A stretch of DNA of 64,000 nt. Source: Hymenobacter volaticus. Lineage in GTDB: Bacteria > Bacteroidota > Bacteroidia > Cytophagales > Hymenobacteraceae. The stretch lies in assembly GCF_022921055.1 (NCBI RefSeq), contig NZ_CP095061.1:2271501-2335500 (forward strand), in the 5' to 3' direction. The notes under the pieces were generated by a model, which saw nothing but the letters and a program-made list of their open reading frames with translations, was not told where the DNA came from and did no database searches. Position numbers and translations under genes: made by a program. Positions 1 through 64,000 of the stretch are shown here, in pieces (within the stretch, counting starts at the first letter, position 1; every line of letters starts with the position of its first letter).

Positions 1-418
1 TGAAGTTAAAGGACCCTATTTGGAACAGAACATTGGTTTCACTGAACCAAGGCACCAGCACCCCCACAAACCGGGCAAACGCCACTGCCACTGCCGCAAT
101 TACACCGGTCTGAATCACGAGAAACAACGACCAGCCGTACAGGAATGCCACCAGCTTGTTGTACGCCTCACGCAGATACACGTATTGGCCGCCCACCTTC
201 GGAAACATGGCGGCTAGCTCGCCGTAGCTTACGGCCCCGGCCAGCGTGATGAAACCCGTAATGACCCACACGACCAGTAGCCAGCCAGCCGAACCCACCT
301 GCCGGGCAATATCGGCCGAGACGATAAAAATACCGGAGCCTATCATGCTACCGGTTACTATCATAATTGCATCAAAAAGCGTAATGGCCCGCTTAAAGTG
401 GCCTTGTTCTTCGGACAT
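1..418 (-). CDS. APC-family amino-acid permease, N-terminal part (runs off the left edge)
   Basis: The minus strand from 418 is open for 139 codons to the window edge, so only the N-terminal part is visible. The product is a polytopic inner-membrane amino-acid/polyamine transporter of the APC superfamily. After a short charged N-terminus comes the hallmark first helix with a GSMIGSGIF-type unwound segment (about residues 23-31). Two to three more hydrophobic helices follow, with a GELAAMFPKVGGQYVYLREA-like loop typical of helix 2 and the following segment in this family. The start is the first ATG, beginning MSEEQGHFKRAI. Substrate cannot be told from this part. Nothing in the visible part looks damaged. 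Confidence 0.85.
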   Translation of the reverse strand, partial: MSEEQGHFKRAITLFDAIMIVTGSMIGSGIFIVSADIARQVGSAGWLLVVWVITGFITLAGAVSYGELAAMFPKVGGQYVYLREAYNKLVAFLYGWSLFLVIQTGVIAAVAVAFARFVGVLVPWFSETNVLFQIGSFNF

Positions 419-937
419 AGAGAGAGAATCAGGATTTAGGCCGGAAGATAGAAAAAGAAAAGCCCGTTCTAGGCGAACAGGCTCATTCCAGCAATGCGCT
501 ATGCTCTTGCTCTTGCCTCTATTATAGCAAAATACAAGAACGACTTTTGCCAGCGCCCAGGATTTCGCTGGCTTTCGATCGACTAATAGTCTAAATAGAA
601 CGCTAAAACTCACTTCGGTCGAACCAGCTGCGTATGCGTTATAGGTCGCCTTTCCTCGCGCAAGCTGAAGCAGCAACGAGGTGCTACGTCAAACTCTTTC
701 TATGAATTTCGCAAAGAGTGGTGCATCCTTTGGGCGGTGGCTACGTGCTCAGCATTACGCTGCTTGTGAATGGACTTCATTTTAAAGGCACCCTGCTGCG
801 GAGGTAGTTCGTAACACTGCCATTGAGTGTGAAGTATTGCAAACCGAGTAAACTATAGCCGTATACACTTATACATAAGCTGAAGACAGCCGTGCTTCCT
901 TGCGCAGCACCAAACTGTGTACCTGTAAACAAAACGC
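419..937. other. Divergent intergenic region without a supported gene
   Basis: About 520 bases separate the minus-strand permease from the plus-strand propeller protein. Apart from the hairpin near 461-483 and promoter-like motifs, nothing coding is convincing. The short open frames here lack family features and are probably chance. Confidence 0.5.
461..530 (-). promoter_or_regulatory. Promoter-like element plus terminator-like hairpin upstream of the permease
   Basis: On the minus strand a TATAAT-like box (521-526) and an overlapping TATTTTG (528-534) are followed about 40 bases later by a hairpin. Its arms are AGCCTGTTC and GAACGGGCT (461-483), with a U-rich run immediately after. The hairpin ends about 43 bases before the permease ATG. 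It could be a leader attenuator for the permease, or a very short RNA with its own terminator. The hairpin and T-run are seen; the regulatory role is inference. Confidence 0.35.
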
Positions 938-945
938 TATTTTTG
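938..945 (+). promoter_or_regulatory. Bacteroidota-type -7 promoter element (TATTTTTG)
   Basis: The octamer fits the TAnnTTTG -7 consensus of Bacteroidota housekeeping promoters and lies 18 bases before the ATG at 963. It argues that translation starts at 963 rather than at an in-frame TTG at 900. No good -33 TTG is seen at the usual distance. Confidence 0.35.
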
Positions 946-962
946 CCGCCCTGTCCCGCCAT

Positions 963-3694
963 ATGTCCAAGAAGCTACTTGCTATTCTGACCGCACTGTT
1001 GCTCTTGGCGGCTCTGGCTTCTTATGTGTACTACCGGCGCACCGTAGCCGCTGTGCCCGTAGATCCGTGGGCACTGGTTCCCGATGATGCCGTGCTGGTA
1101 GCAGCCACGCGCGACCACCCCATGCTGGTGCGCCACCTCAAAGAAACGCAGCTCTGGGATAATCTGCTGGCGGTGCGCTACTTCGAAAGCTTCCAGAACA
1201 ACGTAGCCCTAATCGATAGCCTCTCGGGCGGGCGCGATGTAGTAAGCCGGTTTCTGGGTCGCAAAAAGGTGCTGACTTCCGTACACGTGACCGGCCCCAA
1301 CCAGTTTGATCTGCTGCTGCAAGTGCCCGTAACGAGTATTCGCGAGTACCGGCAGGTGCGCAGCCTGCTCGATGCGCTGGGGCGTGATCCGCACTTCCGG
1401 GTGGCCACCCGTGACTACGAAGGCACCATCTTGAACGAAGTAACCGAGGTGGGCACCGACCGTGGTATTACTTTCTTCAACTACCGCAACCACTTGTTGC
1501 TGAGCGCCAATCCAGTCCTTATAGAAGCCGTAGTGCGTCGCTTAGCAGGGCCAACGCAACCTACCGTAGCTGCCGATTTTCAAAACACGGACTTCTTTCG
1601 GCTGCGCGACGTTGATGCTACTCTGCTGATAAACTACCGCCGGTTGCCGCAACTGCTGAGCGTGTTTTTCCGGCGGGAATTACTTCCCGAGATGGGCAGC
1701 ATTACCAGTTTGGCCAGCGCTGGGCAGATGGAAATGAAACTAGCTGGCAACAGAGTAGCTTTCAGTGGTTTTGCCAATCCCGAAACCACCCGCGGCAGCC
1801 TACACGAGCAGTTGCGCGGCCAACCAACCCAACGGTTGCGTATGGCCGACGTGTTAAGCTTACGCACTGCCCTGCTGATGCACCTAAGCGTAGGACCCGC
1901 CGATATATTGCGCAACTCGCGCCGCACTGCTGCAACCGATACGCTGGCGCCAGGAATTAACTCCCTGCTCGACAGCTTAACGGCGGGGCTCAAACAGGAG
2001 GTAGCTTTGTGTTACCTGACGCAACAATCGGCACGCGTGAGCCCGACGCGGCTGGCGCTGGCCTACTGCCCACGGCCCGCTAACCAGGCCTTATTGCTAG
2101 GGAAGTTGCGGCGGGCGGTAGGCGCCAGCCCGTCTTTCGAGCGAGTGGGCCCTTACCAACTTTATGCCACGGGAGTACCCGAGTTGCCAGCACGCCTAAT
2201 GGGGCCGCTGTTCGCGGGGTTTCGGCAGCCGGTAGTGGCGGTGGTGGGCAATTATCTGGTTTTTGGGCAGGATGCGGCAGCCCTGCGCCAACTGCTGACC
2301 GACGTAGCGGCAGGAGAAGTGTGGGCCCGGTCGCCGGCGCAGGTTGGGTTCTTGCAAGAAACTCAGCCATTGGCTCGTTTGCGTGTTATACTCGATTCCC
2401 GCAACGCCTGGAATCTGCTCTTGCGCAGTTTAGTGGAGGAGCGCCGGGCCGGTCTGCTCCGCAATGAGGCGTTGTTCAAGCGGTTTCCCCAGATAGCCTT
2501 GCAATTTGTGCCGACTGGCGACGAAGCCGAATCTGATTCCCAATACTTCACAGAACTCCTATTCCGCCGTCCCAGCACGGGGCCAGCGGTGGCGCGGGTG
2601 CAAGGCGCCAGCGCTTCGGGAGCGGCGCTTACCTTCAAAACGCCCCTGAAAGGCCCACCTATTCTAACGTCCACATCGGGAGCAAACCGGTCAGGCGTGC
2701 TGGTGCAAGATTCGGCCCAAGTGCTGCACTACGTAACGCCCGAAAACGTAGTGGCCTGGTCGGATTCATTGCCGGGGCCAATAATTGGTGCTGTGCAGAA
2801 CCGCCGAATAGCAGGGCAGGCTAGCTACCTGCTGGCGACGCCCGGACAATTGCACTTGCTCGATGCCAATGGGCGCTCGGCTCCTAATTTTCCCCTCAAC
2901 CTGCCCGATTCGGTGCAAGCTACTACGTTAAGTGTGTCGCCGGAAGGCAGTGGGGCACCGCGCTTGTTGGTGGCTGGGGGCGGCGGCAACCTGTTTCTCT
3001 ACGATACCGATGGCAACGCGTATCCGGCCTGGCAGCCCAAGCGCTTCGACTTCAACTTGGCGGCCCCGCCGCTTTACCTGATAGTAGGAGGGCGCGATAT
3101 TATGGTGGTGCTCCTAGAAAATGGGTACGTGTATGCCTGCGACCCGCAGGGGAGCGTGTATCCCGGCTTCCCAATCAGTGTGGGCGCGCGGCTGCAAAGC
3201 ACTGCCTTAGCCGAAGTGGGTGCTACGCTAGGCCGTACTCGCCTCACAGTGGTTAGCCAACACGGCGAATTGGTGACGTTTTCATTGGCTGGTGATGTCG
3301 TGAGTCGGACTCGCGTGGCTACTTGGAGCCGAAATTCGGTGTTCCGCCTCATTCCTGACCAGCGCCAGCGCAACTACGTTGTGAGCCGCGAAGAAGGCGG
3401 ACAGTTCGATTTGTTCGAGCCAACTGGCCGCCGGCTGCTCAGCCAAAAGTTTCTGACTTCGGGGGGAAGCCCACGCAGTTCTTTGATTTTGATGGCGGTC
3501 GGCGCGTGTACGTCCTGACCGAGCCGGGGCCGCGTCGCGCTTACATCTACGACCGACAGGGACGCCTACTAGGAGGTCAGCCATTTGAAAGTAGCGCCTC
3601 GGCCGTGGGTTTGGAATATGATTCGCGCAATAAATCGTTTCACCTCTACCGCACCGTCGGCACCGAGTTGCGCCGCACCGACATCAACGAGTGA
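963..3694 (+). CDS. Membrane-anchored DUF3352-like protein with C-terminal PQQ/WD-like propeller (one frameshift)
   Basis: The repaired protein has 910 residues. An N-terminal transmembrane anchor spans about residues 4-24. A long extracytoplasmic region begins with a 'PDDAVLVAA' segment like the DUF3352 family. The last third holds several propeller-like blades with motifs such as LHLLDANGRSAPNFPLNL and YVYACDPQGSVYPGFPIS. Reading is broken at a G6 run (3461-3466), where the first frame stops at 3518. Adding one G joins it to the second frame ending at 3694, and the junction then reads smoothly through FFDFDGG. The damage is probably a sequencing error. Role unknown; it is probably an envelope protein. 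The start at 963 precedes the anchor and fits the -7 element just upstream. Confidence 0.7.
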
Positions 3695-3784
3695 GTTTAC
3701 CGCCCGCGTAACCGCGTAAAGCCGGTTCGGACGCGCAATGCAACAGAGCAGTCGTGCCGACATTGCAATTACAATTAGACCGTC

Positions 3785-3880
3785 CTGCTGAGCGCAGCCG
3801 AAGCCGAAGCATCTCGCGTGCTGATGCTAGAGTACTGATTATCACACCAGCGAGATGCTTCGGCTGCGCTCAGCATGACC
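3785..3880. repeat. Intergenic inverted repeat, copy A of a dispersed family
   Basis: Two arms of about 32 bases carrying the core CTGAGCGCAGCCGAAGCATC face each other around a short spacer. The left arm has a 6-base tandem duplication (GCCGAA). The same core recurs near 7.27-7.37 kb and 14.04-14.17 kb. The element sits between the propeller gene and the AraC gene, which converge on it. Confidence 0.8.
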
Positions 3881-3916
3881 ATTCTACACATAGAGCGGGT
3901 TGACAGTCTGTAAATG

Positions 3917-4858
3917 CTAGTTTATTGACATTCGAAAGGCCGCGGGCGTGAGTCCCGTTTTGCTTTTAAACAGCCGGGAGAAGTACTGCGGGTACTCGAA
4001 GCCTAGTTGAAAGGCCGTTTCGTTGATGGAAAGGGAGGTAGTCAGCAGCAGGCGCTTTGCTTTCTCTATTAGGCCGTGGTGCAAGTGTTGTTGCGTATTC
4101 TGGCCGGTAAGGGAGCGGAGCATGTCGCTGAGGTAGGCAGGTGACACGTTTAGTTCATCGGCAAAGTATTGCACGGTGGGCAAGGGCTGTTCGCCGTATT
4201 GCGCAAAGTACGCGTTTAGCAGCGCCTCAAAGCGGCTTAGCAAATCATGTTCGGCTGTGCGGCGGGTCAGGAACTGGCGATGGTAGAAGCGGTTTGCGTA
4301 ACTCAGCAGCACTTCCAGTTGAGAAACGAGCACATCCTGACTGAAGGTGTCAATGGGCTGCTCGTATTCGTTTTGGATGATGCTCAACACACTGTCCAGC
4401 ATGCTTTCCTCCCGGGCGGAGAGGTGCAGCGCTTCATGGACCTCGTAGGAAAAGAAGCCGTAGCTGGCTATTTTCTTGCCGAGCGGGTACTTAGTCAGCA
4501 GATCGGGGTGAAATGTTAGCATCCAGCCACTTACCTCGGAAGTGTCCAACGTTGCGTCAACGGCGAACACCTGCCCAGGCGCCAAAAAGCCGAGCACCCC
4601 CTCGCTATAGTCGTACGATTGATGACCGTAGTAGAGCGTGCCCTTCAAGCCGCGCTTCAGAAAAACCGTGTAGAGCTGTTGTACCACCGGAGTGGTTACG
4701 GGCGGCAGATTTTGCGTGCGGGCTAACTCACGGGCATAGGCTAAGTCGACGATGGTAAGTAGCGGATGCGCGGGAGCGGGTAAGCCGTAGAACCGGGTGT
4801 AATCCGATACGGTATTTAGCACACGGAACTCTTTGGCGGGATGTTTCATAGAGTACAA
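3917..4858 (-). CDS. AraC-family transcriptional regulator
   Basis: This 313-residue protein has an N-terminal cupin-like sensing region and a C-terminal AraC/XylS double helix-turn-helix (about residues 225-310). The family signature is clear in the last 40 residues: INETAFQLGFEYPQYFSRLF followed by KSKTGLTPAAFR. It should be a DNA-binding activator or repressor with an unknown ligand. Its start lies 12 bases after the stop of the hydrolase gene on the same strand, so the two probably form one transcript and the regulator may control the hydrolase. Intact and of normal length. Confidence 0.88.
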   Translation of the reverse strand: MYSMKHPAKEFRVLNTVSDYTRFYGLPAPAHPLLTIVDLAYARELARTQNLPPVTTPVVQQLYTVFLKRGLKGTLYYGHQSYDYSEGVLGFLAPGQVFAVDATLDTSEVSGWMLTFHPDLLTKYPLGKKIASYGFFSYEVHEALHLSAREESMLDSVLSIIQNEYEQPIDTFSQDVLVSQLEVLLSYANRFYHRQFLTRRTAEHDLLSRFEALLNAYFAQYGEQPLPTVQYFADELNVSPAYLSDMLRSLTGQNTQQHLHHGLIEKAKRLLLTTSLSINETAFQLGFEYPQYFSRLFKSKTGLTPAAFRMSIN

Positions 4859-4870
4859 GCAAGTAATAAG

Positions 4871-5749
4871 CTACTGTATTTGACGCGTTAAGAAAGCTAG
4901 TACTTCTGCGTTCAACTCGGTATGAAACTGCAGCCGGTCGAAGCCAGGCGGGTCTTGCGAGGGCGGAAACATGGGACTAGTTCTGGCGGCAGGAAACGGA
5001 CTAAGGAAAGAGAAGTGCCCTGCATTCTCGATTACGCGATGTTGAATTTTGTTCTGGTCGGCTACTCTGTGCAAAACGAGTAAGCCATGCTCGGGCGGAG
5101 TGTGCTCGTCTTTTTCGGCTTCAAGTAGTAAGATAGGAACATCGACGAGGCGCAAAGACCCTTCTGTGAAGAACCACGGCGTAGCCGGCGTCAACAGTAC
5201 CAGGGCTTTAACCCGATCATCAGTAACCGTCTCGACGGTGCGCGCTTGCTGATCAGGCGATTCATAAGGAAAGCAGGTTGGGATGCCGCCCGCCAAGGCC
5301 AAGGCCGTGTAGCCGCCCATCGAATGGCCAATCAGTGCTACCCAGTCAGGCTTTAGAGACGCCGCAAACACTGGATGCCCGAACAGGCTGTTGATGGCTA
5401 ATTGCACGTGGCGCGGTCGAGCCTCCAAGTTCTGAAGGGTTCCTTGCCAGGATTTGTTGTCGCGGTTGTTGAACGGATGCTCGGGCAAACCCACGATGAA
5501 CCCATTGCCAGCCAGATGGTGCGCCAGCGTCCGGTACACCCAAGGCGAGCTTCCCTTGCCGTGCGAAATGATAACTAAGGGAAACACCCCTTCTTTTGGG
5601 GGAGCGTTGATGGCTAGATCCAGTATGTAGCCCCCCACGGTTTGTGGTTTTGCGGGCGCGCGAGTCGGGTATAAGACAGCCAGCGGGAACGATACGTTCA
5701 GCACGCTGTCGGTTACCTCAACTGGGCAGTAGCCTACAAAATCGTCCAT
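4871..5749 (-). CDS. Alpha/beta hydrolase (dienelactone/PAF-acetylhydrolase-like)
   Basis: The protein has an alpha/beta-hydrolase core: an oxyanion-side HGKGSSPWVY segment, a nucleophile elbow GHSMGG (Ser about residue 143 from this start) and a late NAGHFSF histidine. The PLVIISHG strand and the 'LPEHPFNNR' loop resemble predicted dienelactone hydrolases and bacterial PAF-acetylhydrolase-like esterases. The open frame extends up to 5833, but those 28 extra residues are not family-like, so the ATG at 5749 (MDDFVGYCPVEV) is preferred. It is co-directional with the AraC gene 12 bases downstream. Substrate unknown. Confidence 0.78.
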   Translation of the reverse strand: MDDFVGYCPVEVTDSVLNVSFPLAVLYPTRAPAKPQTVGGYILDLAINAPPKEGVFPLVIISHGKGSSPWVYRTLAHHLAGNGFIVGLPEHPFNNRDNKSWQGTLQNLEARPRHVQLAINSLFGHPVFAASLKPDWVALIGHSMGGYTALALAGGIPTCFPYESPDQQARTVETVTDDRVKALVLLTPATPWFFTEGSLRLVDVPILLLEAEKDEHTPPEHGLLVLHRVADQNKIQHRVIENAGHFSFLSPFPAARTSPMFPPSQDPPGFDRLQFHTELNAEVLAFLTRQIQ

Positions 5750-5905
5750 CGTTTTTTGTGGCAAGTACGGCAGAATGCAGCTTACTGGTACTGAAGCCAG
5801 CGCCGCTATCTGGCGTCTTGTTGTCTGAACCAATCGACAACTAGTGTTCGGTTGTGCATGCTCAACAACAAGAAACCAGTAGCAGCGCTGCCTTGAATGG
5901 GCGGG

Positions 5906-6886
5906 TTAGTACGCCGAACCTACCGTGCTGCCCACCGGCATGATGGCCTCTAGCTCAGCTAGTTCCGAGGTGCTTAGCTCGATGCTAGCAGCTGCTACAT
6001 TTTGCTCTAAATACGTGCGGCGCTTGGTCCCCGGAATTGCCACCACGCCTTGGGCCAGCACCCAGGCCAGCGCCAATTGTGCGGGCGAAACATTTTTAGC
6101 GTCCGCCAACGTCTTGATCTTTTCCACCAGCGCTAGATTCTGGTAGAAGTTTTCGCCCTGGTAGCGCGGTAACATCCGCCGAATGTCACTGGCTTCGAAG
6201 TCGTCGGGCGTTTTGATGTCGCCGGATAAGAAGCCTCGGCCGAGTGGCGAGTAAGCCACAAAGCCAATACCCAATTCCTGTGTGGTTTGCAGGATAGGTT
6301 CTTCTTCCACACGCCGGTCGAAGATGGAATATTCGGTTTGCAGCGCCGTAATGGGGTGCACTTGGTGGGCCCGGCGCAATACCTCGGCCGATACTTCAGA
6401 CAGGCCGATGTAGCGAACCTTGCCGGCTTGCACCAACTCCGCCATAGCGCCTACTGTGTCCTCGATGGGCGTGTTAGGGTCGAGCCGGTGCAGATAGTAC
6501 AGGTCGATGTAATCGGTACCGAGATTTTTGAGCGACCGGTTTACGGCTTTATGCACGTATTCAGGTCGGCCATTGTAATTCCAGGTCAGGGTTTCTTGGT
6601 CGTCAATCTCGTAGCCGAATTTGGTGGCGACTAGGTATTGGTCGCGCTGACCGGCAATGGCTTTGGCTACCAGGCGCTCATTGAGCATGGGGCCGTACAA
6701 ATCGGCCGTGTCCAGCAGGTTTACCCCTAGCTCCAAGGCTCGGTGGATGGTGGCTATGCTTTCAGCCTCATCGGCGACACCGTACACGTTCATGCCGGCC
6801 AGGGTGGTCATGCCCATGCAGCCCAATCCTTCCACTGGTACTTCAAGCCCTTGACTGCCTAGCGCTACTTTTTTAATGGTGTTCAT
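5906..6886 (-). CDS. Aldo/keto reductase (AKR, YajO/AKR13-like)
   Basis: A 326-residue (beta/alpha)8-barrel NADPH-dependent oxidoreductase. The catalytic tetrad is visible from the ATG at 6886: Asp59 and Tyr64 in LLDTADLYG, Lys89 in VATKFG and His133 in YYLHRLD. The cofactor-binding C-terminal part contains [12 protein letters not shown]. The open frame reaches 7063, but the upstream 59 residues are not AKR-like; the chosen start gives [16 protein letters not shown], the normal AKR N-terminus. It probably reduces aldehydes or ketones; the substrate is unknown. A second, only distantly related AKR lies 640 bases upstream on the same strand. Confidence 0.88.
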
Positions 6887-7529
6887 GCTGTGTTGATAAA
6901 GGTGTAGAGGAGAATAGTTTACTCTACAAAGGTCCGCGTACCACCCGGGCTGCATGGTATACAAACCGCTGCTTCTGCAACACAAAACGAAACCAAGTTT
7001 TGGCGCTTGCATTGCTGCCAGCATAGGCAACGCATGCATTTGCTCGCCTAAAGTGTATACCACCGCCTCAATACAGAAGCTAGCGCGGTTTGTATAAAAC
7101 CTCCTCAGCCATCTAGCATAAACGCCCTACTGAATTTATTGATGTAGCCGGTTTGCTGTGCTTGAACAGGTACGTTGCCAACATCTAACACCACCATAAT
7201 GTCATCCATCATAACGGTCATGCTTCGACAAGCTCAGTATGACCGTTATGATGTTGTAGTAGTATTGTCATGCTGAGCGCAGCCGAAGCATCTCGCGTGT
7301 TGACGCAGGAGTAATGTTTACCACACTAGCGAGATGCTTCGACTTCGCCTGCGGCTGCGCTCAGCATGACCATTTTGCTGGATGGCATTATGGTAGTGTG
7401 TTAGATGTTGGCAATGCACTTGTTCAATGGCAATACCCTAAATCCTTCAGCAAGCTCAGTGGGAAGGTAATGCCAAGAATCTATTAGGTTCTAATGGTCT
7501 AAGAAGTTAATCATGAACTGCTAGATCGA
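6887..7529. other. 643-base intergenic gap between the two AKR genes
   Basis: Apart from the nested inverted repeat at 7162-7427, the gap contains a fragment similar to the repeat core near 7440-7460 and a near-consensus -7 motif (minus strand, about 6941-6948) in front of the downstream AKR gene. No gene is supported. Confidence 0.5.
7162..7427. repeat. Large nested inverted-repeat element (266 bases), with copy B inside
   Basis: Outer arms (7162-7206 and about 7380-7427) read TTGAACA..TTGCCAACATCTAAC..ACCATAATG..CATCCA and its inverse, with a few mismatches. Inside are two further palindromes. One is at 7207-7253, with ATAACGGTCAT arms around a TTCGACAAGCTCAG core. The other, 7264-7374, is copy B of the repeat family seen at 3.8 and 14.0 kb, with a 14-base insertion in its right arm. 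The element fills most of the gap between the two aldo/keto reductase genes. No open frame or transposase is inside. Confidence 0.78.
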
Positions 7530-8579
7530 CTACTGCCAGCCTTGCACGGAGTTGCCGCCGAAAATGCTGCGATTTATAGCCGGCGTGAAGATGCCGTAGG
7601 GGAAGGTGGGGGCGAGGGCACTTGCTTGGTCTAGTGTCTGCAGTTGCTCGGGGGTGAGACGGATTTCCAGGGAGCCTAAGTTGTCGTGCAACTGTTCGAG
7701 TTTGCTGGCGCCGATGATAAGGGAAGTCATACTGGGCTGTGCCGAGGCCCAGGCCAAGGCAACCTGAGCAAGTGAACGGTCGAGTTGGGTGGCTACGGTA
7801 CGCAGGGCATCAAGTACGCGCCAATTGTGCTCCGTAAACTTGCTGTTGCCGAAAGGGTTAGGACCAGTAAGCCGGCCCTCGCCGGTGGCGGTTGCTCCTT
7901 CGGGTTGATACTTGCCCGCCAGAAAACCGGCGGCCAACGGGCTCCAAGGCGTGATGCCCATACCACACTCGCGGGCGGCGGGTACGTATTCATGCTCGAT
8001 GCTACGCCCCACCAGCGAATATTCTAGCTGCATGGCAATGGGACCAGGAATGGCGTGCACGGCGGCCAACGTAGCGGCCTTGGTGGCGTACCATGCAGGC
8101 ATGTCGGAGAAGCCGAAGTAGCGAATTTTGCCAGCTCGTACCAAGTCGCCGAGCGTCTGTAGTACTTCTTCTACCGGTGTTACCATGTCCCAGGCGTGCA
8201 GCCAATACAGGTCTATGTAGTCGGTCTTGAGGCGCCGTAAGGAGCTTTCGAGAGATTGGTAGATGTTTTTGCGGCCGTTGCCCCCGGCATGCGGGTTGCC
8301 CGGATTCGTATTGAAGGAAAACTTGGTGGCAAGAACCAACTGGTCGCGCAAACGACGGTCGGCAATGTAGCCGCCTAGCAGTTCCTCGCTACGCCCGCCG
8401 GCGTACACATCGGCCGTATCAACGAAGTTGCCGCCGGCCTCGACGTAGGCGTGGAAAATGGCTTCAGAAACATCGTCGGGTGAACCCCAGCGGGGCGTGC
8501 CAAAGGTCATGGTGCCCAGGGCTAGTGGGCTAACTATTAGGCCCGAACGGCCGAGAGTTCGGAATGAAGTAAGGCTCAT
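7530..8579 (-). CDS. Aldo/keto reductase
   Basis: A 349-residue AKR. The catalytic tetrad is Asp54 and Tyr59 (NFVDTADVYAGG), Lys86 (LATKFSF) and His128 (LYWLHAWD). An IIGASKLEQLHDNL segment near the C-terminus binds the cofactor phosphate. The layout resembles the AKR9/AKR12 type of general NADPH-dependent reductase. The start MSLTSFRTLGRSG is the normal family N-terminus. It lies upstream of the other AKR on the same strand, but 640 bases of repeat-rich DNA lie between them, so a shared transcript is doubtful. Intact. Confidence 0.88.
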   Translation of the reverse strand: MSLTSFRTLGRSGLIVSPLALGTMTFGTPRWGSPDDVSEAIFHAYVEAGGNFVDTADVYAGGRSEELLGGYIADRRLRDQLVLATKFSFNTNPGNPHAGGNGRKNIYQSLESSLRRLKTDYIDLYWLHAWDMVTPVEEVLQTLGDLVRAGKIRYFGFSDMPAWYATKAATLAAVHAIPGPIAMQLEYSLVGRSIEHEYVPAARECGMGITPWSPLAAGFLAGKYQPEGATATGEGRLTGPNPFGNSKFTEHNWRVLDALRTVATQLDRSLAQVALAWASAQPSMTSLIIGASKLEQLHDNLGSLEIRLTPEQLQTLDQASALAPTFPYGIFTPAINRSIFGGNSVQGWQ

Positions 8580-8769
8580 AAAGGAGGCATTTGAAGGCTG
8601 TATTTCCTTGTGATGACATGTCTTTGCTACCGCACAAAGATCCTTTCAGGCACTTCGCCTCGACTACACAAACCAAGGTTTCTGCAACACAAAACGCCGC
8701 ACACGCCGCCGTGCCAAGCACGAGCTGCGGAGTAGTAATGGCCACCTTGAAATCAGCTATCAACTTTGC

Positions 8770-9963
8770 TTATCGGTTGGTGAGCCAGCCTTTGCGGTAG
8801 AAGTAGTAGATCTGACCAGCCACCATGAGGGCCATCAAGGCTAAAACGCCGATGTACCCCCAAGGGGCATATAGTTCGGGCATGTTGAGGTGGTTGATGG
8901 TGCCATCGGGATTCTCACGCGAGAAATTCATGCCGTAAACCCCCGCCACGAAGCTGAGCGGAATGAAGATAGAACTGATGATAGTCAGCACCTTCATCAC
9001 CTCGTTCATGCGGTTGCTTTGGTTGGACATAAACAAATCCACGAGGCTACTCACCGATTCACGGTAGCTTTCAGCTAGTTCCAAAGCCTGAATAGCATGG
9101 TCGTAGCAGTCGCGGAAGTATATTTTCATTTCATCTGATACCACCTCATCGGGCTGACGCAGGATTTCTGCAATTTTCTCTCGCTCAGGAAATACCAGTT
9201 GGCGAAAACGGACGATGTCCTTTTTAACGCGCAGAATACGGTTGAGCACACGTCGGTCGGGTCGGTCTTCTAGAATGCGGTTTTCTAGCTTCTCGATGTA
9301 GTCGCCGATGGCGGCCATGGTGGGGTAGTAGTGGTCGAGCACTACATCGGTGATGGCATAGGCAAGGTAGAGCGAGGGCTTGCGTTTGATTTGGCTGAAG
9401 CCCGAGCGAATCCGTTGCCGCACTGGGTCCAGGCAGTCGTGGTAGTCGTCCTGAAACGAGAGCACATAGTTAGGACCCGTGAAGATGGAAAGCTGATCGT
9501 CGTCGATTTCGAGGAATTGCGTGAACTCAGTCATGCGCGACACCATGAACAGACGGTTGTCGTCGAATATTTCGACTTTGGCCCGCTGGTGGTCGTTGAG
9601 CACATCTTCCATCTGCAAGGGGTGCAAGTCAAAATCGATAATGAGGCGCTCAAGCAAGGCCAAGTCGTCGTAGCCGCGCACGTCGATCCAGTGGCGCAGA
9701 TCGGGCTGGGCCCGAAATTGGGCTAGCAAGTCATCGTAGTTGGTGTACTCGTGCTCTTCGTAGTGCTGCTCGTCGTAGGAAAACAGAAACAGCCGGGGCT
9801 TGAGCGAGCCTTCTTGTATTGTGAGCGTGCCGGGGCGGCGGCCCACCTGCTGCTCGCGCGCCAGCTGGGTGGCAGAGCGGTCGGATATGGAAGAAAACTG
9901 CTCGTCGCCTAAAGGGCCAGTAGAGGCAGTGCGCTGATCGGGAGAAATGGTTGAGGAGTCCAT
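8770..9963 (-). CDS. corA: CorA-type magnesium/cobalt transporter
   Basis: A 397-residue protein of the CorA family, a pentameric inner-membrane channel for Mg2+ (also Co2+/Ni2+). It has a large soluble N-terminal domain and a long coiled stalk helix. The signature YGMNF is at about residues 343-347, at the end of TM1, followed by an acidic/polar loop and TM2 (about residues 369-388) and a basic C-terminus. Length and motif order are normal. The gene is divergent from the flippase, whose first ATG is only 21 bases away. The first 50 residues are poorly conserved in the family, so the start is less certain than the frame. Confidence 0.92.
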   Translation of the reverse strand: MDSSTISPDQRTASTGPLGDEQFSSISDRSATQLAREQQVGRRPGTLTIQEGSLKPRLFLFSYDEQHYEEHEYTNYDDLLAQFRAQPDLRHWIDVRGYDDLALLERLIIDFDLHPLQMEDVLNDHQRAKVEIFDDNRLFMVSRMTEFTQFLEIDDDQLSIFTGPNYVLSFQDDYHDCLDPVRQRIRSGFSQIKRKPSLYLAYAITDVVLDHYYPTMAAIGDYIEKLENRILEDRPDRRVLNRILRVKKDIVRFRQLVFPEREKIAEILRQPDEVVSDEMKIYFRDCYDHAIQALELAESYRESVSSLVDLFMSNQSNRMNEVMKVLTIISSIFIPLSFVAGVYGMNFSRENPDGTINHLNMPELYAPWGYIGVLALMALMVAGQIYYFYRKGWLTNR

Positions 9964-9984
9964 ACAAGAAATTAAACCGCATTA

Positions 9985-11364
9985 ATGTACGGCGGAAGCT
10001 CGACTAAGGTGTTGCTAGGCGCAATAGCAAGGGCTACTGCCTTAACTCCTCTACTTTTGCTGCTGATGTCATCCGCCCCAACGTCTGCTTCTGAAACTGC
10101 CGTAGCGCCAAGCAGTGGCCAATTCGTGCGCGGTTCGCTGGGGTCGGGAGTGGCCTTGGGGGCACGGGCGGGCGGGGCACTGCTGCTCAATAAGCTGCTG
10201 GCCGTGTATGGTGGGCCCGGCGGTCTTACGCTGCTGGCGCACTTTCAGAACCTGCTCGCTTTGTTCACCACGCTGCCCAATGATGGCACCCATGTAGGGG
10301 TGGTGAAATACTTGGCTCCGTTACGACCAACGAGTGGGCGCTACCGGGCCTGGCTCGGCGCTGCCGTAGCGCTGAATGGTGTTGCGTTGCTGCTTGGTTT
10401 GGGGCTGCTGTATTGGGCGCTGGGGCCTTTGGTGAGTGTATTTCAGCCCACTTTCGGGTGGTTGGTGCTGTTCGGGCTCGGGGTTGTACTGCTGACCCTG
10501 CACGCGTTAGTGGGCGCCATGCTGTTAGCGGCCAGTCAGTTGCGCGCCTACATTGTCTTAACCGTAATCTTAAGCGTGCTGGGTCCCGCGGCTGTAGCCG
10601 CCGTACTGCTGAGCCCTAAAGAAACTCCTGCGGTTTCCGAGGCTTTGCTGGCGTACCTCTTGGCGCAAGGAGCTACGCTGGTGCCAGCCCTGTGGCTGGC
10701 GCAGCGCCATGGCCTATTGCCGCGTTTGCGCGGGCGCCTTAGCAAAGTGGCTTTGCGGGAGCTAAGTAAGTTCCTGCTGATGGCCGTGGGGCTGCTGCTG
10801 TTCGGGAAGGCCGTGGATTTTGGGGTGCGCGAATTACTAGTGCGGCAATTTGGGCTAGCCGAAACCGACTTGTGGCAGGCCGTCGTCAAGCTCAGCGACA
10901 ACTATACTATGGTGCTGGCGGCCGTGATGAGCAGCGTGTACTACCCACGTTTGGCGGCTCTGGCAGTCCAACCGGCGGCCCAGAAACAATGGGTGCGGAC
11001 GGTGCTGCGCCTATTAATCCCGGTGCTAGCGGCTGGCTTGTTGCTGCTCTACGGGCTGCGCCAGTGGTTGCTGCCGCTGCTTTTTGAAGCTCGTTTTGCA
11101 CCGGCCGCCGACCTGCTGGCCCCCCAATTGCTAGCCGACTGGTTCCGCTTTATTGCTTGGCCGCTTATCATGGTATTCACAGCCCAGGCCCGGGTGGGGC
11201 GCTACGTGGCGGTGCAAGCGGGTTCGGCGGTGGTGTATGCAGCGGCACTGGCTGTGCTGGTACCTAGCTACGGGCTGTATGGGGCACTTTTGGCGGGTGT
11301 AGCACGCCAGGGGCTGCTTGTGTTGTGGTGTGCGTGGTACTTTCAGGAATACTGGCGGCGGTGA
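9985..11364 (+). CDS. Wzx-like polysaccharide flippase
   Basis: A very hydrophobic 459-residue protein with about 10-12 membrane helices, of the MOP superfamily that flips lipid-linked O-antigen or enterobacterial-common-antigen-type repeat units across the inner membrane. The N-terminal part contains the WzxE-like pattern of a helix ending NKLLAVYGGPGGLTLLAHFQ, then LPNDGTHVGVVKYLA. The first 27 residues are unlike the family, and an ATG at 10066 is a possible true start. It heads a stretch of surface-polysaccharide genes. Confidence 0.75.
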   Translation: MYGGSSTKVLLGAIARATALTPLLLLLMSSAPTSASETAVAPSSGQFVRGSLGSGVALGARAGGALLLNKLLAVYGGPGGLTLLAHFQNLLALFTTLPNDGTHVGVVKYLAPLRPTSGRYRAWLGAAVALNGVALLLGLGLLYWALGPLVSVFQPTFGWLVLFGLGVVLLTLHALVGAMLLAASQLRAYIVLTVILSVLGPAAVAAVLLSPKETPAVSEALLAYLLAQGATLVPALWLAQRHGLLPRLRGRLSKVALRELSKFLLMAVGLLLFGKAVDFGVRELLVRQFGLAETDLWQAVVKLSDNYTMVLAAVMSSVYYPRLAALAVQPAAQKQWVRTVLRLLIPVLAAGLLLLYGLRQWLLPLLFEARFAPAADLLAPQLLADWFRFIAWPLIMVFTAQARVGRYVAVQAGSAVVYAAALAVLVPSYGLYGALLAGVARQGLLVLWCAWYFQEYWRR

Positions 11365-11451
11365 AATTCTTGTAATTTCCCGCCGCTCACGGTTCGGTAA
11401 AGCGCTGTCACAACAGCGTTTGCCGGTATTTCTTACCAAGCAAGATTCTCT

Positions 11452-13874
11452 ATGCTCAGGCGTCAGGTGAAAATATGGGTGTTGATTGGGGGTTTAGTTT
11501 TTGGCGCGTTGTCGGGGAGCCAGGCCCAGCAGAATCTGAAGCTGTGGTATAAGGAACCCGCTAGCACCTGGACCGAGGCCTTGCCCGTAGGCAACGGTCG
11601 GCTTGGGGCGATGGTATTTGGAAAAGCCAATGAGGAGCTAATTCAACTCAATGAAAGCAGCCTCTGGTCGGGTGGGCCTGCCAATCTGAATCCTAACCCC
11701 ACGGCTGCCAGCTACCTGCCCCAAATCCGGGAAGCGCTGTTCGCTGAGGACTATAAGAAAGCCGAAGACCTATGCCGCAAGATGCAGGGCCTGTACACGG
11801 AAGCCTACATGCCGCTCGGCGACTTGCTTATCAAGCAAGACTTCACCGGCACGCCCACCAACTACTACCGCGACCTAAACATATCGGAGGCCACCGCTAG
11901 CACCCAGTTCACGGTGGGGATACCCGCTACAGCCGCGAAATTCTATCGTCGGCACCCGATCAGGTTATTGTTGTTCAACTCAAGAGCAGCAAAAGAGGTG
12001 GCCTCACTTTCGATGCCACCACCAAAAGCCAGCTCCAATTCACGGTAGCTCCCAGCAGTTCCGACGAGCTGGTGATGCGCGGCAAAGCGCCCTCGCACGC
12101 TGACCCTAACTACGTGGGCTATAACCCCGAGCCAGTTACGTATGAGGCAGCAGGCTCTTGCCGGGGTATGCGCTACGAACTGCGACTCAAGGCCCGCAAT
12201 ACCGACGGCAGCGTAACCACCGATGCTACCGGTTTGCACGTGCGCAACGCCACCGAAGTAGTGCTCTATCTATCGGCGGCCACTAGCTTTAACGGCTTCG
12301 ACAAGTGCCCCGACCAGGATGGCAAAGACGAAAGCAAGCTAGCCACGGCCGCTATGACCCAGGCCTTCCCGAAGAGCTTCGCGGCTATTCGCCGAAGTCA
12401 TGTGCAGGACTATCAGCGCTACTTCAACCGCGTTACGCTGACGCTGAACAAGGGCCCAGAGCCGAAGCTTTCCACGCTGGAGCGCCTCAAATTGTATGCC
12501 GACGGCGGCACCGATCCGGCGTTGGAGGCCCTGTACTTCCAGTTTGGACGTTATCTACTCATATCTAGCTCCCGACCTGGTGGGCGGCCCGCCAACCTAC
12601 AAGGCATCTGGAACAACAGCGTGCGGCCACCGTGGAGCAGTAACTATACCACCAACATCAACGCCCAAATGAACTATTGGCCGGCGGAAGTTGCCAACCT
12701 CTCAGAGATGCATGAGCCACTTCTGGAGTTGATTGGTGCTACGGCCGAAACGGGCCGCGAAACGGCCAAGAACTTCTATAACGCCAAGGGTTGGGCTGTG
12801 CACCATAACTCCGACATCTGGGCTACTTCCAACCCCGTCGGCGACCTAGGCAAAGGCGCTCCTACCTGGGCCAACTGGAACATGGGCAGTGCTTGGCTGA
12901 GCCAGCATTTGTGGGAGCATTATCGCTTCACCAACAACACCGAGTATTTGCGTAGCATGGCGTACCCGCTGATGAAGGAAGCCGCCGTTTTCTGCCTAGA
13001 CTACCTCGTGCCCGACAAAAGTGGCCTCTTGGTAACCGCGCCGTCGTCGTCGCCCGAAAACGTATTCATCACCGAAAAGGGCACGAAGGGCAGTATATCC
13101 ATGGCTTCTACTATGGACATGTCGATTATCCGCGACCTGTTTACGAACGTAATAGAAGCTTCGGAAACACTCGGGATAGATGCCGATTTTCGCAAGACAT
13201 TGACCGAGAAAAAAGCCCAGCTTTTCCCGTTTCACGTGGGGAAGAAAGGCAACTTGCAGGAGTGGTACAAGGATTGGGAAGATGCTGAACCCCAGCACCG
13301 GCACGTGTCGCACTTGTTTGGGCTGCACCCCGGCCGCGAGATTTCACCGCTTTCCACGCCCAGTCTGGCAGCCGCGGCTCGCCGCACTCTGGAAATCCGG
13401 GGTGACGAAGGCACGGGCTGGAGCATCGCCTGGAAAATCAACTTCTGGGCCCGCCTCCACGACGGCAACCATGCCTATAAGTTGGTTCGTAACCTGCTGC
13501 ACCTCACCGGCCTGGAAAACACGCAGTACAACAAAGGCGGCGGAACCTACGCCAACCTGTTTTGTGCCCACCCGCCGTTCCAAATCGATGGCAACTTTGG
13601 CGGCATTGCGGGCATGAGTGAGATGCTACTGCAAAGCCACGATGGTGCCATCCACCTGTTGCCCGCCCTGCCTGATGCTTGGAAGGAGGGCAGCGTAAAA
13701 GGCCTACGGGCCCGCGGCGGCTTCGAAGTAGATCTGGCCTGGCAAAACGGCAAACTCGTAAACTGTACGATCCGCAGCATCAAAGGAACCACCACCAAAG
13801 TGCGCTACGGACAAAAGGCAATCAACCTAACCCTGAAGCCCGGCCAAAGCAAAAAGCTAGGCTCAACTCTGTAG
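11452..13874 (+). CDS. GH95 family alpha-L-fucosidase-type glycoside hydrolase (one frameshift)
   Basis: The repaired protein has 807 residues, normal for GH95, with an N-terminal secretion signal (about residues 1-24 ending in SQAQQ). The N-terminal domain has the family hallmarks [14 protein letters not shown] and [10 protein letters not shown]. The (alpha/alpha)6 catalytic domain shows [25 protein letters not shown] and, late, [17 protein letters not shown]. The frame breaks at a G4 run (11916-11919). One extra G gives [20 protein letters not shown], the family's expected sequence, joining the parts at 11452-12048 and 12072-13874. GH95 enzymes act on alpha-L-fucosides or galactosides of plant or host glycans. 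It is probably periplasmic or exported. Confidence 0.9.
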
Positions 13875-14323
13875 AAACACTGCCCATTGCATCTTTATAT
13901 TACACTTGCAATGTGGTTTGAAGATGCAGAAACGCCGAAGGGCTCGTTATGCTGGCCAGTGTAACGAGCTAAAGCATCTTGCTCGAACTAGTTGCCATAC
14001 TAATTGTTATGCTGAACTTGTCGAAGCATCTCGCGTGCTGACGTTGCCAAACTATACCAGTCATGCTGAGCGCAGCCGAAGCATCTCGCGTGCTGATGTC
14101 TGGTTACTAATCTGGTGTCAGCACGCGAGATGCTTCGGCTGCGCTCAGCATGACTGGTATAGTTTGGCGACGTCAATATGTATGACTAAGCATGACTAGG
14201 TTTTAGTATGGTTTCTTATGCAGGCGCTTGGGCAATAGTTTTAATAAAACTATTGGTTAAAGGTGCTTTGATGATCTTTGGGCCGCTGCTATACTGCCTT
14301 ACCTTTAGCTTACCTGTTACTTA
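13875..14323. other. 449-base intergenic gap downstream of the GH95 gene
   Basis: The gap is dominated by the copy C repeat (14006-14172) and its decayed neighbours. No coding sequence is supported. Confidence 0.5.
14006..14172. repeat. Intergenic inverted repeat, copy C, plus a half copy
   Basis: Arms of about 56 bases (14041-14096 and 14117-14172) match almost perfectly, reading ACGTTGCCAAACTATACCAG, then the family core CTGAGCGCAGCCGAAGCATC, then CTCGCGTGCTGA, around a 20-base spacer. Just upstream, 14006-14040 is a half copy of the related form (GAACTTGTCGAAGCATCTCG). A more decayed trace is at about 13940-13985. This is the best-preserved copy in the window. Confidence 0.85.
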
Positions 14324-15250
14324 GTGCCTGACTCCGCCGACCTACCCATCGTCAGTATTGTGGCGCTCTGCTACAATCACGCCCGCTTTCTGCCGGCCGC
14401 GCTGGATTCCATTCTGGCGCAGTCGTACCCGAGAATTGAGGTGATTTTGGTGGACAATGCCAGTACGGACGGCAGCTTAGCCATTATGCAACAATACGCC
14501 CAGGCTAACCCTACGTGGCGACTGTTGGCGCAGCCACGCAACTTGGGTTTGTGCGCCGCTTTTAATCAAGCCTACCATTTGTCGCGAGGTGAGTTTCTAC
14601 TAGATTTCGCAACCGATGATGTGCTGCTGCCTCAACGCATAGCCCAACAAATAGCGGCATTTCAGCAGTTGCCGCCTCACTACGGAATGGTGTACTCTGA
14701 TGCGGAGTTGATTGACGAAGCCTCGCAACATGTACGCTTTCATTTTCGCCGCACCCCGCAAGGGTTGCACCCACAGCCGGCTTCGGGCTACGTTTTTGCC
14801 GATGTGCTGCGCCGCTACTTTATTAGCACCCCCACTATGATGATGCGCCGGGCCACGCTCGATGAGCTGGGGGGCTACGACGAAACGCTCTATTATGAGG
14901 ACTTCGACTTCTGGGTGCGGGCCGCGCGCAACTGGGCCTTCCATTTCCTAGACGAAGTAACCACTCAGAAACGAGTACATCCGCAGGCTATGTCGCGCCG
15001 GGCCTACCGGCCCCACGACCCCCATTTAGCCTCCACCATTCAAACCTGCCGCAAAGCCTTACACCTGTGTGAGACGCCCGACGAATGGGACGCCCTAGCC
15101 GTGCGTGTGCGGTGGGAAATGCGCCAAGCTATCCGTTGGGGCAGCAACACCGATGCAGCCACTCTCTACAAACTGCTTCAGCAAACCGGCAAACTGCAGC
15201 CACTGGATTGGATACTAGGCCAATGGAGCCGACTGTGGGCTACAACTTAA
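14324..15250 (+). CDS. Family 2 glycosyltransferase (GT-A fold)
   Basis: A 308-residue cytoplasmic or membrane-associated sugar transferase. The N-terminal GT2 domain has IVSIVALCYNHARFLPAALD, ILVDNASTDGS and a FATDD-type divalent-metal-binding motif (about residues 96-100). An ED motif in YYEDFDFWVRAA follows near residue 190. It probably adds a sugar during assembly of surface polysaccharide, given the flippase and other polymer genes nearby. The start used is GTG at 14324, because no ATG precedes the conserved first strand. Donor and acceptor unknown. Confidence 0.88.
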   Translation: MPDSADLPIVSIVALCYNHARFLPAALDSILAQSYPRIEVILVDNASTDGSLAIMQQYAQANPTWRLLAQPRNLGLCAAFNQAYHLSRGEFLLDFATDDVLLPQRIAQQIAAFQQLPPHYGMVYSDAELIDEASQHVRFHFRRTPQGLHPQPASGYVFADVLRRYFISTPTMMMRRATLDELGGYDETLYYEDFDFWVRAARNWAFHFLDEVTTQKRVHPQAMSRRAYRPHDPHLASTIQTCRKALHLCETPDEWDALAVRVRWEMRQAIRWGSNTDAATLYKLLQQTGKLQPLDWILGQWSRLWATT

Positions 15251-15402
15251 GAAGCTTTATAAGTCTCTGCCTCGACAACATAAGCCACGGATATCAACTT
15301 TAACTGCAAGACAGACCTTGTACTCACTCGGAAAGACAACTGCGGGGTTCGTCAAGCCGTCCTAGTATCTTGCAAGCCTTAAATTGATTTAAGCACCTAT
15401 CG

Positions 15403-16212
15403 ATGAAAGTTAGTGTCAACCAGCATCTCGTTACTTATCAGATAGAAGGAGAAAGAAATCCGGGTGAAAACCGGGTGCTGCTAGCGAGTAGCGTCGACCT
15501 GACGGCCGGCACTACCTGGGCCAATACAGGCTACGTTGTGGCGCCTTTCCTGGCTCCAGCCGAGCAGCAGCAGTTACAAGAAGGCTTGGCCGAATTGGTG
15601 CGGGAGGCGCTGCGAAGTGCTGGTGTGCCGGTTGCCGCCGACTTTCCGGTTAGTGAGTATCACCGTGCAGTCGGCGACGACCAGGCGCGGCACTTGGCAG
15701 TTGTGAACACGACAAAGGAATATACGCTTGACCATCTGCCGGTGCCCACGGCCTTGCTGGAAGCCAGGGTAGGAGAGCTGTGCGGCCGACCGGTGCAAGC
15801 CTACAATCCCTTCGATGACGCTCGCATCTTCCACCTGCGCATCGTACGCCCCGGCCGCTCCGATAACAACCCCCTGCATCGCGACGTGTGGCTACCCGAC
15901 TACGACAACTGCGTCAATATCTACGTGCCCGTAGCCGGCAGCACCGCCGATTCATCCCTGACCTTAATTCCTGGCAGTCATTGGTGGCCTGAAAACCAAA
16001 CTGAGCGCACCCAACAGGGCGCCGTATACAATGGCATCACCTACACTGTGCCCGGCGTGAAGGGCGCGCCAGAGCCGCTAGAGCTTATCCGCCCTAATCC
16101 GGAAACAAAGGAAGTGTTGCTTTTCTCGCCCTACTTGCTCCACGGTGGCGCCGTCAACCTGAACGAGGCTGCCACCCGTATTTCGCTGGAAATGCGGTTT
16201 TGGCAAGCCTGA
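15403..16212 (+). CDS. Phytanoyl-CoA dioxygenase (PhyH)-like Fe(II)/2-oxoglutarate oxygenase
   Basis: A 269-residue protein resembling the PhyH family. The iron-binding facial triad is visible: HRDVW (His and Asp) near residue 163 and LLHGGAVN (His) near residue 246. It is followed by the 2-oxoglutarate-binding Arg in TRISLEMRF. The middle reads NIYVPVAGSTADSSLTLIPG, the usual strand before the SHWWP loop. Such enzymes hydroxylate small molecules or sugars. Lying between glycosyltransferase genes, it may modify a polysaccharide precursor, but that is inference. Intact. Confidence 0.75.
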   Translation: MKVSVNQHLVTYQIEGERNPGENRVLLASSVDLTAGTTWANTGYVVAPFLAPAEQQQLQEGLAELVREALRSAGVPVAADFPVSEYHRAVGDDQARHLAVVNTTKEYTLDHLPVPTALLEARVGELCGRPVQAYNPFDDARIFHLRIVRPGRSDNNPLHRDVWLPDYDNCVNIYVPVAGSTADSSLTLIPGSHWWPENQTERTQQGAVYNGITYTVPGVKGAPEPLELIRPNPETKEVLLFSPYLLHGGAVNLNEAATRISLEMRFWQA

Positions 16213-16244
16213 TTATACAGACACAACAAGTCAACCTGATTTTG

Positions 16245-16293
16245 AAGTGGAGCTATACGAGAGGTCACCGGGCCACCTCGTATAGCTCCACTT
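16245..16293. terminator. Hairpin between convergent genes
   Basis: Arms of 17 bases (AAGTGGAGCTATACGAG and its inverse) form a strong stem between the stops of the PhyH-like gene and the opposing GT39-type gene. It could end transcripts from both sides, although only a short T-run follows. Confidence 0.5.
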
Positions 16294-16335
16294 TGCCGTC
16301 CTGCGCTACTAGTTTGCGTTGAGGGAACCACGTCG

Positions 16336-17931
16336 TTACTGAGTCGGGGAGTAGCGGATGAGCTTGCGCGTAAGTTCTTCGTTGGTGAGGGTGCTGCGGT
16401 TGAGTAATAGCCATACCTTCTCGCCTGGGCGCAACCGTACCGAGTCGCGGGATAGGTAGCTGCGGAACCGCAAACCTGGTGGCACTTGGAAGCTGTAGTA
16501 GAAGTCGTGGGTGCGCAGTAAAAATTCGTCTACGAACACCACACCCCGGTTTGGGGCTTGCAAGTGCGCTTGCAGCATCCTGTCTTGGGCGAAGTGAGAG
16601 GAAACGGTGGGCTTGCGCATGAAATGCACTGGCCGCACCAGTAGCGCGGCCGACAGCCCGAGGAGCAGCAACGCCGCAAAGCCCGTAGTGCCCAGCTGAT
16701 AGCGCGCGGGTAGCCGCTGCCGCAAGAGTGACGACCCAAGAAAGAGCAACCCGAGCAAGGCGTACGGAATGGCTACAGCGCTGCGCAGCCACCCGGCAAA
16801 CAACAGTAGTACGCCGCCAATAAGCCAGCCCCCGCGGCCCGTTTGCCAGAAAGCACGCAGGCCAAAGCCAGCCGCCACAGCCAACGGGGGCAACAGCGGC
16901 GTCATCATGCGCGGCTGCAAGGAAATAGGGTTGTACTCCCGCAACGACGTGCTGCCCCACCAATAGAACCCGAGCGTAGTTGCTGCCAGTGCCACCCAAA
17001 AGAGGGCGTCGGTTTGGATGTCATTAGGTGGGGCACTTGAGGCGGCACGCCTCCGGTATGGCAGGGCCGCTGCCGCTAGCACCAATAGTATTCCTACCCC
17101 AGTACCTACAAAGAAAAGCAGCGGTTGCCACGTCACGCGGCCGAGCAAAGCACCTCGGCGCCCTTGCACGTAGTTGCCGTCGCTCATATAGGCGTTGGTT
17201 TGCTCGATGACGTGGTAGCGGTAAAGCGGATCGTTGGTTAGAAGTTGGTAGTACAACAAATAGGCCCCGAGTAGCACAACACCCGTTGCTACTGCCGCCA
17301 CCCAAAACCGGCTGTGGCGCCGCCGGTGCATGTCCAGCCCCAACAGCCCGGCATAGAAAGGCAAGTAAAACGCAATGGTTTCCTTACATAGCAACGCGGC
17401 GAAGCTCAGTACCGCAAACCCCACGCCCCAAGCCGCAGACTGCACTTGTTGATGCCGCCGTCCGGTGAGCAGCGCGGCAGCGCTAGCCAAACACAAGAAC
17501 ATGAGTATGTTATCGGGGTAGAGGTAGGTGCTGAGGTTGAGCGTAAAGTAGTGCAAACCTAGCAGCACTATAGCTCCCGCGGCTACCACAGGCTCGCGCC
17601 GCCGGTACAGCGCCCAGATAAGAACAGCACAGCCCAAAGTGCAGAGCAGTGGCCAAAGAGTAGTACTGATAATATCAACCCCTAGCAGCTGGTAGAGCCC
17701 CGCTACCGGTCCAAAAATCAGTAGCCGCTCTTGTAGCGGATCGTGGAATACGTGCTGCGGATCGGGGAGGGGGCGGTACGTGCCGGTGGCCAGCGCGTGG
17801 GCATAACGGGCGTACAGCAGGTCGTCGAGGTCATACAGCCCCTCATGGGTCAGGGCAAAGAAAGCTATGGTAAAGACGAGCACTAAGCCCAGCGCCAGAT
17901 GAGGCAGACGAAAAAGCCAACGTTGATTCAC
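16336..17931 (-). CDS. GT39-type (ArnT/PMT-like) membrane glycosyltransferase
   Basis: A 531-residue polytopic protein with about 11-12 membrane helices and a hydrophilic C-terminal domain of about 100 residues. The first periplasmic loop carries the paired acidic motif LYDLDDLLYARYA, equivalent to the catalytic acidic residues in dolichyl/undecaprenyl-phosphate-dependent C-type transferases (PMT, ArnT). It would move a sugar from a lipid-phosphate carrier on the outer side of the inner membrane, fitting a polysaccharide region. The acceptor is unknown. The gene is convergent with the PhyH-like gene. Intact. Confidence 0.78.
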   Translation of the reverse strand: MNQRWLFRLPHLALGLVLVFTIAFFALTHEGLYDLDDLLYARYAHALATGTYRPLPDPQHVFHDPLQERLLIFGPVAGLYQLLGVDIISTTLWPLLCTLGCAVLIWALYRRREPVVAAGAIVLLGLHYFTLNLSTYLYPDNILMFLCLASAAALLTGRRHQQVQSAAWGVGFAVLSFAALLCKETIAFYLPFYAGLLGLDMHRRRHSRFWVAAVATGVVLLGAYLLYYQLLTNDPLYRYHVIEQTNAYMSDGNYVQGRRGALLGRVTWQPLLFFVGTGVGILLVLAAAALPYRRRAASSAPPNDIQTDALFWVALAATTLGFYWWGSTSLREYNPISLQPRMMTPLLPPLAVAAGFGLRAFWQTGRGGWLIGGVLLLFAGWLRSAVAIPYALLGLLFLGSSLLRQRLPARYQLGTTGFAALLLLGLSAALLVRPVHFMRKPTVSSHFAQDRMLQAHLQAPNRGVVFVDEFLLRTHDFYYSFQVPPGLRFRSYLSRDSVRLRPGEKVWLLLNRSTLTNEELTRKLIRYSPTQ

Positions 17932-18118
17932 GCTGGCAAAGGTGGCGAAATCAACTGAGGTGATGATACGTGCTTAGCCGTTAGGAACAGGGGAGGAGCG
18001 AGTAAGTTGGAGCCTTAATAAACCCGCTTGCCTACGCTTGCCCGGCCCGTTTACGTAGCTTTGGTGAGCAGAGCAAAGACTCTTTACTTCATTTCCCACC
18101 CAACTGTCCTTTCTTCAC

Positions 18119-19749
18119 TTGTTGCCTTTGCCCCAACTTTTCCGCCGAGTGTTGCTGCCCGCGTTGCTGCTACTGCTGGCTGGCTGGGGGTTAGGTTGCT
18201 ACTTTGAAACAAACGACGACCCAGTTATTATTCTACTGCTGCGCGGCACTGCGGCTGGCGCGCCCGTCACCGATCTGCACTTGTATTTTCATGGGTTCAG
18301 CACCTTGTTTGCCAGACTTTACCAGCTTTTCCCTGAGGTGCCCTGGTTTGGGGTGGTGCTATACGCCTTGCTCTATGTAGCTACCGTTCTGGTCTTCTCG
18401 GTTCTCGACCAACTGCTGATAGGGCGAGTATCTCCCACTAAAGTTACTTGGCTGCTTGTTCTGTTTTTCTTGGTGGCTTGGCTGGAGCATGGACTGTGGT
18501 TCAACTATTCGCGTGTACCGGTGCTGCTGGCCGGAACAGGTATCTTGTTTGCCGCTCAACGGCCTCAACATCGGGGGCGTTGCTGGTGGGGGTGCTGGCA
18601 TTCGGGCTGAGCTGGCTGATTCGACCGGGAGTAGCCGTGCTCGGAGCACTGCTAGCGGTGCCCGCTGCGTACTGGGTGAGTGGCCATCGAGCTCTGCCCG
18701 TACTGGCAGGGACTCTGCTCTGGGCGGCCTTAGGCGCGGGTATCTTAGCAAGCCAAACCACCTCGCAAGAGGCTGCATACCGCGCCATTGATGTATTTGA
18801 ATCCCAGCTGATAGACTACCAATGGCTGCGCCCCACACCTCGCACTGCCCTCGACAGCCTCAGGTTGCGAGTCATGCGCCACCGAATGCGAACCGACACC
18901 ACGCTCATCAATAAAGCCCTATTCTACCGCACTGCCCACTTCGAGTCCGAGTACTTTCTGCGCGAAACCGCCCCGGCCAAGCTGCGGGTGCTCGTCTCAT
19001 TGGTGTTGCATGATTATTTCCCGTTGCTAATGCTACAGCTGATACTGTGGGGCTGGGTGGCCCTCTCGGCTAATATGCCAGTACGGCGTTGGTTCTGGCT
19101 GACGCAAGTCGGCTACGCGCTGCTGCTGCTGGGCCTAGGTATCGGACTAAAGCTGCCTCCGCGCATTGGGTTACCGTTCTTCGACTTCTGGGCGCTGAGC
19201 AATCTGCTATATGTGCTGCGTGAGAGAGGCTGTGTTACCATCCAGCGCTTAGAATCCATAATTGCGGTGCTGGCGGTGGCTGCCGTGCCCTATTCCTACA
19301 AAACTCTGCATCGCCGCGCCGTCCTGCAACGGGAGCGGCAACACAACATCTTGCTTCGGCACCAGCTTACGGCCAAGTTGCCAGCCGATGCCTTAATGGT
19401 TACAGATGTGCTGCCTGCCACCTACAAAGCGGCTAGCCCTTTCCATAACCCCGACGCGGTGCCTGGCAAGATGCTCCTGCTTACTGGCTGGACCACTTCT
19501 GATCCTTCGCAGGCTGCCTGGCGGCAGCAGCTAACCGGCACCCGTAACTTCGCGGAAAGTATGCGGCGACTAGCTGGAATAGGACCGCGGGTGCAGTTGC
19601 TACTTACGCCAAGTGTAGCTCGTATTCTTAATGAACAACTTGAGACCAACGATTCAGCGGTGGCTCGTCTACTACCTGAGTTGAGAGTGCAAGCCAGCGC
19701 TGCTGACACGTTGCGGTACTATGTGTTGCGTGAGGAAACAGTGAAATAA
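18119..19749 (+). CDS. Polytopic membrane protein of unknown function (one frameshift)
   Basis: The repaired protein has 543 residues with about 9-10 membrane helices and a soluble C-terminal region (about 410-543). The N-terminus reads LGCYFETNDDPVIILLLRG, with an acidic NDD loop after the first helix as in many membrane glycan enzymes, but no family is recognised. The first frame stops at 18610. Adding one G to the G5 run at 18573-18577 joins it to the downstream frame, giving QRPQHRGALLVGVLAFGLSW, a continuous helix start. The start is TTG at 18119 (or 18122); there is no ATG upstream of the first helix. Probably part of the surface-polysaccharide region. Confidence 0.6.
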
Positions 19750-19816
19750 ACACAAGGACAAAATTTTTTAGCCGTCCAGGTGAATTTATTCCGCGTATTT
19801 GAGGGTACTGAGTATA

Positions 19817-19824
19817 TACCTTTG
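19817..19824 (+). promoter_or_regulatory. -7 promoter element (TACCTTTG) before the desaturase gene
   Basis: Matches TAnnTTTG and lies 38 bases before the ATG, leaving a leader of about 30 bases. A TTG at 19799-19801 is somewhat too close for an ideal -33 box. Confidence 0.4.
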
Positions 19825-19861
19825 AGACTCTCTTCTCCTGCATTTTTCCCCCTACAACACC

Positions 19862-20839
19862 ATGATTGCGACCGTCACTTCCCGCAGCGAGGTTCTCAAG
19901 CACATCGAACCATTTCTTCGCAACAATCTCGGTACGTTTCTGAAGAGCGTCGAGGATAGCTGGCAGCCTTCTGATTTTCTGCCCGATTCGCGGCTCGATA
20001 CTTTCTTCGATGAAGTGAAGCTGCTTCGCGAGCGAGCCGGTGAGCTTAGCTACGATTTGTTGGCCGTGCTTATCGGGGATACCATTACCGAAGAGGCCCT
20101 GCCCAACTACGAGGCCTGGTTTCATGAGCTTGATGACCTAGACCGTGACCGTGACAACGGCTGGGCCCAGTGGATTCGGGGCTGGACGGCCGAGGAAAAC
20201 CGCCACGGCGACTTGCTTAACCGTTACCTCTACCTCAGCGGACGCGTAAACATGCGCGAGTTCGAGGCCAGCACGCAGCACCTCATTGCCGACGGCTTCG
20301 ACCTCGGCACCGCCCACGACCCGTACCGGGCATTTGTGTACACTAGCTACCAAGAAGCGGCCACCAACCTCTCGCACCGCCGCGTAGGTACCCTGGCCCG
20401 CAAGGCCGGCGACGCTTCGTTGTCTAAGCTTTGCGGCATGATTGCCGGCGACGAAGCCCGCCACGCCCGCGTGTACCAGACGTTTGTAGAAAAGATCTTC
20501 GAAGTAGACCCGTCGGAAATGATGCTGGCCTTCGAGGACATGATGCGCAAGAAAATTGTAATGCCTGCTCACTACATGCGGGAATTAGGCGTCGAGATGG
20601 GCAAAACCTTTGGGCACTTCACCGATGCCGCGCAGCGTCTTGGCGTGTATACCAGCCAAGACTACACCGACATTCTGGAAGGCTTAATCACTACCTGGAA
20701 AGTCGACCAAGCAACTGGGCTCAACAGCGCCGCCGAAAAAGCTCGTGATTACATCATGGCCCTACCCAACCGTCTGCGCCGCGTTGCCGACCGAATGCCG
20801 GTGCCGAAGTTGGAGTACAAATTCAAGTGGATCGAGTAG
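19862..20839 (+). CDS. Acyl-ACP desaturase (stearoyl-ACP Delta9-type, di-iron)
   Basis: A soluble 325-residue di-iron enzyme that inserts a cis double bond into acyl-ACP, tuning membrane fluidity. Both iron-ligand motifs are intact: EENRHGD (Glu112, His115) and GDEARHARVY (Glu198, His201), with further Glu ligands in ITEEALPNY (Glu77 or 78) and SYQEAAT (Glu165). Spacing between the ligands from Glu112 onward equals that of the plant castor enzyme. The MMRKKIVMPAHYM and AQRLGVYTSQDYTDILE segments are also family-typical. It is flanked downstream by a strong bidirectional terminator. Confidence 0.93.
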   Translation: MIATVTSRSEVLKHIEPFLRNNLGTFLKSVEDSWQPSDFLPDSRLDTFFDEVKLLRERAGELSYDLLAVLIGDTITEEALPNYEAWFHELDDLDRDRDNGWAQWIRGWTAEENRHGDLLNRYLYLSGRVNMREFEASTQHLIADGFDLGTAHDPYRAFVYTSYQEAATNLSHRRVGTLARKAGDASLSKLCGMIAGDEARHARVYQTFVEKIFEVDPSEMMLAFEDMMRKKIVMPAHYMRELGVEMGKTFGHFTDAAQRLGVYTSQDYTDILEGLITTWKVDQATGLNSAAEKARDYIMALPNRLRRVADRMPVPKLEYKFKWIE

Positions 20840-20851
20840 AGCTTAGTATTA

Positions 20852-20915
20852 TTGACCCAGGCACAAAAAATCCCCCGTAACGCTGCGTTACGGGGGATTT
20901 TTGTGCTTGGGTCAA
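20852..20915. terminator. Strong bidirectional terminator
   Basis: A near-perfect 30-base inverted repeat (arms TTGACCCAGGCACAAAAA then TCCCCCGTAACGC) has A-run and T-run flanks, so it can terminate from both sides. It sits between the desaturase gene and the opposing lipoprotein gene. Confidence 0.88.
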
Positions 20916-20921
20916 TAACCT

Positions 20922-21569
20922 TTACGGTTGGCCATCCATCACTTGGCCCATTACCCATTTGCCGCTGGGGTCCAGCTTGTAGGTAATAGTGCGCGAACCA
21001 GGAGTTGTGGTGGTAGTAGCAGCCGCACCATCTGTCGACGCAGCCGAAGCAGTGCCATCCGTTACGGGGAACGTGCGGCTCAGCATGTTGTTGCTCAGCA
21101 TGTACGTGTCTTTTCCCGCGTAGCCTACAGCAGCAGGGCCCGTAATCAAGCCAGGGCCAATGATGGGGGTATACGCTCGATCTGAAAATTCGTAGCCGTA
21201 GAAACCGCCATTGGCCGTGGAAGCATCGGTGAAGATGTAGATTTCCGGTTTGCCGTTGCCGTTCAAGTCACCTGTCACCGCTTCCCGTACAGCACCGTTG
21301 ATGTCGAGGCGCACAGGCTCAGTGGTGAGGGCGGCGCCGCGGTAAGAGCGGATGGTAAGTTGCCGCTGAGCTTCAGAACCGGTGGTGCGAATCTCAAAAC
21401 GTGCATTACCTTGCGTCAGGTCCCTGGAAAAGCTAACTGGCTCGGTAGCCACTGTGCTTTCCACCGTCGACATTTGAGTTGAAGTGTCTTCAACAATGCC
21501 TCGTGAAGAGTCGCAGGCAGTGGCTGCCACAACCGAGGCGCTAAGTAACACTAGAACACGTGCTTTCAT
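20922..21569 (-). CDS. PliI-like lipoprotein, paralog 1
   Basis: A 215-residue exported protein with a lipoprotein signal peptide: hydrophobic residues 4-17 and a lipobox ending ATAC, giving the acylated Cys at about residue 19. The mature part has SFSRDLTQGNARFEI, a VTGDLNGNGKPEIYIFTD segment (Asp/Asn-rich, FG-GAP-like) and GYAGKDTYMLSNNMLSRTFP. This pattern resembles PliI-family inhibitors of I-type lysozyme. The neighbouring gene encodes a clear paralog. The open frame extends to 21725, but only the ATG at 21569 is next to the signal peptide. The inhibitor assignment is tentative; a periplasmic or outer-membrane lipoprotein is well supported. Confidence 0.65.
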   Translation of the reverse strand: MKARVLVLLSASVVAATACDSSRGIVEDTSTQMSTVESTVATEPVSFSRDLTQGNARFEIRTTGSEAQRQLTIRSYRGAALTTEPVRLDINGAVREAVTGDLNGNGKPEIYIFTDASTANGGFYGYEFSDRAYTPIIGPGLITGPAAVGYAGKDTYMLSNNMLSRTFPVTDGTASAASTDGAAATTTTTPGSRTITYKLDPSGKWVMGQVMDGQP

Positions 21570-21867
21570 GATAATATGGTTAGGGAAGAGTGGACGTGGG
21601 AGTAAGTCTGTTGTAGAGATAAAACCCTTGGTGGGTAGGAGGGCAGCAGGAAAGAATGAAGAAGTAATCAGCCGGTCTTTTCTCCTCTGCACTATCTGGT
21701 TCGGCGCATCAAAATATCGGCGCAAGGTATTATATTCTATCTGAAATACAAATTCTTACCGTGCAAACACGCGGCTAAAACAAGCGAAATACGTGGTTGA
21801 ATAATCTCCTGTATGATGTACAGACAAAGATTCGTTATTAATAATCTGGGTTTATTGCAATCTAGCC

Positions 21868-22485
21868 TCAACGCGTTTGATTCCTATAGTTGACCTGCTG
21901 AAATACGGTGCTGCCAGTTGGCAGCTTGTACAACACAGAGCGTTGTCCACCACTCGGGCAGCAGTTAGGATCGGCGTCAAGGAATATCGGAAAAGTACGG
22001 ACCACCTCTTGGCCTTCGACCTTGAAGGTATCGTGGCCTTGGTAGCCTTTAGCGGCAGCGCCGCTGAGTTCGGGTAATGAAAGGGCACGGCGGCCCTGAT
22101 CGTTGAATTCATAGCCGAGAAGCTGCCCGTAGGAGCCACTGCCTGCGTCGGCGATAAACACTAATAGTTCCGGAGAGTCGTCGTTGTTGAGGTTCGTAAC
22201 AACAGCATCCTCAACGGTGCCTTCTACTGTCTGCGTGTTGGTAACTAGCTCCCGACCGTTTTTTTCAACTCGTAACTCCATTTGGCGCTGCGTGCCTTCG
22301 CCTGTAGTTTGCAGCACAAATCGGTGGGCGCCTTCGCGCAGTTCCTTCCGAAAGCTGACTGGAGTAGCTGTAGCAATAGGGGTGGCCGTTGCGCGCAAAG
22401 TAGCCGGGTCCGACGCCTCGGTAGCTCGGGGAGCATCGCAGGCCATCAGTGAAACCAGAAGCAGTGAAACAACAGGCGCTTTCAT
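21868..22485 (-). CDS. PliI-like lipoprotein, paralog 2
   Basis: A 205-residue lipoprotein with signal peptide and lipobox LMAC (Cys about residue 16). It shares the whole domain with the downstream neighbour: SFRKELREGAHRFVLQTTG, VVTNLNNDDSPELLVFIADA, KGYQGHDTFKVEGQEVVRTF and a C-terminal SVLYKL segment. The GHDTF...RTFP pattern and the CCPSGG turn fit PliI-type lysozyme inhibitors. Both genes lie on the minus strand, 298 bases apart, with separate leaders, suggesting an old tandem duplication. Function inferred from family resemblance only. Confidence 0.68.
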   Translation of the reverse strand: MKAPVVSLLLVSLMACDAPRATEASDPATLRATATPIATATPVSFRKELREGAHRFVLQTTGEGTQRQMELRVEKNGRELVTNTQTVEGTVEDAVVTNLNNDDSPELLVFIADAGSGSYGQLLGYEFNDQGRRALSLPELSGAAAKGYQGHDTFKVEGQEVVRTFPIFLDADPNCCPSGGQRSVLYKLPTGSTVFQQVNYRNQTR

Positions 22486-22587
22486 AAAAAATGCAGTAGA
22501 ACGCCAGCTACTTTTGTGCCGGTGTTCTACTGCATTTACTGCTTCGTTCAGCAGGAAGTTGCAACTATGGCTGTATTATTATGGGTG

Positions 22588-22869
22588 CTAGGCCGTTACC
22601 TGTACACCTTTCCAAAACGCCACGCGCCCCTGGATCTGCTGGGCAGCTTCTTTGGGCTCGGGGTAGAACCACGCCGCATCTTTGTTTAGCTCGCCATTCA
22701 CGCGAAGGGAGTAATAGCTGGCCCGTCCTTTCCAAGGACAACTGGTGTGCGCGATGCTGTCCTCGAAAAATTCTTTCTTGATAGAATCGGCCGGGAAATA
22801 ATGGTTGTTTTCAACCACTACGGTGTCATTGCTTTCGGCCACGACGGTATTGTTCCAAATTGCTTTCAT
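22588..22869 (-). CDS. DUF427 family protein
   Basis: A 93-residue single-domain protein. It contains the DUF427 hallmarks: VVVENNHYFPADSIKKEFF, then TSCPWKGRASYYSL, and FYPEPKEAAQQIQGRVAFWKG at the end. The family has a small beta-barrel fold and no established biochemical role. Full length and intact, in its own short transcription unit on the minus strand. Confidence 0.92.
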   Translation of the reverse strand: MKAIWNNTVVAESNDTVVVENNHYFPADSIKKEFFEDSIAHTSCPWKGRASYYSLRVNGELNKDAAWFYPEPKEAAQQIQGRVAFWKGVQVTA

Positions 22870-23050
22870 AGATGTAAATTTTATTGTTGAATCTTCGCTT
22901 TCAAACGTTGTCGTCTAGGCCATATGCGTCTTCTAAGAGGCAGAAGGCCATATAGGGCTGTGGCTACATAGTGTAACTCGACGCATAAACCACGACAATC
23001 CAAAAACTAACTTTCCCTGCCCGTTGTTCTGACAACTCAACCCTTTTCCT

Positions 23051-24157
23051 ATGTCCGCAGGCTTCCGTTTCCTAGATTTTGTGCCCGAAGAGTCGTCCGA
23101 GAAAGGCTTCGACTCTTTGTTTAAGATATTTATGCAACTCATCACCATCACGTCGGGTGATGTAGCCGAAACGCTTTCTTGGCTCAATGAGCTAGACAAG
23201 CAGTACGGCCTCACCGACGATGACTACGGGATGGGCGACTTCATCGAAGATCTCAAGAAAAAAGGCTACATCGATGAAGATCCTCAGAAGGAGGGTGCCT
23301 TCAACATCACGGCCAAAAGTGAGCAGCAAATTCGCAAAAGCTCGCTCGAAGAAATCTTTGGCAAGCTAAAAAAATCGGGGCAAGGCAACCACCGTACCCC
23401 GCACACCGGCCAAGGCGACGAGCAAAGCACCGACATGCGCGAATTCCGGTTTGGCGACTCGCTGGACCAAATTTCCATGACCGAGTCGATCCGCAACGCT
23501 CAACTCAATCATGGCTTGTCTGATGAGTTCATGCTTTCGGAAGGCGACTTGGAAGTGCGTGAAAACGAGCACAAGAGCCAAACCAGCACCGTGCTCATGA
23601 TCGACATTTCGCACTCCATGATTTTGTACGGCGAGGACCGCATCACGCCGGCCAAGAAAGTGGCCATGGCCCTGGCCGAGCTAGTAAAGCAGAAGTACCC
23701 CAAAGACACGCTCGACGTGCTGGTATTCGGCAACGATGCTTGGCAGATTGAAGTGAAAGACCTGCCATACCTGCAAGTTGGACCATACCACACCAACACT
23801 GTAGCCGGCTTGGAACTGGCATTGGATCTGTTGCGTAAGCGCAAAACGCCAAACAAGCAGATCTTTATGATCACCGACGGTAAGCCAACCTGCTTGAAGG
23901 AGCCCGCCGGTGGGTACTACAAAAACAGCTTTGGGTTGGACCGCAAAGTGGTCAACAAAACCCTGAACCTGGCTGCTGCTGCCCGTCGCCTCAAGGTGCC
24001 CATCACTACGTTCATGATTGCCTCCGACCCTTATCTGAAGCAATTCGTGAATGAGTTTACGGAGGTCAATCAAGGCAAAGCCTACTATTCTTCACTGAAA
24101 GGCTTAGGCCACATGATCTTTGAAGACTACAAGCGCAACCGCCGCAAGACGCTCTAA
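23051..24157 (+). CDS. VWA-domain protein (partner of a MoxR/chelatase-type ATPase)
   Basis: A 368-residue soluble protein. The N-terminal half is helical and charged. The von Willebrand A domain (about 178-350) has an intact metal-binding MIDAS: Asp185-x-Ser187-x-Ser189 in MIDISHSM, a Thr in HTNTVAGLE and an Asp in MITDGKP. VWA proteins of this type pair with MoxR- or BchI-like AAA+ ATPases in metal insertion or protein maturation. The matching ATPase gene is 1.2 kb downstream on the same strand, separated by an opposite-strand cytochrome gene. Intact. Confidence 0.85.
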   Translation: MSAGFRFLDFVPEESSEKGFDSLFKIFMQLITITSGDVAETLSWLNELDKQYGLTDDDYGMGDFIEDLKKKGYIDEDPQKEGAFNITAKSEQQIRKSSLEEIFGKLKKSGQGNHRTPHTGQGDEQSTDMREFRFGDSLDQISMTESIRNAQLNHGLSDEFMLSEGDLEVRENEHKSQTSTVLMIDISHSMILYGEDRITPAKKVAMALAELVKQKYPKDTLDVLVFGNDAWQIEVKDLPYLQVGPYHTNTVAGLELALDLLRKRKTPNKQIFMITDGKPTCLKEPAGGYYKNSFGLDRKVVNKTLNLAAAARRLKVPITTFMIASDPYLKQFVNEFTEVNQGKAYYSSLKGLGHMIFEDYKRNRRKTL

Positions 24158-24176
24158 CACATTGGAGTGACAGGAT

Positions 24177-24223
24177 AAGAGGCTCGCTTTTCTTCTTTAA
24201 TCGAGGAGGAAAACGAGCCTCTT
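24177..24223. terminator. Terminator between convergent VWA and cytochrome genes
   Basis: Arms AAGAGGCTCG and CGAGCCTCTT plus an extended imperfect stem lie between the two stops. A T-rich stretch follows on the plus strand. Confidence 0.6.
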
Positions 24224-24233
24224 ACTTTTGTAT

Positions 24234-25205
24234 TCATTTAGCTGCAACCGCGCCATCGGTTTCCCGATTAGGGCGCTTGATTTGCGGTACGGTTTGCAGA
24301 TAAGCAAAAATAGCGTGCGCCTCTTCGTCGCTCATTAGTGTGAAACGAGGCATAGGTGCCCGCACCGGGTGGCGGGAGGAAATTCCGTATTTCACAGCGC
24401 GGGTAAATTCTTCTTCTGTCCAGTCGCCAAGGCCAGTTTCAAGATCCATGGTTAGGTTGCGCGACGTGATGGTACTGCCGTTAGTGGTAATGAACTCGTT
24501 GCCACCGCCGAGGTAGCCTTCCGATTTTTCAGGCTCCAATAAGTTGTTGGTTTGAAAGCTTTGAGAATGACAATCGTAGCAGAGGTAACGCGCTGTAACC
24601 AAATATCGGCCTAGCGCCACAGGGCTGGTAGCCGCGGGTTCCACGATGGCCTTTGCAGGTAAGGGAGCGGGCTTCATCACTGTATGCGTTAGCGCTTTGG
24701 ATAGAAACGACGGTTCTTGCGGGCGTGAGGCAACGGCTTTGGGCTGCACCCAATCATGATTCGAGCGCAAAAACACCACCAAGCTGTTGATGTCCTCATC
24801 CGACATATGCACAAATTTGGGCATCACTAAGCGGTAGCGTCCGTCGCGCCCGATACCGGTGCGTAACAAAGCAATAAGCTCGGCATCAGTCCAGCGGCCG
24901 ATACCGTGGGTGGGGTCATGCGTGATGTTGGAGGCGTATAGCTTACCAAACTCTGGCGGTAAATCAGCCATAGGACCTCCGGTTAGGCTTCGGCTGGTTT
25001 TGTCGAGGTGGCAATCGGCGCACATAGATACCGCTAGCTTTTCGCCTTGTGCCAAGCGCGCTGGCGTTGCCGTTATTTCCTGAGCCGGTACTTTCGGAAC
25101 AGCGTATGTAGGGACACCTCGCACGTTTATGAACAGTGCCAATGCAGCTGCAAGCACGACTATTGCTGCCACGCAAACCCCAACTACTCGTATAATTTTT
25201 CTCAT
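24234..25205 (-). CDS. Diheme cytochrome c, membrane-anchored
   Basis: A 323-residue protein with an N-terminal membrane helix or signal (residues 5-27). It has two cytochrome c domains, each with a CxxCH haem site: Cys62-Cys65-His66 (CADCH) and Cys209-Cys212-His213 (CYDCH). Likely axial Met residues lie in LVMPKFVHMSDED and APMPRFTLMSDEE. The SNITHDPTHGIGRWTDAEL segment is typical of cytochrome subunits of gluconate/alcohol-type dehydrogenases and related diheme carriers. It should carry electrons in the periplasm. It is encoded opposite to, and between, the VWA and AAA+ genes. Confidence 0.85.
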   Translation of the reverse strand: MRKIIRVVGVCVAAIVVLAAALALFINVRGVPTYAVPKVPAQEITATPARLAQGEKLAVSMCADCHLDKTSRSLTGGPMADLPPEFGKLYASNITHDPTHGIGRWTDAELIALLRTGIGRDGRYRLVMPKFVHMSDEDINSLVVFLRSNHDWVQPKAVASRPQEPSFLSKALTHTVMKPAPLPAKAIVEPAATSPVALGRYLVTARYLCYDCHSQSFQTNNLLEPEKSEGYLGGGNEFITTNGSTITSRNLTMDLETGLGDWTEEEFTRAVKYGISSRHPVRAPMPRFTLMSDEEAHAIFAYLQTVPQIKRPNRETDGAVAAK

Positions 25206-25386
25206 CTTGCTTTTGACTTTTCAGTTATTACAAGACTACATAACCTACTGCTAAATAGGTATCACATAATGATGTGAGGTCACTTGGCTAATGGCGGCGG
25301 CTTTACTAGTTACATTTCGCCTGAACCTCTGCCGCATCTTAGCGGTTAAACAATTTGGGGCCTATACACCCCCGTCACAACTCCCG

Positions 25387-26916
25387 ATGAAACAAGAATC
25401 TATTCGTACGCTGGGCCAGCTCCGGGCCAGCGGGTATCAGCCGCGCTCCGTTAAACAAGAACTGCGCGACAATCTGATTGCCAAGCTGCAAAGTAAGACT
25501 GAAGTGTTTCCGGGCATCTATGGCTACGAGGAAACCGTTATTCCCGACCTACAACGCGCCATTCTGGCCGGTCACCACATCAACCTACTCGGCTTGCGTG
25601 GGCAGGCCAAAACCCGCATTGCTCGTTTGCTGGTAGGTTTGCTCGACGAGTATATCCCGGTCGTGGAAGGCTCAGAGCTCAACGACGACCCGTTGCAGCC
25701 GTTATCGGTGTTTGCGAAAAACTTGATAGCCGAGCATGGCGACAACGCGCCCGTGAGCTGGATGCACCGCGACGAGCGCTACACTGAGAAGCTTGCCACT
25801 CCCGACGTATCCGTGGCCGACCTTATCGGCGACGCCGACCCTATCAAAGCGGCTACGCTTAAGTTGCCTTACAGCGACGAGCGGGTAATTCACTTCGGCC
25901 TGATTCCGCGGGCACACCGTGGCATTTTCGTGATCAACGAACTGCCCGATTTGCAACCCCGCATCCAGGTGTCGCTCTTCAATATTTTGCAGGAAGGCGA
26001 CATTCAAATTCGCGGTTTCAAGGTGCGGCTACCGCTGGATTTGCAGTTCGTATTCACGGCCAACCCCGAGGACTACACCAACCGTGGTTCCATCGTGACG
26101 CCGCTCAAGGACCGTATCGACGCTCAGATCATCACGCACTATCCGAAATCTATCGAAATCGGAAAGCGCATTACCAAGCAAGAGGCTCGCATCAAGCAAG
26201 AGCAGCGCGGTTTGGTAACCACCAATGAAATTGTGCACGACTTGGTGGAGCAAGTGGCCGTTGAAGCGCGTGCCTCCGAGTTTGTAGACGCCAAGAGTGG
26301 TGTATCAGCCCGTCTTACCATCTCAGCCTACGAGCAAGTGGTGGCCGGCGCTGAGCGGCGTGCCCTTATCAATGGCGAGAAAAAAACGTACGTACGTGTA
26401 GGTGACTTTATTTCGGCTGTGCCTGCTGTAACCGGTAAGGTCGAACTGGTATATGAAGGCGAGCAGGAGGGAGCTGGCATCGTGGCTGAAAAGCTAATGG
26501 GCAAAGCCATCCGTACGTTGTTCCTGAACTACTTCCCTGACCCCGACAAAGCCAAGAAGCTGAAGAACCGCATCAGCCCTTACAAAACGGTGCAGGAGTG
26601 GTTTGGTAGTGGCAACACTGTTGATGTTTTGCACGATGCCTCGGACAAGGACTACCGCGCCGCCCTCGACCAAGTGCCCGGTTTGCGCGACATTGTGAAG
26701 GAGTTGCACCCCAATGGAGACAAGGACGCCACCTATTTCCTGATGGAGTTCCTGCTCCACGGCTTAGCTGAGTACAGCTTGATTTCTCGCAACCGCCTAA
26801 CCGCCGGTGCGCAGTTCAAGGACCTGCTTTCCTCGATGTTCACCATGCCGAGCTTCGGCGAGGATGACGACGATGAGGACGAAGACGAGCGCCCACAGCG
26901 CGGCCGGAGACGGTAG
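25387..26916 (+). CDS. MoxR/magnesium-chelatase-type AAA+ ATPase
   Basis: A 509-residue AAA+ ATPase. Walker A is GLRGQAKT (residues 69-76). The Walker B position reads GIFVINEL, with Asn in place of the usual Asp before the Glu. Sensor 1 is FTANPEDY, followed by TPLKDRIDAQI with the arginine finger. The insert before Walker B and the C-terminal helices resemble BchI/ChlI and MoxR proteins. The tail is extremely acidic (GEDDDDEDEDE) then basic. An open frame extends to 25291, but MKQESIRTLG at 25387 is the natural start. It probably works with the VWA protein encoded 1.2 kb upstream. Confidence 0.85.
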   Translation: MKQESIRTLGQLRASGYQPRSVKQELRDNLIAKLQSKTEVFPGIYGYEETVIPDLQRAILAGHHINLLGLRGQAKTRIARLLVGLLDEYIPVVEGSELNDDPLQPLSVFAKNLIAEHGDNAPVSWMHRDERYTEKLATPDVSVADLIGDADPIKAATLKLPYSDERVIHFGLIPRAHRGIFVINELPDLQPRIQVSLFNILQEGDIQIRGFKVRLPLDLQFVFTANPEDYTNRGSIVTPLKDRIDAQIITHYPKSIEIGKRITKQEARIKQEQRGLVTTNEIVHDLVEQVAVEARASEFVDAKSGVSARLTISAYEQVVAGAERRALINGEKKTYVRVGDFISAVPAVTGKVELVYEGEQEGAGIVAEKLMGKAIRTLFLNYFPDPDKAKKLKNRISPYKTVQEWFGSGNTVDVLHDASDKDYRAALDQVPGLRDIVKELHPNGDKDATYFLMEFLLHGLAEYSLISRNRLTAGAQFKDLLSSMFTMPSFGEDDDDEDEDERPQRGRRR

Positions 26917-26934
26917 ACCAGAGTAACTGCTAAT

Positions 26935-26967
26935 AAAACAGCCGCTTCAGTTTGGAGCGGCTGTTTT
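26935..26967 (+). terminator. Rho-independent terminator after the AAA+ gene
   Basis: The stem AAAACAGCCGCTTC..GGAGCGGCTGTTTT with a T-run ends 51 bases after the stop. Confidence 0.85.
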
Positions 26968-27082
26968 GTTGAGGTGTAGTTGAGTAACTAGAGTCACAGG
27001 ATTTATCAGCTTCAGCTGCATCCCTAGCGGCTTTCAAACGCGTTTCTCGCAGTTACGACTCTTATCCAACTAACAGAAAAAG

Positions 27083-27117
27083 AAAACCGTCCGGCACCTA
27101 GGGTGTCAGACGGTTTA
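27083..27117 (-). terminator. Terminator after the cyclophilin gene
   Basis: The stem AAACCGTCCGGCACC/GGGTGTCAGACGGTTT is followed on the minus strand by TCTTTTTC. It lies 24 bases after the cyclophilin stop. Confidence 0.8.
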
Positions 27118-27140
27118 AATGAGGTAGAGCAAGTGAGCTA

Positions 27141-27599
27141 CTACTCTTCGCTTACCACGATTTTCTGAATGTCGTCGTTTGGGCGGATAGCGTCAATCAC
27201 TTCCAAGCCTTCCACCACTTTACCGAATACGGTGTGGTTGCGGTCGAGGTGAGCCGTATTCTGGCGGTCGTGGACGATGAAGAACTGGCTGCCACCCGTG
27301 TTACGGCCAGCGTGCGCCATGCTCAATGCGCCGCGCTCGTGGTACTGGTGGTCGCCGGTTAGCTCGCAGTCGATTTTGTAACCGGGGCCACCGGTGCCAG
27401 CCATGCCTTTAGATCCTTCGCGCGAGTTAGGACAGCCGCCCTGAATCACGAAGTTGGGAATAACACGGTGAAACTTCAGGCCATCGTAGAAGCCTTTCTT
27501 AGCCAAGTCGGTGAAGTTTTTTACGGTGTTAGGAGCGTCTTGCTCGTAGAACTCCACTTTCATCACACCACGGTTGGTGTGGATTTCGGCAGTTTTCAT
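27141..27599 (-). CDS. Cyclophilin-type peptidyl-prolyl cis-trans isomerase
   Basis: A compact 152-residue cytoplasmic cyclophilin (no signal peptide), which speeds proline isomerisation in folding proteins. The active-site signature is present: [13 protein letters not shown] with the catalytic Arg, then [10 protein letters not shown] and [15 protein letters not shown]. Length is that of the single-domain PpiB class. Transcription may start from a TACCTTTG element at 27680-27673 on the minus strand, giving a leader of about 65 bases. Confidence 0.95.
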
Positions 27600-27672
27600 A
27601 ATTGTGGGAAACGGACAGATAGAACGAACACTTAAGCGTAGTAAGTGTCAGCCGACAAATGTCGGCCTGACG

Positions 27673-27680
27673 CAAAGGTA
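27673..27680 (-). promoter_or_regulatory. -7 promoter element (TACCTTTG) before the cyclophilin gene
   Basis: An exact TAnnTTTG match on the minus strand, 74 bases before the ATG. No clear -33 box is seen. Confidence 0.35.
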
Positions 27681-27795
27681 GCCATTTTGAAATCGGTGAA
27701 ACATCCGGTTACTCGGGGAGTTTCGTAGCATATTTGTGCCTTGCAAGGTTGCAAGCACGCATGTGTCCATCCAACTAACTTTTGTTCTGTACTTT

Positions 27796-28442
27796 ATGAC
27801 GAATTCTCTGCGCACTGCTTCTTTGGGGTTGCTGTCGGCGAGCCTGCTTACGTTTGGCCTCAGCAGCTGTGGCGACAACAAAACTGCGGAAACTGCCACT
27901 TCTACCACGCCCGATACCGCCACCACCGTTGATTCGGCGGCTTTGATGTCGGATTCGGCGCGCATGGCTAAGCCCGGAGGCGTAGTGGTGGACGGCGTGC
28001 CCATGACCCCAGACAAAACCATCGTGCAGAATGCCGTGCAAGCCAGCAGCGTAACTACCCTAGTGAAGGCTGTGCAAGCCGCTGGCCTCGATGGTACGCT
28101 GAGCGGTGCAGGGCCGTTTACGGTCTTTGCACCCAACAACGCTGCCTTCGACAAGCTGCCCAAAGGCGCCCTTGATGGCTTGCTCAAGCCAGAAAGCAAA
28201 GAGAAGCTGAAAGGCGTGCTCACTTATCACGTTATTGCGGGCCGCTTGTTGGCGCAAGATCTTAGAGACGGTCAGCAACTTACAACTGTAAACGGGCAGA
28301 AACTGACCATTAGCGTGAAGGATGGCAAAGTAATGGTAAGCAACGGCACCGATGCCCCGCCGCCGTGCAAACCCCCGACGTCATATCCAGCAATGGCGTT
28401 ACACACATCATCGACGGTGTGGTGTTGCCGAAAGAGGAATAG
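27796..28442 (+). CDS. Fasciclin-domain (FAS1) lipoprotein (one frameshift)
   Basis: The repaired protein has 215 residues: a lipoprotein signal with Cys in LSSCGDN, a Thr/Ala-rich linker, then one FAS1 domain. The domain shows GPFTVFAPNNAAFDKLPKG and LTYHVIAGRLLAQDLRDGQ and, after repair, a family-typical end (VISSNGVTHIIDGVVLPKE). The frame breaks at a C4 run (28355-28358); one extra C restores the end at the TAG at 28440-28442. FAS1 domains mediate adhesion at the cell surface. The ATG at 27796 is chosen because the signal peptide starts there. Confidence 0.85.
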
Positions 28443-28465
28443 CTTGTTTTGCGTTTAAATACAAG

Positions 28466-28504
28466 AGAGCCCGGTTGCTACTAGCAGCCGGGCTCTTTGT
28501 TTTA
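28466..28504 (+). terminator. Rho-independent terminator after the fasciclin gene
   Basis: The stem AGAGCCCGGTTGCTA/ctagcagCCGGGCTCT is followed by TTGTTTT. It lies 23 bases after the repaired stop, which supports that stop as the true gene end. Confidence 0.85.
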
Positions 28505-28534
28505 AGCTAGAAGTGCTATGTCTGGTCTTAATGT

Positions 28535-29413
28535 CTACAGGCCGGCATTTTCTGCTACTCGCTCCGCGAAGCCTGCCCAGTCTACGTCTTCCTTTTTCGC
28601 CACAGTTGCTGAAAGCTGATCGAAGATGATGTTGGCGAAGGGCATTGGCACTACGTGCGTGCGGGCCTCATCGAGCACTAAGCGCAGGTCTTTACGAATG
28701 ATAGCGGGCGCAGCGCCTACGGGCTGGTAGTGTCGTTCGGCCACCAACTTGCCGTAACTTTTATAGACGGGCAGGTTGAAGAGGGTAGTCGTAAAGAACT
28801 CGTAAACCTGCTGCCGTTCGAGGCCGCTTTTTTGGGCTAGCGTGAAGGCCTCGGCCATGGCTTGAATGGCGGCGCCAAGCATAAAGTTGCCGCATAGCTT
28901 GATAACGTTGGCGGCCCCAGGATCGGGACCAAAATCTTGAGCACTGCCTTGGCCTAACACCTCAAGCACGGGCCTCAAGGTTTGCTTGGCGCCCTCGTCG
29001 CCCGCCATAACCAGCCAGAGTTTGGCGGCCGCCGCTGCTTCGGGTTTGCCAAACACCGGCGTCGCCACTAAATGCGACCCATGCCGGGCATGCTCTTCCG
29101 CCAGCCGGCGGTTGGTATCAGGAGCAACGGTGCTGCACGACGCATGAATAGCCCCTTGGGCAAGCGCTGGTAAGAACCCATAGGGGCCGGTGCACAAGGC
29201 TTGCAAGGCTGCATCGTCGGTTACCATCGAGAAGGCAATAGCGGCATCTTGTACTGCTTGCGCAGGAGTAGCCGCCACCGTGGCGCCGAGTTTTTCGAGG
29301 GGTGCCGCTTTGCTGGCCGTTCGGTTGTAGACGGTAAGCTCATGGCCGGCGTTCAGCAGGTTAGTGGCCATAGCTTCACCCATATTGCCAAGGCCTAGAA
29401 ATGCAATTTTCAT
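28535..29413 (-). CDS. 3-hydroxyisobutyrate dehydrogenase-family NAD(P)-dependent oxidoreductase
   Basis: A 292-residue beta-hydroxyacid dehydrogenase. The N-terminal Rossmann fold starts FLGLGNMGEAMATNLLNAGH with the NADP-favouring YNRTASKA after it. The substrate segment contains CSTVAPDTNRRLAEE. The catalytic Lys is in NVIKLCGNFML, followed by a helical C-terminal domain. The GLYR1/YfjR-like form reduces small aldehydes or hydroxyacids (for example glyoxylate or succinic semialdehyde); the true substrate is unknown. Monocistronic by its position. Intact. Confidence 0.88.
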   Translation of the reverse strand: MKIAFLGLGNMGEAMATNLLNAGHELTVYNRTASKAAPLEKLGATVAATPAQAVQDAAIAFSMVTDDAALQALCTGPYGFLPALAQGAIHASCSTVAPDTNRRLAEEHARHGSHLVATPVFGKPEAAAAAKLWLVMAGDEGAKQTLRPVLEVLGQGSAQDFGPDPGAANVIKLCGNFMLGAAIQAMAEAFTLAQKSGLERQQVYEFFTTTLFNLPVYKSYGKLVAERHYQPVGAAPAIIRKDLRLVLDEARTHVVPMPFANIIFDQLSATVAKKEDVDWAGFAERVAENAGL

Positions 29414-29526
29414 GAATTGAGGTTGTGATATTGAGATGGTGTGCGTTTGACGCTCCGCTTTTCCTAGTTATGCAAAGTGTGCACTGGTCTGTGCACACAG
29501 CGTGTCAAACTCATTACTTCACAACC

Positions 29527-30453
29527 TCACCGGCGGTTATCATCAGCTTCGAGCATGCTCACGTAGCTGTCGTAGCGGGGGAGGGCTATCTTGCCTTTGT
29601 CTACGGCTTCGCGCACGGCGCAACCTGGTTCGTGGGTGTGCTGGCAATTGTGGTAGCGGCATTGATTGAGCAAGGCGCGCATCTCGGGGAAAAAGTGCGC
29701 TAGTTCGCCTGCTTTCACATCAACTAAGCCTAGCTCCTTGATGCCAGGCGTATCAATAATGAAGGTGCCGGGTCGCACTTCCAGCATCTCGGCAAATGTG
29801 GTGGTATGCACACCCTTGTCGGAAAACTCGCTGATTTCAGCGGTTTTGATGTCGAGGTCAGGCACCAGGGTATTGATGAGCGTGCTTTTACCGACTCCCG
29901 AGTGGCCAGAAAGCAGGGTAGTACGGCCTTCCAGCAGTTCATCGATAGCCGCTATTCCCTCACCCGTATGGGCCGAGCAACGAAGTCCAGGGTAGCCTAT
30001 CCGCTGATACATCTCCTGAATTTGCCCTTGATAGTCGTTCAGGTCGTCGTCGTAGAGGTCGGTTTTATTGAAAATCAGCGTTACCGGGATGCTGTATGCC
30101 TCGGCCGTCACCAGGAACCGGTCGATAAAGCCAAACGACGTAGCAGGAGAGGCCAGCGTCACTACTAGCATCGCCAAGTCGAGGTTGGCGGCTACAATGT
30201 GCGCGTGCTCGGTTTTGTGCACCGAGCGGCGGATAATGTAGTTGCGGCGCGGTTCGATGTGGTGAATCACACCCGCGCCTTCCGTTTGTTCTTCCACCGT
30301 AAATTCCACTTGGTCGCCTACGGCCAGCGGATTGCTCACCTTCAAGCCTTTCATCTTAAACTTGCCCCGCAGCCGGCACCGGTGCAACTGCCCCGAGCCA
30401 ATCTCGCGCACCACGTACCACGAGCCAGTAGATTTAACAATGGTTCCGGTCAT
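29527..30453 (-). CDS. rsgA: Ribosome small-subunit GTPase RsgA
   Basis: A 308-residue circularly permuted GTPase that helps 30S maturation. The order is an N-terminal OB fold, G4 (FNKTDLYDDD), G1 (GHSGVGKST), G3 (DTPGIKELG), then a zinc-finger helix domain with CRYHNCQHTHEPGC. All motifs are complete and the length is normal. It is followed in the same direction, further along the minus strand, by the oxidoreductase gene. Housekeeping gene. Confidence 0.96.
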   Translation of the reverse strand: MTGTIVKSTGSWYVVREIGSGQLHRCRLRGKFKMKGLKVSNPLAVGDQVEFTVEEQTEGAGVIHHIEPRRNYIIRRSVHKTEHAHIVAANLDLAMLVVTLASPATSFGFIDRFLVTAEAYSIPVTLIFNKTDLYDDDLNDYQGQIQEMYQRIGYPGLRCSAHTGEGIAAIDELLEGRTTLLSGHSGVGKSTLINTLVPDLDIKTAEISEFSDKGVHTTTFAEMLEVRPGTFIIDTPGIKELGLVDVKAGELAHFFPEMRALLNQCRYHNCQHTHEPGCAVREAVDKGKIALPRYDSYVSMLEADDNRR

Positions 30454-30566
30454 ACTAGAGTAACTGAGTAAGGGTATAACTAAGTGAAGAGTAACCTGCT
30501 ATGGAGGTGCCTGAGGAAGTTGTTCGAGACGGATAGTTCCCAAACAGTTCGCTCAGACGTGTTCAG

Positions 30567-31820
30567 CTACTCCGTCACTCCTTGCACAGCAAGCCACTGC
30601 ATGATCTTGCTGGTAGCGCCGCTGTGGTCGTGTACGTAATCCAAACTCAGGTCTTGTACGGTAAGGCGTAATGCTTCGCGGTGAAAAAGTGGGGCAAATG
30701 CTTTCAGTAACTCCTCGGCGGAAGTAACTGGAAACGCGCAACCGAGCGCCACCAAGTCCTGCGCCTCCTGAAACTTGTGGTACGTAGGGCCAAAAAACAG
30801 CGGCAAACCAAATGCCGCCGCCTCCAGCGTATTGTGTAATCCCTTGCCGAAAGCCCCACCGATATACGCGTAGTGGCCGAACCGGTACAACTGATTCAAT
30901 AGTCCTACGTTGTCGATGAGCAGTACCCGAGCTGCGGTAACAGTGTCCTTGTCAGTGCGAGAGTAACGCACTACCCTGCCCGGTAGCACTTCCTCCACCA
31001 ACCGCAGATTAGTTTCGCTGATTTCGTGGGGTGCCACAATGAAACGCATCTTTTCCTGGTATTGCCGGAGCAACGGCGTCAGCGCTGGCAAATCTTCGGG
31101 CCATGAGCTACCGATGATGAACACCGGCACCCAATCGTTGACGAAAGCATCTAGGAGTGGCAAATCCCGCGGTGGGGCGGCGGCCGTGCGCACCACGGTA
31201 TCAAAACGCGTATCGCCGGCTACGCCGGCCTGCGGTACTCCTATGGTGCGCAGCATTTCCACCGAAGCTTGGTTCTGGGTGAAGATATGAGTGAAATTGC
31301 GCAGCATCTGCCGGTGGAAACTACCCCAAGGCCGAAAATATATCTGCTTAGGCCAGAAAATGGCCGATACGCAAATAGTAGGTACGTGCTGTCGCTTGAG
31401 TTCTGTTAAGAAGTAGTGCCAAAATTCGTACTTCACGAAAACAGCTAACCGGGGCCGCACCGCCGCCATAAACAAGCGGGCATTGTCGGCCGTGTCTAGA
31501 GGGAGGTAGAACACATAGGCCGCTCCCGGCCAGTTTTTGCGCACTTCGTAGCCCGAAGCCGAGAAGAAAGTCAGGACTATTTTGTGGCTCGGATACTGCT
31601 GCGCGTACGCCTCCATCAAGGGCCGGCCCTGCTCAAATTCACCGAGTGAGGCGCAGTGAAACCAAGCCAGCGGAGCCGTCTCGGCTTGTAAAGCCTGTTG
31701 AATGCGCGGCAGCAAATTGCGCTGCCCTTGTACCCACCGCGCCGCCTTCGGCACAAAGGGCGAGACCAGCCGCAGTAGCAGCGCATACAGGTGTAAGGAA
31801 ACTATATACAGGAAATGCAA
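30567..31820 (-). CDS. waaA: 3-deoxy-D-manno-octulosonic acid (Kdo) transferase
   Basis: A 417-residue GT30 enzyme of the inner membrane's inner face that adds Kdo to lipid A precursor. It has an N-terminal membrane helix and the GT-B fold. Characteristic segments include WFHCASLGEFEQGRP (with the conserved Glu of the active site), TFFSASGYEVRKNW, GSSWPEDLPAL and GGAFGKGLHNTLEAAAFGLP near the C-terminal donor site. Length and order are standard. It shows that the organism makes Kdo-containing lipopolysaccharide. Confidence 0.95.
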   Translation of the reverse strand: MHFLYIVSLHLYALLLRLVSPFVPKAARWVQGQRNLLPRIQQALQAETAPLAWFHCASLGEFEQGRPLMEAYAQQYPSHKIVLTFFSASGYEVRKNWPGAAYVFYLPLDTADNARLFMAAVRPRLAVFVKYEFWHYFLTELKRQHVPTICVSAIFWPKQIYFRPWGSFHRQMLRNFTHIFTQNQASVEMLRTIGVPQAGVAGDTRFDTVVRTAAAPPRDLPLLDAFVNDWVPVFIIGSSWPEDLPALTPLLRQYQEKMRFIVAPHEISETNLRLVEEVLPGRVVRYSRTDKDTVTAARVLLIDNVGLLNQLYRFGHYAYIGGAFGKGLHNTLEAAAFGLPLFFGPTYHKFQEAQDLVALGCAFPVTSAEELLKAFAPLFHREALRLTVQDLSLDYVHDHSGATSKIMQWLAVQGVTE

Positions 31821-31927
31821 AAGAAGTTGTAGTTGCTAGGTGTAAGCTTCTGATTCCAGCCAGCAAGACATTGCGTAAGCTCAGCAACCAGAAAGCCGCG
31901 CAAAAGTACAGCTAACAACCACTAATC

Positions 31928-31969
31928 GGTTTCTGACGGTCAATTGCTAGTAGCTGACCGTCAGAAACC
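31928..31969. terminator. Hairpin between peroxiredoxin and Kdo-transferase genes
   Basis: The stem GGTTTCTGACGGTCA/TGACCGTCAGAAACC, perfect over 15 bases, lies 17 bases after the peroxiredoxin stop. The downstream T-run is weak, so factor-dependent or partial termination is possible. Confidence 0.5.
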
Positions 31970-31985
31970 AACTAAGAATCAACGC

Positions 31986-32617
31986 TTAATGAGGTTTGCC
32001 CAGAAACTTGGCTAGGCCTTCACGGGTAGGAGGTAAGGCCTGTTCGCCGGGTTTCCAACCCGCGGGGCACACCTCGCCTTTCGTCTCGAAATGCTGCAGG
32101 GCGTCCACCATGCGCAGCGCTTCTTCTACGTTCCGGCCCAGCGGCCCATCATTCACTACCTGATGCCGGACAATACCGTCTCGGTCAATTAAAAACAGGC
32201 CCCGGTACGCCAGCGGAATTCCGACAAATACCATCTCGCCGGACTCGTTGTAGTCATAGCGGCCCCGAGTACATCGTAGTTGGCCGAAATAGTTTTGCTG
32301 GCATCGGCTACCAGAGGATACGTAATACCCATGATGCCTCCTTCTTCGCGTGGGGTTTGCAGCCAGGCTAAGTGCGTGTAGCGCGTGTCAGTAGAGCAGC
32401 CCACAATGGCTACTCCTCTCGCCTCGAATTCAGTTAAATGTTCTTGGAAGGCAAGAATTTCGGTGGGGCAAACAAACGCGAAATCAGCCGAATAAAAGAA
32501 AAAGATGACGTGCTTTTTGCCCAAATAACGGTCGAGCGAGAAATCTTCCTCGAACTCGCCGTTGATAACGGCGGGAGCTTTAAAAGAGGGAGCACGCTTG
32601 CCTACAAGAACTGCCAT
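31986..32617 (-). CDS. 2-Cys peroxiredoxin, AhpC/Prx1 type (one frameshift)
   Basis: The repaired protein has 210 residues and reduces hydrogen peroxide and organic peroxides. The peroxidatic Cys50 is in FVCPTE and the resolving Cys in GEVCPAGW, as in typical 2-Cys enzymes. The N-terminal frame continues to 32189 but loses family sequence after NYDVLG. Adding one base in the run at 32263-32266 (CCCC on the plus strand) gives NYDVLGGRYDYNESGEMVFV, joining the C-terminal frame ending at 31986. A sequencing deletion is likely, since both halves are otherwise perfect. Confidence 0.9.
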
Positions 32618-32823
32618 GTTTCTAAAAATTTAAATGGTTGAGGTGAGAGAGTGAGGATGGCAAGAGAGCAGATAGCTATTGTGTAAGTGAGCGGTGAGGA
32701 GCAGGGTCAAATCATTAGATACGAATGCCCCGCTGTCCACCACAAACTATCTGCATCAAGTTCCCTGCTATACGGCACTCAACAAAAGAGTTGGCCCCAA
32801 CCACAACCCTCTTTACTCTTCAG

Positions 32824-34109
32824 CTATGCATTGCTGCGGCACACGAACTGAAAGGTCTGGCGGGTGCGCTGTTCCAAGAGCAGCTCTCGGCCAGTGGTAA
32901 GGCGCTGCAAACTAGCCGCATCGTAGTTCTTGATGGTGTACAGTTCCAGGTCGGTGTTGTAGTGAATCGTGAACTGCTCGCGCAACGCAGTCAGTAGCTT
33001 GTCGAGCCGGTAGGCGGAAAAGTCGGTGCAGACAGAAAAGCTGATGGCCGAGTTCTGCATCAGGTTGATTTTCAGCCGGACCTGCGCCAGCGCCCCAAAA
33101 ATCACCTCCAGGTTTTCCTCGGAAATAAAGGTGAGGTCCTTGGACTCGAAAGAAATCAGACACTGGTTGATTTTACGAATGAAAGCCGGCACCAGCAGTC
33201 CATGGCGGCAGTCATGAATCTTGGTGCCCTCGGCCGTAGAATCCACAAACGACTTGACGTAGAGCGGAATCTGACGCACGGCTAATGGCTTGATGGTTTT
33301 GGGGTGAATAACCGAAGCCCCGTAGTACGCCATTTCAATGGTTTCCTGATAGCTGATTTCCGGGTAGCGCACCGTAACCTCGAAAATCTTAGGGTCGGCG
33401 TTTAGCAGCCCGGCCACGTCTTTCCAAATAGTTACGGATTCAGCTCCGAGACAATAAGCGAAGATAGCCGCGGTATAATCAGAGCCTTCCCGTCCAAGGG
33501 TGGTGGTGTGACCGCTGGCCGTGCCCCCAGAAACCCCTGCGTCACGACGGGCCCGTGAGCTAGTAGCGGAGGCACTGCCGTTGTTAGGTTGCGCTCCGTA
33601 GTAGGCCAGTCTACGCGGCCTTCCCGCCACGCGTGGTCGGTGCGCAGCAGAGTGCGGCAGTCCAGCCACTGCGCCCCGAGCGCGCTGGCCACAATTCGAG
33701 TGGCTAGCAATTCCCCAAAACTTACCACTTGGTCGTACTGCTTATCGAATTCACCGGCAGTAAGGGTCGCTAGTCGGTCGCCAAGCTGCTCTAGTAGGTG
33801 TTCTAGACTTGGGGCGGTGCTGGCAGCGGGCGTTATGTCACCGGTGGAATCGGATAGCAGTTCTTGCGCAACTGAGCGGTGAAAATCAGTGAGCTGCGTT
33901 AGCGGGGCAGCGTAATCTCGGCCGGCGTAGGCGAGTTGGAAAATATCCTCTAGCGCATTGGTGGTCTTGCCCATTGCCGACACCACGATCAACAATGGCC
34001 CGTTGGCTCCGTGTTGGCTGACTATGCTGCGAAGGTTGGTGATGGCAGCGGCATCTTTCACCGAAGCGCCACCGAACTTGTAAATTTTAAGGGATTGGGA
34101 GTGCTGCAT
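32824..34109 (-). CDS. lysC: Aspartate kinase (one frameshift)
   Basis: The repaired protein has 428 residues. It phosphorylates aspartate, the first step to lysine, threonine, methionine and diaminopimelate. The N-terminal kinase domain begins IYKFGGASVKD and contains GEFDKQYDQVVSFGELLATR. The nucleotide-binding TLGREGSDYTAAI follows the break. The C-terminus carries ACT-like regulatory domains. The break is at C5 on the plus strand (33524-33528). One extra base restores VTQGFLGGTASGHTTTLG, the family sequence. Given its essential role, the frameshift is most likely a sequencing error. Confidence 0.92.
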
Positions 34110-34114
34110 GGCGC

Positions 34115-34122
34115 CAAATGTA
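34115..34122 (-). promoter_or_regulatory. -7 promoter-like element (TACATTTG) before the aspartate kinase gene
   Basis: TAnnTTTG match on the minus strand only 6 bases before the ATG. If used, the message would be almost leaderless, so it may equally be chance. Confidence 0.25.
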
Positions 34123-34230
34123 GGAAATGGCGCTTTGTTGAGTTGCTCGATATGCGGATGTACATCCCAAGTTTGGTCTGCAAGTCGCCGTTTTAGCGAA
34201 ATTTCGCTTTCCCAAGCCCGAAAAAGGGTT

Positions 34231-34238
34231 TAATTTTG
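34231..34238 (+). promoter_or_regulatory. -7 promoter element (TAATTTTG) before fbp
   Basis: Matches TAnnTTTG and ends 35 bases before the fbp ATG, leaving a leader of about 30 bases. No strong -33 TTG. Confidence 0.4.
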
Positions 34239-34273
34239 AGCACACCCCGACCTTACATCTTCCTACATCCTAT

Positions 34274-35296
34274 ATGAACCAACACGACAAGCTGGCGCTG
34301 CCCGTTGGCACCACCCTGGACCGCTTTATCATGCGTAAGCAGGAGGACTTTCCCTACGCAACCGGAGAACTTTCTCAATTGCTTCGTGATATTGCCTTGG
34401 CCGCCAAAATCGTGAACCGCGAAATCAACCGTTCTGGCCTCATTGACATTGCCGGGGCCTATGGCAACCGCAACGTGCAAGGTGAAGACCAGCAAAAGCT
34501 TGATGTTATTGCCAACATCCGTTTCATTCGGGCGCTGCGCAATGGGGGCGAGGTGTGTACGGTTATCAGCGAGGAAGACGAAGAAGTTATTCAGACCGGC
34601 AATGTACAAGGCAAATACATCGTGGCCATTGACCCACTCGATGGCTCCTCCAACATCGACGTAAACGTGAGTATTGGTACCATCTTCAGCATCTATCGTC
34701 GTGTGTCGCCAACCGGTACGGAAGGTACTATGGCGGACTGCTTGCAAACGGGTACCAACCAAGTAGCAGCGGGCTATGTCATTTATGGCTCCAGTACCAT
34801 GATGGTATATACCACTGGCAACGGCGTAAACGGCTTCACCTACGAGCCTTCATTGGGCGAATTTTTCCTCTCGCATCCCCAGATTATTACCCCCAAAACG
34901 GGTACGGTGTACTCCGTAAATGAAGGCAGTTCCTCGTCCTTCTCGCCAGGCGTAGCGGCTTTCGTTGAGCAGTGCAAGCAAGACGGCTTTTCGGCCCGCT
35001 ACATCGGTTCCTTAGTAGCTGACTTCCACCGTAACTTACTTAAAGGCGGCATCTATATCTATCCGCCCACAAGTAAGTCGCCCGACGGGAAACTGCGCCT
35101 TATGTATGAGTGTAACCCCCTGGCTTTCATAGTAGAACAAGCCGGCGGCAAATCCAGCAACGGCCAGATGCGTACCATGGAAATCCGGCCCCAGGACATG
35201 CACGCCCGTTGCCCCCTATTTATTGGCTCGAAAGAACTTGTAGAGCAAGCCGAAACATTCTTGGCGCAAGAGCGACAGACGCAGCAAGTCAGCTAG
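34274..35296 (+). CDS. fbp: Class I fructose-1,6-bisphosphatase
   Basis: A 340-residue enzyme that hydrolyses fructose-1,6-bisphosphate to fructose-6-phosphate in gluconeogenesis. The metal and phosphate site is clear: SEEDEEVI, then [19 protein letters not shown]. The substrate loop [20 protein letters not shown] is typical of class I. The C-terminus [16 protein letters not shown] is also standard. The gene ends just before a strong bidirectional terminator shared with the DUF5606 gene. Intact. Confidence 0.96.
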
Positions 35297-35327
35297 AAGA
35301 TAATGGATTGCATCAAAAAAGCCCGCC

Positions 35328-35357
35328 GGAGCAATCTGGCGGGCTTTTTTGATGCAA
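35328..35357. terminator. Bidirectional terminator between fbp and the DUF5606 gene (core within a longer stem)
   Basis: TTGCATCAAAAAAGCCCGCC pairs with its inverse (GGCGGGCTTTTTTGATGCAA) around a short loop, with A and T runs on both sides. It serves both convergent genes. Confidence 0.9.
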
Positions 35358-35375
35358 TAAGAAAGAAACTATTGG

Positions 35376-35915
35376 CTACTCGTTTGAAGTAGCCTCGTCC
35401 GTCTTTTTCTTGGCTTTCGGCTTCTTAACCTGGCTCTCTTCGGCGGGAGCAGTATCAGCGGCTACGGTCGCAGCTTCGGGCTCTTCAGCAGTAGTAGGTT
35501 CTACTGTTTCAGTGGCTGGCGCTTGGTACTCCAAAGTGCTGCTCACGGCCTGATACCACTGCACCAACTTCTTGATGTCCGACATATACACCCGGTCCCG
35601 GTCGTAATCGGGAATGATTTCGCCCATGAAGGCCGTAAGGTCCCGGTCGTCGGATTTGTTGTTGACCGTTAGCGCAGTGCCGTATTTCTGATGAATCCGG
35701 TCGAAAACTTCTGTCAGGGGCACGGTTTGGTCGTAATCCTGCGTGTAAATGGAAATTTCCTGAAGCAACGATACTTTGTTGCGGGCGGAGGCCACTGAAC
35801 GGGCGGCACGCGCATCCAGGCTTTCAATAATAACCCCGGCGCGGGTAGGCTTCACGAGGCGGTACAGACCGGGCATTCCGCTAATGGCGGCAATCTCCTT
35901 GAGGTCGTAGGGCAT
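35376..35915 (-). CDS. DUF5606-domain protein
   Basis: A 179-residue protein. The first ~130 residues match the Bacteroidota family DUF5606: MPYDLKEIAAISGMPGLYRL, VIIESLDARAARSVASARNK and ISIYTQDYDQTVPLTEVFDR. The last ~50 residues are a low-complexity Glu/Ala/Thr tail ending in lysine-rich PKAKKKTDE. Function is unknown; the protein looks cytoplasmic. A TAACTTTG element lies just upstream. Confidence 0.9.
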   Translation of the reverse strand: MPYDLKEIAAISGMPGLYRLVKPTRAGVIIESLDARAARSVASARNKVSLLQEISIYTQDYDQTVPLTEVFDRIHQKYGTALTVNNKSDDRDLTAFMGEIIPDYDRDRVYMSDIKKLVQWYQAVSSTLEYQAPATETVEPTTAEEPEAATVAADTAPAEESQVKKPKAKKKTDEATSNE

Positions 35916-35941
35916 AAGTACAGTACGGTTGTTGGAAAAGG

Positions 35942-35949
35942 CAAAGTTA
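35942..35949 (-). promoter_or_regulatory. -7 promoter element (TAACTTTG) before the DUF5606 gene
   Basis: TAnnTTTG match on the minus strand, 26 bases before the ATG. It overlaps the last bases of the upstream TonB-type gene, suggesting an independent start inside a short gap. Confidence 0.4.
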
Positions 35950-36414
35950 CTCAGTAGCGGCGGCTTGACCCGGCGCCGACAATTTAAACACGATAGGCAA
36001 GCTGGTTAGGATGGCGTAGTCAGGCTTCTTGAACTGAAGCAACCGAACCACTCGCAGGGCTTCTTCGCCGCAGCCGCCACCAATGCCTTTTACCAGCTTT
36101 ACGCCTTCTAGGGTACCACTGGTCGTGAGCGTGAAGCTTACCACGCAAGTGCCTTGAATGCGGTTACGCTTGGCCAGGATGGGGTATTTCTTTTCTTTCT
36201 CAATGAAGGCGTACATGGCATCCTGCCCACCCTCGTAGTACTCAGCAACCGGAATAGACTTATTGATGCCACCAGCCTGATGTTGTGGTGCAGCCGCGGC
36301 GGCAGGTGCTGTTTCCGGAGCGGGAGCAGCGGATTTGGGCTTAGTAGTTTGCGCAAAAACTGAAGCAGAGCCAACAAATAGACTCAGCGTTAGCGCAAAA
36401 GTGAGTTTTTTCAT
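35947..36414 (-). CDS. TonB C-terminal-domain protein (energy-transducer-like)
   Basis: A 155-residue exported protein: signal peptide (about residues 1-21, ending VFAQ), a Pro/Ala-rich linker, and a TonB C-terminal fold. The fold reads EKKYPILAKRNRIQGTCVVS, then VKLVKGIGGGCGEEALRVVR and KPDYAILTSLPIVFKL. There is no N-terminal membrane anchor beyond the signal, so it is not a classical TonB. It may be a periplasmic TonB-like protein of the kind common in Bacteroidota. The ATG at 36414 begins the signal peptide; an in-frame ATG is also at 36429. Confidence 0.82.
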   Translation of the reverse strand: MKKLTFALTLSLFVGSASVFAQTTKPKSAAPAPETAPAAAAAPQHQAGGINKSIPVAEYYEGGQDAMYAFIEKEKKYPILAKRNRIQGTCVVSFTLTTSGTLEGVKLVKGIGGGCGEEALRVVRLLQFKKPDYAILTSLPIVFKLSAPGQAAATE

Positions 36415-36491
36415 GAGTGGTGGAATCAAGGAAGATAGATTGGAAAACCAGGCGACAATGCGCCCGCGGTCATGGCAATTTCAGGGCCAAT

Positions 36492-37109
36492 TTATGCATT
36501 GTGCTGTGCTTCGGCCAGCTGCCGATTTACATTCTCAATGAAAGCCAACAGTTCTTCACGACCCGTTTTTTCTTCTGCTGACGTGATAAAATGTTGTGGC
36601 ACCTCATCCCAATTCTCTGACATTTTTTTCATGTAGTCGGATACTTGGAGTTGCGTACGGCTATTCGATTGTTTGTCGGCTTTTGTAAATACCATCACAA
36701 AAGGAATTCCTTCTGTGCCGAGCATTTCCATAAATTCTAAGTCAACAGTTTGCGCTGGATGGCGCGAGTCAATTAAAACGAACACGCAAGCTAAGTTGAG
36801 CCGCTGCCGCAAATAAAAATTAATCATGCGGGTCCACGCCACTCGATTTACTTTACTGGTTTTTGCGTAACCATAGCCCGGTAAATCAACCAAATACCAT
36901 TGTTTATTGATAAGGAAATGGTTGATTAGCTGCGTTTTGCCTGGCAGGGAAGATGTTTTTGCCAAACCCCGCCGTTCGGTCAGCATATTGATAAGCGACG
37001 ATTTGCCTACGTTAGACCGCCCGATAAACGCATATTCGGGGAGAGTGGGCGCCGGGCACTGATCAACCCGCGTATTACTCATCAAAAATTCAGCTTCACG
37101 AATTTGCAT
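36492..37109 (-). CDS. engB: YihA/EngB-type ribosome-biogenesis GTPase
   Basis: A 205-residue GTPase needed for 50S assembly. G1 is GRSNVGKSSLIN, followed by the family's LPGKTQLINHF switch, G3 is DLPGYGYAK and G4 is FTKADK. The N-terminal EAEFLMSNTRVDQCP and the C-terminal tail are standard. A TACCTTTG element sits 25 bases before the ATG. Intact housekeeping gene. Confidence 0.96.
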   Translation of the reverse strand: MQIREAEFLMSNTRVDQCPAPTLPEYAFIGRSNVGKSSLINMLTERRGLAKTSSLPGKTQLINHFLINKQWYLVDLPGYGYAKTSKVNRVAWTRMINFYLRQRLNLACVFVLIDSRHPAQTVDLEFMEMLGTEGIPFVMVFTKADKQSNSRTQLQVSDYMKKMSENWDEVPQHFITSAEEKTGREELLAFIENVNRQLAEAQHNA

Positions 37110-37133
37110 GGAACAACTAAACTAGTTTACGTA

Positions 37134-37141
37134 CAAAGGTA
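37134..37141 (-). promoter_or_regulatory. -7 promoter element (TACCTTTG) before engB
   Basis: TAnnTTTG match on the minus strand, giving a leader of about 18 bases. Confidence 0.4.
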
Positions 37142-37335
37142 GGAGGTAAGAATGCAAAAGATCGGGAATATAAATTTTCAGCTAGAACCATTGCAATATC
37201 TGAAGCCCGTCTATATTTGCGCGTTACCTAGTATTCGTAATTGTAAATAGGCTAGGCACCTATGTCCGCATAAATCTAAATTTTTATATACTCGTGTGGT
37301 AGTTGGATAAGATTAAGGCCGCATTATAAAATTTC

Positions 37336-37343
37336 TATCTTTG
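37336..37343 (+). promoter_or_regulatory. -7 promoter element (TATCTTTG) before the PorE-like gene
   Basis: Matches TAnnTTTG 225 bases before the ATG, implying a long leader of about 215 bases. A TATATTTG at about 37212 is a further match upstream. The rest of the 458-base gap (37110-37567) holds no gene. Confidence 0.4.
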
Positions 37344-37567
37344 CGCGCAAATTGCTTCTTACCGCGCAAACAACCAAAACGCATTAATCTCTTAAAAGAG
37401 TTCTTTTTAGAGCTTTGCATGGCGAAAATTAGCATTCTACATTAACCCTTAGTAGGGTTTTCAGTATAACGAGGCAACTCATTTTAAACCGGCCTGGCCA
37501 CTATTTGCGCCCGCAGTTTTCTCTCCAAACTCCTCCGCATCTCCTTATTCTTCAAACCCCTCCAACA

Positions 37568-39820
37568 ATGGACAACTTAGTCAGAAGGTTATTGAAAGCC
37601 TCTTGCGCTTTCGCTCTTGCTGCCGCCGTGGCCCAGCCCGCGCTGGCTCAGAGCACACGCAAGCAGCTCAAGACCGCAAATAAGTTCTTCGAGCAAGAAA
37701 ACTATCGGGCATCTATTCCTTTCTATGAACAAGTGTTGGCGAAGGAGCCTAATAATCCTCTGGCCTTGTTCCGGGCTGGTATTTCTTACATGTCGTTTGA
37801 TAAGGAGAAGGCCAGCGACTATATCTACAAAGCCCAGAAGCTGAAGCCCAAGGTGTCGAAGGATGTGGAGTATTGGCTGGGCCGCGTCGACCACTTGAAC
37901 TACAACTTCGACGAAGCTATTGCGCACTTTCAGGCGTACAACGTAACGCTTAAGCCCAAAGACACGCGCAAGGCCGAGCTGGCGCAGCTGATTCAGCATT
38001 CGAAAAATGCCAAGGTGCAGTTCAATAGCCCCAAGGACATCTTCGTGAAAAACCTCGGGCCAACGGTGAACACGCCGTACGCCGAGCACAGCCCCGTTAT
38101 TTCAGGTGACGATAAGCTATTGCTGTTCACCTCGCGCGGCGAAAACGTGACGGGCGCCGGCAACACAGGAGACAAGAAGGGGGGTAACTTAGCTACCGAT
38201 GGCGAGTACTACGAAGACATCTTCGAAACCAAGCGCATCGACGACGAAAACTGGGACAAGCCCCGGTCGTTGAGTGGTGTGCTTAATGGCAAAGGCCACG
38301 ATGCATCCACCCAACTCTTCGACAATGATACGAAGCTACTTATGTATCGCCAGGATGAGAACGGCGACATCTTCTATTCGGAGAAGTCGGGCGGTGACTG
38401 GACGGCGCCTAAGAAGCTAAACCAAAACGTTAACTCGAAAGCATTCGAGTCTGACGCTTTTATTACGCCCGACGGCCTCACGATCTACTTCTCGACCGGT
38501 AAATACTCGGAAGACGGCTCACTTGATATCTACTATTCCACCCGACAAGCCGGTGGGGATTGGGGCCCAGCTAAGTCGATGGGTACGGCCATCAACACCA
38601 AGTACGATGACGACAGCCCGTACCTAAGCCGTGACGGTAAGACGCTCTATTTCTCGTCGCGCGGCCACAACACAATGGGTGGCTACGACATCTTCAAGTC
38701 GGAGTACGATTCGATTGCTAAGAGATGGGGACGCCCCGAGAACATGGGCTATCCAGTAAATACGCCCGACGATGACACGTACTACCGCTTGAGCCCAGAT
38801 GGTAGCTACGCTTACCTATCGTCGTACCGCATTGGGGGCTACGGCGAAAAGGACATCTACACGATCAACTACATCAAGAACGCCACTATTCGGGGTCGGG
38901 TATTTTCGCAACGCGACAGCACCGTAATTCCGGGCGTGGAGTTGGTATTCAGTGGCACGCAAGCCGATAAAACGGCCTTGAGCTACCGCGATGTAACCAA
39001 GCCTATCACCGGCGACTACCAAGTGAGCGTGCTTTCGGGCCGTTCGTACCAAGTTGCTGTGACCAAGGATGGGACGAACATTATCACGGAAGAATTTACC
39101 GTGCCGATTTCAACCAACGATTCAACCGTTGTTGAGAAGAATTTCTACGTGCCGTACACCGACACTACGTCGCAGGTGGCCTTCAAGAACATCTACTTCG
39201 ATACCGACAAGTACAAGCTACGGCCCGAGTCGATTACTGAGTTGGACAACATTAGCTCGATTCTGAAAGCTAATTCAGGCGTTAACATCTCTATCGAAGG
39301 CCACTGCGACTCTCGCAACACTGACGAGTACAACATCGTGCTGGGCCAGAACCGCGCCGATGCTGCCTACAACTACCTGAAGAAGTCGGGTATTGCCGAG
39401 ACGCGGATGGTAACGGTAAGCTACGGCGAGCGTCGTCCGGCGGCGGCCAACGATTCGCCTGAGAACATGCAGCTCAACCGTCGCGTGGAGTTCCGCCCGA
39501 TTGTGAAGGAAGGCGAAGCTGCTCCCGTATTGACGCCAGGTGTTGCTCCTGCAACTACTACGACCACTGGTGCTGATGCGGGCACTAGCACCTCTACTCC
39601 GGGCGCCGGCGCTACGCTTCAGCCAGGCAAAAGCAAGGCGAAGCTAGCCGATGGTACCAAGGTGAAAACCAAAGTGGATGAGGACAGCGACAAAGTGAAA
39701 GTGAAAACCAAAGGCGCTAACGACGAAAAGAGCAAGACCGTAACCAAAGACGGTGCTATCGATTCGAAGGCCAAAGATGCCAATGGCGAAAAAGTCAAAG
39801 TGAAGACCGACAACGACTAA
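37568..39820 (+). CDS. porE: PorE-like type IX secretion protein (TPR, beta-propeller, CRD, OmpA domains)
   Basis: A 750-residue envelope protein with the PorE order: signal peptide (1-28), TPR-like helices (about 30-145), PD40/WD-like propeller (about 155-430), a carboxypeptidase-regulatory-like fold (about 440-530) and an OmpA peptidoglycan-binding domain (about 538-645, with EGHCDSRNTDEYN and NRRVEFRP). PorE links the type IX secretion complex to peptidoglycan. Unusual here is a Thr-rich linker and a lysine/aspartate tail (about 690-750) with repeated KVKVKTK. The gene lies upstream of menG and a PorT-type gene. The start at 37568 is set by the signal peptide; a further ATG-less frame extends upstream. 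Confidence 0.85.
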   Translation: MDNLVRRLLKASCAFALAAAVAQPALAQSTRKQLKTANKFFEQENYRASIPFYEQVLAKEPNNPLALFRAGISYMSFDKEKASDYIYKAQKLKPKVSKDVEYWLGRVDHLNYNFDEAIAHFQAYNVTLKPKDTRKAELAQLIQHSKNAKVQFNSPKDIFVKNLGPTVNTPYAEHSPVISGDDKLLLFTSRGENVTGAGNTGDKKGGNLATDGEYYEDIFETKRIDDENWDKPRSLSGVLNGKGHDASTQLFDNDTKLLMYRQDENGDIFYSEKSGGDWTAPKKLNQNVNSKAFESDAFITPDGLTIYFSTGKYSEDGSLDIYYSTRQAGGDWGPAKSMGTAINTKYDDDSPYLSRDGKTLYFSSRGHNTMGGYDIFKSEYDSIAKRWGRPENMGYPVNTPDDDTYYRLSPDGSYAYLSSYRIGGYGEKDIYTINYIKNATIRGRVFSQRDSTVIPGVELVFSGTQADKTALSYRDVTKPITGDYQVSVLSGRSYQVAVTKDGTNIITEEFTVPISTNDSTVVEKNFYVPYTDTTSQVAFKNIYFDTDKYKLRPESITELDNISSILKANSGVNISIEGHCDSRNTDEYNIVLGQNRADAAYNYLKKSGIAETRMVTVSYGERRPAAANDSPENMQLNRRVEFRPIVKEGEAAPVLTPGVAPATTTTTGADAGTSTSTPGAGATLQPGKSKAKLADGTKVKTKVDEDSDKVKVKTKGANDEKSKTVTKDGAIDSKAKDANGEKVKVKTDND

Positions 39821-39841
39821 GCGGTCGAGTAGATCATATTT

Positions 39842-39877
39842 AGCGGGCCGGGCTCTATGCCCGGCCCGCTTTTTTTC
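39842..39877 (+). terminator. Rho-independent terminator after the PorE-like gene
   Basis: The stem AGCGGGCCGGGC/GCCCGGCCCGCT is followed by seven T residues. It lies 22 bases after the stop, and a TATGTTTG (39900-39907) just beyond may restart transcription for menG. Confidence 0.9.
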
Positions 39878-39899
39878 AACATAATGACTTGTCAGACGT

Positions 39900-39907
39900 T
39901 ATGTTTG
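39900..39907 (+). promoter_or_regulatory. -7 promoter element (TATGTTTG) before menG
   Basis: TAnnTTTG match 42 bases before the ATG of the methyltransferase, right after the preceding terminator. Confidence 0.4.
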
Positions 39908-39948
39908 GGCAATTTTGCCCCTGAATCCTCGTTGTTCGCTCCAGACCC

Positions 39949-40676
39949 ATGGCCGTAGTACCCTACAAAGACGACACCGCTGGCAAGAAGTCCCAAGTGG
40001 CCCACATGTTTAATAGCATTGCGGGCAAATACGACTTCCTTAACCACTTCTTAAGCGTTGGCACCGACATCTACTGGCGGCGTAAAGCGGTGAGCGAACT
40101 TAAAACCCTGCGGCCCGCTCGCATCCTTGATATTGCCACGGGCACGGCTGACTTCGCCATCGAAACCCTGCGTGCAGCCTCGGATGATGCGCATGTGACG
40201 GGCGTCGATATTTCGGAAGGAATGTTGGCTGTTGGTCGGCGCAAGCTGCAGGAAAAGGGCCTGACGAATCGGATTCAGTTGGAGCAAGGTGATTCCGAGA
40301 ATCTACCGTACCCCGACAATCATTTTGATGCCGTTACGGCCTCGTTTGGGGTGCGCAACTTCGAGAACCTGACCAAAGGCCTAACGGAAATGCGGCGGGT
40401 TCTGCGACCAGGGGGAAGCTGGTGATTTTAGAGTTTTCTAAACCAACGGCGTTTCCACTCAAGCAAGCATATAATTTCTACTTTCAGCGGGTACTCCCCG
40501 TCTTTGGAAAGATGATTTCCAAGGATAACTCCGCATATACCTACCTGCCCGAATCGGTGCAGGCCTTTCCGGATGGCCCCGATTTTTTGGCTATCCTCCG
40601 GGAAGTCGGCTTCAATACTCCCGCATGGCAACCTCTCACGTTCGGCATCAGCTCTATCTACACCGCTCACAAGTAG
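39949..40676 (+). CDS. menG: Demethylmenaquinone methyltransferase UbiE/MenG (one frameshift)
   Basis: The repaired protein has 242 residues and methylates demethylmenaquinone, the last step of menaquinone synthesis. The SAM-binding motif is [14 protein letters not shown]. Family segments are [40 protein letters not shown] and, after the break, [20 protein letters not shown]. The frame breaks at a G5 run (40411-40415); one extra G restores [11 protein letters not shown]. The end overlaps the next gene by 52 bases, a tight menG-porT arrangement known in Bacteroidota. Confidence 0.93.
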
Positions 40677-41440
40677 GCCGTTTCGCACTACTGCTTTTTT
40701 TAGCTCTGGCTACTTCTCTTGGGGCAAAGGCGCAACGCAAAAGTAAAACGGGCTCCAGCCGCACTAAAAGCGGACGGGTGAAATCCATTACCGTAAACAA
40801 CCTGCCTGGCTACGACGACAAATGGTTTCACCCTGGTTTCTACATTGCGCCGCACTTTTCGCGGTTCAAGGTCGAGCAGTCGCAGGCCTACATCCAGAAT
40901 CTGAACACCAGCCGGGGCGTTTCGGTGAATGCGCTCAACGGTCCAGGCTTTTCGGTCGGCTTCGTAGGTGATGCTCGGTTGGGTGACTACTTCAATCTGC
41001 GGTTTGCGCCAGGAGTCAGCTTTATCACGCGTCAGTTGGAGTTCAAGTCTGCGGGCTACGCTCCCAACACAGGCGACCCTGAAGAACTAGTGACCCAAGA
41101 AATTGCGTCTACGCAGGCCGATTTTCCGCTGTTAGTGAAGTTTCACTCGGAGCGGCGGCGCAACACCCGCGTGTACGTGGTAGGCGGAATTAAGCCAAGC
41201 GTAAACGTGGGCAACCGCCGCAAGGACCCCGACCGAAACAACATCAGCGCCGACAATACTGATGTAGCCATTGAGTATGGTGTAGGACTGGACTTGTTCT
41301 ACCCGTTCTTCAAGTTCGCACCGGAACTGCGTTTTTCGCATGGTCTCAAAAACATGTATTTGCCTGAAAACAACATTTACAGCAACAGCTTGCAAAGACT
41401 ACGCAGCAACACCGTAACGCTGTATCTGACATTCGAGTAA
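40625..41440 (+). CDS. porT: PorT/SprT-type outer-membrane beta-barrel protein
   Basis: A 271-residue protein with a signal peptide (hydrophobic core about residues 19-33, cleavage near GAKAQ) and a small outer-membrane barrel with alternating strands. Its content and position directly after menG fit PorT/SprT, a type IX secretion and gliding component. Segments [33 protein letters not shown] and [14 protein letters not shown] are strand-like. The ATG at 40625 lies within the menG end. A start inside the overlap is needed because no ATG lies between it and the signal helix. Confidence 0.8.
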
Positions 41441-41453
41441 AGGGGAATAATTG

Positions 41454-41517
41454 AATGGCTGGCTAGGTAACTGTTGAATGATTTTGTGTCAGTTCAACGG
41501 TTAGCTAGCCAGCCATT
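41454..41517. terminator. Long hairpin after the PorT-type gene
   Basis: Arms of about 25 bases (AATGGCTGGCTAG..ACTGTTGAA and inverse) form a strong stem with a 14-base loop. No long T-run follows. It lies between the porT stop and the SDR gene and may block read-through. Confidence 0.5.
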
Positions 41518-41546
41518 TAGTAATCAGATAATCAACAAGAGCAATC

Positions 41547-42293
41547 ATGCAAACTGCATTTATTACGGGTGCGTCATCGGGAATAGGCCGAGCTACGGCG
41601 GTGGCGTTGAGCAAGGCTGGCTTTCAACTAGTGGTGACGGGAAGACGACGGGAGCGACTAGAAGAACTTGCCCAAGAACTGGCGCCCGTACCGGTACACA
41701 TTCTCACGTTTGATGTGCGCGACAAAGCTGCGGTAGAAGCTGCGGTGGCAGGTCTGCCAGCTGAATTTGCTGAGGTTGATGTGCTCGTCAACAATGCCGG
41801 TAACGCGCACGGATTGGCTCCTATCCAAGACGGTGACCCCACGGATTGGGACGCCATGCTCGATGGAAACGTGAAGGGGCTGCTCTATGTGAGCCGGGCT
41901 TTGTTACCTACCATGACGCGCCGCAAAAAGGGCCATATCATTAACATTGGCTCTATTGCCGGGCACGAAACGTACGCGAATGGCAATGTATACTGCGCCT
42001 CCAAAGCGGCCGTAGCAGCCCTTTCGAAGGGTATGCGCCTAGACTTGTTGCCCCATCACATCCGAGTAGCCGAAGTGAACCCCGGCGCTGTGGAAACCGA
42101 GTTTTCGCAGGTGCGCTTCAAAGGTGATACTGACCGAGCGGCCGGCGTATATAAGGGGTTCGAGCCCTTACGCGCCGAGGACATTGCCGACATCATTCAG
42201 TTCATGGTGACTCGTCCAGCCCACGTTAATATTGCGGAAGTATTGATTTTGCCTGCTGCCCAAGCCGCCGCTACCGTGATCCGCAAAGACTAA
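41547..42293 (+). CDS. Short-chain dehydrogenase/reductase (YdfG-like)
   Basis: A 248-residue classical SDR. The cofactor motif is GASSGIG, the strand motif NNAGNA, and the catalytic set is Ser in NIGSIAG, Tyr in VYCASKAA and Lys four residues later. An R at the end of the second strand (VTGRRRERL) favours NADP. Its sequence resembles YdfG-type 3-hydroxy-acid dehydrogenases. Substrate unknown. Convergent with the hydrolase gene, with a shared terminator between. Confidence 0.93.
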   Translation: MQTAFITGASSGIGRATAVALSKAGFQLVVTGRRRERLEELAQELAPVPVHILTFDVRDKAAVEAAVAGLPAEFAEVDVLVNNAGNAHGLAPIQDGDPTDWDAMLDGNVKGLLYVSRALLPTMTRRKKGHIINIGSIAGHETYANGNVYCASKAAVAALSKGMRLDLLPHHIRVAEVNPGAVETEFSQVRFKGDTDRAAGVYKGFEPLRAEDIADIIQFMVTRPAHVNIAEVLILPAAQAAATVIRKD

Positions 42294-42310
42294 ACGGATA
42301 ATTAAGTTTA

Positions 42311-42347
42311 CACAAAAAAAGCCCTGCTCAACAGGGCTTTTTTTGTG
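42311..42347. terminator. Bidirectional terminator
   Basis: CACAAAAAAAGCCCTG pairs with its inverse around CTCAA, with A/T runs on both sides. It ends the SDR gene and the opposing hydrolase gene. Confidence 0.92.
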
Positions 42348-42386
42348 ATTGTCAACACTGTAAGTATAGTGGTAGATAAGAGAGCT

Positions 42387-43064
42387 TCAGCTAGTACCAG
42401 CTTGCGCATGCAGTCTCTGAAGCACGTTGGCGTCTAGTGTGTGCTTGCCCGCAAAGCGTACGACCTCTGGCTCGACTCCTAAACCCCGCAGAAACTCGCG
42501 CTGCTGTTCGAGGTCAGCGGATTTAATAAACTCGTCATCATCGCCGCAAACGAGGGTGACGGGTAGGTTGCGCATTAGCTGCGTGGCAACCGTGAAATCC
42601 ATGTCGGGTGGGAAGGCCCCCGCCCACAGAACCAGCCGAGCCGGTCGGAAACGGGCGCGAGCCAACCAGCGGCTTACGGTTGCCGCCCCTTGCGAGAAGC
42701 CGAGCACCGTAACGCGCACTTCCGGCAGTACGTGAGCCAAAATCGTACTGGCTAACTGGTTGAGGTAGCCAACATAATCTTCGATTTCAAAAAGCCGGTC
42801 TTCACGCGTCATCCAGGTAGCGCCAATGCGTCCCCGACCATTGCTAGGACCTTGCAAGTAAAAGCGCGACAAGCCTTCGGGGGCCACCACTACCAGGGTA
42901 GGGTCGGCGGTGGAAATAGCTGCAAAGTGCCGAATGAAATACGCAGCTAACTGCCCGTAGCCATGACACACAAACCACACCTGCCGGGTATCAGCCGACA
43001 ACTCGCCTAATTGGAAGTAGCGTGCCGTACGAGTAACAGGCAGGTGATGCTCCTGAGCGGACAT
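42387..43064 (-). CDS. Alpha/beta-hydrolase (phospholipase/carboxylesterase-like)
   Basis: About 225 residues from this start. It has the hydrolase order: strand with WFVCHGYGQLA (oxyanion side), nucleophile elbow LGFSQGAATVSRWL (Ser), DDEFIKSADL (Asp) and a final GKHTLDANVL (His). This matches the phospholipase/carboxylesterase family of small serine esterases. The open frame extends to 43130; MSAQEHHLPVTRTARYF at 43064 is the more likely start, but this is uncertain. It is encoded 60 bases after the cytidine deaminase gene on the same strand. Confidence 0.75.
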   Translation of the reverse strand: MSAQEHHLPVTRTARYFQLGELSADTRQVWFVCHGYGQLAAYFIRHFAAISTADPTLVVVAPEGLSRFYLQGPSNGRGRIGATWMTREDRLFEIEDYVGYLNQLASTILAHVLPEVRVTVLGFSQGAATVSRWLARARFRPARLVLWAGAFPPDMDFTVATQLMRNLPVTLVCGDDDEFIKSADLEQQREFLRGLGVEPEVVRFAGKHTLDANVLQRLHAQAGTS

Positions 43065-43189
43065 GTGCAAGTAGCTGAAAGAGTAAGCTTTCCGAATAGC
43101 AGTGTTAGCGAAGAAGCCAACACAACTCATAACCAGGTACGTGGGCGCACCTGTTTGGTCACCGGAACTAGTAGTTACTACCTCTTTCG

Positions 43190-43693
43190 CTACACTTCGG
43201 GCACTCGTTGCTTAGGTAAGTCGTCGGCGGTAAAGCCAAACGGAAGTAAGTCGCTGAGGCGGCGGAAGCGGTAGATGCTGCCGTCGCGGCCTGGCAGCAG
43301 CAGGGGTATGGGCTGCTGCTGGCGGTGTTCGTACTCAGCCATTACTTGGCGGCAGGCACCACAGCTAGTCACAGCTACAAAATCGCCGGAGGCGGGGCGG
43401 GCAGCTACGGCCATGCCCACAATGCGGCGCTCGGGTTGGGTGGCTGCTAAGCCGAACAGGGCAGTGCGCTCAGCACAAAGGCCGGATGGGAAGGCAGCGT
43501 TTTCCTGGTTGGTGCCGCGAAAGATAGTGCCATCGTCGAGCAGTAGTGCGGTGCCCACGTGAAAGTGGGAGTAGGGAGCATAGGCGTGGTCGGTGGCGGC
43601 GCGTGCAGCTTGCCAGGTGGCAGCTTCAGCAGGGGTAAGGTCAGCTTCAGTAAGAACCTCGACGTCGATAGTGAGGCGGAGCGGTTGGGCCAT
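43190..43693 (-). CDS. cdd: Cytidine deaminase
   Basis: A 167-residue zinc enzyme that deaminates cytidine and deoxycytidine in pyrimidine salvage. The zinc and catalytic residues are in LCAERTALF (Cys-Ala-Glu) and TSCGACRQVMAEY (two Cys). The N-terminal AYAPYSHFHVGTALLLDDG and NQENAAFPSGLCAE are family-typical. Length suits a tetrameric form with a short N-terminal addition. Intact; it shares its direction with the downstream esterase. Confidence 0.95.
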   Translation of the reverse strand: MAQPLRLTIDVEVLTEADLTPAEAATWQAARAATDHAYAPYSHFHVGTALLLDDGTIFRGTNQENAAFPSGLCAERTALFGLAATQPERRIVGMAVAARPASGDFVAVTSCGACRQVMAEYEHRQQQPIPLLLPGRDGSIYRFRRLSDLLPFGFTADDLPKQRVPEV

Positions 43694-44079
43694 TGCGTAG
43701 GCGGAAAATAAGACAGGTTCCGGTACGGTGGCCGGCCCCGATTGGGTAAGGGGCGGTCAATGTACTACAATTATCGAATAGTGCACATAAGGCAGCAGGT
43801 GGCATACAGTACCGGATTCCTACTATTTCATGGGAAATGACGGGGAATTTGCTTCACGACAGGCAGGGCTTGTATAACGTAGAGCCTTTACACGTAGAAG
43901 CCTCTCCAACTTGCGTATGGTGCCTGCGTGTTGCAATGCAGTATACTGTGGCATTGATAGAGGAAGTTTCGTTAGAATTGGCTTCTCATGCAGAGTCTAA
44001 TGCGCCCGAGCTTCTTTTCTGCCGCTATAGCCTGGTCGCAATAGGTTCGCTGTTTCTTGTTCCTTGCTAATGTATTTTC
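43694..44079. other. 386-base intergenic region
   Basis: Between divergent cdd and the saccharopine reductase-like gene. A 77-codon open frame (43837-44070) has no recognisable domain and atypical composition, so no gene is supported. No clear promoter was seen. Confidence 0.5.
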
Positions 44080-45438
44080 ATGACTCGTCTTCTCCTGCTA
44101 GGAGCCGGCCGTTCGGCTACCTCACTTATTCAGTATCTGTTGCGCCACGCAACCACAGAAAACTGGTTTCTCACCGTCGCCGACGTCAACCCGGCGCACT
44201 TAGTGCCCGTGCTGGCGGCGCATACTGAACATGCCCACGCAGTGTCGTTTGACATACAAAACAGCGTGCACCTCGAGGAATTGGTAGCACAGGCAGATGT
44301 TGTGGTTTCTATGCTACCAGCGCAGTTTCATGCCCCCGTGGCGCGGGTCTGCGTGCAACACCGGCGGCACTTGGTTACGGCTAGCTACGTGAGCCCGGAA
44401 ATAAAGGCACTGGAGGAAGAGGCGCAGGCGGCGGGTGTTACTGTCCTGATGGAATGTGGCCTAGACCCCGGCTTGGACCATATGTCGGCTATGACCGTAA
44501 TTGAGCGAATACGGTCGCAGGGCGGCCATATCACGTCGTTTCACTCGTATTGCGGCGGGTTGCTGGCTCCCGATTCGGAGGGCGACAATCCGTGGAAGTA
44601 CAAGTTCACTTGGAACCCCCGCAATGTGGTGATGGCGGGCCAGGGAACAGCCAAATACCTTGAAAACGGGCATTCACGCTTTATTCCGTACCAACGCCTG
44701 TTCGCACATCCTACTCCCGTAGAAGTGCCAGGGTATGGCACTTTCGAGGGCTACGCTAACCGAGATTCACTGAGTTATCGGGCGCCTTACGGTTTGCAAG
44801 ACATACCCACTATTCTAAGAGGCACCCTGCGCCGCTCTGGCTACTGCGCCGCTTGGGATGCCTTGGTGCGCCTCGGGCTAACCGACGACTCGGGAAGCTT
44901 GGGCAATCCGTCCGACATGACGTGGCGCGAGCTGATAGAGGCGTATCTGCCGGTTGCCCTGCCCCGGGCTACCACCGAAACCGAGCTAGCTATGCGGTTT
45001 GCCGACTACCTTGGTTTGCACTTCACTGGCCCCGAGATGCAGCGGCTCCAATGGTTGGGCCTGTTCTCGGACCAAGCTGTGAACCACGCCGATGCTACCC
45101 CAGCTCAGTTGCTGGAGCGCCTTCTAACCAAGAAGTGGCAGCTTGCGCCTAATGACCACGACATGATTGTGATGCAGCACCTGTTCAATTACGAGCTAGG
45201 TGGCAAGCGGCACCACCTTACGGCCTCTTTAGTTGTGCTCGGCGACGATGCTACGCACACGGCCATGGCCAAAACCGTCGGGCTGCCCGTGGGTATGGCC
45301 GTCCGCCGCCTTGTGCGAGGTGAGATAACCCAGCGCGGGGTCATCATTCCCACCCATGCGAGCCTGTACGAGCCCATCCTGACCGAATTAGCCACCGATT
45401 ATGATATTCGTTTCGTGGAGGAAGAAGCGGCTTTGTAG
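44080..45438 (+). CDS. Saccharopine dehydrogenase/reductase-like protein
   Basis: A 452-residue protein. The N-terminal Rossmann motif is LLGAGRSATSLIQYL. The central family segment MECGLDPGLDHMSAM is followed by SYCGGLLAPDSEGDNPWKYK and NVVMAGQGTAKYLENG, both characteristic of the saccharopine reductase (LYS9-like) branch. Such enzymes interconvert saccharopine with aminoadipate semialdehyde and glutamate. In bacteria they act in lysine catabolism or related reactions, and the direction here is unknown. No lysine-pathway partner is nearby. Intact. Confidence 0.88.
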   Translation: MTRLLLLGAGRSATSLIQYLLRHATTENWFLTVADVNPAHLVPVLAAHTEHAHAVSFDIQNSVHLEELVAQADVVVSMLPAQFHAPVARVCVQHRRHLVTASYVSPEIKALEEEAQAAGVTVLMECGLDPGLDHMSAMTVIERIRSQGGHITSFHSYCGGLLAPDSEGDNPWKYKFTWNPRNVVMAGQGTAKYLENGHSRFIPYQRLFAHPTPVEVPGYGTFEGYANRDSLSYRAPYGLQDIPTILRGTLRRSGYCAAWDALVRLGLTDDSGSLGNPSDMTWRELIEAYLPVALPRATTETELAMRFADYLGLHFTGPEMQRLQWLGLFSDQAVNHADATPAQLLERLLTKKWQLAPNDHDMIVMQHLFNYELGGKRHHLTASLVVLGDDATHTAMAKTVGLPVGMAVRRLVRGEITQRGVIIPTHASLYEPILTELATDYDIRFVEEEAAL

Positions 45439-45504
45439 CGGCACGTAGTTTACTGCAAGTATTCCTCACACAAAAAGGAAATTGGTTAGAGCGGCGTTCC
45501 AGGT

Positions 45505-46444
45505 ATGAAAGCGTATTTGCGGCTGCGTTGGCGGGTGATGAGTCGGCAGGTAGCTGAGCTTGGCTGGTGGCGGATTTTGCTGCTAGGTTCTCTGCTGCTC
45601 GTTGCGGTTGGCAGGGGCTAGTACTTCTTTCCAGTACCCAAACGGCGCAGTGGGTGGTGCCGCCGCTGGTGCTGTTCCTGCTAGGCAGCCAGCACCGCCG
45701 CCGTACTGACCTCGACTTTTTGCACCTGACCGCGCCTCGTTTTCGGCCGTGGGTAGCCACCGAATACGCACTATGGGGCTTGCCCGCGGCGCTGGTGTTG
45801 GTTGGTTTTGGACGAGTGGGCGCGGGGTTGTTGACAGTAACTTTAGCTCCGCTGGCAGCCTGGCTGTCGGCGGCGCGTGCCCGCACAACCCAGCACCAGA
45901 AGCGCAGTGCATTTCGCAGTGAGGCGTTTGAGTGGGTAAGTGGTTTCCGGCAAGCTGGCACCTGGCTGGGGTGGCTGGCGCTGGTAGCAGCTGCCGGTTG
46001 GTGGCGGCAATACGGGCTGGCTCCCGCTTTAACGCTGGGGGTTTGGGTGCTGTACATTTCCTCGTTTTATGCCACCCCGAGCCGTGGACCATGTTGTTGC
46101 CTGCGCTGCGCCAGCCGGGGGCGTGGCTGCGGCGTCGCGTCGCGTTGGGGCTGCTGTATTATGTAGCAACTGCCGCGCCATTTGCTTTACTAATGGGGAT
46201 GAGCCGAGCCGGTTGGGCCGGAGCCGGAGCACTGCTGATTTGGGGCGCAGCGGTGCTGGCGATGATGGTGCTGGCCCGGTACGCTTTTTACCCGCACGCC
46301 CTGCTGGTGCGCCTCACCCAGGGGGCAGTACTAGTGACTTGCCTGCTATTCGGCCATCCCATTTATCCGGCGCTGCTACTGGTAGCGTTTTTCGGGCTGG
46401 TCTGGAAAAGCCGGCAGCAACTCTCCACCTTTCGCCATGATTGA
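45505..46444 (+). CDS. ABC transporter permease (polytopic; two frameshifts)
   Basis: The repaired protein has 313 residues with 6-7 membrane helices and no recognisable binding motif. Two breaks occur. The first is at a G4 run (45614-45617), where one G restores VAVGRGLVLLSS. The second is at a C4 run (46075-46078), where one C restores FYATPEPWTMLLPAL. The gene overlaps the ATPase gene by 8 bases, so the two form a translationally coupled pair, and the ATPase has no membrane domain of its own. The transported substrate is unknown; export is a guess. Confidence 0.7.
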
Positions 46445-47138
46445 GATACGCCAGCTACATAAACGGTTCGGAAAGCACGAGGTGCTGCGCGACGTCAGCC
46501 TGAACTTGCTGCCAGGCACGCTGCACGGACTAGTAGGAGCAAACGGGGCTGGCAAAACTACCTTGCTCCACTGTCTCTACGGCCTGCACGCCGACTACCA
46601 GGGCACCGTGCGGGAAATTACAGGTTTGCCTGTTCGGCCTAACACGGGTCTGTTGCCCTACGAGCCTTATTTCTACCCGCGTCTCACGGGCCGCGAGTAC
46701 CTGGAGTTTACCCTGCAAGCCCGCGGCCGCTCGGTGGTAGATTTCGAGCCGTGGAACCAACTGTTGGAATTACCCCTCGACCAGTACGCCGAAGAGTATT
46801 CAGCGGGCATGAAGAAAAAGCTGGCCTTGCTGGCGCTGTTGGTGCAGCCGTTCCGCTACCTGATACTCGACGAACCATTCAATGGCCTCGACTTGAACAC
46901 CAACCTGCTGCTGATGGAAATCCTGCGCCGGTTGCGGCAGCAGGGTACCGGCATTCTGCTTACCTCGCACCTGCTTGGCTCGCTCACCGAACTCTGCGAC
47001 GAACTCACTGTGCTGGCCGACAACACCGTGCGCCGTCGCTACACTGCCGCTGAGTTCGGCCAGGTACAGCACGATTTGCTCGATGGATTCTACCAGGAGA
47101 AGCTAGCCCAGGTGCGGCAACTGCTGCCGGATAAATAA
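46437..47138 (+). CDS. ABC transporter ATP-binding protein
   Basis: A 233-residue nucleotide-binding subunit. Walker A is GANGAGKTTLL. The signature region reads YSAGMKKKLALLALL, with SAGM where LSGGQ is usual, as in many exporter-type ABC ATPases. Walker B is YLILDEPFNGLD and the H-loop His is in LLTSHLLGSL. It forms a pair with the overlapping permease gene. Intact. Confidence 0.93.
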   Translation: MIEIRQLHKRFGKHEVLRDVSLNLLPGTLHGLVGANGAGKTTLLHCLYGLHADYQGTVREITGLPVRPNTGLLPYEPYFYPRLTGREYLEFTLQARGRSVVDFEPWNQLLELPLDQYAEEYSAGMKKKLALLALLVQPFRYLILDEPFNGLDLNTNLLLMEILRRLRQQGTGILLTSHLLGSLTELCDELTVLADNTVRRRYTAAEFGQVQHDLLDGFYQEKLAQVRQLLPDK

Positions 47139-47254
47139 AGCACAGCTGTTTTCAGCTTGACACGCACAGGCTGTAGGATTTAGTGCGAAGCGTACACCTT
47201 GCGCATCCGCAACCGTCCGGTATTGGCTGCCGCAACCCTATTCGTGCTATTCTT

Positions 47255-47970
47255 TCACAAAGCCAAGTAAAACGGCCCAAGCAACTCTTTGAATGCTGCG
47301 GAATATTCTTCGCCTTCCGTCACCACTAGTTCTTGCTGCAACACAGGCCGGGCTTGCGTGCCGAAGGTGGTGATGTGGCGGAGCGGTTTGCTGCCCGCCC
47401 GATGTTGAAGCACAAGGCGAGAAAGGGGAAACAAAGCCGCCCGCGAGGCTTCCAGCTCGAAATGCTGCATTTCGGGGGAGGGAGCAGCACCGTGAGTCGT
47501 CCTTCGGGTGCCAAGAAATGCATGGCGAAGTGGGCTAGTTCTGCAAAGGTCAGGGTATCGGGGGCGGTATGGCGGGCGGTGGCGCGGCGGGCGTCGGGTG
47601 GGCGTAGGGAATGCCGGAAGAAGGGCGGATTGCAGAGGATATGGTCGAAGGGGGAGGGCATTGTGGCAGCAAACTCGGCCAGGGCCTGCGCGTGCAGCGT
47701 GAGTTGATGAGCCCAGGGGCTTTCGGTGAAGTTGGTTTGTGCTTGAGTGGCGGCAGCTTCATCTAGTTCTACAGCTTCAATTTGGGCAATAGGATTGCGT
47801 TGCGCGGCCATCAGCGCCAATAGGCCGGTGCCAGTACCAATATCCAAAATGCGGCGGGCCCCCGCTACATCGGCAACTGCACCGAGTACGCACGCATCCG
47901 TACTGACTTTCATGGCGCAGTGTGCCTGCTCTATTCGGAATTGCTTGAACTGAAAATAGGTGTTAGCCAC
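47255..47970 (-). CDS. trmN6: tRNA1(Val) adenine-37 N6-methyltransferase TrmN6 (one frameshift)
   Basis: The repaired protein has 238 residues and methylates A37 of tRNA1(Val). The N-terminus reads VANTYFQFKQFRIEQ and HCAMKVSTDACVLGA, the SAM motif is DIGTGTGLLALMAAQ and the catalytic motif is LCNPPFF. The break is at a G5 run on the plus strand (47474-47478). One extra base restores LLPPPEMQHFELEASR and joins the C-terminal part. The start is GTG at 47970, where the family N-terminus begins; an in-frame ATG further up at 48063 precedes unrelated sequence. Confidence 0.88.
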
Positions 47971-48293
47971 GCGGCAGCAAAGAAAGGATAGAAACTCAAA
48001 GGTCTTGCTTTCAAAGTAAAGCCGACTAGCAGCTTGCTTGGAGAAGAGTTTCCGGGGTTGCACGTCCTTAATTCTATACTAGCAAGAGCTTGGCCATCAA
48101 GCGGAAACCACCTGTGCGACCTGAAGCCTACCGAGCGAAATAGTTTTCGCCGGATGTTGGGGAAAAGCAAGCCTAGCGAAACGGGTTTCGGAAGTACCTG
48201 CCTCTATTGGCTGGAAATGGCCTTTGGCACGCTGGCACTGGGTTTGAAAAAAGGAGAGAAGCACTTCTTTTTCAACTTAACCAGCTGTCTGTC
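47971..48293. other. 323-base divergent region upstream of the accessory cluster
   Basis: Between trmN6 and the first acidic/glycine-zipper gene. The only feature seen is the -24/-12-like element at 48233-48247. An open frame extending the first gene upstream to 48207 does not resemble the paralog's N-terminus. Confidence 0.45.
48233..48247 (+). promoter_or_regulatory. Sigma-54-like -24/-12 promoter upstream of the accessory cluster
   Basis: TGGCAC (48233-48238), five bases, then TTGA (48244-48247): all positions of the TGGCAC-N5-TTGC consensus except the last match, with correct GG-to-GA spacing. Transcription would start about 12 bases later, leaving a leader of about 35 bases before the ATG at 48294. 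A sigma-54-type activator gene sits at the far end of the cluster. Seen: the motif. Inferred: its use. Confidence 0.5.
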
Positions 48294-49148
48294 ATGCACA
48301 ACATCGATAGAACCTTACAGGAAATGGAATCTGGCCCGCTGGCCGCCGAGTACGAGGATGAGTACGAGTACGGTTCCCAGGGCGAGTACAACCAAGAGCA
48401 AGAATTCAACGGTGAATTCGAGCAGGAGTACAGCAACGAGTACGAAGCCAGCCAGCAAGAAAACCAAGAGCTGGAATTGGCTTACCAGCTGCTCGAAGTA
48501 AGCAACGAGCAGGAACTAAACATGTTCTTGGGCGACCTGATGAGCAAGGCGGCGGGTGCCGTTAAAAGCGCCGCTTCGAGTTTTGTGGCTTCGCCGGTAG
48601 GACAGTCGGTGGGGCAGTATCTGGTGAACGTGGGTCAAAACACACTGCCTCAGTTGGGGGCACAATATGGCGGCCAGGCGGGGGGCGCACTCGGTAGCCG
48701 GGCAGGCACCGCGCTGGGCGGCAGGCTAGGCCCGTTGGGTGCTCGTGCGGGTGGCTGGGTTGGCAATCAGGTCGGTAAAGCCGCGGGTAGTGCGGTAGGC
48801 GGCTGGGCGGGCACCAAGGCTGGCAATTTCCTCGCCAGCAATGCCAAACGAGTTTTTAACCTAGAGTTCGAAGGGCTCAACTTGGAAAGCCAAGAACTGG
48901 AAATATCTCGCGCCTATGTGCGCTTCGCTTCCGATGTAGCTCGCCGCGCCGCGCGCCTAGCCCGTCAGAACCCGCGGCTCACACCGTCGCAGCTGGGGCA
49001 ACGGGTGCTGGGCGTATCGGTGCCGCAACTCGCGCCGGGACTTCTCCAGGGCATTAAGGCAGAGAATGGGAGTGCCAACGGAACTGCGCAGCCGACGCGT
49101 GGCACCTGGGTGCGCCGTGGCCGGACCATTATCATTCTCAATGCCTGA
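48294..49148 (+). CDS. Acidic/glycine-zipper protein of unknown family, paralog 1
   Basis: A 284-residue protein with no signal peptide. Order: an acidic, aromatic segment (about 19-52, rich in EYE/EFE pairs), a helix with LLEVSNEQELNMFLGDL (67-82), a Gly/Ala zipper region that could insert in membranes (about 112-178), the motif LEFEGLNLESQELEISRAYV (about 190-209), a basic helical region, and a C-terminus GTWVRRGRTIIIL. The next gene encodes the same order. Members of this architecture are not assigned a function that I recognise. The ATG at 48294 is preferred over 48207 because the extra residues do not match the paralog. Confidence 0.75.
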   Translation: MHNIDRTLQEMESGPLAAEYEDEYEYGSQGEYNQEQEFNGEFEQEYSNEYEASQQENQELELAYQLLEVSNEQELNMFLGDLMSKAAGAVKSAASSFVASPVGQSVGQYLVNVGQNTLPQLGAQYGGQAGGALGSRAGTALGGRLGPLGARAGGWVGNQVGKAAGSAVGGWAGTKAGNFLASNAKRVFNLEFEGLNLESQELEISRAYVRFASDVARRAARLARQNPRLTPSQLGQRVLGVSVPQLAPGLLQGIKAENGSANGTAQPTRGTWVRRGRTIIILNA

Positions 49149-49274
49149 GCGGGGCCAAGTTGTAGCTGCTACCACGAGCGTGGCTGGCAGTAGAGGCGAA
49201 GGTCTCACTCCTGATTCCATCCTGAAAAATTATTCACACAGTTCAATAACACCTCACTTCTTACCCTTTTCGTC

Positions 49275-50209
49275 ATGTACCAGAACGAATTTGCACACGA
49301 GTTCGAGCAAGCCCTTGGCCATGAGCAAGAATACGGCAGCTCGCAAGAAACTTTCGAGTTCAACCCCGAATACCTGGGCGAGCTGAACGGCGAATCCTAC
49401 GAAATGAACGGGGAGTCGTATGAGATGAACGGCGAGGCCTACGAGCTGAACGGTGAGCTCAATGAAACCCAGGAAATGGAGATGGCCCACGAACTGCTCG
49501 AAGTTACCAACGAGCAAGAACTGAACATGTTCCTAGGCAAGCTTGTCAGAAGTGCTGGCCGCGCCGTGCGCAGCTTTGCCAACTCCTCGATTGGCAAGGG
49601 CATTGGTAGCGCCCTGAAGTCGGTGGCCAAAACGGCGCTGCCACTGGCGGGCAAAGCGCTCGGCTCGTTTGTGGGCGGCCCCATCGGGGTATGATTGGGG
49701 GCAAGCTCGGTTCGGCGGCCAGCAACTTGTTTGAGTTGGAGTTGGAAGGGTTGAGTCCCGAAGACCAGGAGTTTGAAACCGCCCGCGCCTTTGTGCGCTT
49801 TGCCAACTCGGCGGCCCGTCGGGGAGCAAGCATCCAGCGCCAGCGCCCCGGCATACAGCCTCGCGTTGCCGTGCGCACCGCTCTTGGCCAAGCCGCTCGG
49901 CAGCACGCCCCCGGCTTGTTGCGCACCCCAGGGAGCGCGCAGACCCGCGACGCGCGAGGCCGGTTTTCGCGGGGTCAGGCACCAAGCAGACGCCCTGGCG
50001 GTCCTCGCCGTGGTGCGCGTATCCCGTACGGTGGGCCAGGCATTGGGCCTAACTTCAGCAGCTACAACTTTGGCGGGAGCAATCTAAGCCAGGGCGACTA
50101 TGACGCTAGTGACGGCGCCGATTATGGCGCCGACGAGGGGCAAGGCGCGCAGCGCCCTACGCAGGGCACGTGGCAGCGTCAGGGCCGCACGCTGATTATT
50201 CAGCTCTAA
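49275..50209 (+). CDS. Acidic/glycine-zipper protein of unknown family, paralog 2 (one frameshift)
   Basis: The repaired protein has 311 residues. It has an acidic N-terminus with three NGE(S/A)YE(M/L) repeats (about 38-60), HELLEVTNEQELNMFLGKL (72-90), a glycine-zipper stretch (about 105-148), LELEGLSPEDQEFETARAFV (about 155-174), a basic Arg/Gly-rich region, and a C-terminus GTWQRQGRTLIIQL. The frame breaks at a G4 run (49686-49689); one extra G restores GGPIGGMIGGKLGS, continuing the zipper. It starts 126 bases after paralog 1, and the next gene follows 3 bases after its stop. Confidence 0.75.
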
Positions 50210-50212
50210 CCC

Positions 50213-51562
50213 ATGCGCCGCGCCGCCGATACCCAGTATTTGGCCAACGAGGCGCTCGGCTTGTTCAGTCGCCTGCAAACGGTGCGCTCGTTTGCGCTCG
50301 GCATGCCCATGGTGCTGGCCGCATCCGTGTCGGCGCCAGCGCAGGCCGCTATCAATGCCCACTTGGCCCGCGTGGCTTTCGACCTGCGCCGCCGCCTACG
50401 CGACTTTGTGCGCTGGGTACGAAGTCCCGAAAGCCAAGCCCTCAGCACCGAGCAAGCGCAAGCTCGCTTTGTGCTCCTGAAATTGCGCTTCAACAACCTG
50501 CTCGACCAAGTTGATATTTTCGCGGATGTGTTCAGCCAGCGCGGCGAGCATGGAACGGGCGTGTTCATGGCGGGCCTCGATGCCTTAGCTGAAGACGCGC
50601 TGAACTTGCCCGGCAATTATTACGACCCGCCGCCCCTCATCTGTTTTGTGGAGCGGGGCCACGGGGCGGCTATCCGCCGGGCGCGCACGCGCCTGCCGGG
50701 CGGCGACGACAACCCAGTCGGCGTGATTCAGATTCCGCGGGAGCGGATGGTGGGTAGCGGCATTGCGTCTTCCCTTATTCATGAGGTAGGGCACCAGGGC
50801 TCCGAGCTACTCGGCCTTACCAAGAGCATTCGGGAGGAAATAGATGCCCTAGTGGCACGGGGCTGCCCTCGGCAGGTAGGCTGGCAATTGCTTAGCCGCT
50901 GGCTCAACGAGATTCTGTCGGATTTCTGGGCCTTGGGGCACTTAGGTATCTCGGCTACGTATGGGCTGATGAGCGTGGTCAGTTTGCCGAGCTACTTCGT
51001 GTTCCGCATCGGTACCGACGGGCCACACCCGTTCCCCTGGATTCGAGTGCAAATCAGCCTGGCTTTGGGCGCTGCCTTGTTCCCGCACCCGCAGTGGGCG
51101 GCGCTAGCCGGGCAGTGGCAGGCGCTGTATCCCACCAAAGGGCTGGCGGCCGACAAGCAGCAGCTACTTAAGCTGCTACTCGGGTTGCTGCCCGAATTTG
51201 CCAAGCTGGTCTGCAACCACCGCTCCCCAACCCTAAAAGAGCGGCGCCTAGCCGACTTGTTTCCCATAGCGGAGCGGCAGCCGGCGCAATTGCAGGCCCT
51301 CTATCGGCAGTGGCAGGCCAACCCCCAATTGCGCGAGCAGACAACTCCTTCCCTGGCATTCGCCGTGGTGGGTCAAGCCAAAGCCGACGGCCAACTCACG
51401 GCTCCGGAAGAATACGCGGTGCTTACCGCCTTGCTCACCCGCTGGGCGCTCAACCGAGTTCGGAGCTATGGGCTGCCAGCGGCGGCGCTAGCCCGGCCGC
51501 TGCTCTCCGCCAACGGCACTTCTTTCAAACCTTTAACCCTCTCTACTCATGAACCTCAATAA
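50213..51562 (+). CDS. Putative zinc metallopeptidase-like protein (HEVGH motif)
   Basis: A 449-residue protein of no recognised family. A zincin-like motif HEVGH (His190, Glu191, His194) is followed 39 residues later by LNEILSDFWAL, where Glu233 could be the third zinc ligand and Asp237 a supporting residue. This HExxH...NExxSD layout is seen in gluzincin-type peptidases. The N-terminal 100 residues are helical, with an Ala-rich segment at about 30-47. No signal peptide is evident. The start follows the previous stop by 3 bases and the end overlaps the next gene by 14, indicating one transcript. It may process the neighbouring acidic proteins, which is inference. Confidence 0.65.
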   Translation: MRRAADTQYLANEALGLFSRLQTVRSFALGMPMVLAASVSAPAQAAINAHLARVAFDLRRRLRDFVRWVRSPESQALSTEQAQARFVLLKLRFNNLLDQVDIFADVFSQRGEHGTGVFMAGLDALAEDALNLPGNYYDPPPLICFVERGHGAAIRRARTRLPGGDDNPVGVIQIPRERMVGSGIASSLIHEVGHQGSELLGLTKSIREEIDALVARGCPRQVGWQLLSRWLNEILSDFWALGHLGISATYGLMSVVSLPSYFVFRIGTDGPHPFPWIRVQISLALGAALFPHPQWAALAGQWQALYPTKGLAADKQQLLKLLLGLLPEFAKLVCNHRSPTLKERRLADLFPIAERQPAQLQALYRQWQANPQLREQTTPSLAFAVVGQAKADGQLTAPEEYAVLTALLTRWALNRVRSYGLPAAALARPLLSANGTSFKPLTLSTHEPQ

Positions 51563-53615
51563 TATTTTGCAACGCGAACTGAGTGTTGACAGCACGCAGG
51601 TTTCGTTGGGCGACGATTCGACTCTAACCCTGGAGCTAAGCGTGGAAGGCACCGATAAGCCGTTGGAAGGCTGGTTGAAAGACTTCAGTGCCATCATGCT
51701 CGAGTTCGATACCTTGTCATCGAGCAGTGGGAATGCCCTGTTTGAATGGCAATACAGCGTAGAAAATGGTCGCTTAAAGCCCAAAAAAGGCACTCTTCTC
51801 GAAGAGGCCATCTTTAGCGACATCAGTTATCCAACGAATGACACGCTCTTAACCGATCGACAAAGTATTGCCCTGACTTGGGATATAACTGGCTGGGACT
51901 TGATTGGTACCTACACGGTGCGCGGCTATTTCACTAGGGAGTTGCGGGATAGGCAACCCCATGAGGCGGGCCCTGCCAACGCCGCACCGGTCGTTCAAGA
52001 GCTGGATTTCGGGCCGGTGAAGGTGCGGGTAGTCGACGAAGCCAGCATTCGTCCGACCAAGGTAACCATGCAGGAAGCCCGCCGCGAAGAAAGCCCCGAC
52101 CAGGCCTTGTGGGTACTGATCCGCAACCGGACCGTGAACTTCACGCGCTACCGCTCCTTCATTGATAAGGTGATGTGCTCGCAGGACCAGGATATGCGGG
52201 ACGTTCGGCTGAATGCCCGGGCGCAGTACCTGCCGTTTTCGCGGGTGGCGTCGTATAGCTTGCTCAAGTATGCCACCGAGGCTTTTTTGATGCAGGAAAC
52301 CGGTTTGGCCATCGACCGCAACACCTTCGAGCAGGACCCTGCCAACACGACCGGCAACCTCAACAAGAACCGACCGAAGACGCTGCCGGGCCGTCGGGGT
52401 TCCGACGCCGGCCGCCTGGCGGGTGCCCGCGTCGATATTAGCACGCTGCGCAACGACTACCTCGACCAACTCGGCAACGACGATGGCAACGCGCAAGTGC
52501 TGCCCTACTTCAAGCTGATTCGTGAAAAGCTGTCGGAAGTGCCGCTGAAAACAGACAGTGAGCTCAACGGAACTGCTTGCTACGGTATTCTGAAATCGAG
52601 GCTACAGGCGCCGCCGCTGATCGAGCTGATATGGTCGTACTGGCACGAGGAAGGCGGCTTGGTGCAAACGATGAACGCCATCAGCCTGCGTTTCCAGAAC
52701 GTACGCCGTAGTGGCCCCGGCCCCGATCCACTCGCTAACCTCAATCTGGACCCGTTGCGGCCGCTGAGTAATTTAATCTGGGGCTTCATTGAAGACGAGC
52801 GTTTTCGGCAGACCATTAATCGGCGCAACCAAGAGTACAAGTACGAGTATGGCTACTCCCTGAAAGGCCGCGCCGTGCAAAATGTTGAGGCGGCCGAACA
52901 CCGCTCCAACTTTCAGCGCTGTTTTCACAGCTTGCTGCGAACCGCAATGGAGTTCTACCAGCAAGCCAACTTCACCACAGTTATTCCCGATGGGTTCCCC
53001 ATCCTCAACCACCTGCGGGAGGTGCACCTGACACTGGCCGAAGGCGCCCACAACCAGTACGGTGACCTGCCGTGGGCAGCTCGGGCCGAAATGCTGGCCC
53101 AGCAGTGGCTGCTGGCTCGCCCCGAAATGCGCGAATTTATGGGTGGCCGTATCATGGTGCCTTACGCCGAGCCGTGGATGGACCGCGTCGACAACATGAA
53201 GCTGCTACAGGGCTGGAACTCGACCAACATCACGCACTTCCGCGACTTGGGCGTATTTGGGGAGCAACTGCTGCTGAGCATCCGCTACGGATCTTGGAAC
53301 GACCCCAACATCGGGGCTGTCAATGCGGCCAACTGGGCGCACTACTGGCGCGAGGAAATCCAGCGCTATATCCATGCCTACCAGGCCGTGACTGGGGTGG
53401 ATATTGCCTCCGATATTGTGGATGCCCGCGTGATGATGCCTTCCAACGAGGATCGGTATCTACAGCCTTCCGACCTGATTGACCGGCAGGTGGCTTTGCA
53501 GCAGCGGCAAACCCGCCGGCCTGCGCAATTGGCCGGGGGCGCTTTGGCCAACGGCATAGGCAATGCAATGCCCGTAGCCGTGCCCCTGCCGCGCCGGAGC
53601 AACAACTCGGAATAA
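51549..53615 (+). CDS. 688-residue protein of unknown function
   Basis: No family recognised. The first ~180 residues look like a beta-sandwich (alternating strands such as DSTLTLELSVEG and TYTVRGYFTRELRD). The rest is mostly helical and polar, with the segments WSYWHEEGGLVQTMNAISLR, EYKYEYGYSLKGRAVQNVEA and WAARAEMLAQQWLLARPEMR. The C-terminus is Pro/Arg-rich. There is no signal peptide or membrane helix. It overlaps the HEVGH gene by 14 bases, so co-expression is likely. It could be a structural or scaffold partner; that is a guess. Confidence 0.6.
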   Translation: MNLNNILQRELSVDSTQVSLGDDSTLTLELSVEGTDKPLEGWLKDFSAIMLEFDTLSSSSGNALFEWQYSVENGRLKPKKGTLLEEAIFSDISYPTNDTLLTDRQSIALTWDITGWDLIGTYTVRGYFTRELRDRQPHEAGPANAAPVVQELDFGPVKVRVVDEASIRPTKVTMQEARREESPDQALWVLIRNRTVNFTRYRSFIDKVMCSQDQDMRDVRLNARAQYLPFSRVASYSLLKYATEAFLMQETGLAIDRNTFEQDPANTTGNLNKNRPKTLPGRRGSDAGRLAGARVDISTLRNDYLDQLGNDDGNAQVLPYFKLIREKLSEVPLKTDSELNGTACYGILKSRLQAPPLIELIWSYWHEEGGLVQTMNAISLRFQNVRRSGPGPDPLANLNLDPLRPLSNLIWGFIEDERFRQTINRRNQEYKYEYGYSLKGRAVQNVEAAEHRSNFQRCFHSLLRTAMEFYQQANFTTVIPDGFPILNHLREVHLTLAEGAHNQYGDLPWAARAEMLAQQWLLARPEMREFMGGRIMVPYAEPWMDRVDNMKLLQGWNSTNITHFRDLGVFGEQLLLSIRYGSWNDPNIGAVNAANWAHYWREEIQRYIHAYQAVTGVDIASDIVDARVMMPSNEDRYLQPSDLIDRQVALQQRQTRRPAQLAGGALANGIGNAMPVAVPLPRRSNNSE

Positions 53616-53633
53616 GGCGGATCAGAACGTTCC

Positions 53634-53662
53634 GGTCCGGCAGCGTCCTGCGCTGTCGGGCC
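53634..53662 (+). other. Hairpin in the gap inside the cluster
   Basis: A 12-pair stem (GGTCCGGCAGCG with CGCTGTCGGGCC, allowing G-T pairs) begins 19 bases after the 688-residue gene. It is not followed by a T-run. It could be an attenuator or processing site splitting the cluster. Confidence 0.4.
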
Positions 53663-53837
53663 GATTGACGTTTCGTTCGAGGTTGCGAAAAGTGAAGCTT
53701 CCTCCAAGCCTTGGCTATTGATAGTAAAGGCTTGTGGAATCGTCAGTTGGCCCAAGGTACTACCACGGCGGGTCTGTGCTTCACGTGTGTTTAGGCCGTG
53801 TTATGCTTCCATTTTCTGGGTCACACCTGTTGACTTT

Positions 53838-54964
53838 ATGCTCGACTTCACTTCCGCTCTGTATCTCGGTCCACCTACTTTTTCTGTTCCAACTAACCTG
53901 CCACTCACTACGGGCCGGCCAGCAGCCTTGCAGGAGCCCGGTTGGCAGCGTCGAATTGCCGAGATGGTAGCTAATCGGCAAGGATTGGAAACCGGCCTGT
54001 TGGCGCCCTCCACGCTGCATCTGTTTTGGGATGTGCTCGCCCTGGCTCCGTCCAGCGCGGTCATATTCATCGACCAAGCTATGTACCCGATAGGCCACTG
54101 GGGCGCGGCGCGAGCAGCACTGCGTGGCTTGCCCGTAGTGCCCTTCGACGCCGACAATCTGCCAGCTCTGCGCCGCTTGCTGCACATCTACCGGCAGCAG
54201 GGCCACATCCCGTGGTTACTTACCGATGGCTGGCGCCTAGCGCAGGAGGGCCCCGCGCCGCTAAGCTGCTACCAAGAATTGCTGCGCCCCGATCCGCGTA
54301 GCGTCCTACTCCTCGACGACACCCAGGCTTTCGGAGTGCTAGGAGCAAAGCCTAGCGCCCAGCATCCACTAGGGCAGGGTGGTGGTGGCAGCCTCCCTTA
54401 CGCGGGCGTGCGCGGTCCGGGTATTGTGTGCATCAGTTCCCTGGCCAAGGGCTTGGGCGTGCCGGTGGCCGTGCTAACGGGCAGCCGGAAGTGGGTGGCC
54501 CGCTTTGCGCGGCGCAGTGCCACGCGGGTGCACAACAGCCCGGTATCGAACTGGCACGCTTGGGCAGCCGGGCAAGCTTTGCACCGCGACGCGGCCAGAA
54601 CCGGCAATGCGGCCCGGCAGCAGTTGGCGCAGCGCATCCGTGAATTTCGACGGAAGATGGGGCAGCTGGCTGGCAACTGGCAGGCGGCTGGTTTCCGGTG
54701 CAGAAACTAACCTTGCCTACCTCCGTGGCGGCACTCAGCTTGCATGCCTACTTAGAGCTACAGGGTATCCAGGCGCTACTAACCACCAATGCCCAGCAAC
54801 CTACGGTACCGCAAGTGGCATTCTGTCTGCGCGCCGACCATTCCCCCGCCGATATAGCGCACCTAACGCAGGCGTTGTTGGCCTGGGCAACCAAAAACAG
54901 TTTTCCATTTTCCATTCCCAACGTCAGCTTACGCCATGAAACTCAACATGCCGTTTACACCTGA
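53838..54964 (+). CDS. Fold-type I PLP enzyme, KBL/AONS-like (one frameshift)
   Basis: The repaired protein has 375 residues and is related to 2-amino-3-ketobutyrate CoA ligase and 8-amino-7-oxononanoate synthase. PLP-site motifs are LLLDDTQAFGVLGA (Asp160, Asp161, Gln163 where His is usual) and SSLAKGLGVPVAVLTG with the probable Schiff-base Lys204. The frame breaks around 54692-54696; one extra base restores AAGFPVQKLTLP and joins the rest. The Gln for His change and the shortened N-terminus suggest altered acyl-CoA chemistry or a different amino substrate. It overlaps the next gene by 29 bases. Confidence 0.7.
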
Positions 54965-55865
54965 GTCGCGGCGCCTTGCGGCCCCGGCTCCGGCCAAAGA
55001 CTTAGCTACCGTTTATACGCGTGGGGGGCAAACGTTGCGGGTGCCGTTGCGCCCAGCGCCGGTGGGTACCGCCGGGTGTGTGGGCCACCCCGAGTTGCAG
55101 CTAATGCGCTGGCTGCGCAACCGGGCAACTGCCGAGCCGGGTTTTCCGGTGCGAGTACGGAGTGTACTACTGGTAGTGCAACGAGGCGGATGTTCCGTTT
55201 GCCAAGAAGCCTTATACCGTTTTTTGAGTCGGTTTCGCCTTAACACCAAGCTGCGACTCGTGCGAACGGGTGCACACCCAATGGGGTGTGGCTGCGGTTG
55301 CGCGCATTGCCAGGCAAGCAGCCGTGTTCGCAAGTCGTTGCTAGACGAACTGCTGGGCGAGACGCTGCTGGAAATTGAGCGTGAACAGGAAGAAGAGTAC
55401 CGCAAGTTCAACCGCCAGTTTAGGCGAACCATGGCGCAAACCATAGCAAAGGACGGCAAGCATCCGCTCGGCTTTTTGGTGAAAGACGGGAAAGGGGGCA
55501 AACCCGTGTGGCGTTCAGCGAAAGATCGGCGGGTAGATGCCGGCCACGTGACGCCCGTCTTGACGCTGAGCCGCCGCAAGCAGCTTACCGAGCGCCTCGC
55601 CATCCAGGACCGCCACCTCAATCGCTCAGACGGTGCCCGCATGGGTGCTAGGGGCAGAGGCAGCACTATTCAAGTCATCGACATCAAAGGGGTGCCCGTG
55701 GATGTAGCTACGGCCCGAAAATGGAATGCCCAAAAGCTGCTGCCCGACTATTACGTGACGCCAGCCTATATAGAAGCCCACCGAGTGAAAGGCTGGTCAG
55801 CCAACGGGGAATTGTTTTTTGCAGTGGGCTCCCAGAAAGATTTGATATCGGAAACCGGCTTTTGA
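54936..55865 (+). CDS. Cys-rich protein with deaminase-like and GH-nuclease-like motifs
   Basis: A 309-residue protein not assigned to a family. Near the N-terminus, HPE (His51, Glu53) and GGCSVC (Cys86, Cys89) imitate the HxE...CxxC zinc site of the cytidine-deaminase fold. A second Cys cluster (GCGCGCAHC, residues 117-125) follows. A coiled acidic helix (about 136-160) leads to a C-terminal part with KHPLGFLVKDG, VDAGHVTP (Gly203-His204) and AIQDRHLNRSDGARMG, recalling HNH/ENDO VII-type polymorphic toxin nucleases. These assignments are motif-level inference. It could be a toxin-like effector or a modifying enzyme of the cluster. Confidence 0.55.
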   Translation: MKLNMPFTPESRRLAAPAPAKDLATVYTRGGQTLRVPLRPAPVGTAGCVGHPELQLMRWLRNRATAEPGFPVRVRSVLLVVQRGGCSVCQEALYRFLSRFRLNTKLRLVRTGAHPMGCGCGCAHCQASSRVRKSLLDELLGETLLEIEREQEEEYRKFNRQFRRTMAQTIAKDGKHPLGFLVKDGKGGKPVWRSAKDRRVDAGHVTPVLTLSRRKQLTERLAIQDRHLNRSDGARMGARGRGSTIQVIDIKGVPVDVATARKWNAQKLLPDYYVTPAYIEAHRVKGWSANGELFFAVGSQKDLISETGF

Positions 55866-55944
55866 GCAGGCTTCGGCTCGGTTTAGCTACGCTTTTCTCA
55901 CAGCAGCTTTCGTACGATTTTACAACTCCGTAAGGCCGCGCACC

Positions 55945-57435
55945 ATGCCGTATCCACCTCGCCCGACTACCGCCGCAAAACCTAAATGGCAACGGCAAAC
56001 CCTGGTGCAACTCCAGCAACTTATAGCTTTCCCTAGCATCAGCACCGACCCGAAGTATGCTGGAGCGGTGCAGGCTTGCGCCGGGTGGTTAGCCACGCAT
56101 TTGCGGAAGGTTGGGCTCGATGGGGTGCGGGTATTTCAGACGCCGGGCCACCCCCTTGTGTACGCCGAAAAACGGGTGGGCCCCCAGCGACCCACGCTGC
56201 TTATCTACGGCCATTACGATGTGCAACCCGTGGCGCCCGTTTCCGCCTGGACGGTGCCGCCTTTTGGCGGTCTTATTCGCGGCAATAAACTATACGGCCG
56301 CGGCGCCTCCGACGACAAAGGCCAGTTCTTCATCCATATCAAGGCCCTGGAATTGCTGCTAACGGCCCGCCGGCCTTTGCCTCTGAACGTGAAGCTGCTA
56401 CTGGAAGGCGAAGAAGAAATTGGTAGCCCTAACCTCGAGGCGTTCGTGCGCCAACACCAGCGCCTGCTTTGCGCCGATTGGGCTGTGTTGTCGGATACCA
56501 ACATGCTTTCTGCTCACCAGCCTTCGCTCACATATGGCTTGCGGGGTTCCTTGGCAGTGGAGCTAGAAGTACGCGGCCCACAGACCGAGCTGCACTCCGG
56601 TATATTTGGCGGGGCCGTGTTAAACCCGTTGCAGGCATTAAGTGAAATGCTGGCGGCTCTGCACGACGCGGATGGCCGCGTAGCTATTCCGGGTTTCTAC
56701 GAGGCAGTGGTGCCAGCGTCAGCTGCTGAACGGGGTTACTTGCGCCGTCATGGCCCGCCCGATGCCCAACTGCTGAGCGAGGCGCAAGTAGAGCAAGGGT
56801 GGGGCGAGCCAGGCTACAGCCTTTATGAGCGCACAACCTTACGGCCCTCGCTCAGTGTTACGGGCCTAAGCGGCGGCTACCAGGGCGAAGGGGTGAAGTC
56901 GGTGGTGCCGCCGCGAGCCAGTGCTAAACTAAGCTTCCGGCTGGCGACAGGGCAAGATCCGCATGAAGTAGAACAGCAGTTGCGAACCTATCTGCGCTGC
57001 ATTGCGCCCCTACAAGTGCAAGTAACGCTTCGTAGCCAGCTGCACGCACCGCCCTATACTGTGTCGCCCACGCACCCCGTAATGCAGGCTGCCGCTCAAG
57101 CCTACACCGAAGGATTTGGGCGCACTCCAGTGTTGCAGCGCTCGGGAGGGACCATTCCGGTGGTGAGTGTTTTCGAGCAGCACTTAGGCATCCCGACGGT
57201 GCTCATGGGGTTTGGGCTGCCGGATGACCGAAAGCACGGCCCCGACGAGTTTTTGTATCTCCCTAATTTCTGGCGCGGCATTCGTACCAGCTTGGCCTTC
57301 CTGCACCGGCTGGGCCAATTTCCTGTCACTTCATCTTCACGGCCATGCTTATCATCGACTGCCACTGCCACGCCGGCAAAGGCGACGGCCTCACCGGCCC
57401 CTGGGATACCGACGCACCACTTGCAGCGTATCTGA
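55945..57435 (+). CDS. M20-family metallopeptidase (dipeptidase-like)
   Basis: A 496-residue zinc exopeptidase of the M20 (CNDP/PepV-like) family. The zinc and catalytic residues are visible: IYGHYDVQPVAP (His, Asp), GRGASDDKGQF (Asp), LLEGEEEIGSPNL (Glu pair) and HGPDEFLYLPNFWRG (His). The dimerisation domain sits between them, with TELHSGIFGGAVLNP. It normally cleaves dipeptides or N-acyl amino acids in the cytoplasm. Its 3' end overlaps the amidohydrolase by 91 bases, and the final ~45 residues are low-complexity, so the true C-terminus may be earlier than this stop. Confidence 0.9.
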   Translation: MPYPPRPTTAAKPKWQRQTLVQLQQLIAFPSISTDPKYAGAVQACAGWLATHLRKVGLDGVRVFQTPGHPLVYAEKRVGPQRPTLLIYGHYDVQPVAPVSAWTVPPFGGLIRGNKLYGRGASDDKGQFFIHIKALELLLTARRPLPLNVKLLLEGEEEIGSPNLEAFVRQHQRLLCADWAVLSDTNMLSAHQPSLTYGLRGSLAVELEVRGPQTELHSGIFGGAVLNPLQALSEMLAALHDADGRVAIPGFYEAVVPASAAERGYLRRHGPPDAQLLSEAQVEQGWGEPGYSLYERTTLRPSLSVTGLSGGYQGEGVKSVVPPRASAKLSFRLATGQDPHEVEQQLRTYLRCIAPLQVQVTLRSQLHAPPYTVSPTHPVMQAAAQAYTEGFGRTPVLQRSGGTIPVVSVFEQHLGIPTVLMGFGLPDDRKHGPDEFLYLPNFWRGIRTSLAFLHRLGQFPVTSSSRPCLSSTATATPAKATASPAPGIPTHHLQRI

Positions 57436-58162
57436 AGTGGGCGCAGGAAGCAGGCATTCAGAAAACCGTGCTGTTTGCGGCCTTCCACTCCGACTATGCC
57501 GCGGCCAACCGGCAAGTGGCCCGGTTGGTGCGCCAAAGCCCCGAGCGTTTCTACGGTTTCGCCTTTGTACATGCCCAGCGCGACCGGGGCCGGGTGCTGG
57601 AAATGGTAGGCACTGCTGTGCAACAGTACGGATTCGTGGGTATCAAGTGCCACCGCTACGACGCCCGCATCAGCCGCGAAATCTGCGACGTGGCCCGCGC
57701 CTTCCGATTGCCAGTACTCTACGATGTGGTAGGCGAAATATCGGTGGTGGAGCTACTCGGCGAGCAATACCCCGACGTCAATTTCATTATTCCGCACCTG
57801 GGCAGCTTCTCCGATGATTGGCGGGCGCAATCTGGCCTCATCGATCAGCTCGTGCGCTTTCCTAACATCTACACCGACACGTCCGGCGTGCGCCGCTTCG
57901 ATATTCTACAACGTGCTCTCGACCGTGTTGGCCCCGCAAATTCCTGTTCGGTTCCGACGGGCCGTGGCTGCACCCTGGCGTCGAGCTAAGCAAAATTGCG
58001 GCCTTGCACCTGCCTCTCGAAGATGCCAAACTCGTGCTGGCGGGAAACCTGTTACGCCTTATCAGTCAAGTGCGCCCCGAACCGGCCCAGCCGCCGCGTA
58101 TAGCCGTAGCAACCGAAGTAGCCAACGAGTGGCGCGACCCGTGGCTGCTAGCGAAATCGTGA
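57345..58162 (+). CDS. Amidohydrolase 2-family metal hydrolase (one frameshift)
   Basis: The repaired protein has 272 residues, a TIM-barrel amidohydrolase. The N-terminus has the metal site DCHCHAGKGDG (His-x-His). Later are IKCHRYD, VIPHLGSFSDDW-like strand ends and, after repair, FLFGSDGPWLHPGVELSKI with the catalytic Asp. The frame breaks at C4 (57932-57935); one extra C restores VGPRKFLFGSDG and carries the gene to 58162. The family hydrolyses or decarboxylates small cyclic or carboxylated substrates. It starts inside the M20 gene and ends 97 bases before the opposing regulator. Confidence 0.85.
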
Positions 58163-58259
58163 AGTGGGGAGGCGGGGGTTGCAGAGTGAGTTTGCTGCTT
58201 CCTGGCGCCAACTGCGCGGGTTGAATGGCCAGCACACGCTGCAACCACCGCACGCTTAG

Positions 58260-59651
58260 CTAACTTACTACTTCGCCACTGCGACGGTGCATTTGCAGAA
58301 TTCTTTCGCTGCAGCCTAAGCGGTGAGCAGCCAGCTTCAGGTTGCCATTTTCGTGCGTGATGGCCACTTTCTTGGCAATTTCTGTTACCTGATCCTTTAT
58401 TTCTTTCAGGCCCAAACCCCGATAGAGCAAGCTCGTTACGCCGATTTCCAGTTCGGGTGTGCCCGGGCCTTCGTTGGTACCGAAGCCAGCGAAGTCGGGC
58501 CAATCGGAGCGGGGTATGTCGCCGAGGGTAATGGGGCCTTCGCCGAGGTGCTTGTTGGCAATCCGGTTGATGAGCTGTTGTAACTCGCGCACGTTGCCGG
58601 GATAGTCGCGCAGCAGTAGAAAGTCGTACACCTGCCGATCTACGGGTTGCTGGATGTGGTGCCGCTCGCGAAAGAAATGCTCGGCAAGCACTACAATGTC
58701 TTCTTTTCGCTCGCGCAGGGGCGGCAGTTGGCAAGTCCAGCCGGAAATCCGGTAGTACAAGTCCTGCCGAAATCGGCCTTTACGGACTTCTTCAGCCAAG
58801 TCGCGGTTGGTGGCACTTACCAGCCGAAAACTAGCCTGTCGCCAGGTGTTGCTGCCCACCCGCTTGTATGTGCCCTCCTGAAGCGCCCGCAGCAGCTCGG
58901 CCTGTAAGGGCAAGGGCAATTCGCCCAGCTCATCCAAAAACAGCGTGCCTTCGTGGGCTAAGGCCAGCGCTCCGTCGCGGGTGCTGATAGCGTTGGTGAA
59001 GGCACCCTTCTCGTGCCCAAACAACTCACTGCCCGACAGGCCCGGAATCAGGTTGGTGCAGTCCACTACCACACAGTCGCGCTTGTTCGGTCGAGGGTCG
59101 AGGCGGTGAATTTCCTGGGCCACCAACTCTTTACCGGTGCCGCTTTCCCCCATAATCAGCACTTGGCAGTTGGAGAGCGACATATCCACGAGCTGCCGCA
59201 GCGTATTGATCCAGCACTTGCTGCGACCAACCAAGCGCTGCTGCAGGTCCACAACCTTTTCCTCCAGCACCGCCCAATACGCAAGTCGCGAAGCTACAAT
59301 TTGCACCGGCTTTTCCACTTCAAACCAAGCAAACACCTCGGCTGCGCCGCTGCGCAGCAGCGCCCAGGTGCTCGTACTCGCCAGCCGCCCCACCGACACG
59401 GCAATAATGCGTGTGTCGGAATAGAAGCTAAAGGCATCCATAGCTTCCTGCACTTCGGCGAGCTTGGAATCTTGATCCAGGAAAATAATGCCCGCGCCAG
59501 TAGGGAAGTCGTTCATGTGCAGCGCGGCCAACTCAATGCCGCTAGCTTCCAACTGCCCAATAATATCGGCCAGTAGCCCATGCTGATGCGTGAAGGTTTG
59601 AAACCACACAGTCGATTTGAAGCCCATAACGACGGTAGTTTGATAAGGCAA
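58260..59651 (-). CDS. Sigma-54-interacting AAA+ transcriptional activator with variant GAFTNA loop
   Basis: A 463-residue enhancer-binding-protein-like regulator, with a second possible start at 59627. Residues 1-125 look like a divergent receiver (FLDQDSK, then LRSGAAEVFAWFEVEKP). The AAA+ core has GESGTGKE (168-175), CTNLIP, LFGHEKGAFTNA (211-221), TLFLDELGEL (Walker B) and RQDLYYRISGWTCQLPPLRE. GAFTGA is replaced by GAFTNA in the sigma-54-contacting loop. The C-terminal helix pair (NLKLAAHRLGCSERILQMH) is Fis-like. It is convergent with the accessory cluster, whose first gene has a -24/-12-like element. Confidence 0.88.
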   Translation of the reverse strand: MPYQTTVVMGFKSTVWFQTFTHQHGLLADIIGQLEASGIELAALHMNDFPTGAGIIFLDQDSKLAEVQEAMDAFSFYSDTRIIAVSVGRLASTSTWALLRSGAAEVFAWFEVEKPVQIVASRLAYWAVLEEKVVDLQQRLVGRSKCWINTLRQLVDMSLSNCQVLIMGESGTGKELVAQEIHRLDPRPNKRDCVVVDCTNLIPGLSGSELFGHEKGAFTNAISTRDGALALAHEGTLFLDELGELPLPLQAELLRALQEGTYKRVGSNTWRQASFRLVSATNRDLAEEVRKGRFRQDLYYRISGWTCQLPPLRERKEDIVVLAEHFFRERHHIQQPVDRQVYDFLLLRDYPGNVRELQQLINRIANKHLGEGPITLGDIPRSDWPDFAGFGTNEGPGTPELEIGVTSLLYRGLGLKEIKDQVTEIAKKVAITHENGNLKLAAHRLGCSERILQMHRRSGEVVS

Positions 59652-59970
59652 ATCCCGGCCACACGCGCCGTCAGATCTTTAGAAATAATACCCAACCTCA
59701 ATTGCCAACTTAGTCCTGGCAGCATGCCGAACCACCCCATACTGTTAACTTTTTCAATAGATACGAAGCTAAATAATAGAGCTTTGCAATACTATCGCAT
59801 GATCATGTAGTGCCTGATTTTAGAGCGCAATTTCGCCCCACAGTTGAAAACACGCGGCTTCAATACCGTAACCACTACAGAGCAGAAAACGTCTTAGGGT
59901 AGTCCCATACAAAGCAACACCCCGCCCCAAATACTTCGAGGCGGGGTGCAGGAGGCCTTTCTGACAAGAG
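59652..59970. other. 319-base gap between the regulator and the receptor gene
   Basis: It contains a terminator-like hairpin at 59918-59948 serving the receptor gene on the minus strand. No gene is supported in the rest. Confidence 0.5.
59918..59948 (-). terminator. Terminator after the TonB-type receptor gene
   Basis: The stem CACCCCGCC/GGCGGGGTG has a short T-containing run on the minus strand. It lies about 22 bases beyond the stop. Confidence 0.65.
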
Positions 59971-62418
59971 TTATTGCCCGGCGGCCCGGCGCTTTTCGTC
60001 TTCGGCCCCGGTAGAGCGCTTACGGGCTGCGGTTACTTCGCTATTCCCAAAACGATAGCCAAACGAAACGGTGCCCACGCGGGTGTCCTGGGCGCGGCGC
60101 TGGTTTTCGGTGAGTGCTGCGTAGCGCGAAGTAGAGCGCACGGGAGCCGTGTACAAGAGGTCGGTGCCATTGAGCCGCACTGTGCCACGGCCAGCTAGCA
60201 CCGTTTTTTGCACGCCCACCGACAGTTGCCCATACGAGCGAACAACCTGGAACCCGTACTGCTCTCTAGAGTTGTAGCTGGCATTCAGCTCGGCCGACCA
60301 GCCTTTGCCCCAGCTGAACGAGTTGTTGGCGCTCAGGATAGCACCCACCCGGCCTGGCAGCGTAGAGGAGCCCTCGAAAGTACCCTCGAAGTATACGTAA
60401 AACAGTTCAGCATCAGCGTACAACTGCCACCATTTGGTAGGAGCGAGGGGAGCCGAGAGCGTAAAAGCATAGTAATGCTCGGCCTGTAAGTTGTCATTTG
60501 TCAGCTTCACTGAGCCGTTCGGATTGAGTTGATACACAAACAGAATCGGATTGTCGGTGTAAGCATAGCTCAGGCCAGTCGTCAGCTTGTGGTAGGTATG
60601 CGTTACCTCGGCTTTGTAGTTGCTTTGAGGCCGCAAATAGGGGTTGCCGGCTTGATACGTAGTAGGGTCGATCCAGAAGCGAAACGGATTAAGCTGGTTG
60701 TAAGTAGGGCGGTCGAGGCGGCGGCTCAGCGAGAAGCCCATTTCGTGAGTTTCCGAAATGGTGCGGCGCAAGCTCAGGTTAGGAAAAAGCTGCAAATAGT
60801 GCCGGTCGAAATTGTTGTCGCCTAGGGTTTGCCGGCCAGTGGCGTTGGTTTGCTCGGCCCGCAAGCCAGCCGCAACCGTCAGTTTGGGCCCGGTGTGGCT
60901 TAGAGTAGCATAGGCCGCATTGATGTTTTCCCGGTATCGGAAGCCGTTCGACTGATCGACATCCAGCGTAGTTTGGCCATCAATGGTATTATAAAAAAGT
61001 ACGTCGTTGTCGGAACGAACCCAGCTAACCTTGGCGCCCGCCTCGGCACGCAGCCCGTTCGGCAGAGGCCGCACGTAGTCTGCCTTCACTGACTGGATGG
61101 TAAGCGTGCCATCTTGGTTCCCGGTCAGCAAGGTTGGGCTCTGCTGAGGAAATTCATAGGTGGTGGCCAAGGACAGGTCCCGGTTGGTCCCATAGCGGGC
61201 CAGATCGGCGTCGAGGGTTAGCTCGGGGGTGCCAGCCGAATCAGGGCGGAAGGTGTGCCGCAGCGTGAAGTTGCCAGCCACATTGGGAGTGCGTACTTCA
61301 CTCAGCGTGCGGGCTGAGTAGCGTTGCGTTGCGGTATTATTATCATCGAAAAACACCGAGTTGTTGGTGCCATCAACCGGCAACCGGCTGGCTAGCCCAC
61401 TCACTACCGCCCCGATTGTGGTACTGTTGCTGGCAGTATAGTCAAGGCCCGCTCGCCAAGTGTGCGATTCTAGGTCGACGCGCCGCCCATTGTATTGGTT
61501 GGTACGTAAAGTCAGGAGCCCATCCGAGAGATACTGCCGGTCGAACGCTAGGTTCTGGAAGCCGTTTCGGTTTGTGTAGGCATAGGTGCCGTACACGTTG
61601 ACAGCCTTGCTTCGGTGGTTGAGCGAGAGGTCGGTGGTGAATTTGCCGTACTGACCCCGGCCGTAGCTGGCGTTGGCACTGCCGTTGGTGCCGAGGCGCT
61701 GGTCTTTCTTGAGGTTAATGGCAATAATGCCCGCCCCACCTTGCGCATCGTATTTGGCAGGTGGGTTGGTGATCAGTTCGATGCTGCGGACTTGCTCGGC
61801 TGGTAAGGAGCGGAGCAACGTAGCCAACTCGGTACCAGTGAAGGGCACGCGCTTGCCGTCGAGCAGCACCAGCAGTCCCTGTTTGCCGCGCAGAGCTAGA
61901 TTATCGTTGCCATCCACGGTCACACCGGGGGCCCGGCCGAGTACATCCAGCACGGTATTGCCGCTCGATAAGCTGCTATTCTCGACATTTACCACTGTCC
62001 GGTCGGGTAGCCGCTCAAACAAAGGTTTTTGACCTGTTACAGTTACTCCCTTAAGTTCAAGGGCTCCAGCCGTAAGGATGAGAGTAAGAGGTGGCACTGC
62101 TACTTCAGAAACATCGAGCGGCCCGAGCCAAACTCGGCCATAGCCTAGCTGCACGCCTGAAACCAGGTAGCGTCCGGGCAGGGTAGGAACCAAAGAGAAA
62201 CGTCCTTGCGGGTCGCTGAACTCGGTTTTAACCGCTACCGAATCGAGGGCCCGATGCAGCGTGATGGTAGCACCTTCTACGGTTGCACCAGCGCTTGCCC
62301 GAACGATGCCCGCCACCGGCGCAAGCCGAACTTGGGCTACAAGTGGAGAAATAGGCAGCAAAAGCGCTACCGTTAGAAAAGCAAACCATCCCGACGATCG
62401 GGCGAAATCAAAATGCAT
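59971..62418 (-). CDS. Outer-membrane TonB-dependent-receptor-like beta-barrel protein
   Basis: An 815-residue protein with signal peptide (about residues 1-30, ending VAQ). A carboxypeptidase-regulatory-like domain follows (GIVRASAGATVEGATITLHR to GRVWLGPLD). The plug-like region has RTVVNVENSSLSSGNTVLDV and LRGKQGLLVLLDGKRVP, then a long barrel with many aromatic strand ends. The C-terminus lacks a clear terminal Phe strand and ends with a charged tail. This fits the Bacteroidota outer-membrane receptor (OMP barrel 3) group; the ligand is unknown. The start at 62418 coincides with the signal peptide; an earlier in-frame ATG lies at 62511. Confidence 0.85.
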   Translation of the reverse strand: MHFDFARSSGWFAFLTVALLLPISPLVAQVRLAPVAGIVRASAGATVEGATITLHRALDSVAVKTEFSDPQGRFSLVPTLPGRYLVSGVQLGYGRVWLGPLDVSEVAVPPLTLILTAGALELKGVTVTGQKPLFERLPDRTVVNVENSSLSSGNTVLDVLGRAPGVTVDGNDNLALRGKQGLLVLLDGKRVPFTGTELATLLRSLPAEQVRSIELITNPPAKYDAQGGAGIIAINLKKDQRLGTNGSANASYGRGQYGKFTTDLSLNHRSKAVNVYGTYAYTNRNGFQNLAFDRQYLSDGLLTLRTNQYNGRRVDLESHTWRAGLDYTASNSTTIGAVVSGLASRLPVDGTNNSVFFDDNNTATQRYSARTLSEVRTPNVAGNFTLRHTFRPDSAGTPELTLDADLARYGTNRDLSLATTYEFPQQSPTLLTGNQDGTLTIQSVKADYVRPLPNGLRAEAGAKVSWVRSDNDVLFYNTIDGQTTLDVDQSNGFRYRENINAAYATLSHTGPKLTVAAGLRAEQTNATGRQTLGDNNFDRHYLQLFPNLSLRRTISETHEMGFSLSRRLDRPTYNQLNPFRFWIDPTTYQAGNPYLRPQSNYKAEVTHTYHKLTTGLSYAYTDNPILFVYQLNPNGSVKLTNDNLQAEHYYAFTLSAPLAPTKWWQLYADAELFYVYFEGTFEGSSTLPGRVGAILSANNSFSWGKGWSAELNASYNSREQYGFQVVRSYGQLSVGVQKTVLAGRGTVRLNGTDLLYTAPVRSTSRYAALTENQRRAQDTRVGTVSFGYRFGNSEVTAARKRSTGAEDEKRRAAGQ

Positions 62419-62690
62419 GAGCACTTCCCGTTGAATGAAAACCCGGAGCGTGCAACAGGTGTGGTAGTAAAAGCATAAAGCGTAGTACTTTAAGCTTAGA
62501 TAGGCATACAAGATAGCGGAGCTTAATAGTTCAGCTATTAGAGTAAAAAATGCAAACTACTCGAAAAAACGGAGGAAATATAACCATGTTATCACTGGAA
62601 CGGTGTTTTTGCAGGCAACAAGTATAAAACCTGCTAGCCAGCCCAGATATTTTCTCTCTGTTAAAGACAGGTCATGTGTAGCTGAATGTT
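62419..62690. other. Upstream region of the receptor gene
   Basis: AT-rich DNA before the receptor's signal peptide. No convincing -7 element or gene was identified. Confidence 0.4.
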
Positions 62691-62740
62691 TCCACAAAAA
62701 AGCGGCCCTTGCAAATTTGCAAGGGCCGCTTTTTTGTGGA
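62691..62740 (-). terminator. Perfect 50-base palindromic terminator
   Basis: The 50 bases are exactly self-complementary: a TCCACAAAAAAGCGGCCCTT arm, a GCAAATTTGC centre and the inverse arm. The GC stem with A/T runs on both sides can end transcription in both directions. It lies 15 bases past the aminotransferase stop. Confidence 0.9.
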
Positions 62741-62755
62741 AGCAGGCTTCTAAGT

Positions 62756-64000
62756 TTACCGTAAAGCTTGCAGAGCGGCCTGTAACCGGGGTAGCGCTGC
62801 CTCAATGGATTCCAGTGAGGCGCCACCCACCGACATCCGAAACCAAGGGGCCGTATCCGAGGTGCCGAAGGCACTGAAGGGCACCAAAGCCAGCCGGGCT
62901 TCCTTAATAAGGTAGAAGGTTAGGTCTTTGGTGGTAGCCAGTACTTGCCCATCGGGAGTGGTCTTGCCAAGTACGTCGAGGCGGGCCGTGAGGTAGATAG
63001 CACCCATCGGCACCATCGAGTCAACGGGCAAACCCTGGCTTTTCAGGTCCTGCAATCCGTCGTGCAGGGCGTCGAGGCTGCGCTGAATCTTGGCTTTGAA
63101 CTGCGCCATGAAGGCGTCTACCGCTGTTGCTTGGGGCAGGTACTTCGCCGTAGCAACTTGCTCGGCTTTCGGCGCCCAGGCACCCACGTGGCCCAGAATC
63201 GACTTCATCTTATCAACTACGTTGGCCGGCCCAAAGGCATAGCCCACGCGCACCCCAGTAGCTGCTAGGCACTTCGAGATACCGTCGATGTAAATGACAT
63301 AGTCGCGCAATTCCGGGCGCAGGTTTACCGGGTCGAAATGCTCGGTCTCGCCGAAGGTGAGCATCCAATAAATCTGGTCGTAGAGCAGGTAGAGGGGCTT
63401 CTCACCGGGCTGGCGGCGCTGGTTTTCGGCCAACACTAAGTCGCATATCTCCAGCAGATTCTGGCGCGAGAAGACAGTGCCGGTCGGGTTGAGAGGGGAG
63501 CACAAGGCCAGCAGCGTGGCACCAGGTAGGTGCGGAGCCAGCTCGGCGGCCGTGGGCATGAAGCTGTTTTCCGGCAACGTCTCTACCATCACAGGCTCGG
63601 CGCTGGAAAGGTGGCAGTAGTGGTTGTTGTTCCAACTTGGCACCGGAAATACCACCCGGTCGCCGGGGTCAATGAGGGCAAGGTAAGTGGCGTAGATAAG
63701 CGGACGGGAGCCGCCGGCTACCAGTACGTCGTTGGGCGAATACTCTAACCCTAGGCGCTGTTTAGTGAAGGTGGTTGCGGCTTCGCGCAAGGCGGCCATG
63801 CCATTGGCGGGTGGGTAATTGGTGTTGCCGGCTTGGTAAGCTTCGGTGATTTCCGTTTGAAATTCCGCCGGAATCGGGAAAATAGTGGGGTCAAAGTCGC
63901 CGATGGTGAGGTTGCAAATCTGCTCCCCCTTCCGAATCATATCGTTTACTTCATTGCCAATTTTGATGATTTCGGAGCCAATCAGGCTGCCTGCCATTCG
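62756..64000 (-). CDS. Class I/II PLP aminotransferase (N-terminus probably beyond the right edge)
   Basis: At least 413 residues. The PLP signature is visible: DGISKCLAATGVRVGY with the Schiff-base Lys, NPTGTVFSRQNL and DQIYWMLTFG. The N-terminal part reads LIGSEIIKIGNEVNDMI and CNLTIGDFDPTIFPIP, the start of many Bacteroidota aspartate/aromatic-type aminotransferases. The family N-terminus usually extends a few residues earlier than the first in-frame ATG (63997), so the real start probably lies outside the window. Substrate uncertain. Followed by a perfect palindromic terminator. Confidence 0.9.
   Translation of the reverse strand, partial: RMAGSLIGSEIIKIGNEVNDMIRKGEQICNLTIGDFDPTIFPIPAEFQTEITEAYQAGNTNYPPANGMAALREAATTFTKQRLGLEYSPNDVLVAGGSRPLIYATYLALIDPGDRVVFPVPSWNNNHYCHLSSAEPVMVETLPENSFMPTAAELAPHLPGATLLALCSPLNPTGTVFSRQNLLEICDLVLAENQRRQPGEKPLYLLYDQIYWMLTFGETEHFDPVNLRPELRDYVIYIDGISKCLAATGVRVGYAFGPANVVDKMKSILGHVGAWAPKAEQVATAKYLPQATAVDAFMAQFKAKIQRSLDALHDGLQDLKSQGLPVDSMVPMGAIYLTARLDVLGKTTPDGQVLATTKDLTFYLIKEARLALVPFSAFGTSDTAPWFRMSVGGASLESIEAALPRLQAALQALR

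What the first reader, a model, noticed from the sequence alone, without database searches (positions are those of the whole stretch)
48294..59651. Candidate undescribed gene cluster: acidic glycine-zipper proteins with a zincin, PLP enzyme, nuclease-like protein, two metal hydrolases and a sigma-54 activator
Eight same-strand genes, with several overlaps (14, 29 and 91 bases) and a 3-base junction, encode proteins rarely expected together. Two paralogous acidic/glycine-zipper proteins, an HEVGH protein, a 688-residue unknown and a KBL-like enzyme come first. They are followed by a Cys-rich protein with toxin-like motifs, an M20 peptidase and an amidohydrolase. The cluster converges on a sigma-54-type activator. 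A coherent reading is production, processing and detoxification or recycling of an exported or membrane-active product, but this is inference.
Basis: partly seen in the sequence, partly recalled or inferred. Interest (0 to 1): 0.85.

Follow-up and report, generated by a model that had tools for sequence, protein, structure and literature searches.

The report
Undescribed bacterial toxin-cargo gene cassette
This stretch of a Hymenobacter-like genome carries a nine-gene unit, also found in distantly related bacteria, that pairs a fixed set of unknown proteins with an interchangeable slot for toxin-like and cell-wall-cutting enzymes, and it looks like an undescribed way of making or delivering toxic proteins.

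Summary
The cluster is real and conserved. Among 62 distinct loci with enough flank, all found through the 688-residue protein (BIG), glycine-zipper (GZ) genes precede BIG in 62, the HEVGH zincin (ZN) is scored in 60, the BioF/KBL-like PLP enzyme in 58, the amidohydrolase in 56 and the sigma-54 activator in 61 (56 convergent). Named hosts span seven phyla. Among 99 relatives, GZ occurs in all 11 BIG-positive genomes, PLP and activator in 10.

The position after PLP is a variable slot: peptidoglycan-binding proteins with amidase, muramidase, glucosaminidase, NlpC/P60 or M74 domains, GIY-YIG, Ntox5, AID/APOBEC-like deaminases, proteases. A -24/-12 sigma-54-type site precedes the first gene far more often than other genes.

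GZ, ZN and BIG reach no curated Pfam or NCBIfam cut-off; BIG's core models confidently (pTM 0.90) without a solved fold match.

Best reading: a sigma-54-controlled toxin/effector assembly or delivery system; mechanism inferred (0.5). No exporter was recognised; the window has no room for an immunity gene. Three genes are split across two frames here.

The parts
48233..48248 (+). sigma-54-type -24/-12 promoter candidate TGGCACTGGGTTTGAA, 45 bases upstream of the GZ1 start codon
   Evidence: read in the sequence; the region upstream of the first GZ gene scores 18 or more in 53 of 74 loci against 65 of 636 controls
48294..49148 (+). GZ1: 284-aa protein, acidic N-terminus (net charge -21 over residues 1-90), 17 GxxxG motifs, RRGRTIIIL tail
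   Evidence: family found upstream of BIG in 62 of 62 loci
49275..50209 (+). GZ2: paralogue of GZ1; here split over two frames (49275-49694 and 49691-50209), intact in L045
50213..51562 (+). ZN: 449-aa stand-alone zincin-type protein; H190, E191, H194, Q195, E233 and D237 invariant in the 33 aligned (33 of 83 ZN ORFs)
51549..53615 (+). BIG: 688-aa signature protein; variable N-terminal beta-sandwich (1 to about 130) plus a strongly conserved all-helical core (modelled as 162-667)
53838..54964 (+). PLP: BioF/KBL-like alpha-oxoamine-synthase-fold enzyme, here split over two frames (53838-54710 and 54698-54964); intact 375 aa in L032/L045
54936..55865 (+). variable-slot (cargo) protein: conserved N-terminal region with HPE and CxxC (deaminase-like, only weakly supported) plus C-terminal Ntox5 toxin domain (residues 163-274)
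55945..57435 (+). M20-family dipeptidase (NF006053, 502.6 bits over a cut-off of 441); optional member of the cassette
57345..58162 (+). amidohydrolase (Amidohydro_2), here split over two frames (57345-57989, then out of frame to about 58162)
58260..59651 (-). S54: sigma-54-type AAA+ activator with C-terminal HTH, convergent; GAFTNA in place of the usual GAFTGA

Best explanation
A sigma-54-controlled toxin/effector system with a constant core and interchangeable cargo. Shown by sequence: GZ, ZN and BIG form the core; PLP, amidohydrolase and the activator nearly always accompany it; the position after PLP holds several kinds of toxin-like and peptidoglycan-degrading proteins; some slot proteins carry a GZ domain in the same chain, and many outside Bacteroidota share a short N-terminal motif (FExxPF-like). 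Inferred: the activator fires a -24/-12 promoter in response to an unknown cue. The acidic glycine-zipper proteins insert in or permeabilise membranes and carry cargo across them. ZN cleaves GZ or cargo. BIG is the conserved scaffold or enzyme that recognises cargo and assembles the complex. PLP and the amidohydrolase make or remove a chemical modification or small molecule. The lack of room for an immunity gene in the window and in 31 of 56 loci suggests targets that are not close kin, or cargo that is harmless until processed.
For: Linkage: of 99 relatives, 11 have BIG and the same 11 have GZ, plus two weak GZ hits elsewhere; PLP (E up to 1e-20) and the activator (E up to 1e-120) occur in the 10 BIG-positive same-genus genomes and in none of the other 89. 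In a phylum sample of 296 genomes, 4 have BIG and all 4 have ZN next to it. Conserved order in 62 loci. Varied cargo: 76 of 117 slot ORFs were scanned with Pfam; PG_binding_1 in 22, Amidase_2 5, AID/APOBEC-type 4, Ntox5 3, M74 2, GIY-YIG 2, Trypsin 2, and one each of muramidase, glucosaminidase, NlpC/P60 and papain (architectures). Shared N-terminus with several kinds of C-terminus in 14 aligned Hymenobacter/Emticicia cargo proteins: all 12 invariant columns lie within residues 24-106. GZ domain in one chain with an enzyme, e.g. L113: PG_binding 100-154, GZ 373-547, Amidase_2 616-741. N-terminal F[EN]xxP[FLE] in 27 of 117 slot ORFs against 3 of 595 others. Promoter site: 53 of 74 against 65 of 636. 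A glycine zipper is reported to be needed to translocate a T6SS effector into prey (PMC10240207, abstract seen).
Against: No transporter or injection machine was recognised among the cassette genes (no dedicated search for exporters or signal peptides was run). The window and 31 of 56 loci have no room for an immunity gene, unlike classical polymorphic toxins; the other 25 keep a gap or a small ORF. Max Kyte-Doolittle over 19 residues in GZ1 is only 1.04, low for a transmembrane helix. PLP, amidohydrolase and M20 have no assigned role in delivery. The FExxPF pattern was written after looking at the sequences, is inflated by related species, and is absent from the Bacteroidota slot ORFs, including this window's; a looser form is only modestly enriched in GZ proteins (25 of 169 against 19 of 666). 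In three of the seven long slot ORFs with a GZ domain, GZ ends the protein, so the fusion to an enzyme is not general. BIG's residues could equally mean an enzyme. No experiment exists.
Confidence: 0.5

Rival explanations
1. A self-directed cell-envelope programme: the cassette drives regulated remodelling or lysis of the producer's own wall (release of contents or vesicles), with the wall-cutting cargo acting at home.
For: The most common recognisable cargo is peptidoglycan binding or degrading; lack of room for an immunity gene in the window and in 31 of 56 loci fits self-directed use; sigma-54 control fits a stress or developmental switch.
Against: Cargo also includes GIY-YIG, Ntox5, AID/APOBEC-like and protease domains, odd for wall remodelling; the system is patchy, in 4 of 296 genomes sampled in the phylum.
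Confidence: 0.2
2. A protein or peptide maturation (RiPP-like) pathway: GZ proteins are the precursors, ZN the processing protease, BIG and the PLP enzyme the modifying enzymes, and the slot proteins accessory or resistance factors.
For: Two GZ paralogues come first, followed by a protease-type protein and a strongly conserved one with many invariant polar residues; PLP and amidohydrolase families are metabolic.
Against: GZ proteins are mostly about 200-340 aa, not short precursors; the cargo diversity and the GZ-enzyme fusions are not explained.
Confidence: 0.15
3. An effector-preparation module for a known injection machine (eCIS/PVC or T6SS) encoded elsewhere in the genome.
For: Ntox5 is listed with PVC-delivered toxins (PMC3482391, passages seen); some BIG-positive genomes have a tail-sheath match (4 of 11, one of them just under the family cut-off) or PAAR (5 of 13).
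Against: Tail-sheath matches are not clearly enriched: 4 of 11 BIG-positive against 19 of 88 BIG-negative genomes; five of the 11, among them the nearest one, G057, have neither match; the matches found lie far from the cassettes or on other contigs.
Confidence: 0.1

Closest known systems
Polymorphic toxin systems (Zhang et al. 2012, PMC3482391, passages seen)
   Same: Shared N-terminal part with interchangeable C-terminal domains, including Ntox5; deaminase-type domains in other slot proteins
   Different: No room for an adjacent immunity gene in the window and in 31 of 56 loci, no known export pathway domain over its cut-off; embedded in a fixed core of GZ, ZN, BIG, PLP, amidohydrolase and activator that the passages I saw do not describe
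PVC/eCIS toxins with PVC-metallopeptidase (PMC3482391, passages seen)
   Same: Zinc protease linked to diverse toxins, often without immunity genes
   Different: Here the zincin is a separate protein with HExGHQ...ExxxD, not HExxHxxQ fused to the toxin; no clear genome-wide association with a tail sheath
Cdz glycine-zipper bacteriocins of Caulobacter (PMC5380434, passages seen)
   Same: Two glycine-zipper proteins encoded side by side, possible membrane or surface activity
   Different: CdzC/D are 86 and 84 aa, exported by type I genes of the same cluster, with immunity gene cdzI; GZ1 here is 284 aa (GZ2 311 aa in L045) with an acidic N-terminus, and no exporter was recognised among the conserved cassette genes
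Tde1-type T6SS effector with a glycine zipper (PMC10240207, abstract seen)
   Same: GxxxG segment N-terminal to an enzyme in one chain, as in L113
   Different: Tde1 is a T6SS effector that binds adaptor Tap1; no such machine accompanies the cassette
RtcR-like bacterial enhancer-binding proteins
   Same: AAA+ and HTH parts of the activator are nearest RtcR_PspF2 in PADLOC-DB
   Different: Far below the RtcR equivalog cut-off (257.8 against 650); the first 106 residues of the stretch searched are not covered by the match

Membership tests
Polymorphic toxin system | constant N-terminal region with variable C-terminal toxin domain | tested here: met
   14 cargo proteins aligned: all 12 invariant columns within residues 24-106 of the window protein, several kinds of C-terminus; two rows are short, which limits the test
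Polymorphic toxin system | recognised toxin domain | tested here: met
   Ntox5 28 bits over a cut-off of 25
Polymorphic toxin system | adjacent immunity gene | tested here: not met
   in the window 79 bases separate the slot gene from M20; 31 of 56 loci have neither a small plus-strand ORF nor a gap of 210 bases between BIG and amidohydrolase, 25 do, in part because the ORF picker hid a cargo ORF. An immunity gene elsewhere is not excluded
Polymorphic toxin system | known export pathway | tested here: inconclusive
   no export-pathway domain over its cut-off in the Pfam results; one PT-VENN just under its cut-off (19.9 against 20.3)
PVC/eCIS toxin | HExxHxxQ metallopeptidase fused N-terminal to the toxin | tested here: not met
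   ZN is a separate protein with HExGHQ; signature
PVC/eCIS toxin | contractile apparatus in locus or genome | tested here: inconclusive
   sheath match in 4 of 11 BIG-positive genomes, away from the cassette; toxins can be encoded away from the apparatus
Cdz system | glycine-zipper (GxxxG) repeats | tested here: met
   17 GxxxG in GZ1
Cdz system | small proteins of about 85 aa | tested here: not met
   284 aa against 84 and 86 aa
Cdz system | type I exporter and immunity gene in the cluster | tested here: inconclusive
   none among the conserved families, but no dedicated exporter search was run; an ABC ATP-binding gene (by eye) lies 1.2 kb upstream in the window, outside the conserved set
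sigma-54-dependent operon | -24/-12 promoter | tested here: met
   53 of 74 loci at score 18 or more against 65 of 636 controls and 7 of 74 on the other strand; in the window the -12 C is replaced
sigma-54-dependent operon | activator with GAFTGA loop | tested here: inconclusive
   GAFTGA in 50 of 73 distinct activators, GAFTNA in 16 including the window, GAFTHA in 1, no match to the pattern in 6
sigma-54-dependent operon | rpoN in the genome | tested here: met
   14 of 14 genomes tested
BioF/KBL (equivalogs) | score over the curated cut-off | tested here: not met
   bioF 30.7 against 426.45, kbl 12.2 against 493, on the split N-terminal part only
M20 dipeptidase (NF006053) | score over the curated cut-off | tested here: met
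   502.6 against 441
RtcR | score over the curated cut-off | tested here: not met
   257.8 against 650
Any fold in the PDB (BIG core) | significant structural match | tested here: inconclusive

The most novel reading that the evidence does not exclude
GZ-ZN-BIG is a new class of protein-delivery apparatus, spread over Gram-negative and Gram-positive phyla and independent of the numbered secretion systems: BIG, a helical protein with no solved structural relative found, loads cargo by an N-terminal FExxPF-type tag or a GZ fusion, GZ proteins open the target membrane, and ZN releases the cargo.
Probability: 0.3. Interest if true: 0.93.

Novelty: categorically new. Interest (0 to 1): 0.8.

Why it matters
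A nine-gene unit whose three core protein families reach no curated family cut-off, with thousands of homologues of its signature protein (4,405 scored, a lower bound), conserved order across seven phyla (by record titles), a predicted sigma-54 switch and an interchangeable toxin slot points to an undescribed conflict or delivery system. The cassette gives a ready marker (BIG) to find new effectors, including bacterial AID/APOBEC-like deaminases, and a testable regulon.
Full report
1. What is there. The window (G000; its closest protein relatives are named Hymenobacter) holds, on the plus strand from 48294 to about 58162, two glycine-zipper proteins (GZ1, GZ2), a zincin-type protein (ZN), a 688-residue protein (BIG), a BioF/KBL-like PLP enzyme, a protein with an Ntox5 domain (slot protein), an M20 dipeptidase and an amidohydrolase, with a convergent sigma-54-type activator at 58260-59651. 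Three of these genes (GZ2, PLP, amidohydrolase) and a neighbouring methyltransferase are each split over two frames relative to the intact copies in Hymenobacter sp. YC55, while the other cassette genes are intact at 88-98% identity. I cannot tell assembly error from mutation.

2. Families. Pfam finds Ntox5 (28 bits, cut-off 25), M20 and Amidohydro_2, and nothing at the curated cut-off for GZ1, the two halves of GZ2, ZN, BIG or the two parts of PLP. NCBIfam finds a dipeptidase over its cut-off, weak bioF, and sigma-54 activator families below their cut-offs. PDB sequence searches find nothing at E 0.001 for ZN (one chance-level hit, E 0.21) and nothing for BIG, BioF for PLP (E 1.4e-7) and amidohydrolases for the last gene (E 2.9e-5).

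3. Conservation. Of 99 relatives, 11 have BIG. GZ occurs in the same 11, plus two weak hits (E 1.6e-4 and 3.7e-5) inside long ORFs. PLP (E up to 1e-20) occurs in the 10 BIG-positive genomes of the same genus and in none of the other 89, and so does the activator (E up to 1e-120), even where it lies 5-9 kb beyond the cassette. The eleventh, G070, has a more distant activator beside its cassette and no PLP found. Of 296 genomes sampled across the phylum, 4 have BIG, each with ZN beside it; a fifth has only a diverged ZN. A scan of 84,980 species genomes gave 213 relatives of BIG, of which 80 loci were kept, from Bacteroidota, Actinomycetota, Pseudomonadota, Myxococcota, Nitrospira, Chloroflexi and Gemmataceae by record title, some of them metagenome bins. 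With the window, plasmid records of Rhizobium, Ensifer and Paraburkholderia and unnamed relatives this made 87 distinct loci; 62 have more than 5 kb upstream and 7.5 kb downstream. In these, GZ precedes BIG in 62 (two or more in 54), ZN is scored in 60, PLP in 58, amidohydrolase in 56, activator in 61 (56 downstream and convergent, 3 downstream on the same strand, 2 upstream), M20 in 11, and a further GZ gene or domain in the downstream slot in 34.

4. The variable slot. Between PLP and amidohydrolase lies cargo that changes from locus to locus. Of 117 slot ORFs I gave 76 to Pfam: PG_binding_1 in 22, Amidase_2 in 5, AID/APOBEC-type families in 4, Ntox5 in 3, Peptidase_M74, Trypsin and GIY-YIG in 2 each, and Glucosaminidase, DUF2272, Muramidase, NlpC/P60, papain, OmpA and PT-VENN in 1 each. 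Single examples: a Rhizobium protein with PG_binding, DUF2272 and Glucosaminidase; a Nitrospira protein with PG_binding, Muramidase and Amidase_2; an Ensifer protein with PG_binding and GIY-YIG; a Pontibacter protein with an AID/APOBEC-like domain over its cut-off; of the 20 proteins in those two calls, L049 and L061 matched nothing. In Hymenobacter and Emticicia the slot proteins share a conserved N-terminal region, while the C-termini are of several kinds: all 12 invariant columns of 14 proteins lie in residues 24-106 (two rows are short). That region carries HPE and CxxC, as in deaminases, in the window protein, but not in all members. Seven loci have the GZ domain inside a slot ORF of more than 450 aa; in L113 and L118 a long tail follows it, in L113 shown to hold the amidase, in L095 and L120 a shorter one, and in L088, L102 and L110 GZ ends the protein. 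Many cargo proteins outside Bacteroidota begin with a short motif like FETIPF or FEMLPF: 27 of 117 slot ORFs against 3 of 595 other ORFs within the first 70 residues. I wrote that pattern after seeing the sequences, and related species inflate it; it is absent from the window's own slot protein. A looser form in GZ proteins is only modestly enriched (25 of 169 against 19 of 666).

5. Immunity. In the window 79 bases separate the slot gene from M20. Of the 56 full-flank loci with amidohydrolase, 31 have neither a small plus-strand ORF (70-220 aa) nor a plus-strand gap of 210 bases between BIG and amidohydrolase; 25 have one or the other, some because my mechanical picking hid a cargo ORF behind an antisense one. 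So an adjacent immunity gene is not a constant part, but it is not excluded everywhere.

6. Regulation. A recalled -24/-12 consensus was scored in the 360 bases around the start of the first GZ gene. It reaches 18 or more in 53 of 74 loci against 65 of 636 upstream regions of other genes in the same loci (Mann-Whitney p 4.7e-21) and 7 of 74 on the opposite strand; eight loci have a full TGGCACG-N4-TTGC[AT] match. Related loci are not independent, so the p-value is too small. The window has TGGCACTGGGTTTGAA at 48233-48248. In most Hymenobacter loci the -12 element reads TTG[AG]A, and the activator loop reads GAFTNA in 16 loci of Hymenobacter and kin; GAFTGA stands in 50 of 73. rpoN is present in 14 of 14 genomes tested.

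8. Mechanism. Shown: a linked, co-inherited gene set with fixed core, variable toxin-like cargo and a sigma-54-type promoter. Inferred: GZ proteins act on membranes (a glycine zipper is reported to be required for translocation of a T6SS effector, PMC10240207, abstract); ZN processes; BIG binds cargo or is the scaffold; PLP and amidohydrolase modify. Against: no exporter recognised, weak hydrophobicity of GZ1. I put 0.5 on a toxin or effector system acting on other cells, 0.2 on self-directed wall remodelling or lysis, 0.15 on a maturation pathway, 0.1 on service to a known injection machine. The last is weakened because sheath matches are not clearly enriched (4 of 11 against 19 of 88) and five of the 11 BIG-positive genomes have neither sheath nor PAAR match.

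9. Novelty. The cargo is of a known kind; the machinery matched nothing I searched. Defining features of polymorphic toxins, PVC toxins and Cdz were tested and at least one of each is not met (see Membership tests). Eight answered paper searches found no description; the library lacks most subscription papers and all preprints, so an unseen description is possible.

Noticed in passing
window 47258-48021, 49649-49700, 54659-54692, 57932-57935: Four genes within about 11 kb (a methyltransferase and three cassette genes) are split over two frames relative to Hymenobacter sp. YC55, while their neighbours are intact; possibly assembly errors.
   Followed up: partly
window 58260-59651 and 15 other loci of Hymenobacter and kin: The activator's sigma-54 contact loop reads GAFTNA instead of GAFTGA, and most Hymenobacter promoters have a changed -12 element (TTG[AG]A); a possible co-change of loop and promoter. 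L041, of the same order, has GAFTGA.
   Followed up: partly
L056:12874-13938 and slot proteins of L057, L058, L060: Slot proteins of Pontibacter, Rufibacter, Sabulibacter and Adhaeribacter look alike, and four slot proteins match AID/APOBEC-like deaminase families in Pfam; L056 is the one shown by name.
   Followed up: partly
L125:8098-12348: A genome of another family carries a minimal form: acidic protein, diverged ZN, possible diverged BIG and an M15-like protein by eye; no PLP or activator recognised nearby.
   Followed up: partly
L128:7558-15949 (Paraburkholderia sp. PGU19 plasmid): A second diverged arrangement: acidic protein, diverged ZN, three unknown proteins, M20 and amidohydrolase; no activator or PLP recognised.
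   Followed up: partly
L126 (G267) 9415-11364: The profile search reports one TAA inside the BIG match although an open 649-aa BIG ORF is seen; a nearby ORF reads as unknown residues over a long stretch.
   Followed up: no
window 46437-47138: An ABC ATP-binding gene (by eye) lies about 1.2 kb upstream of GZ1, outside the conserved set.
   Followed up: no
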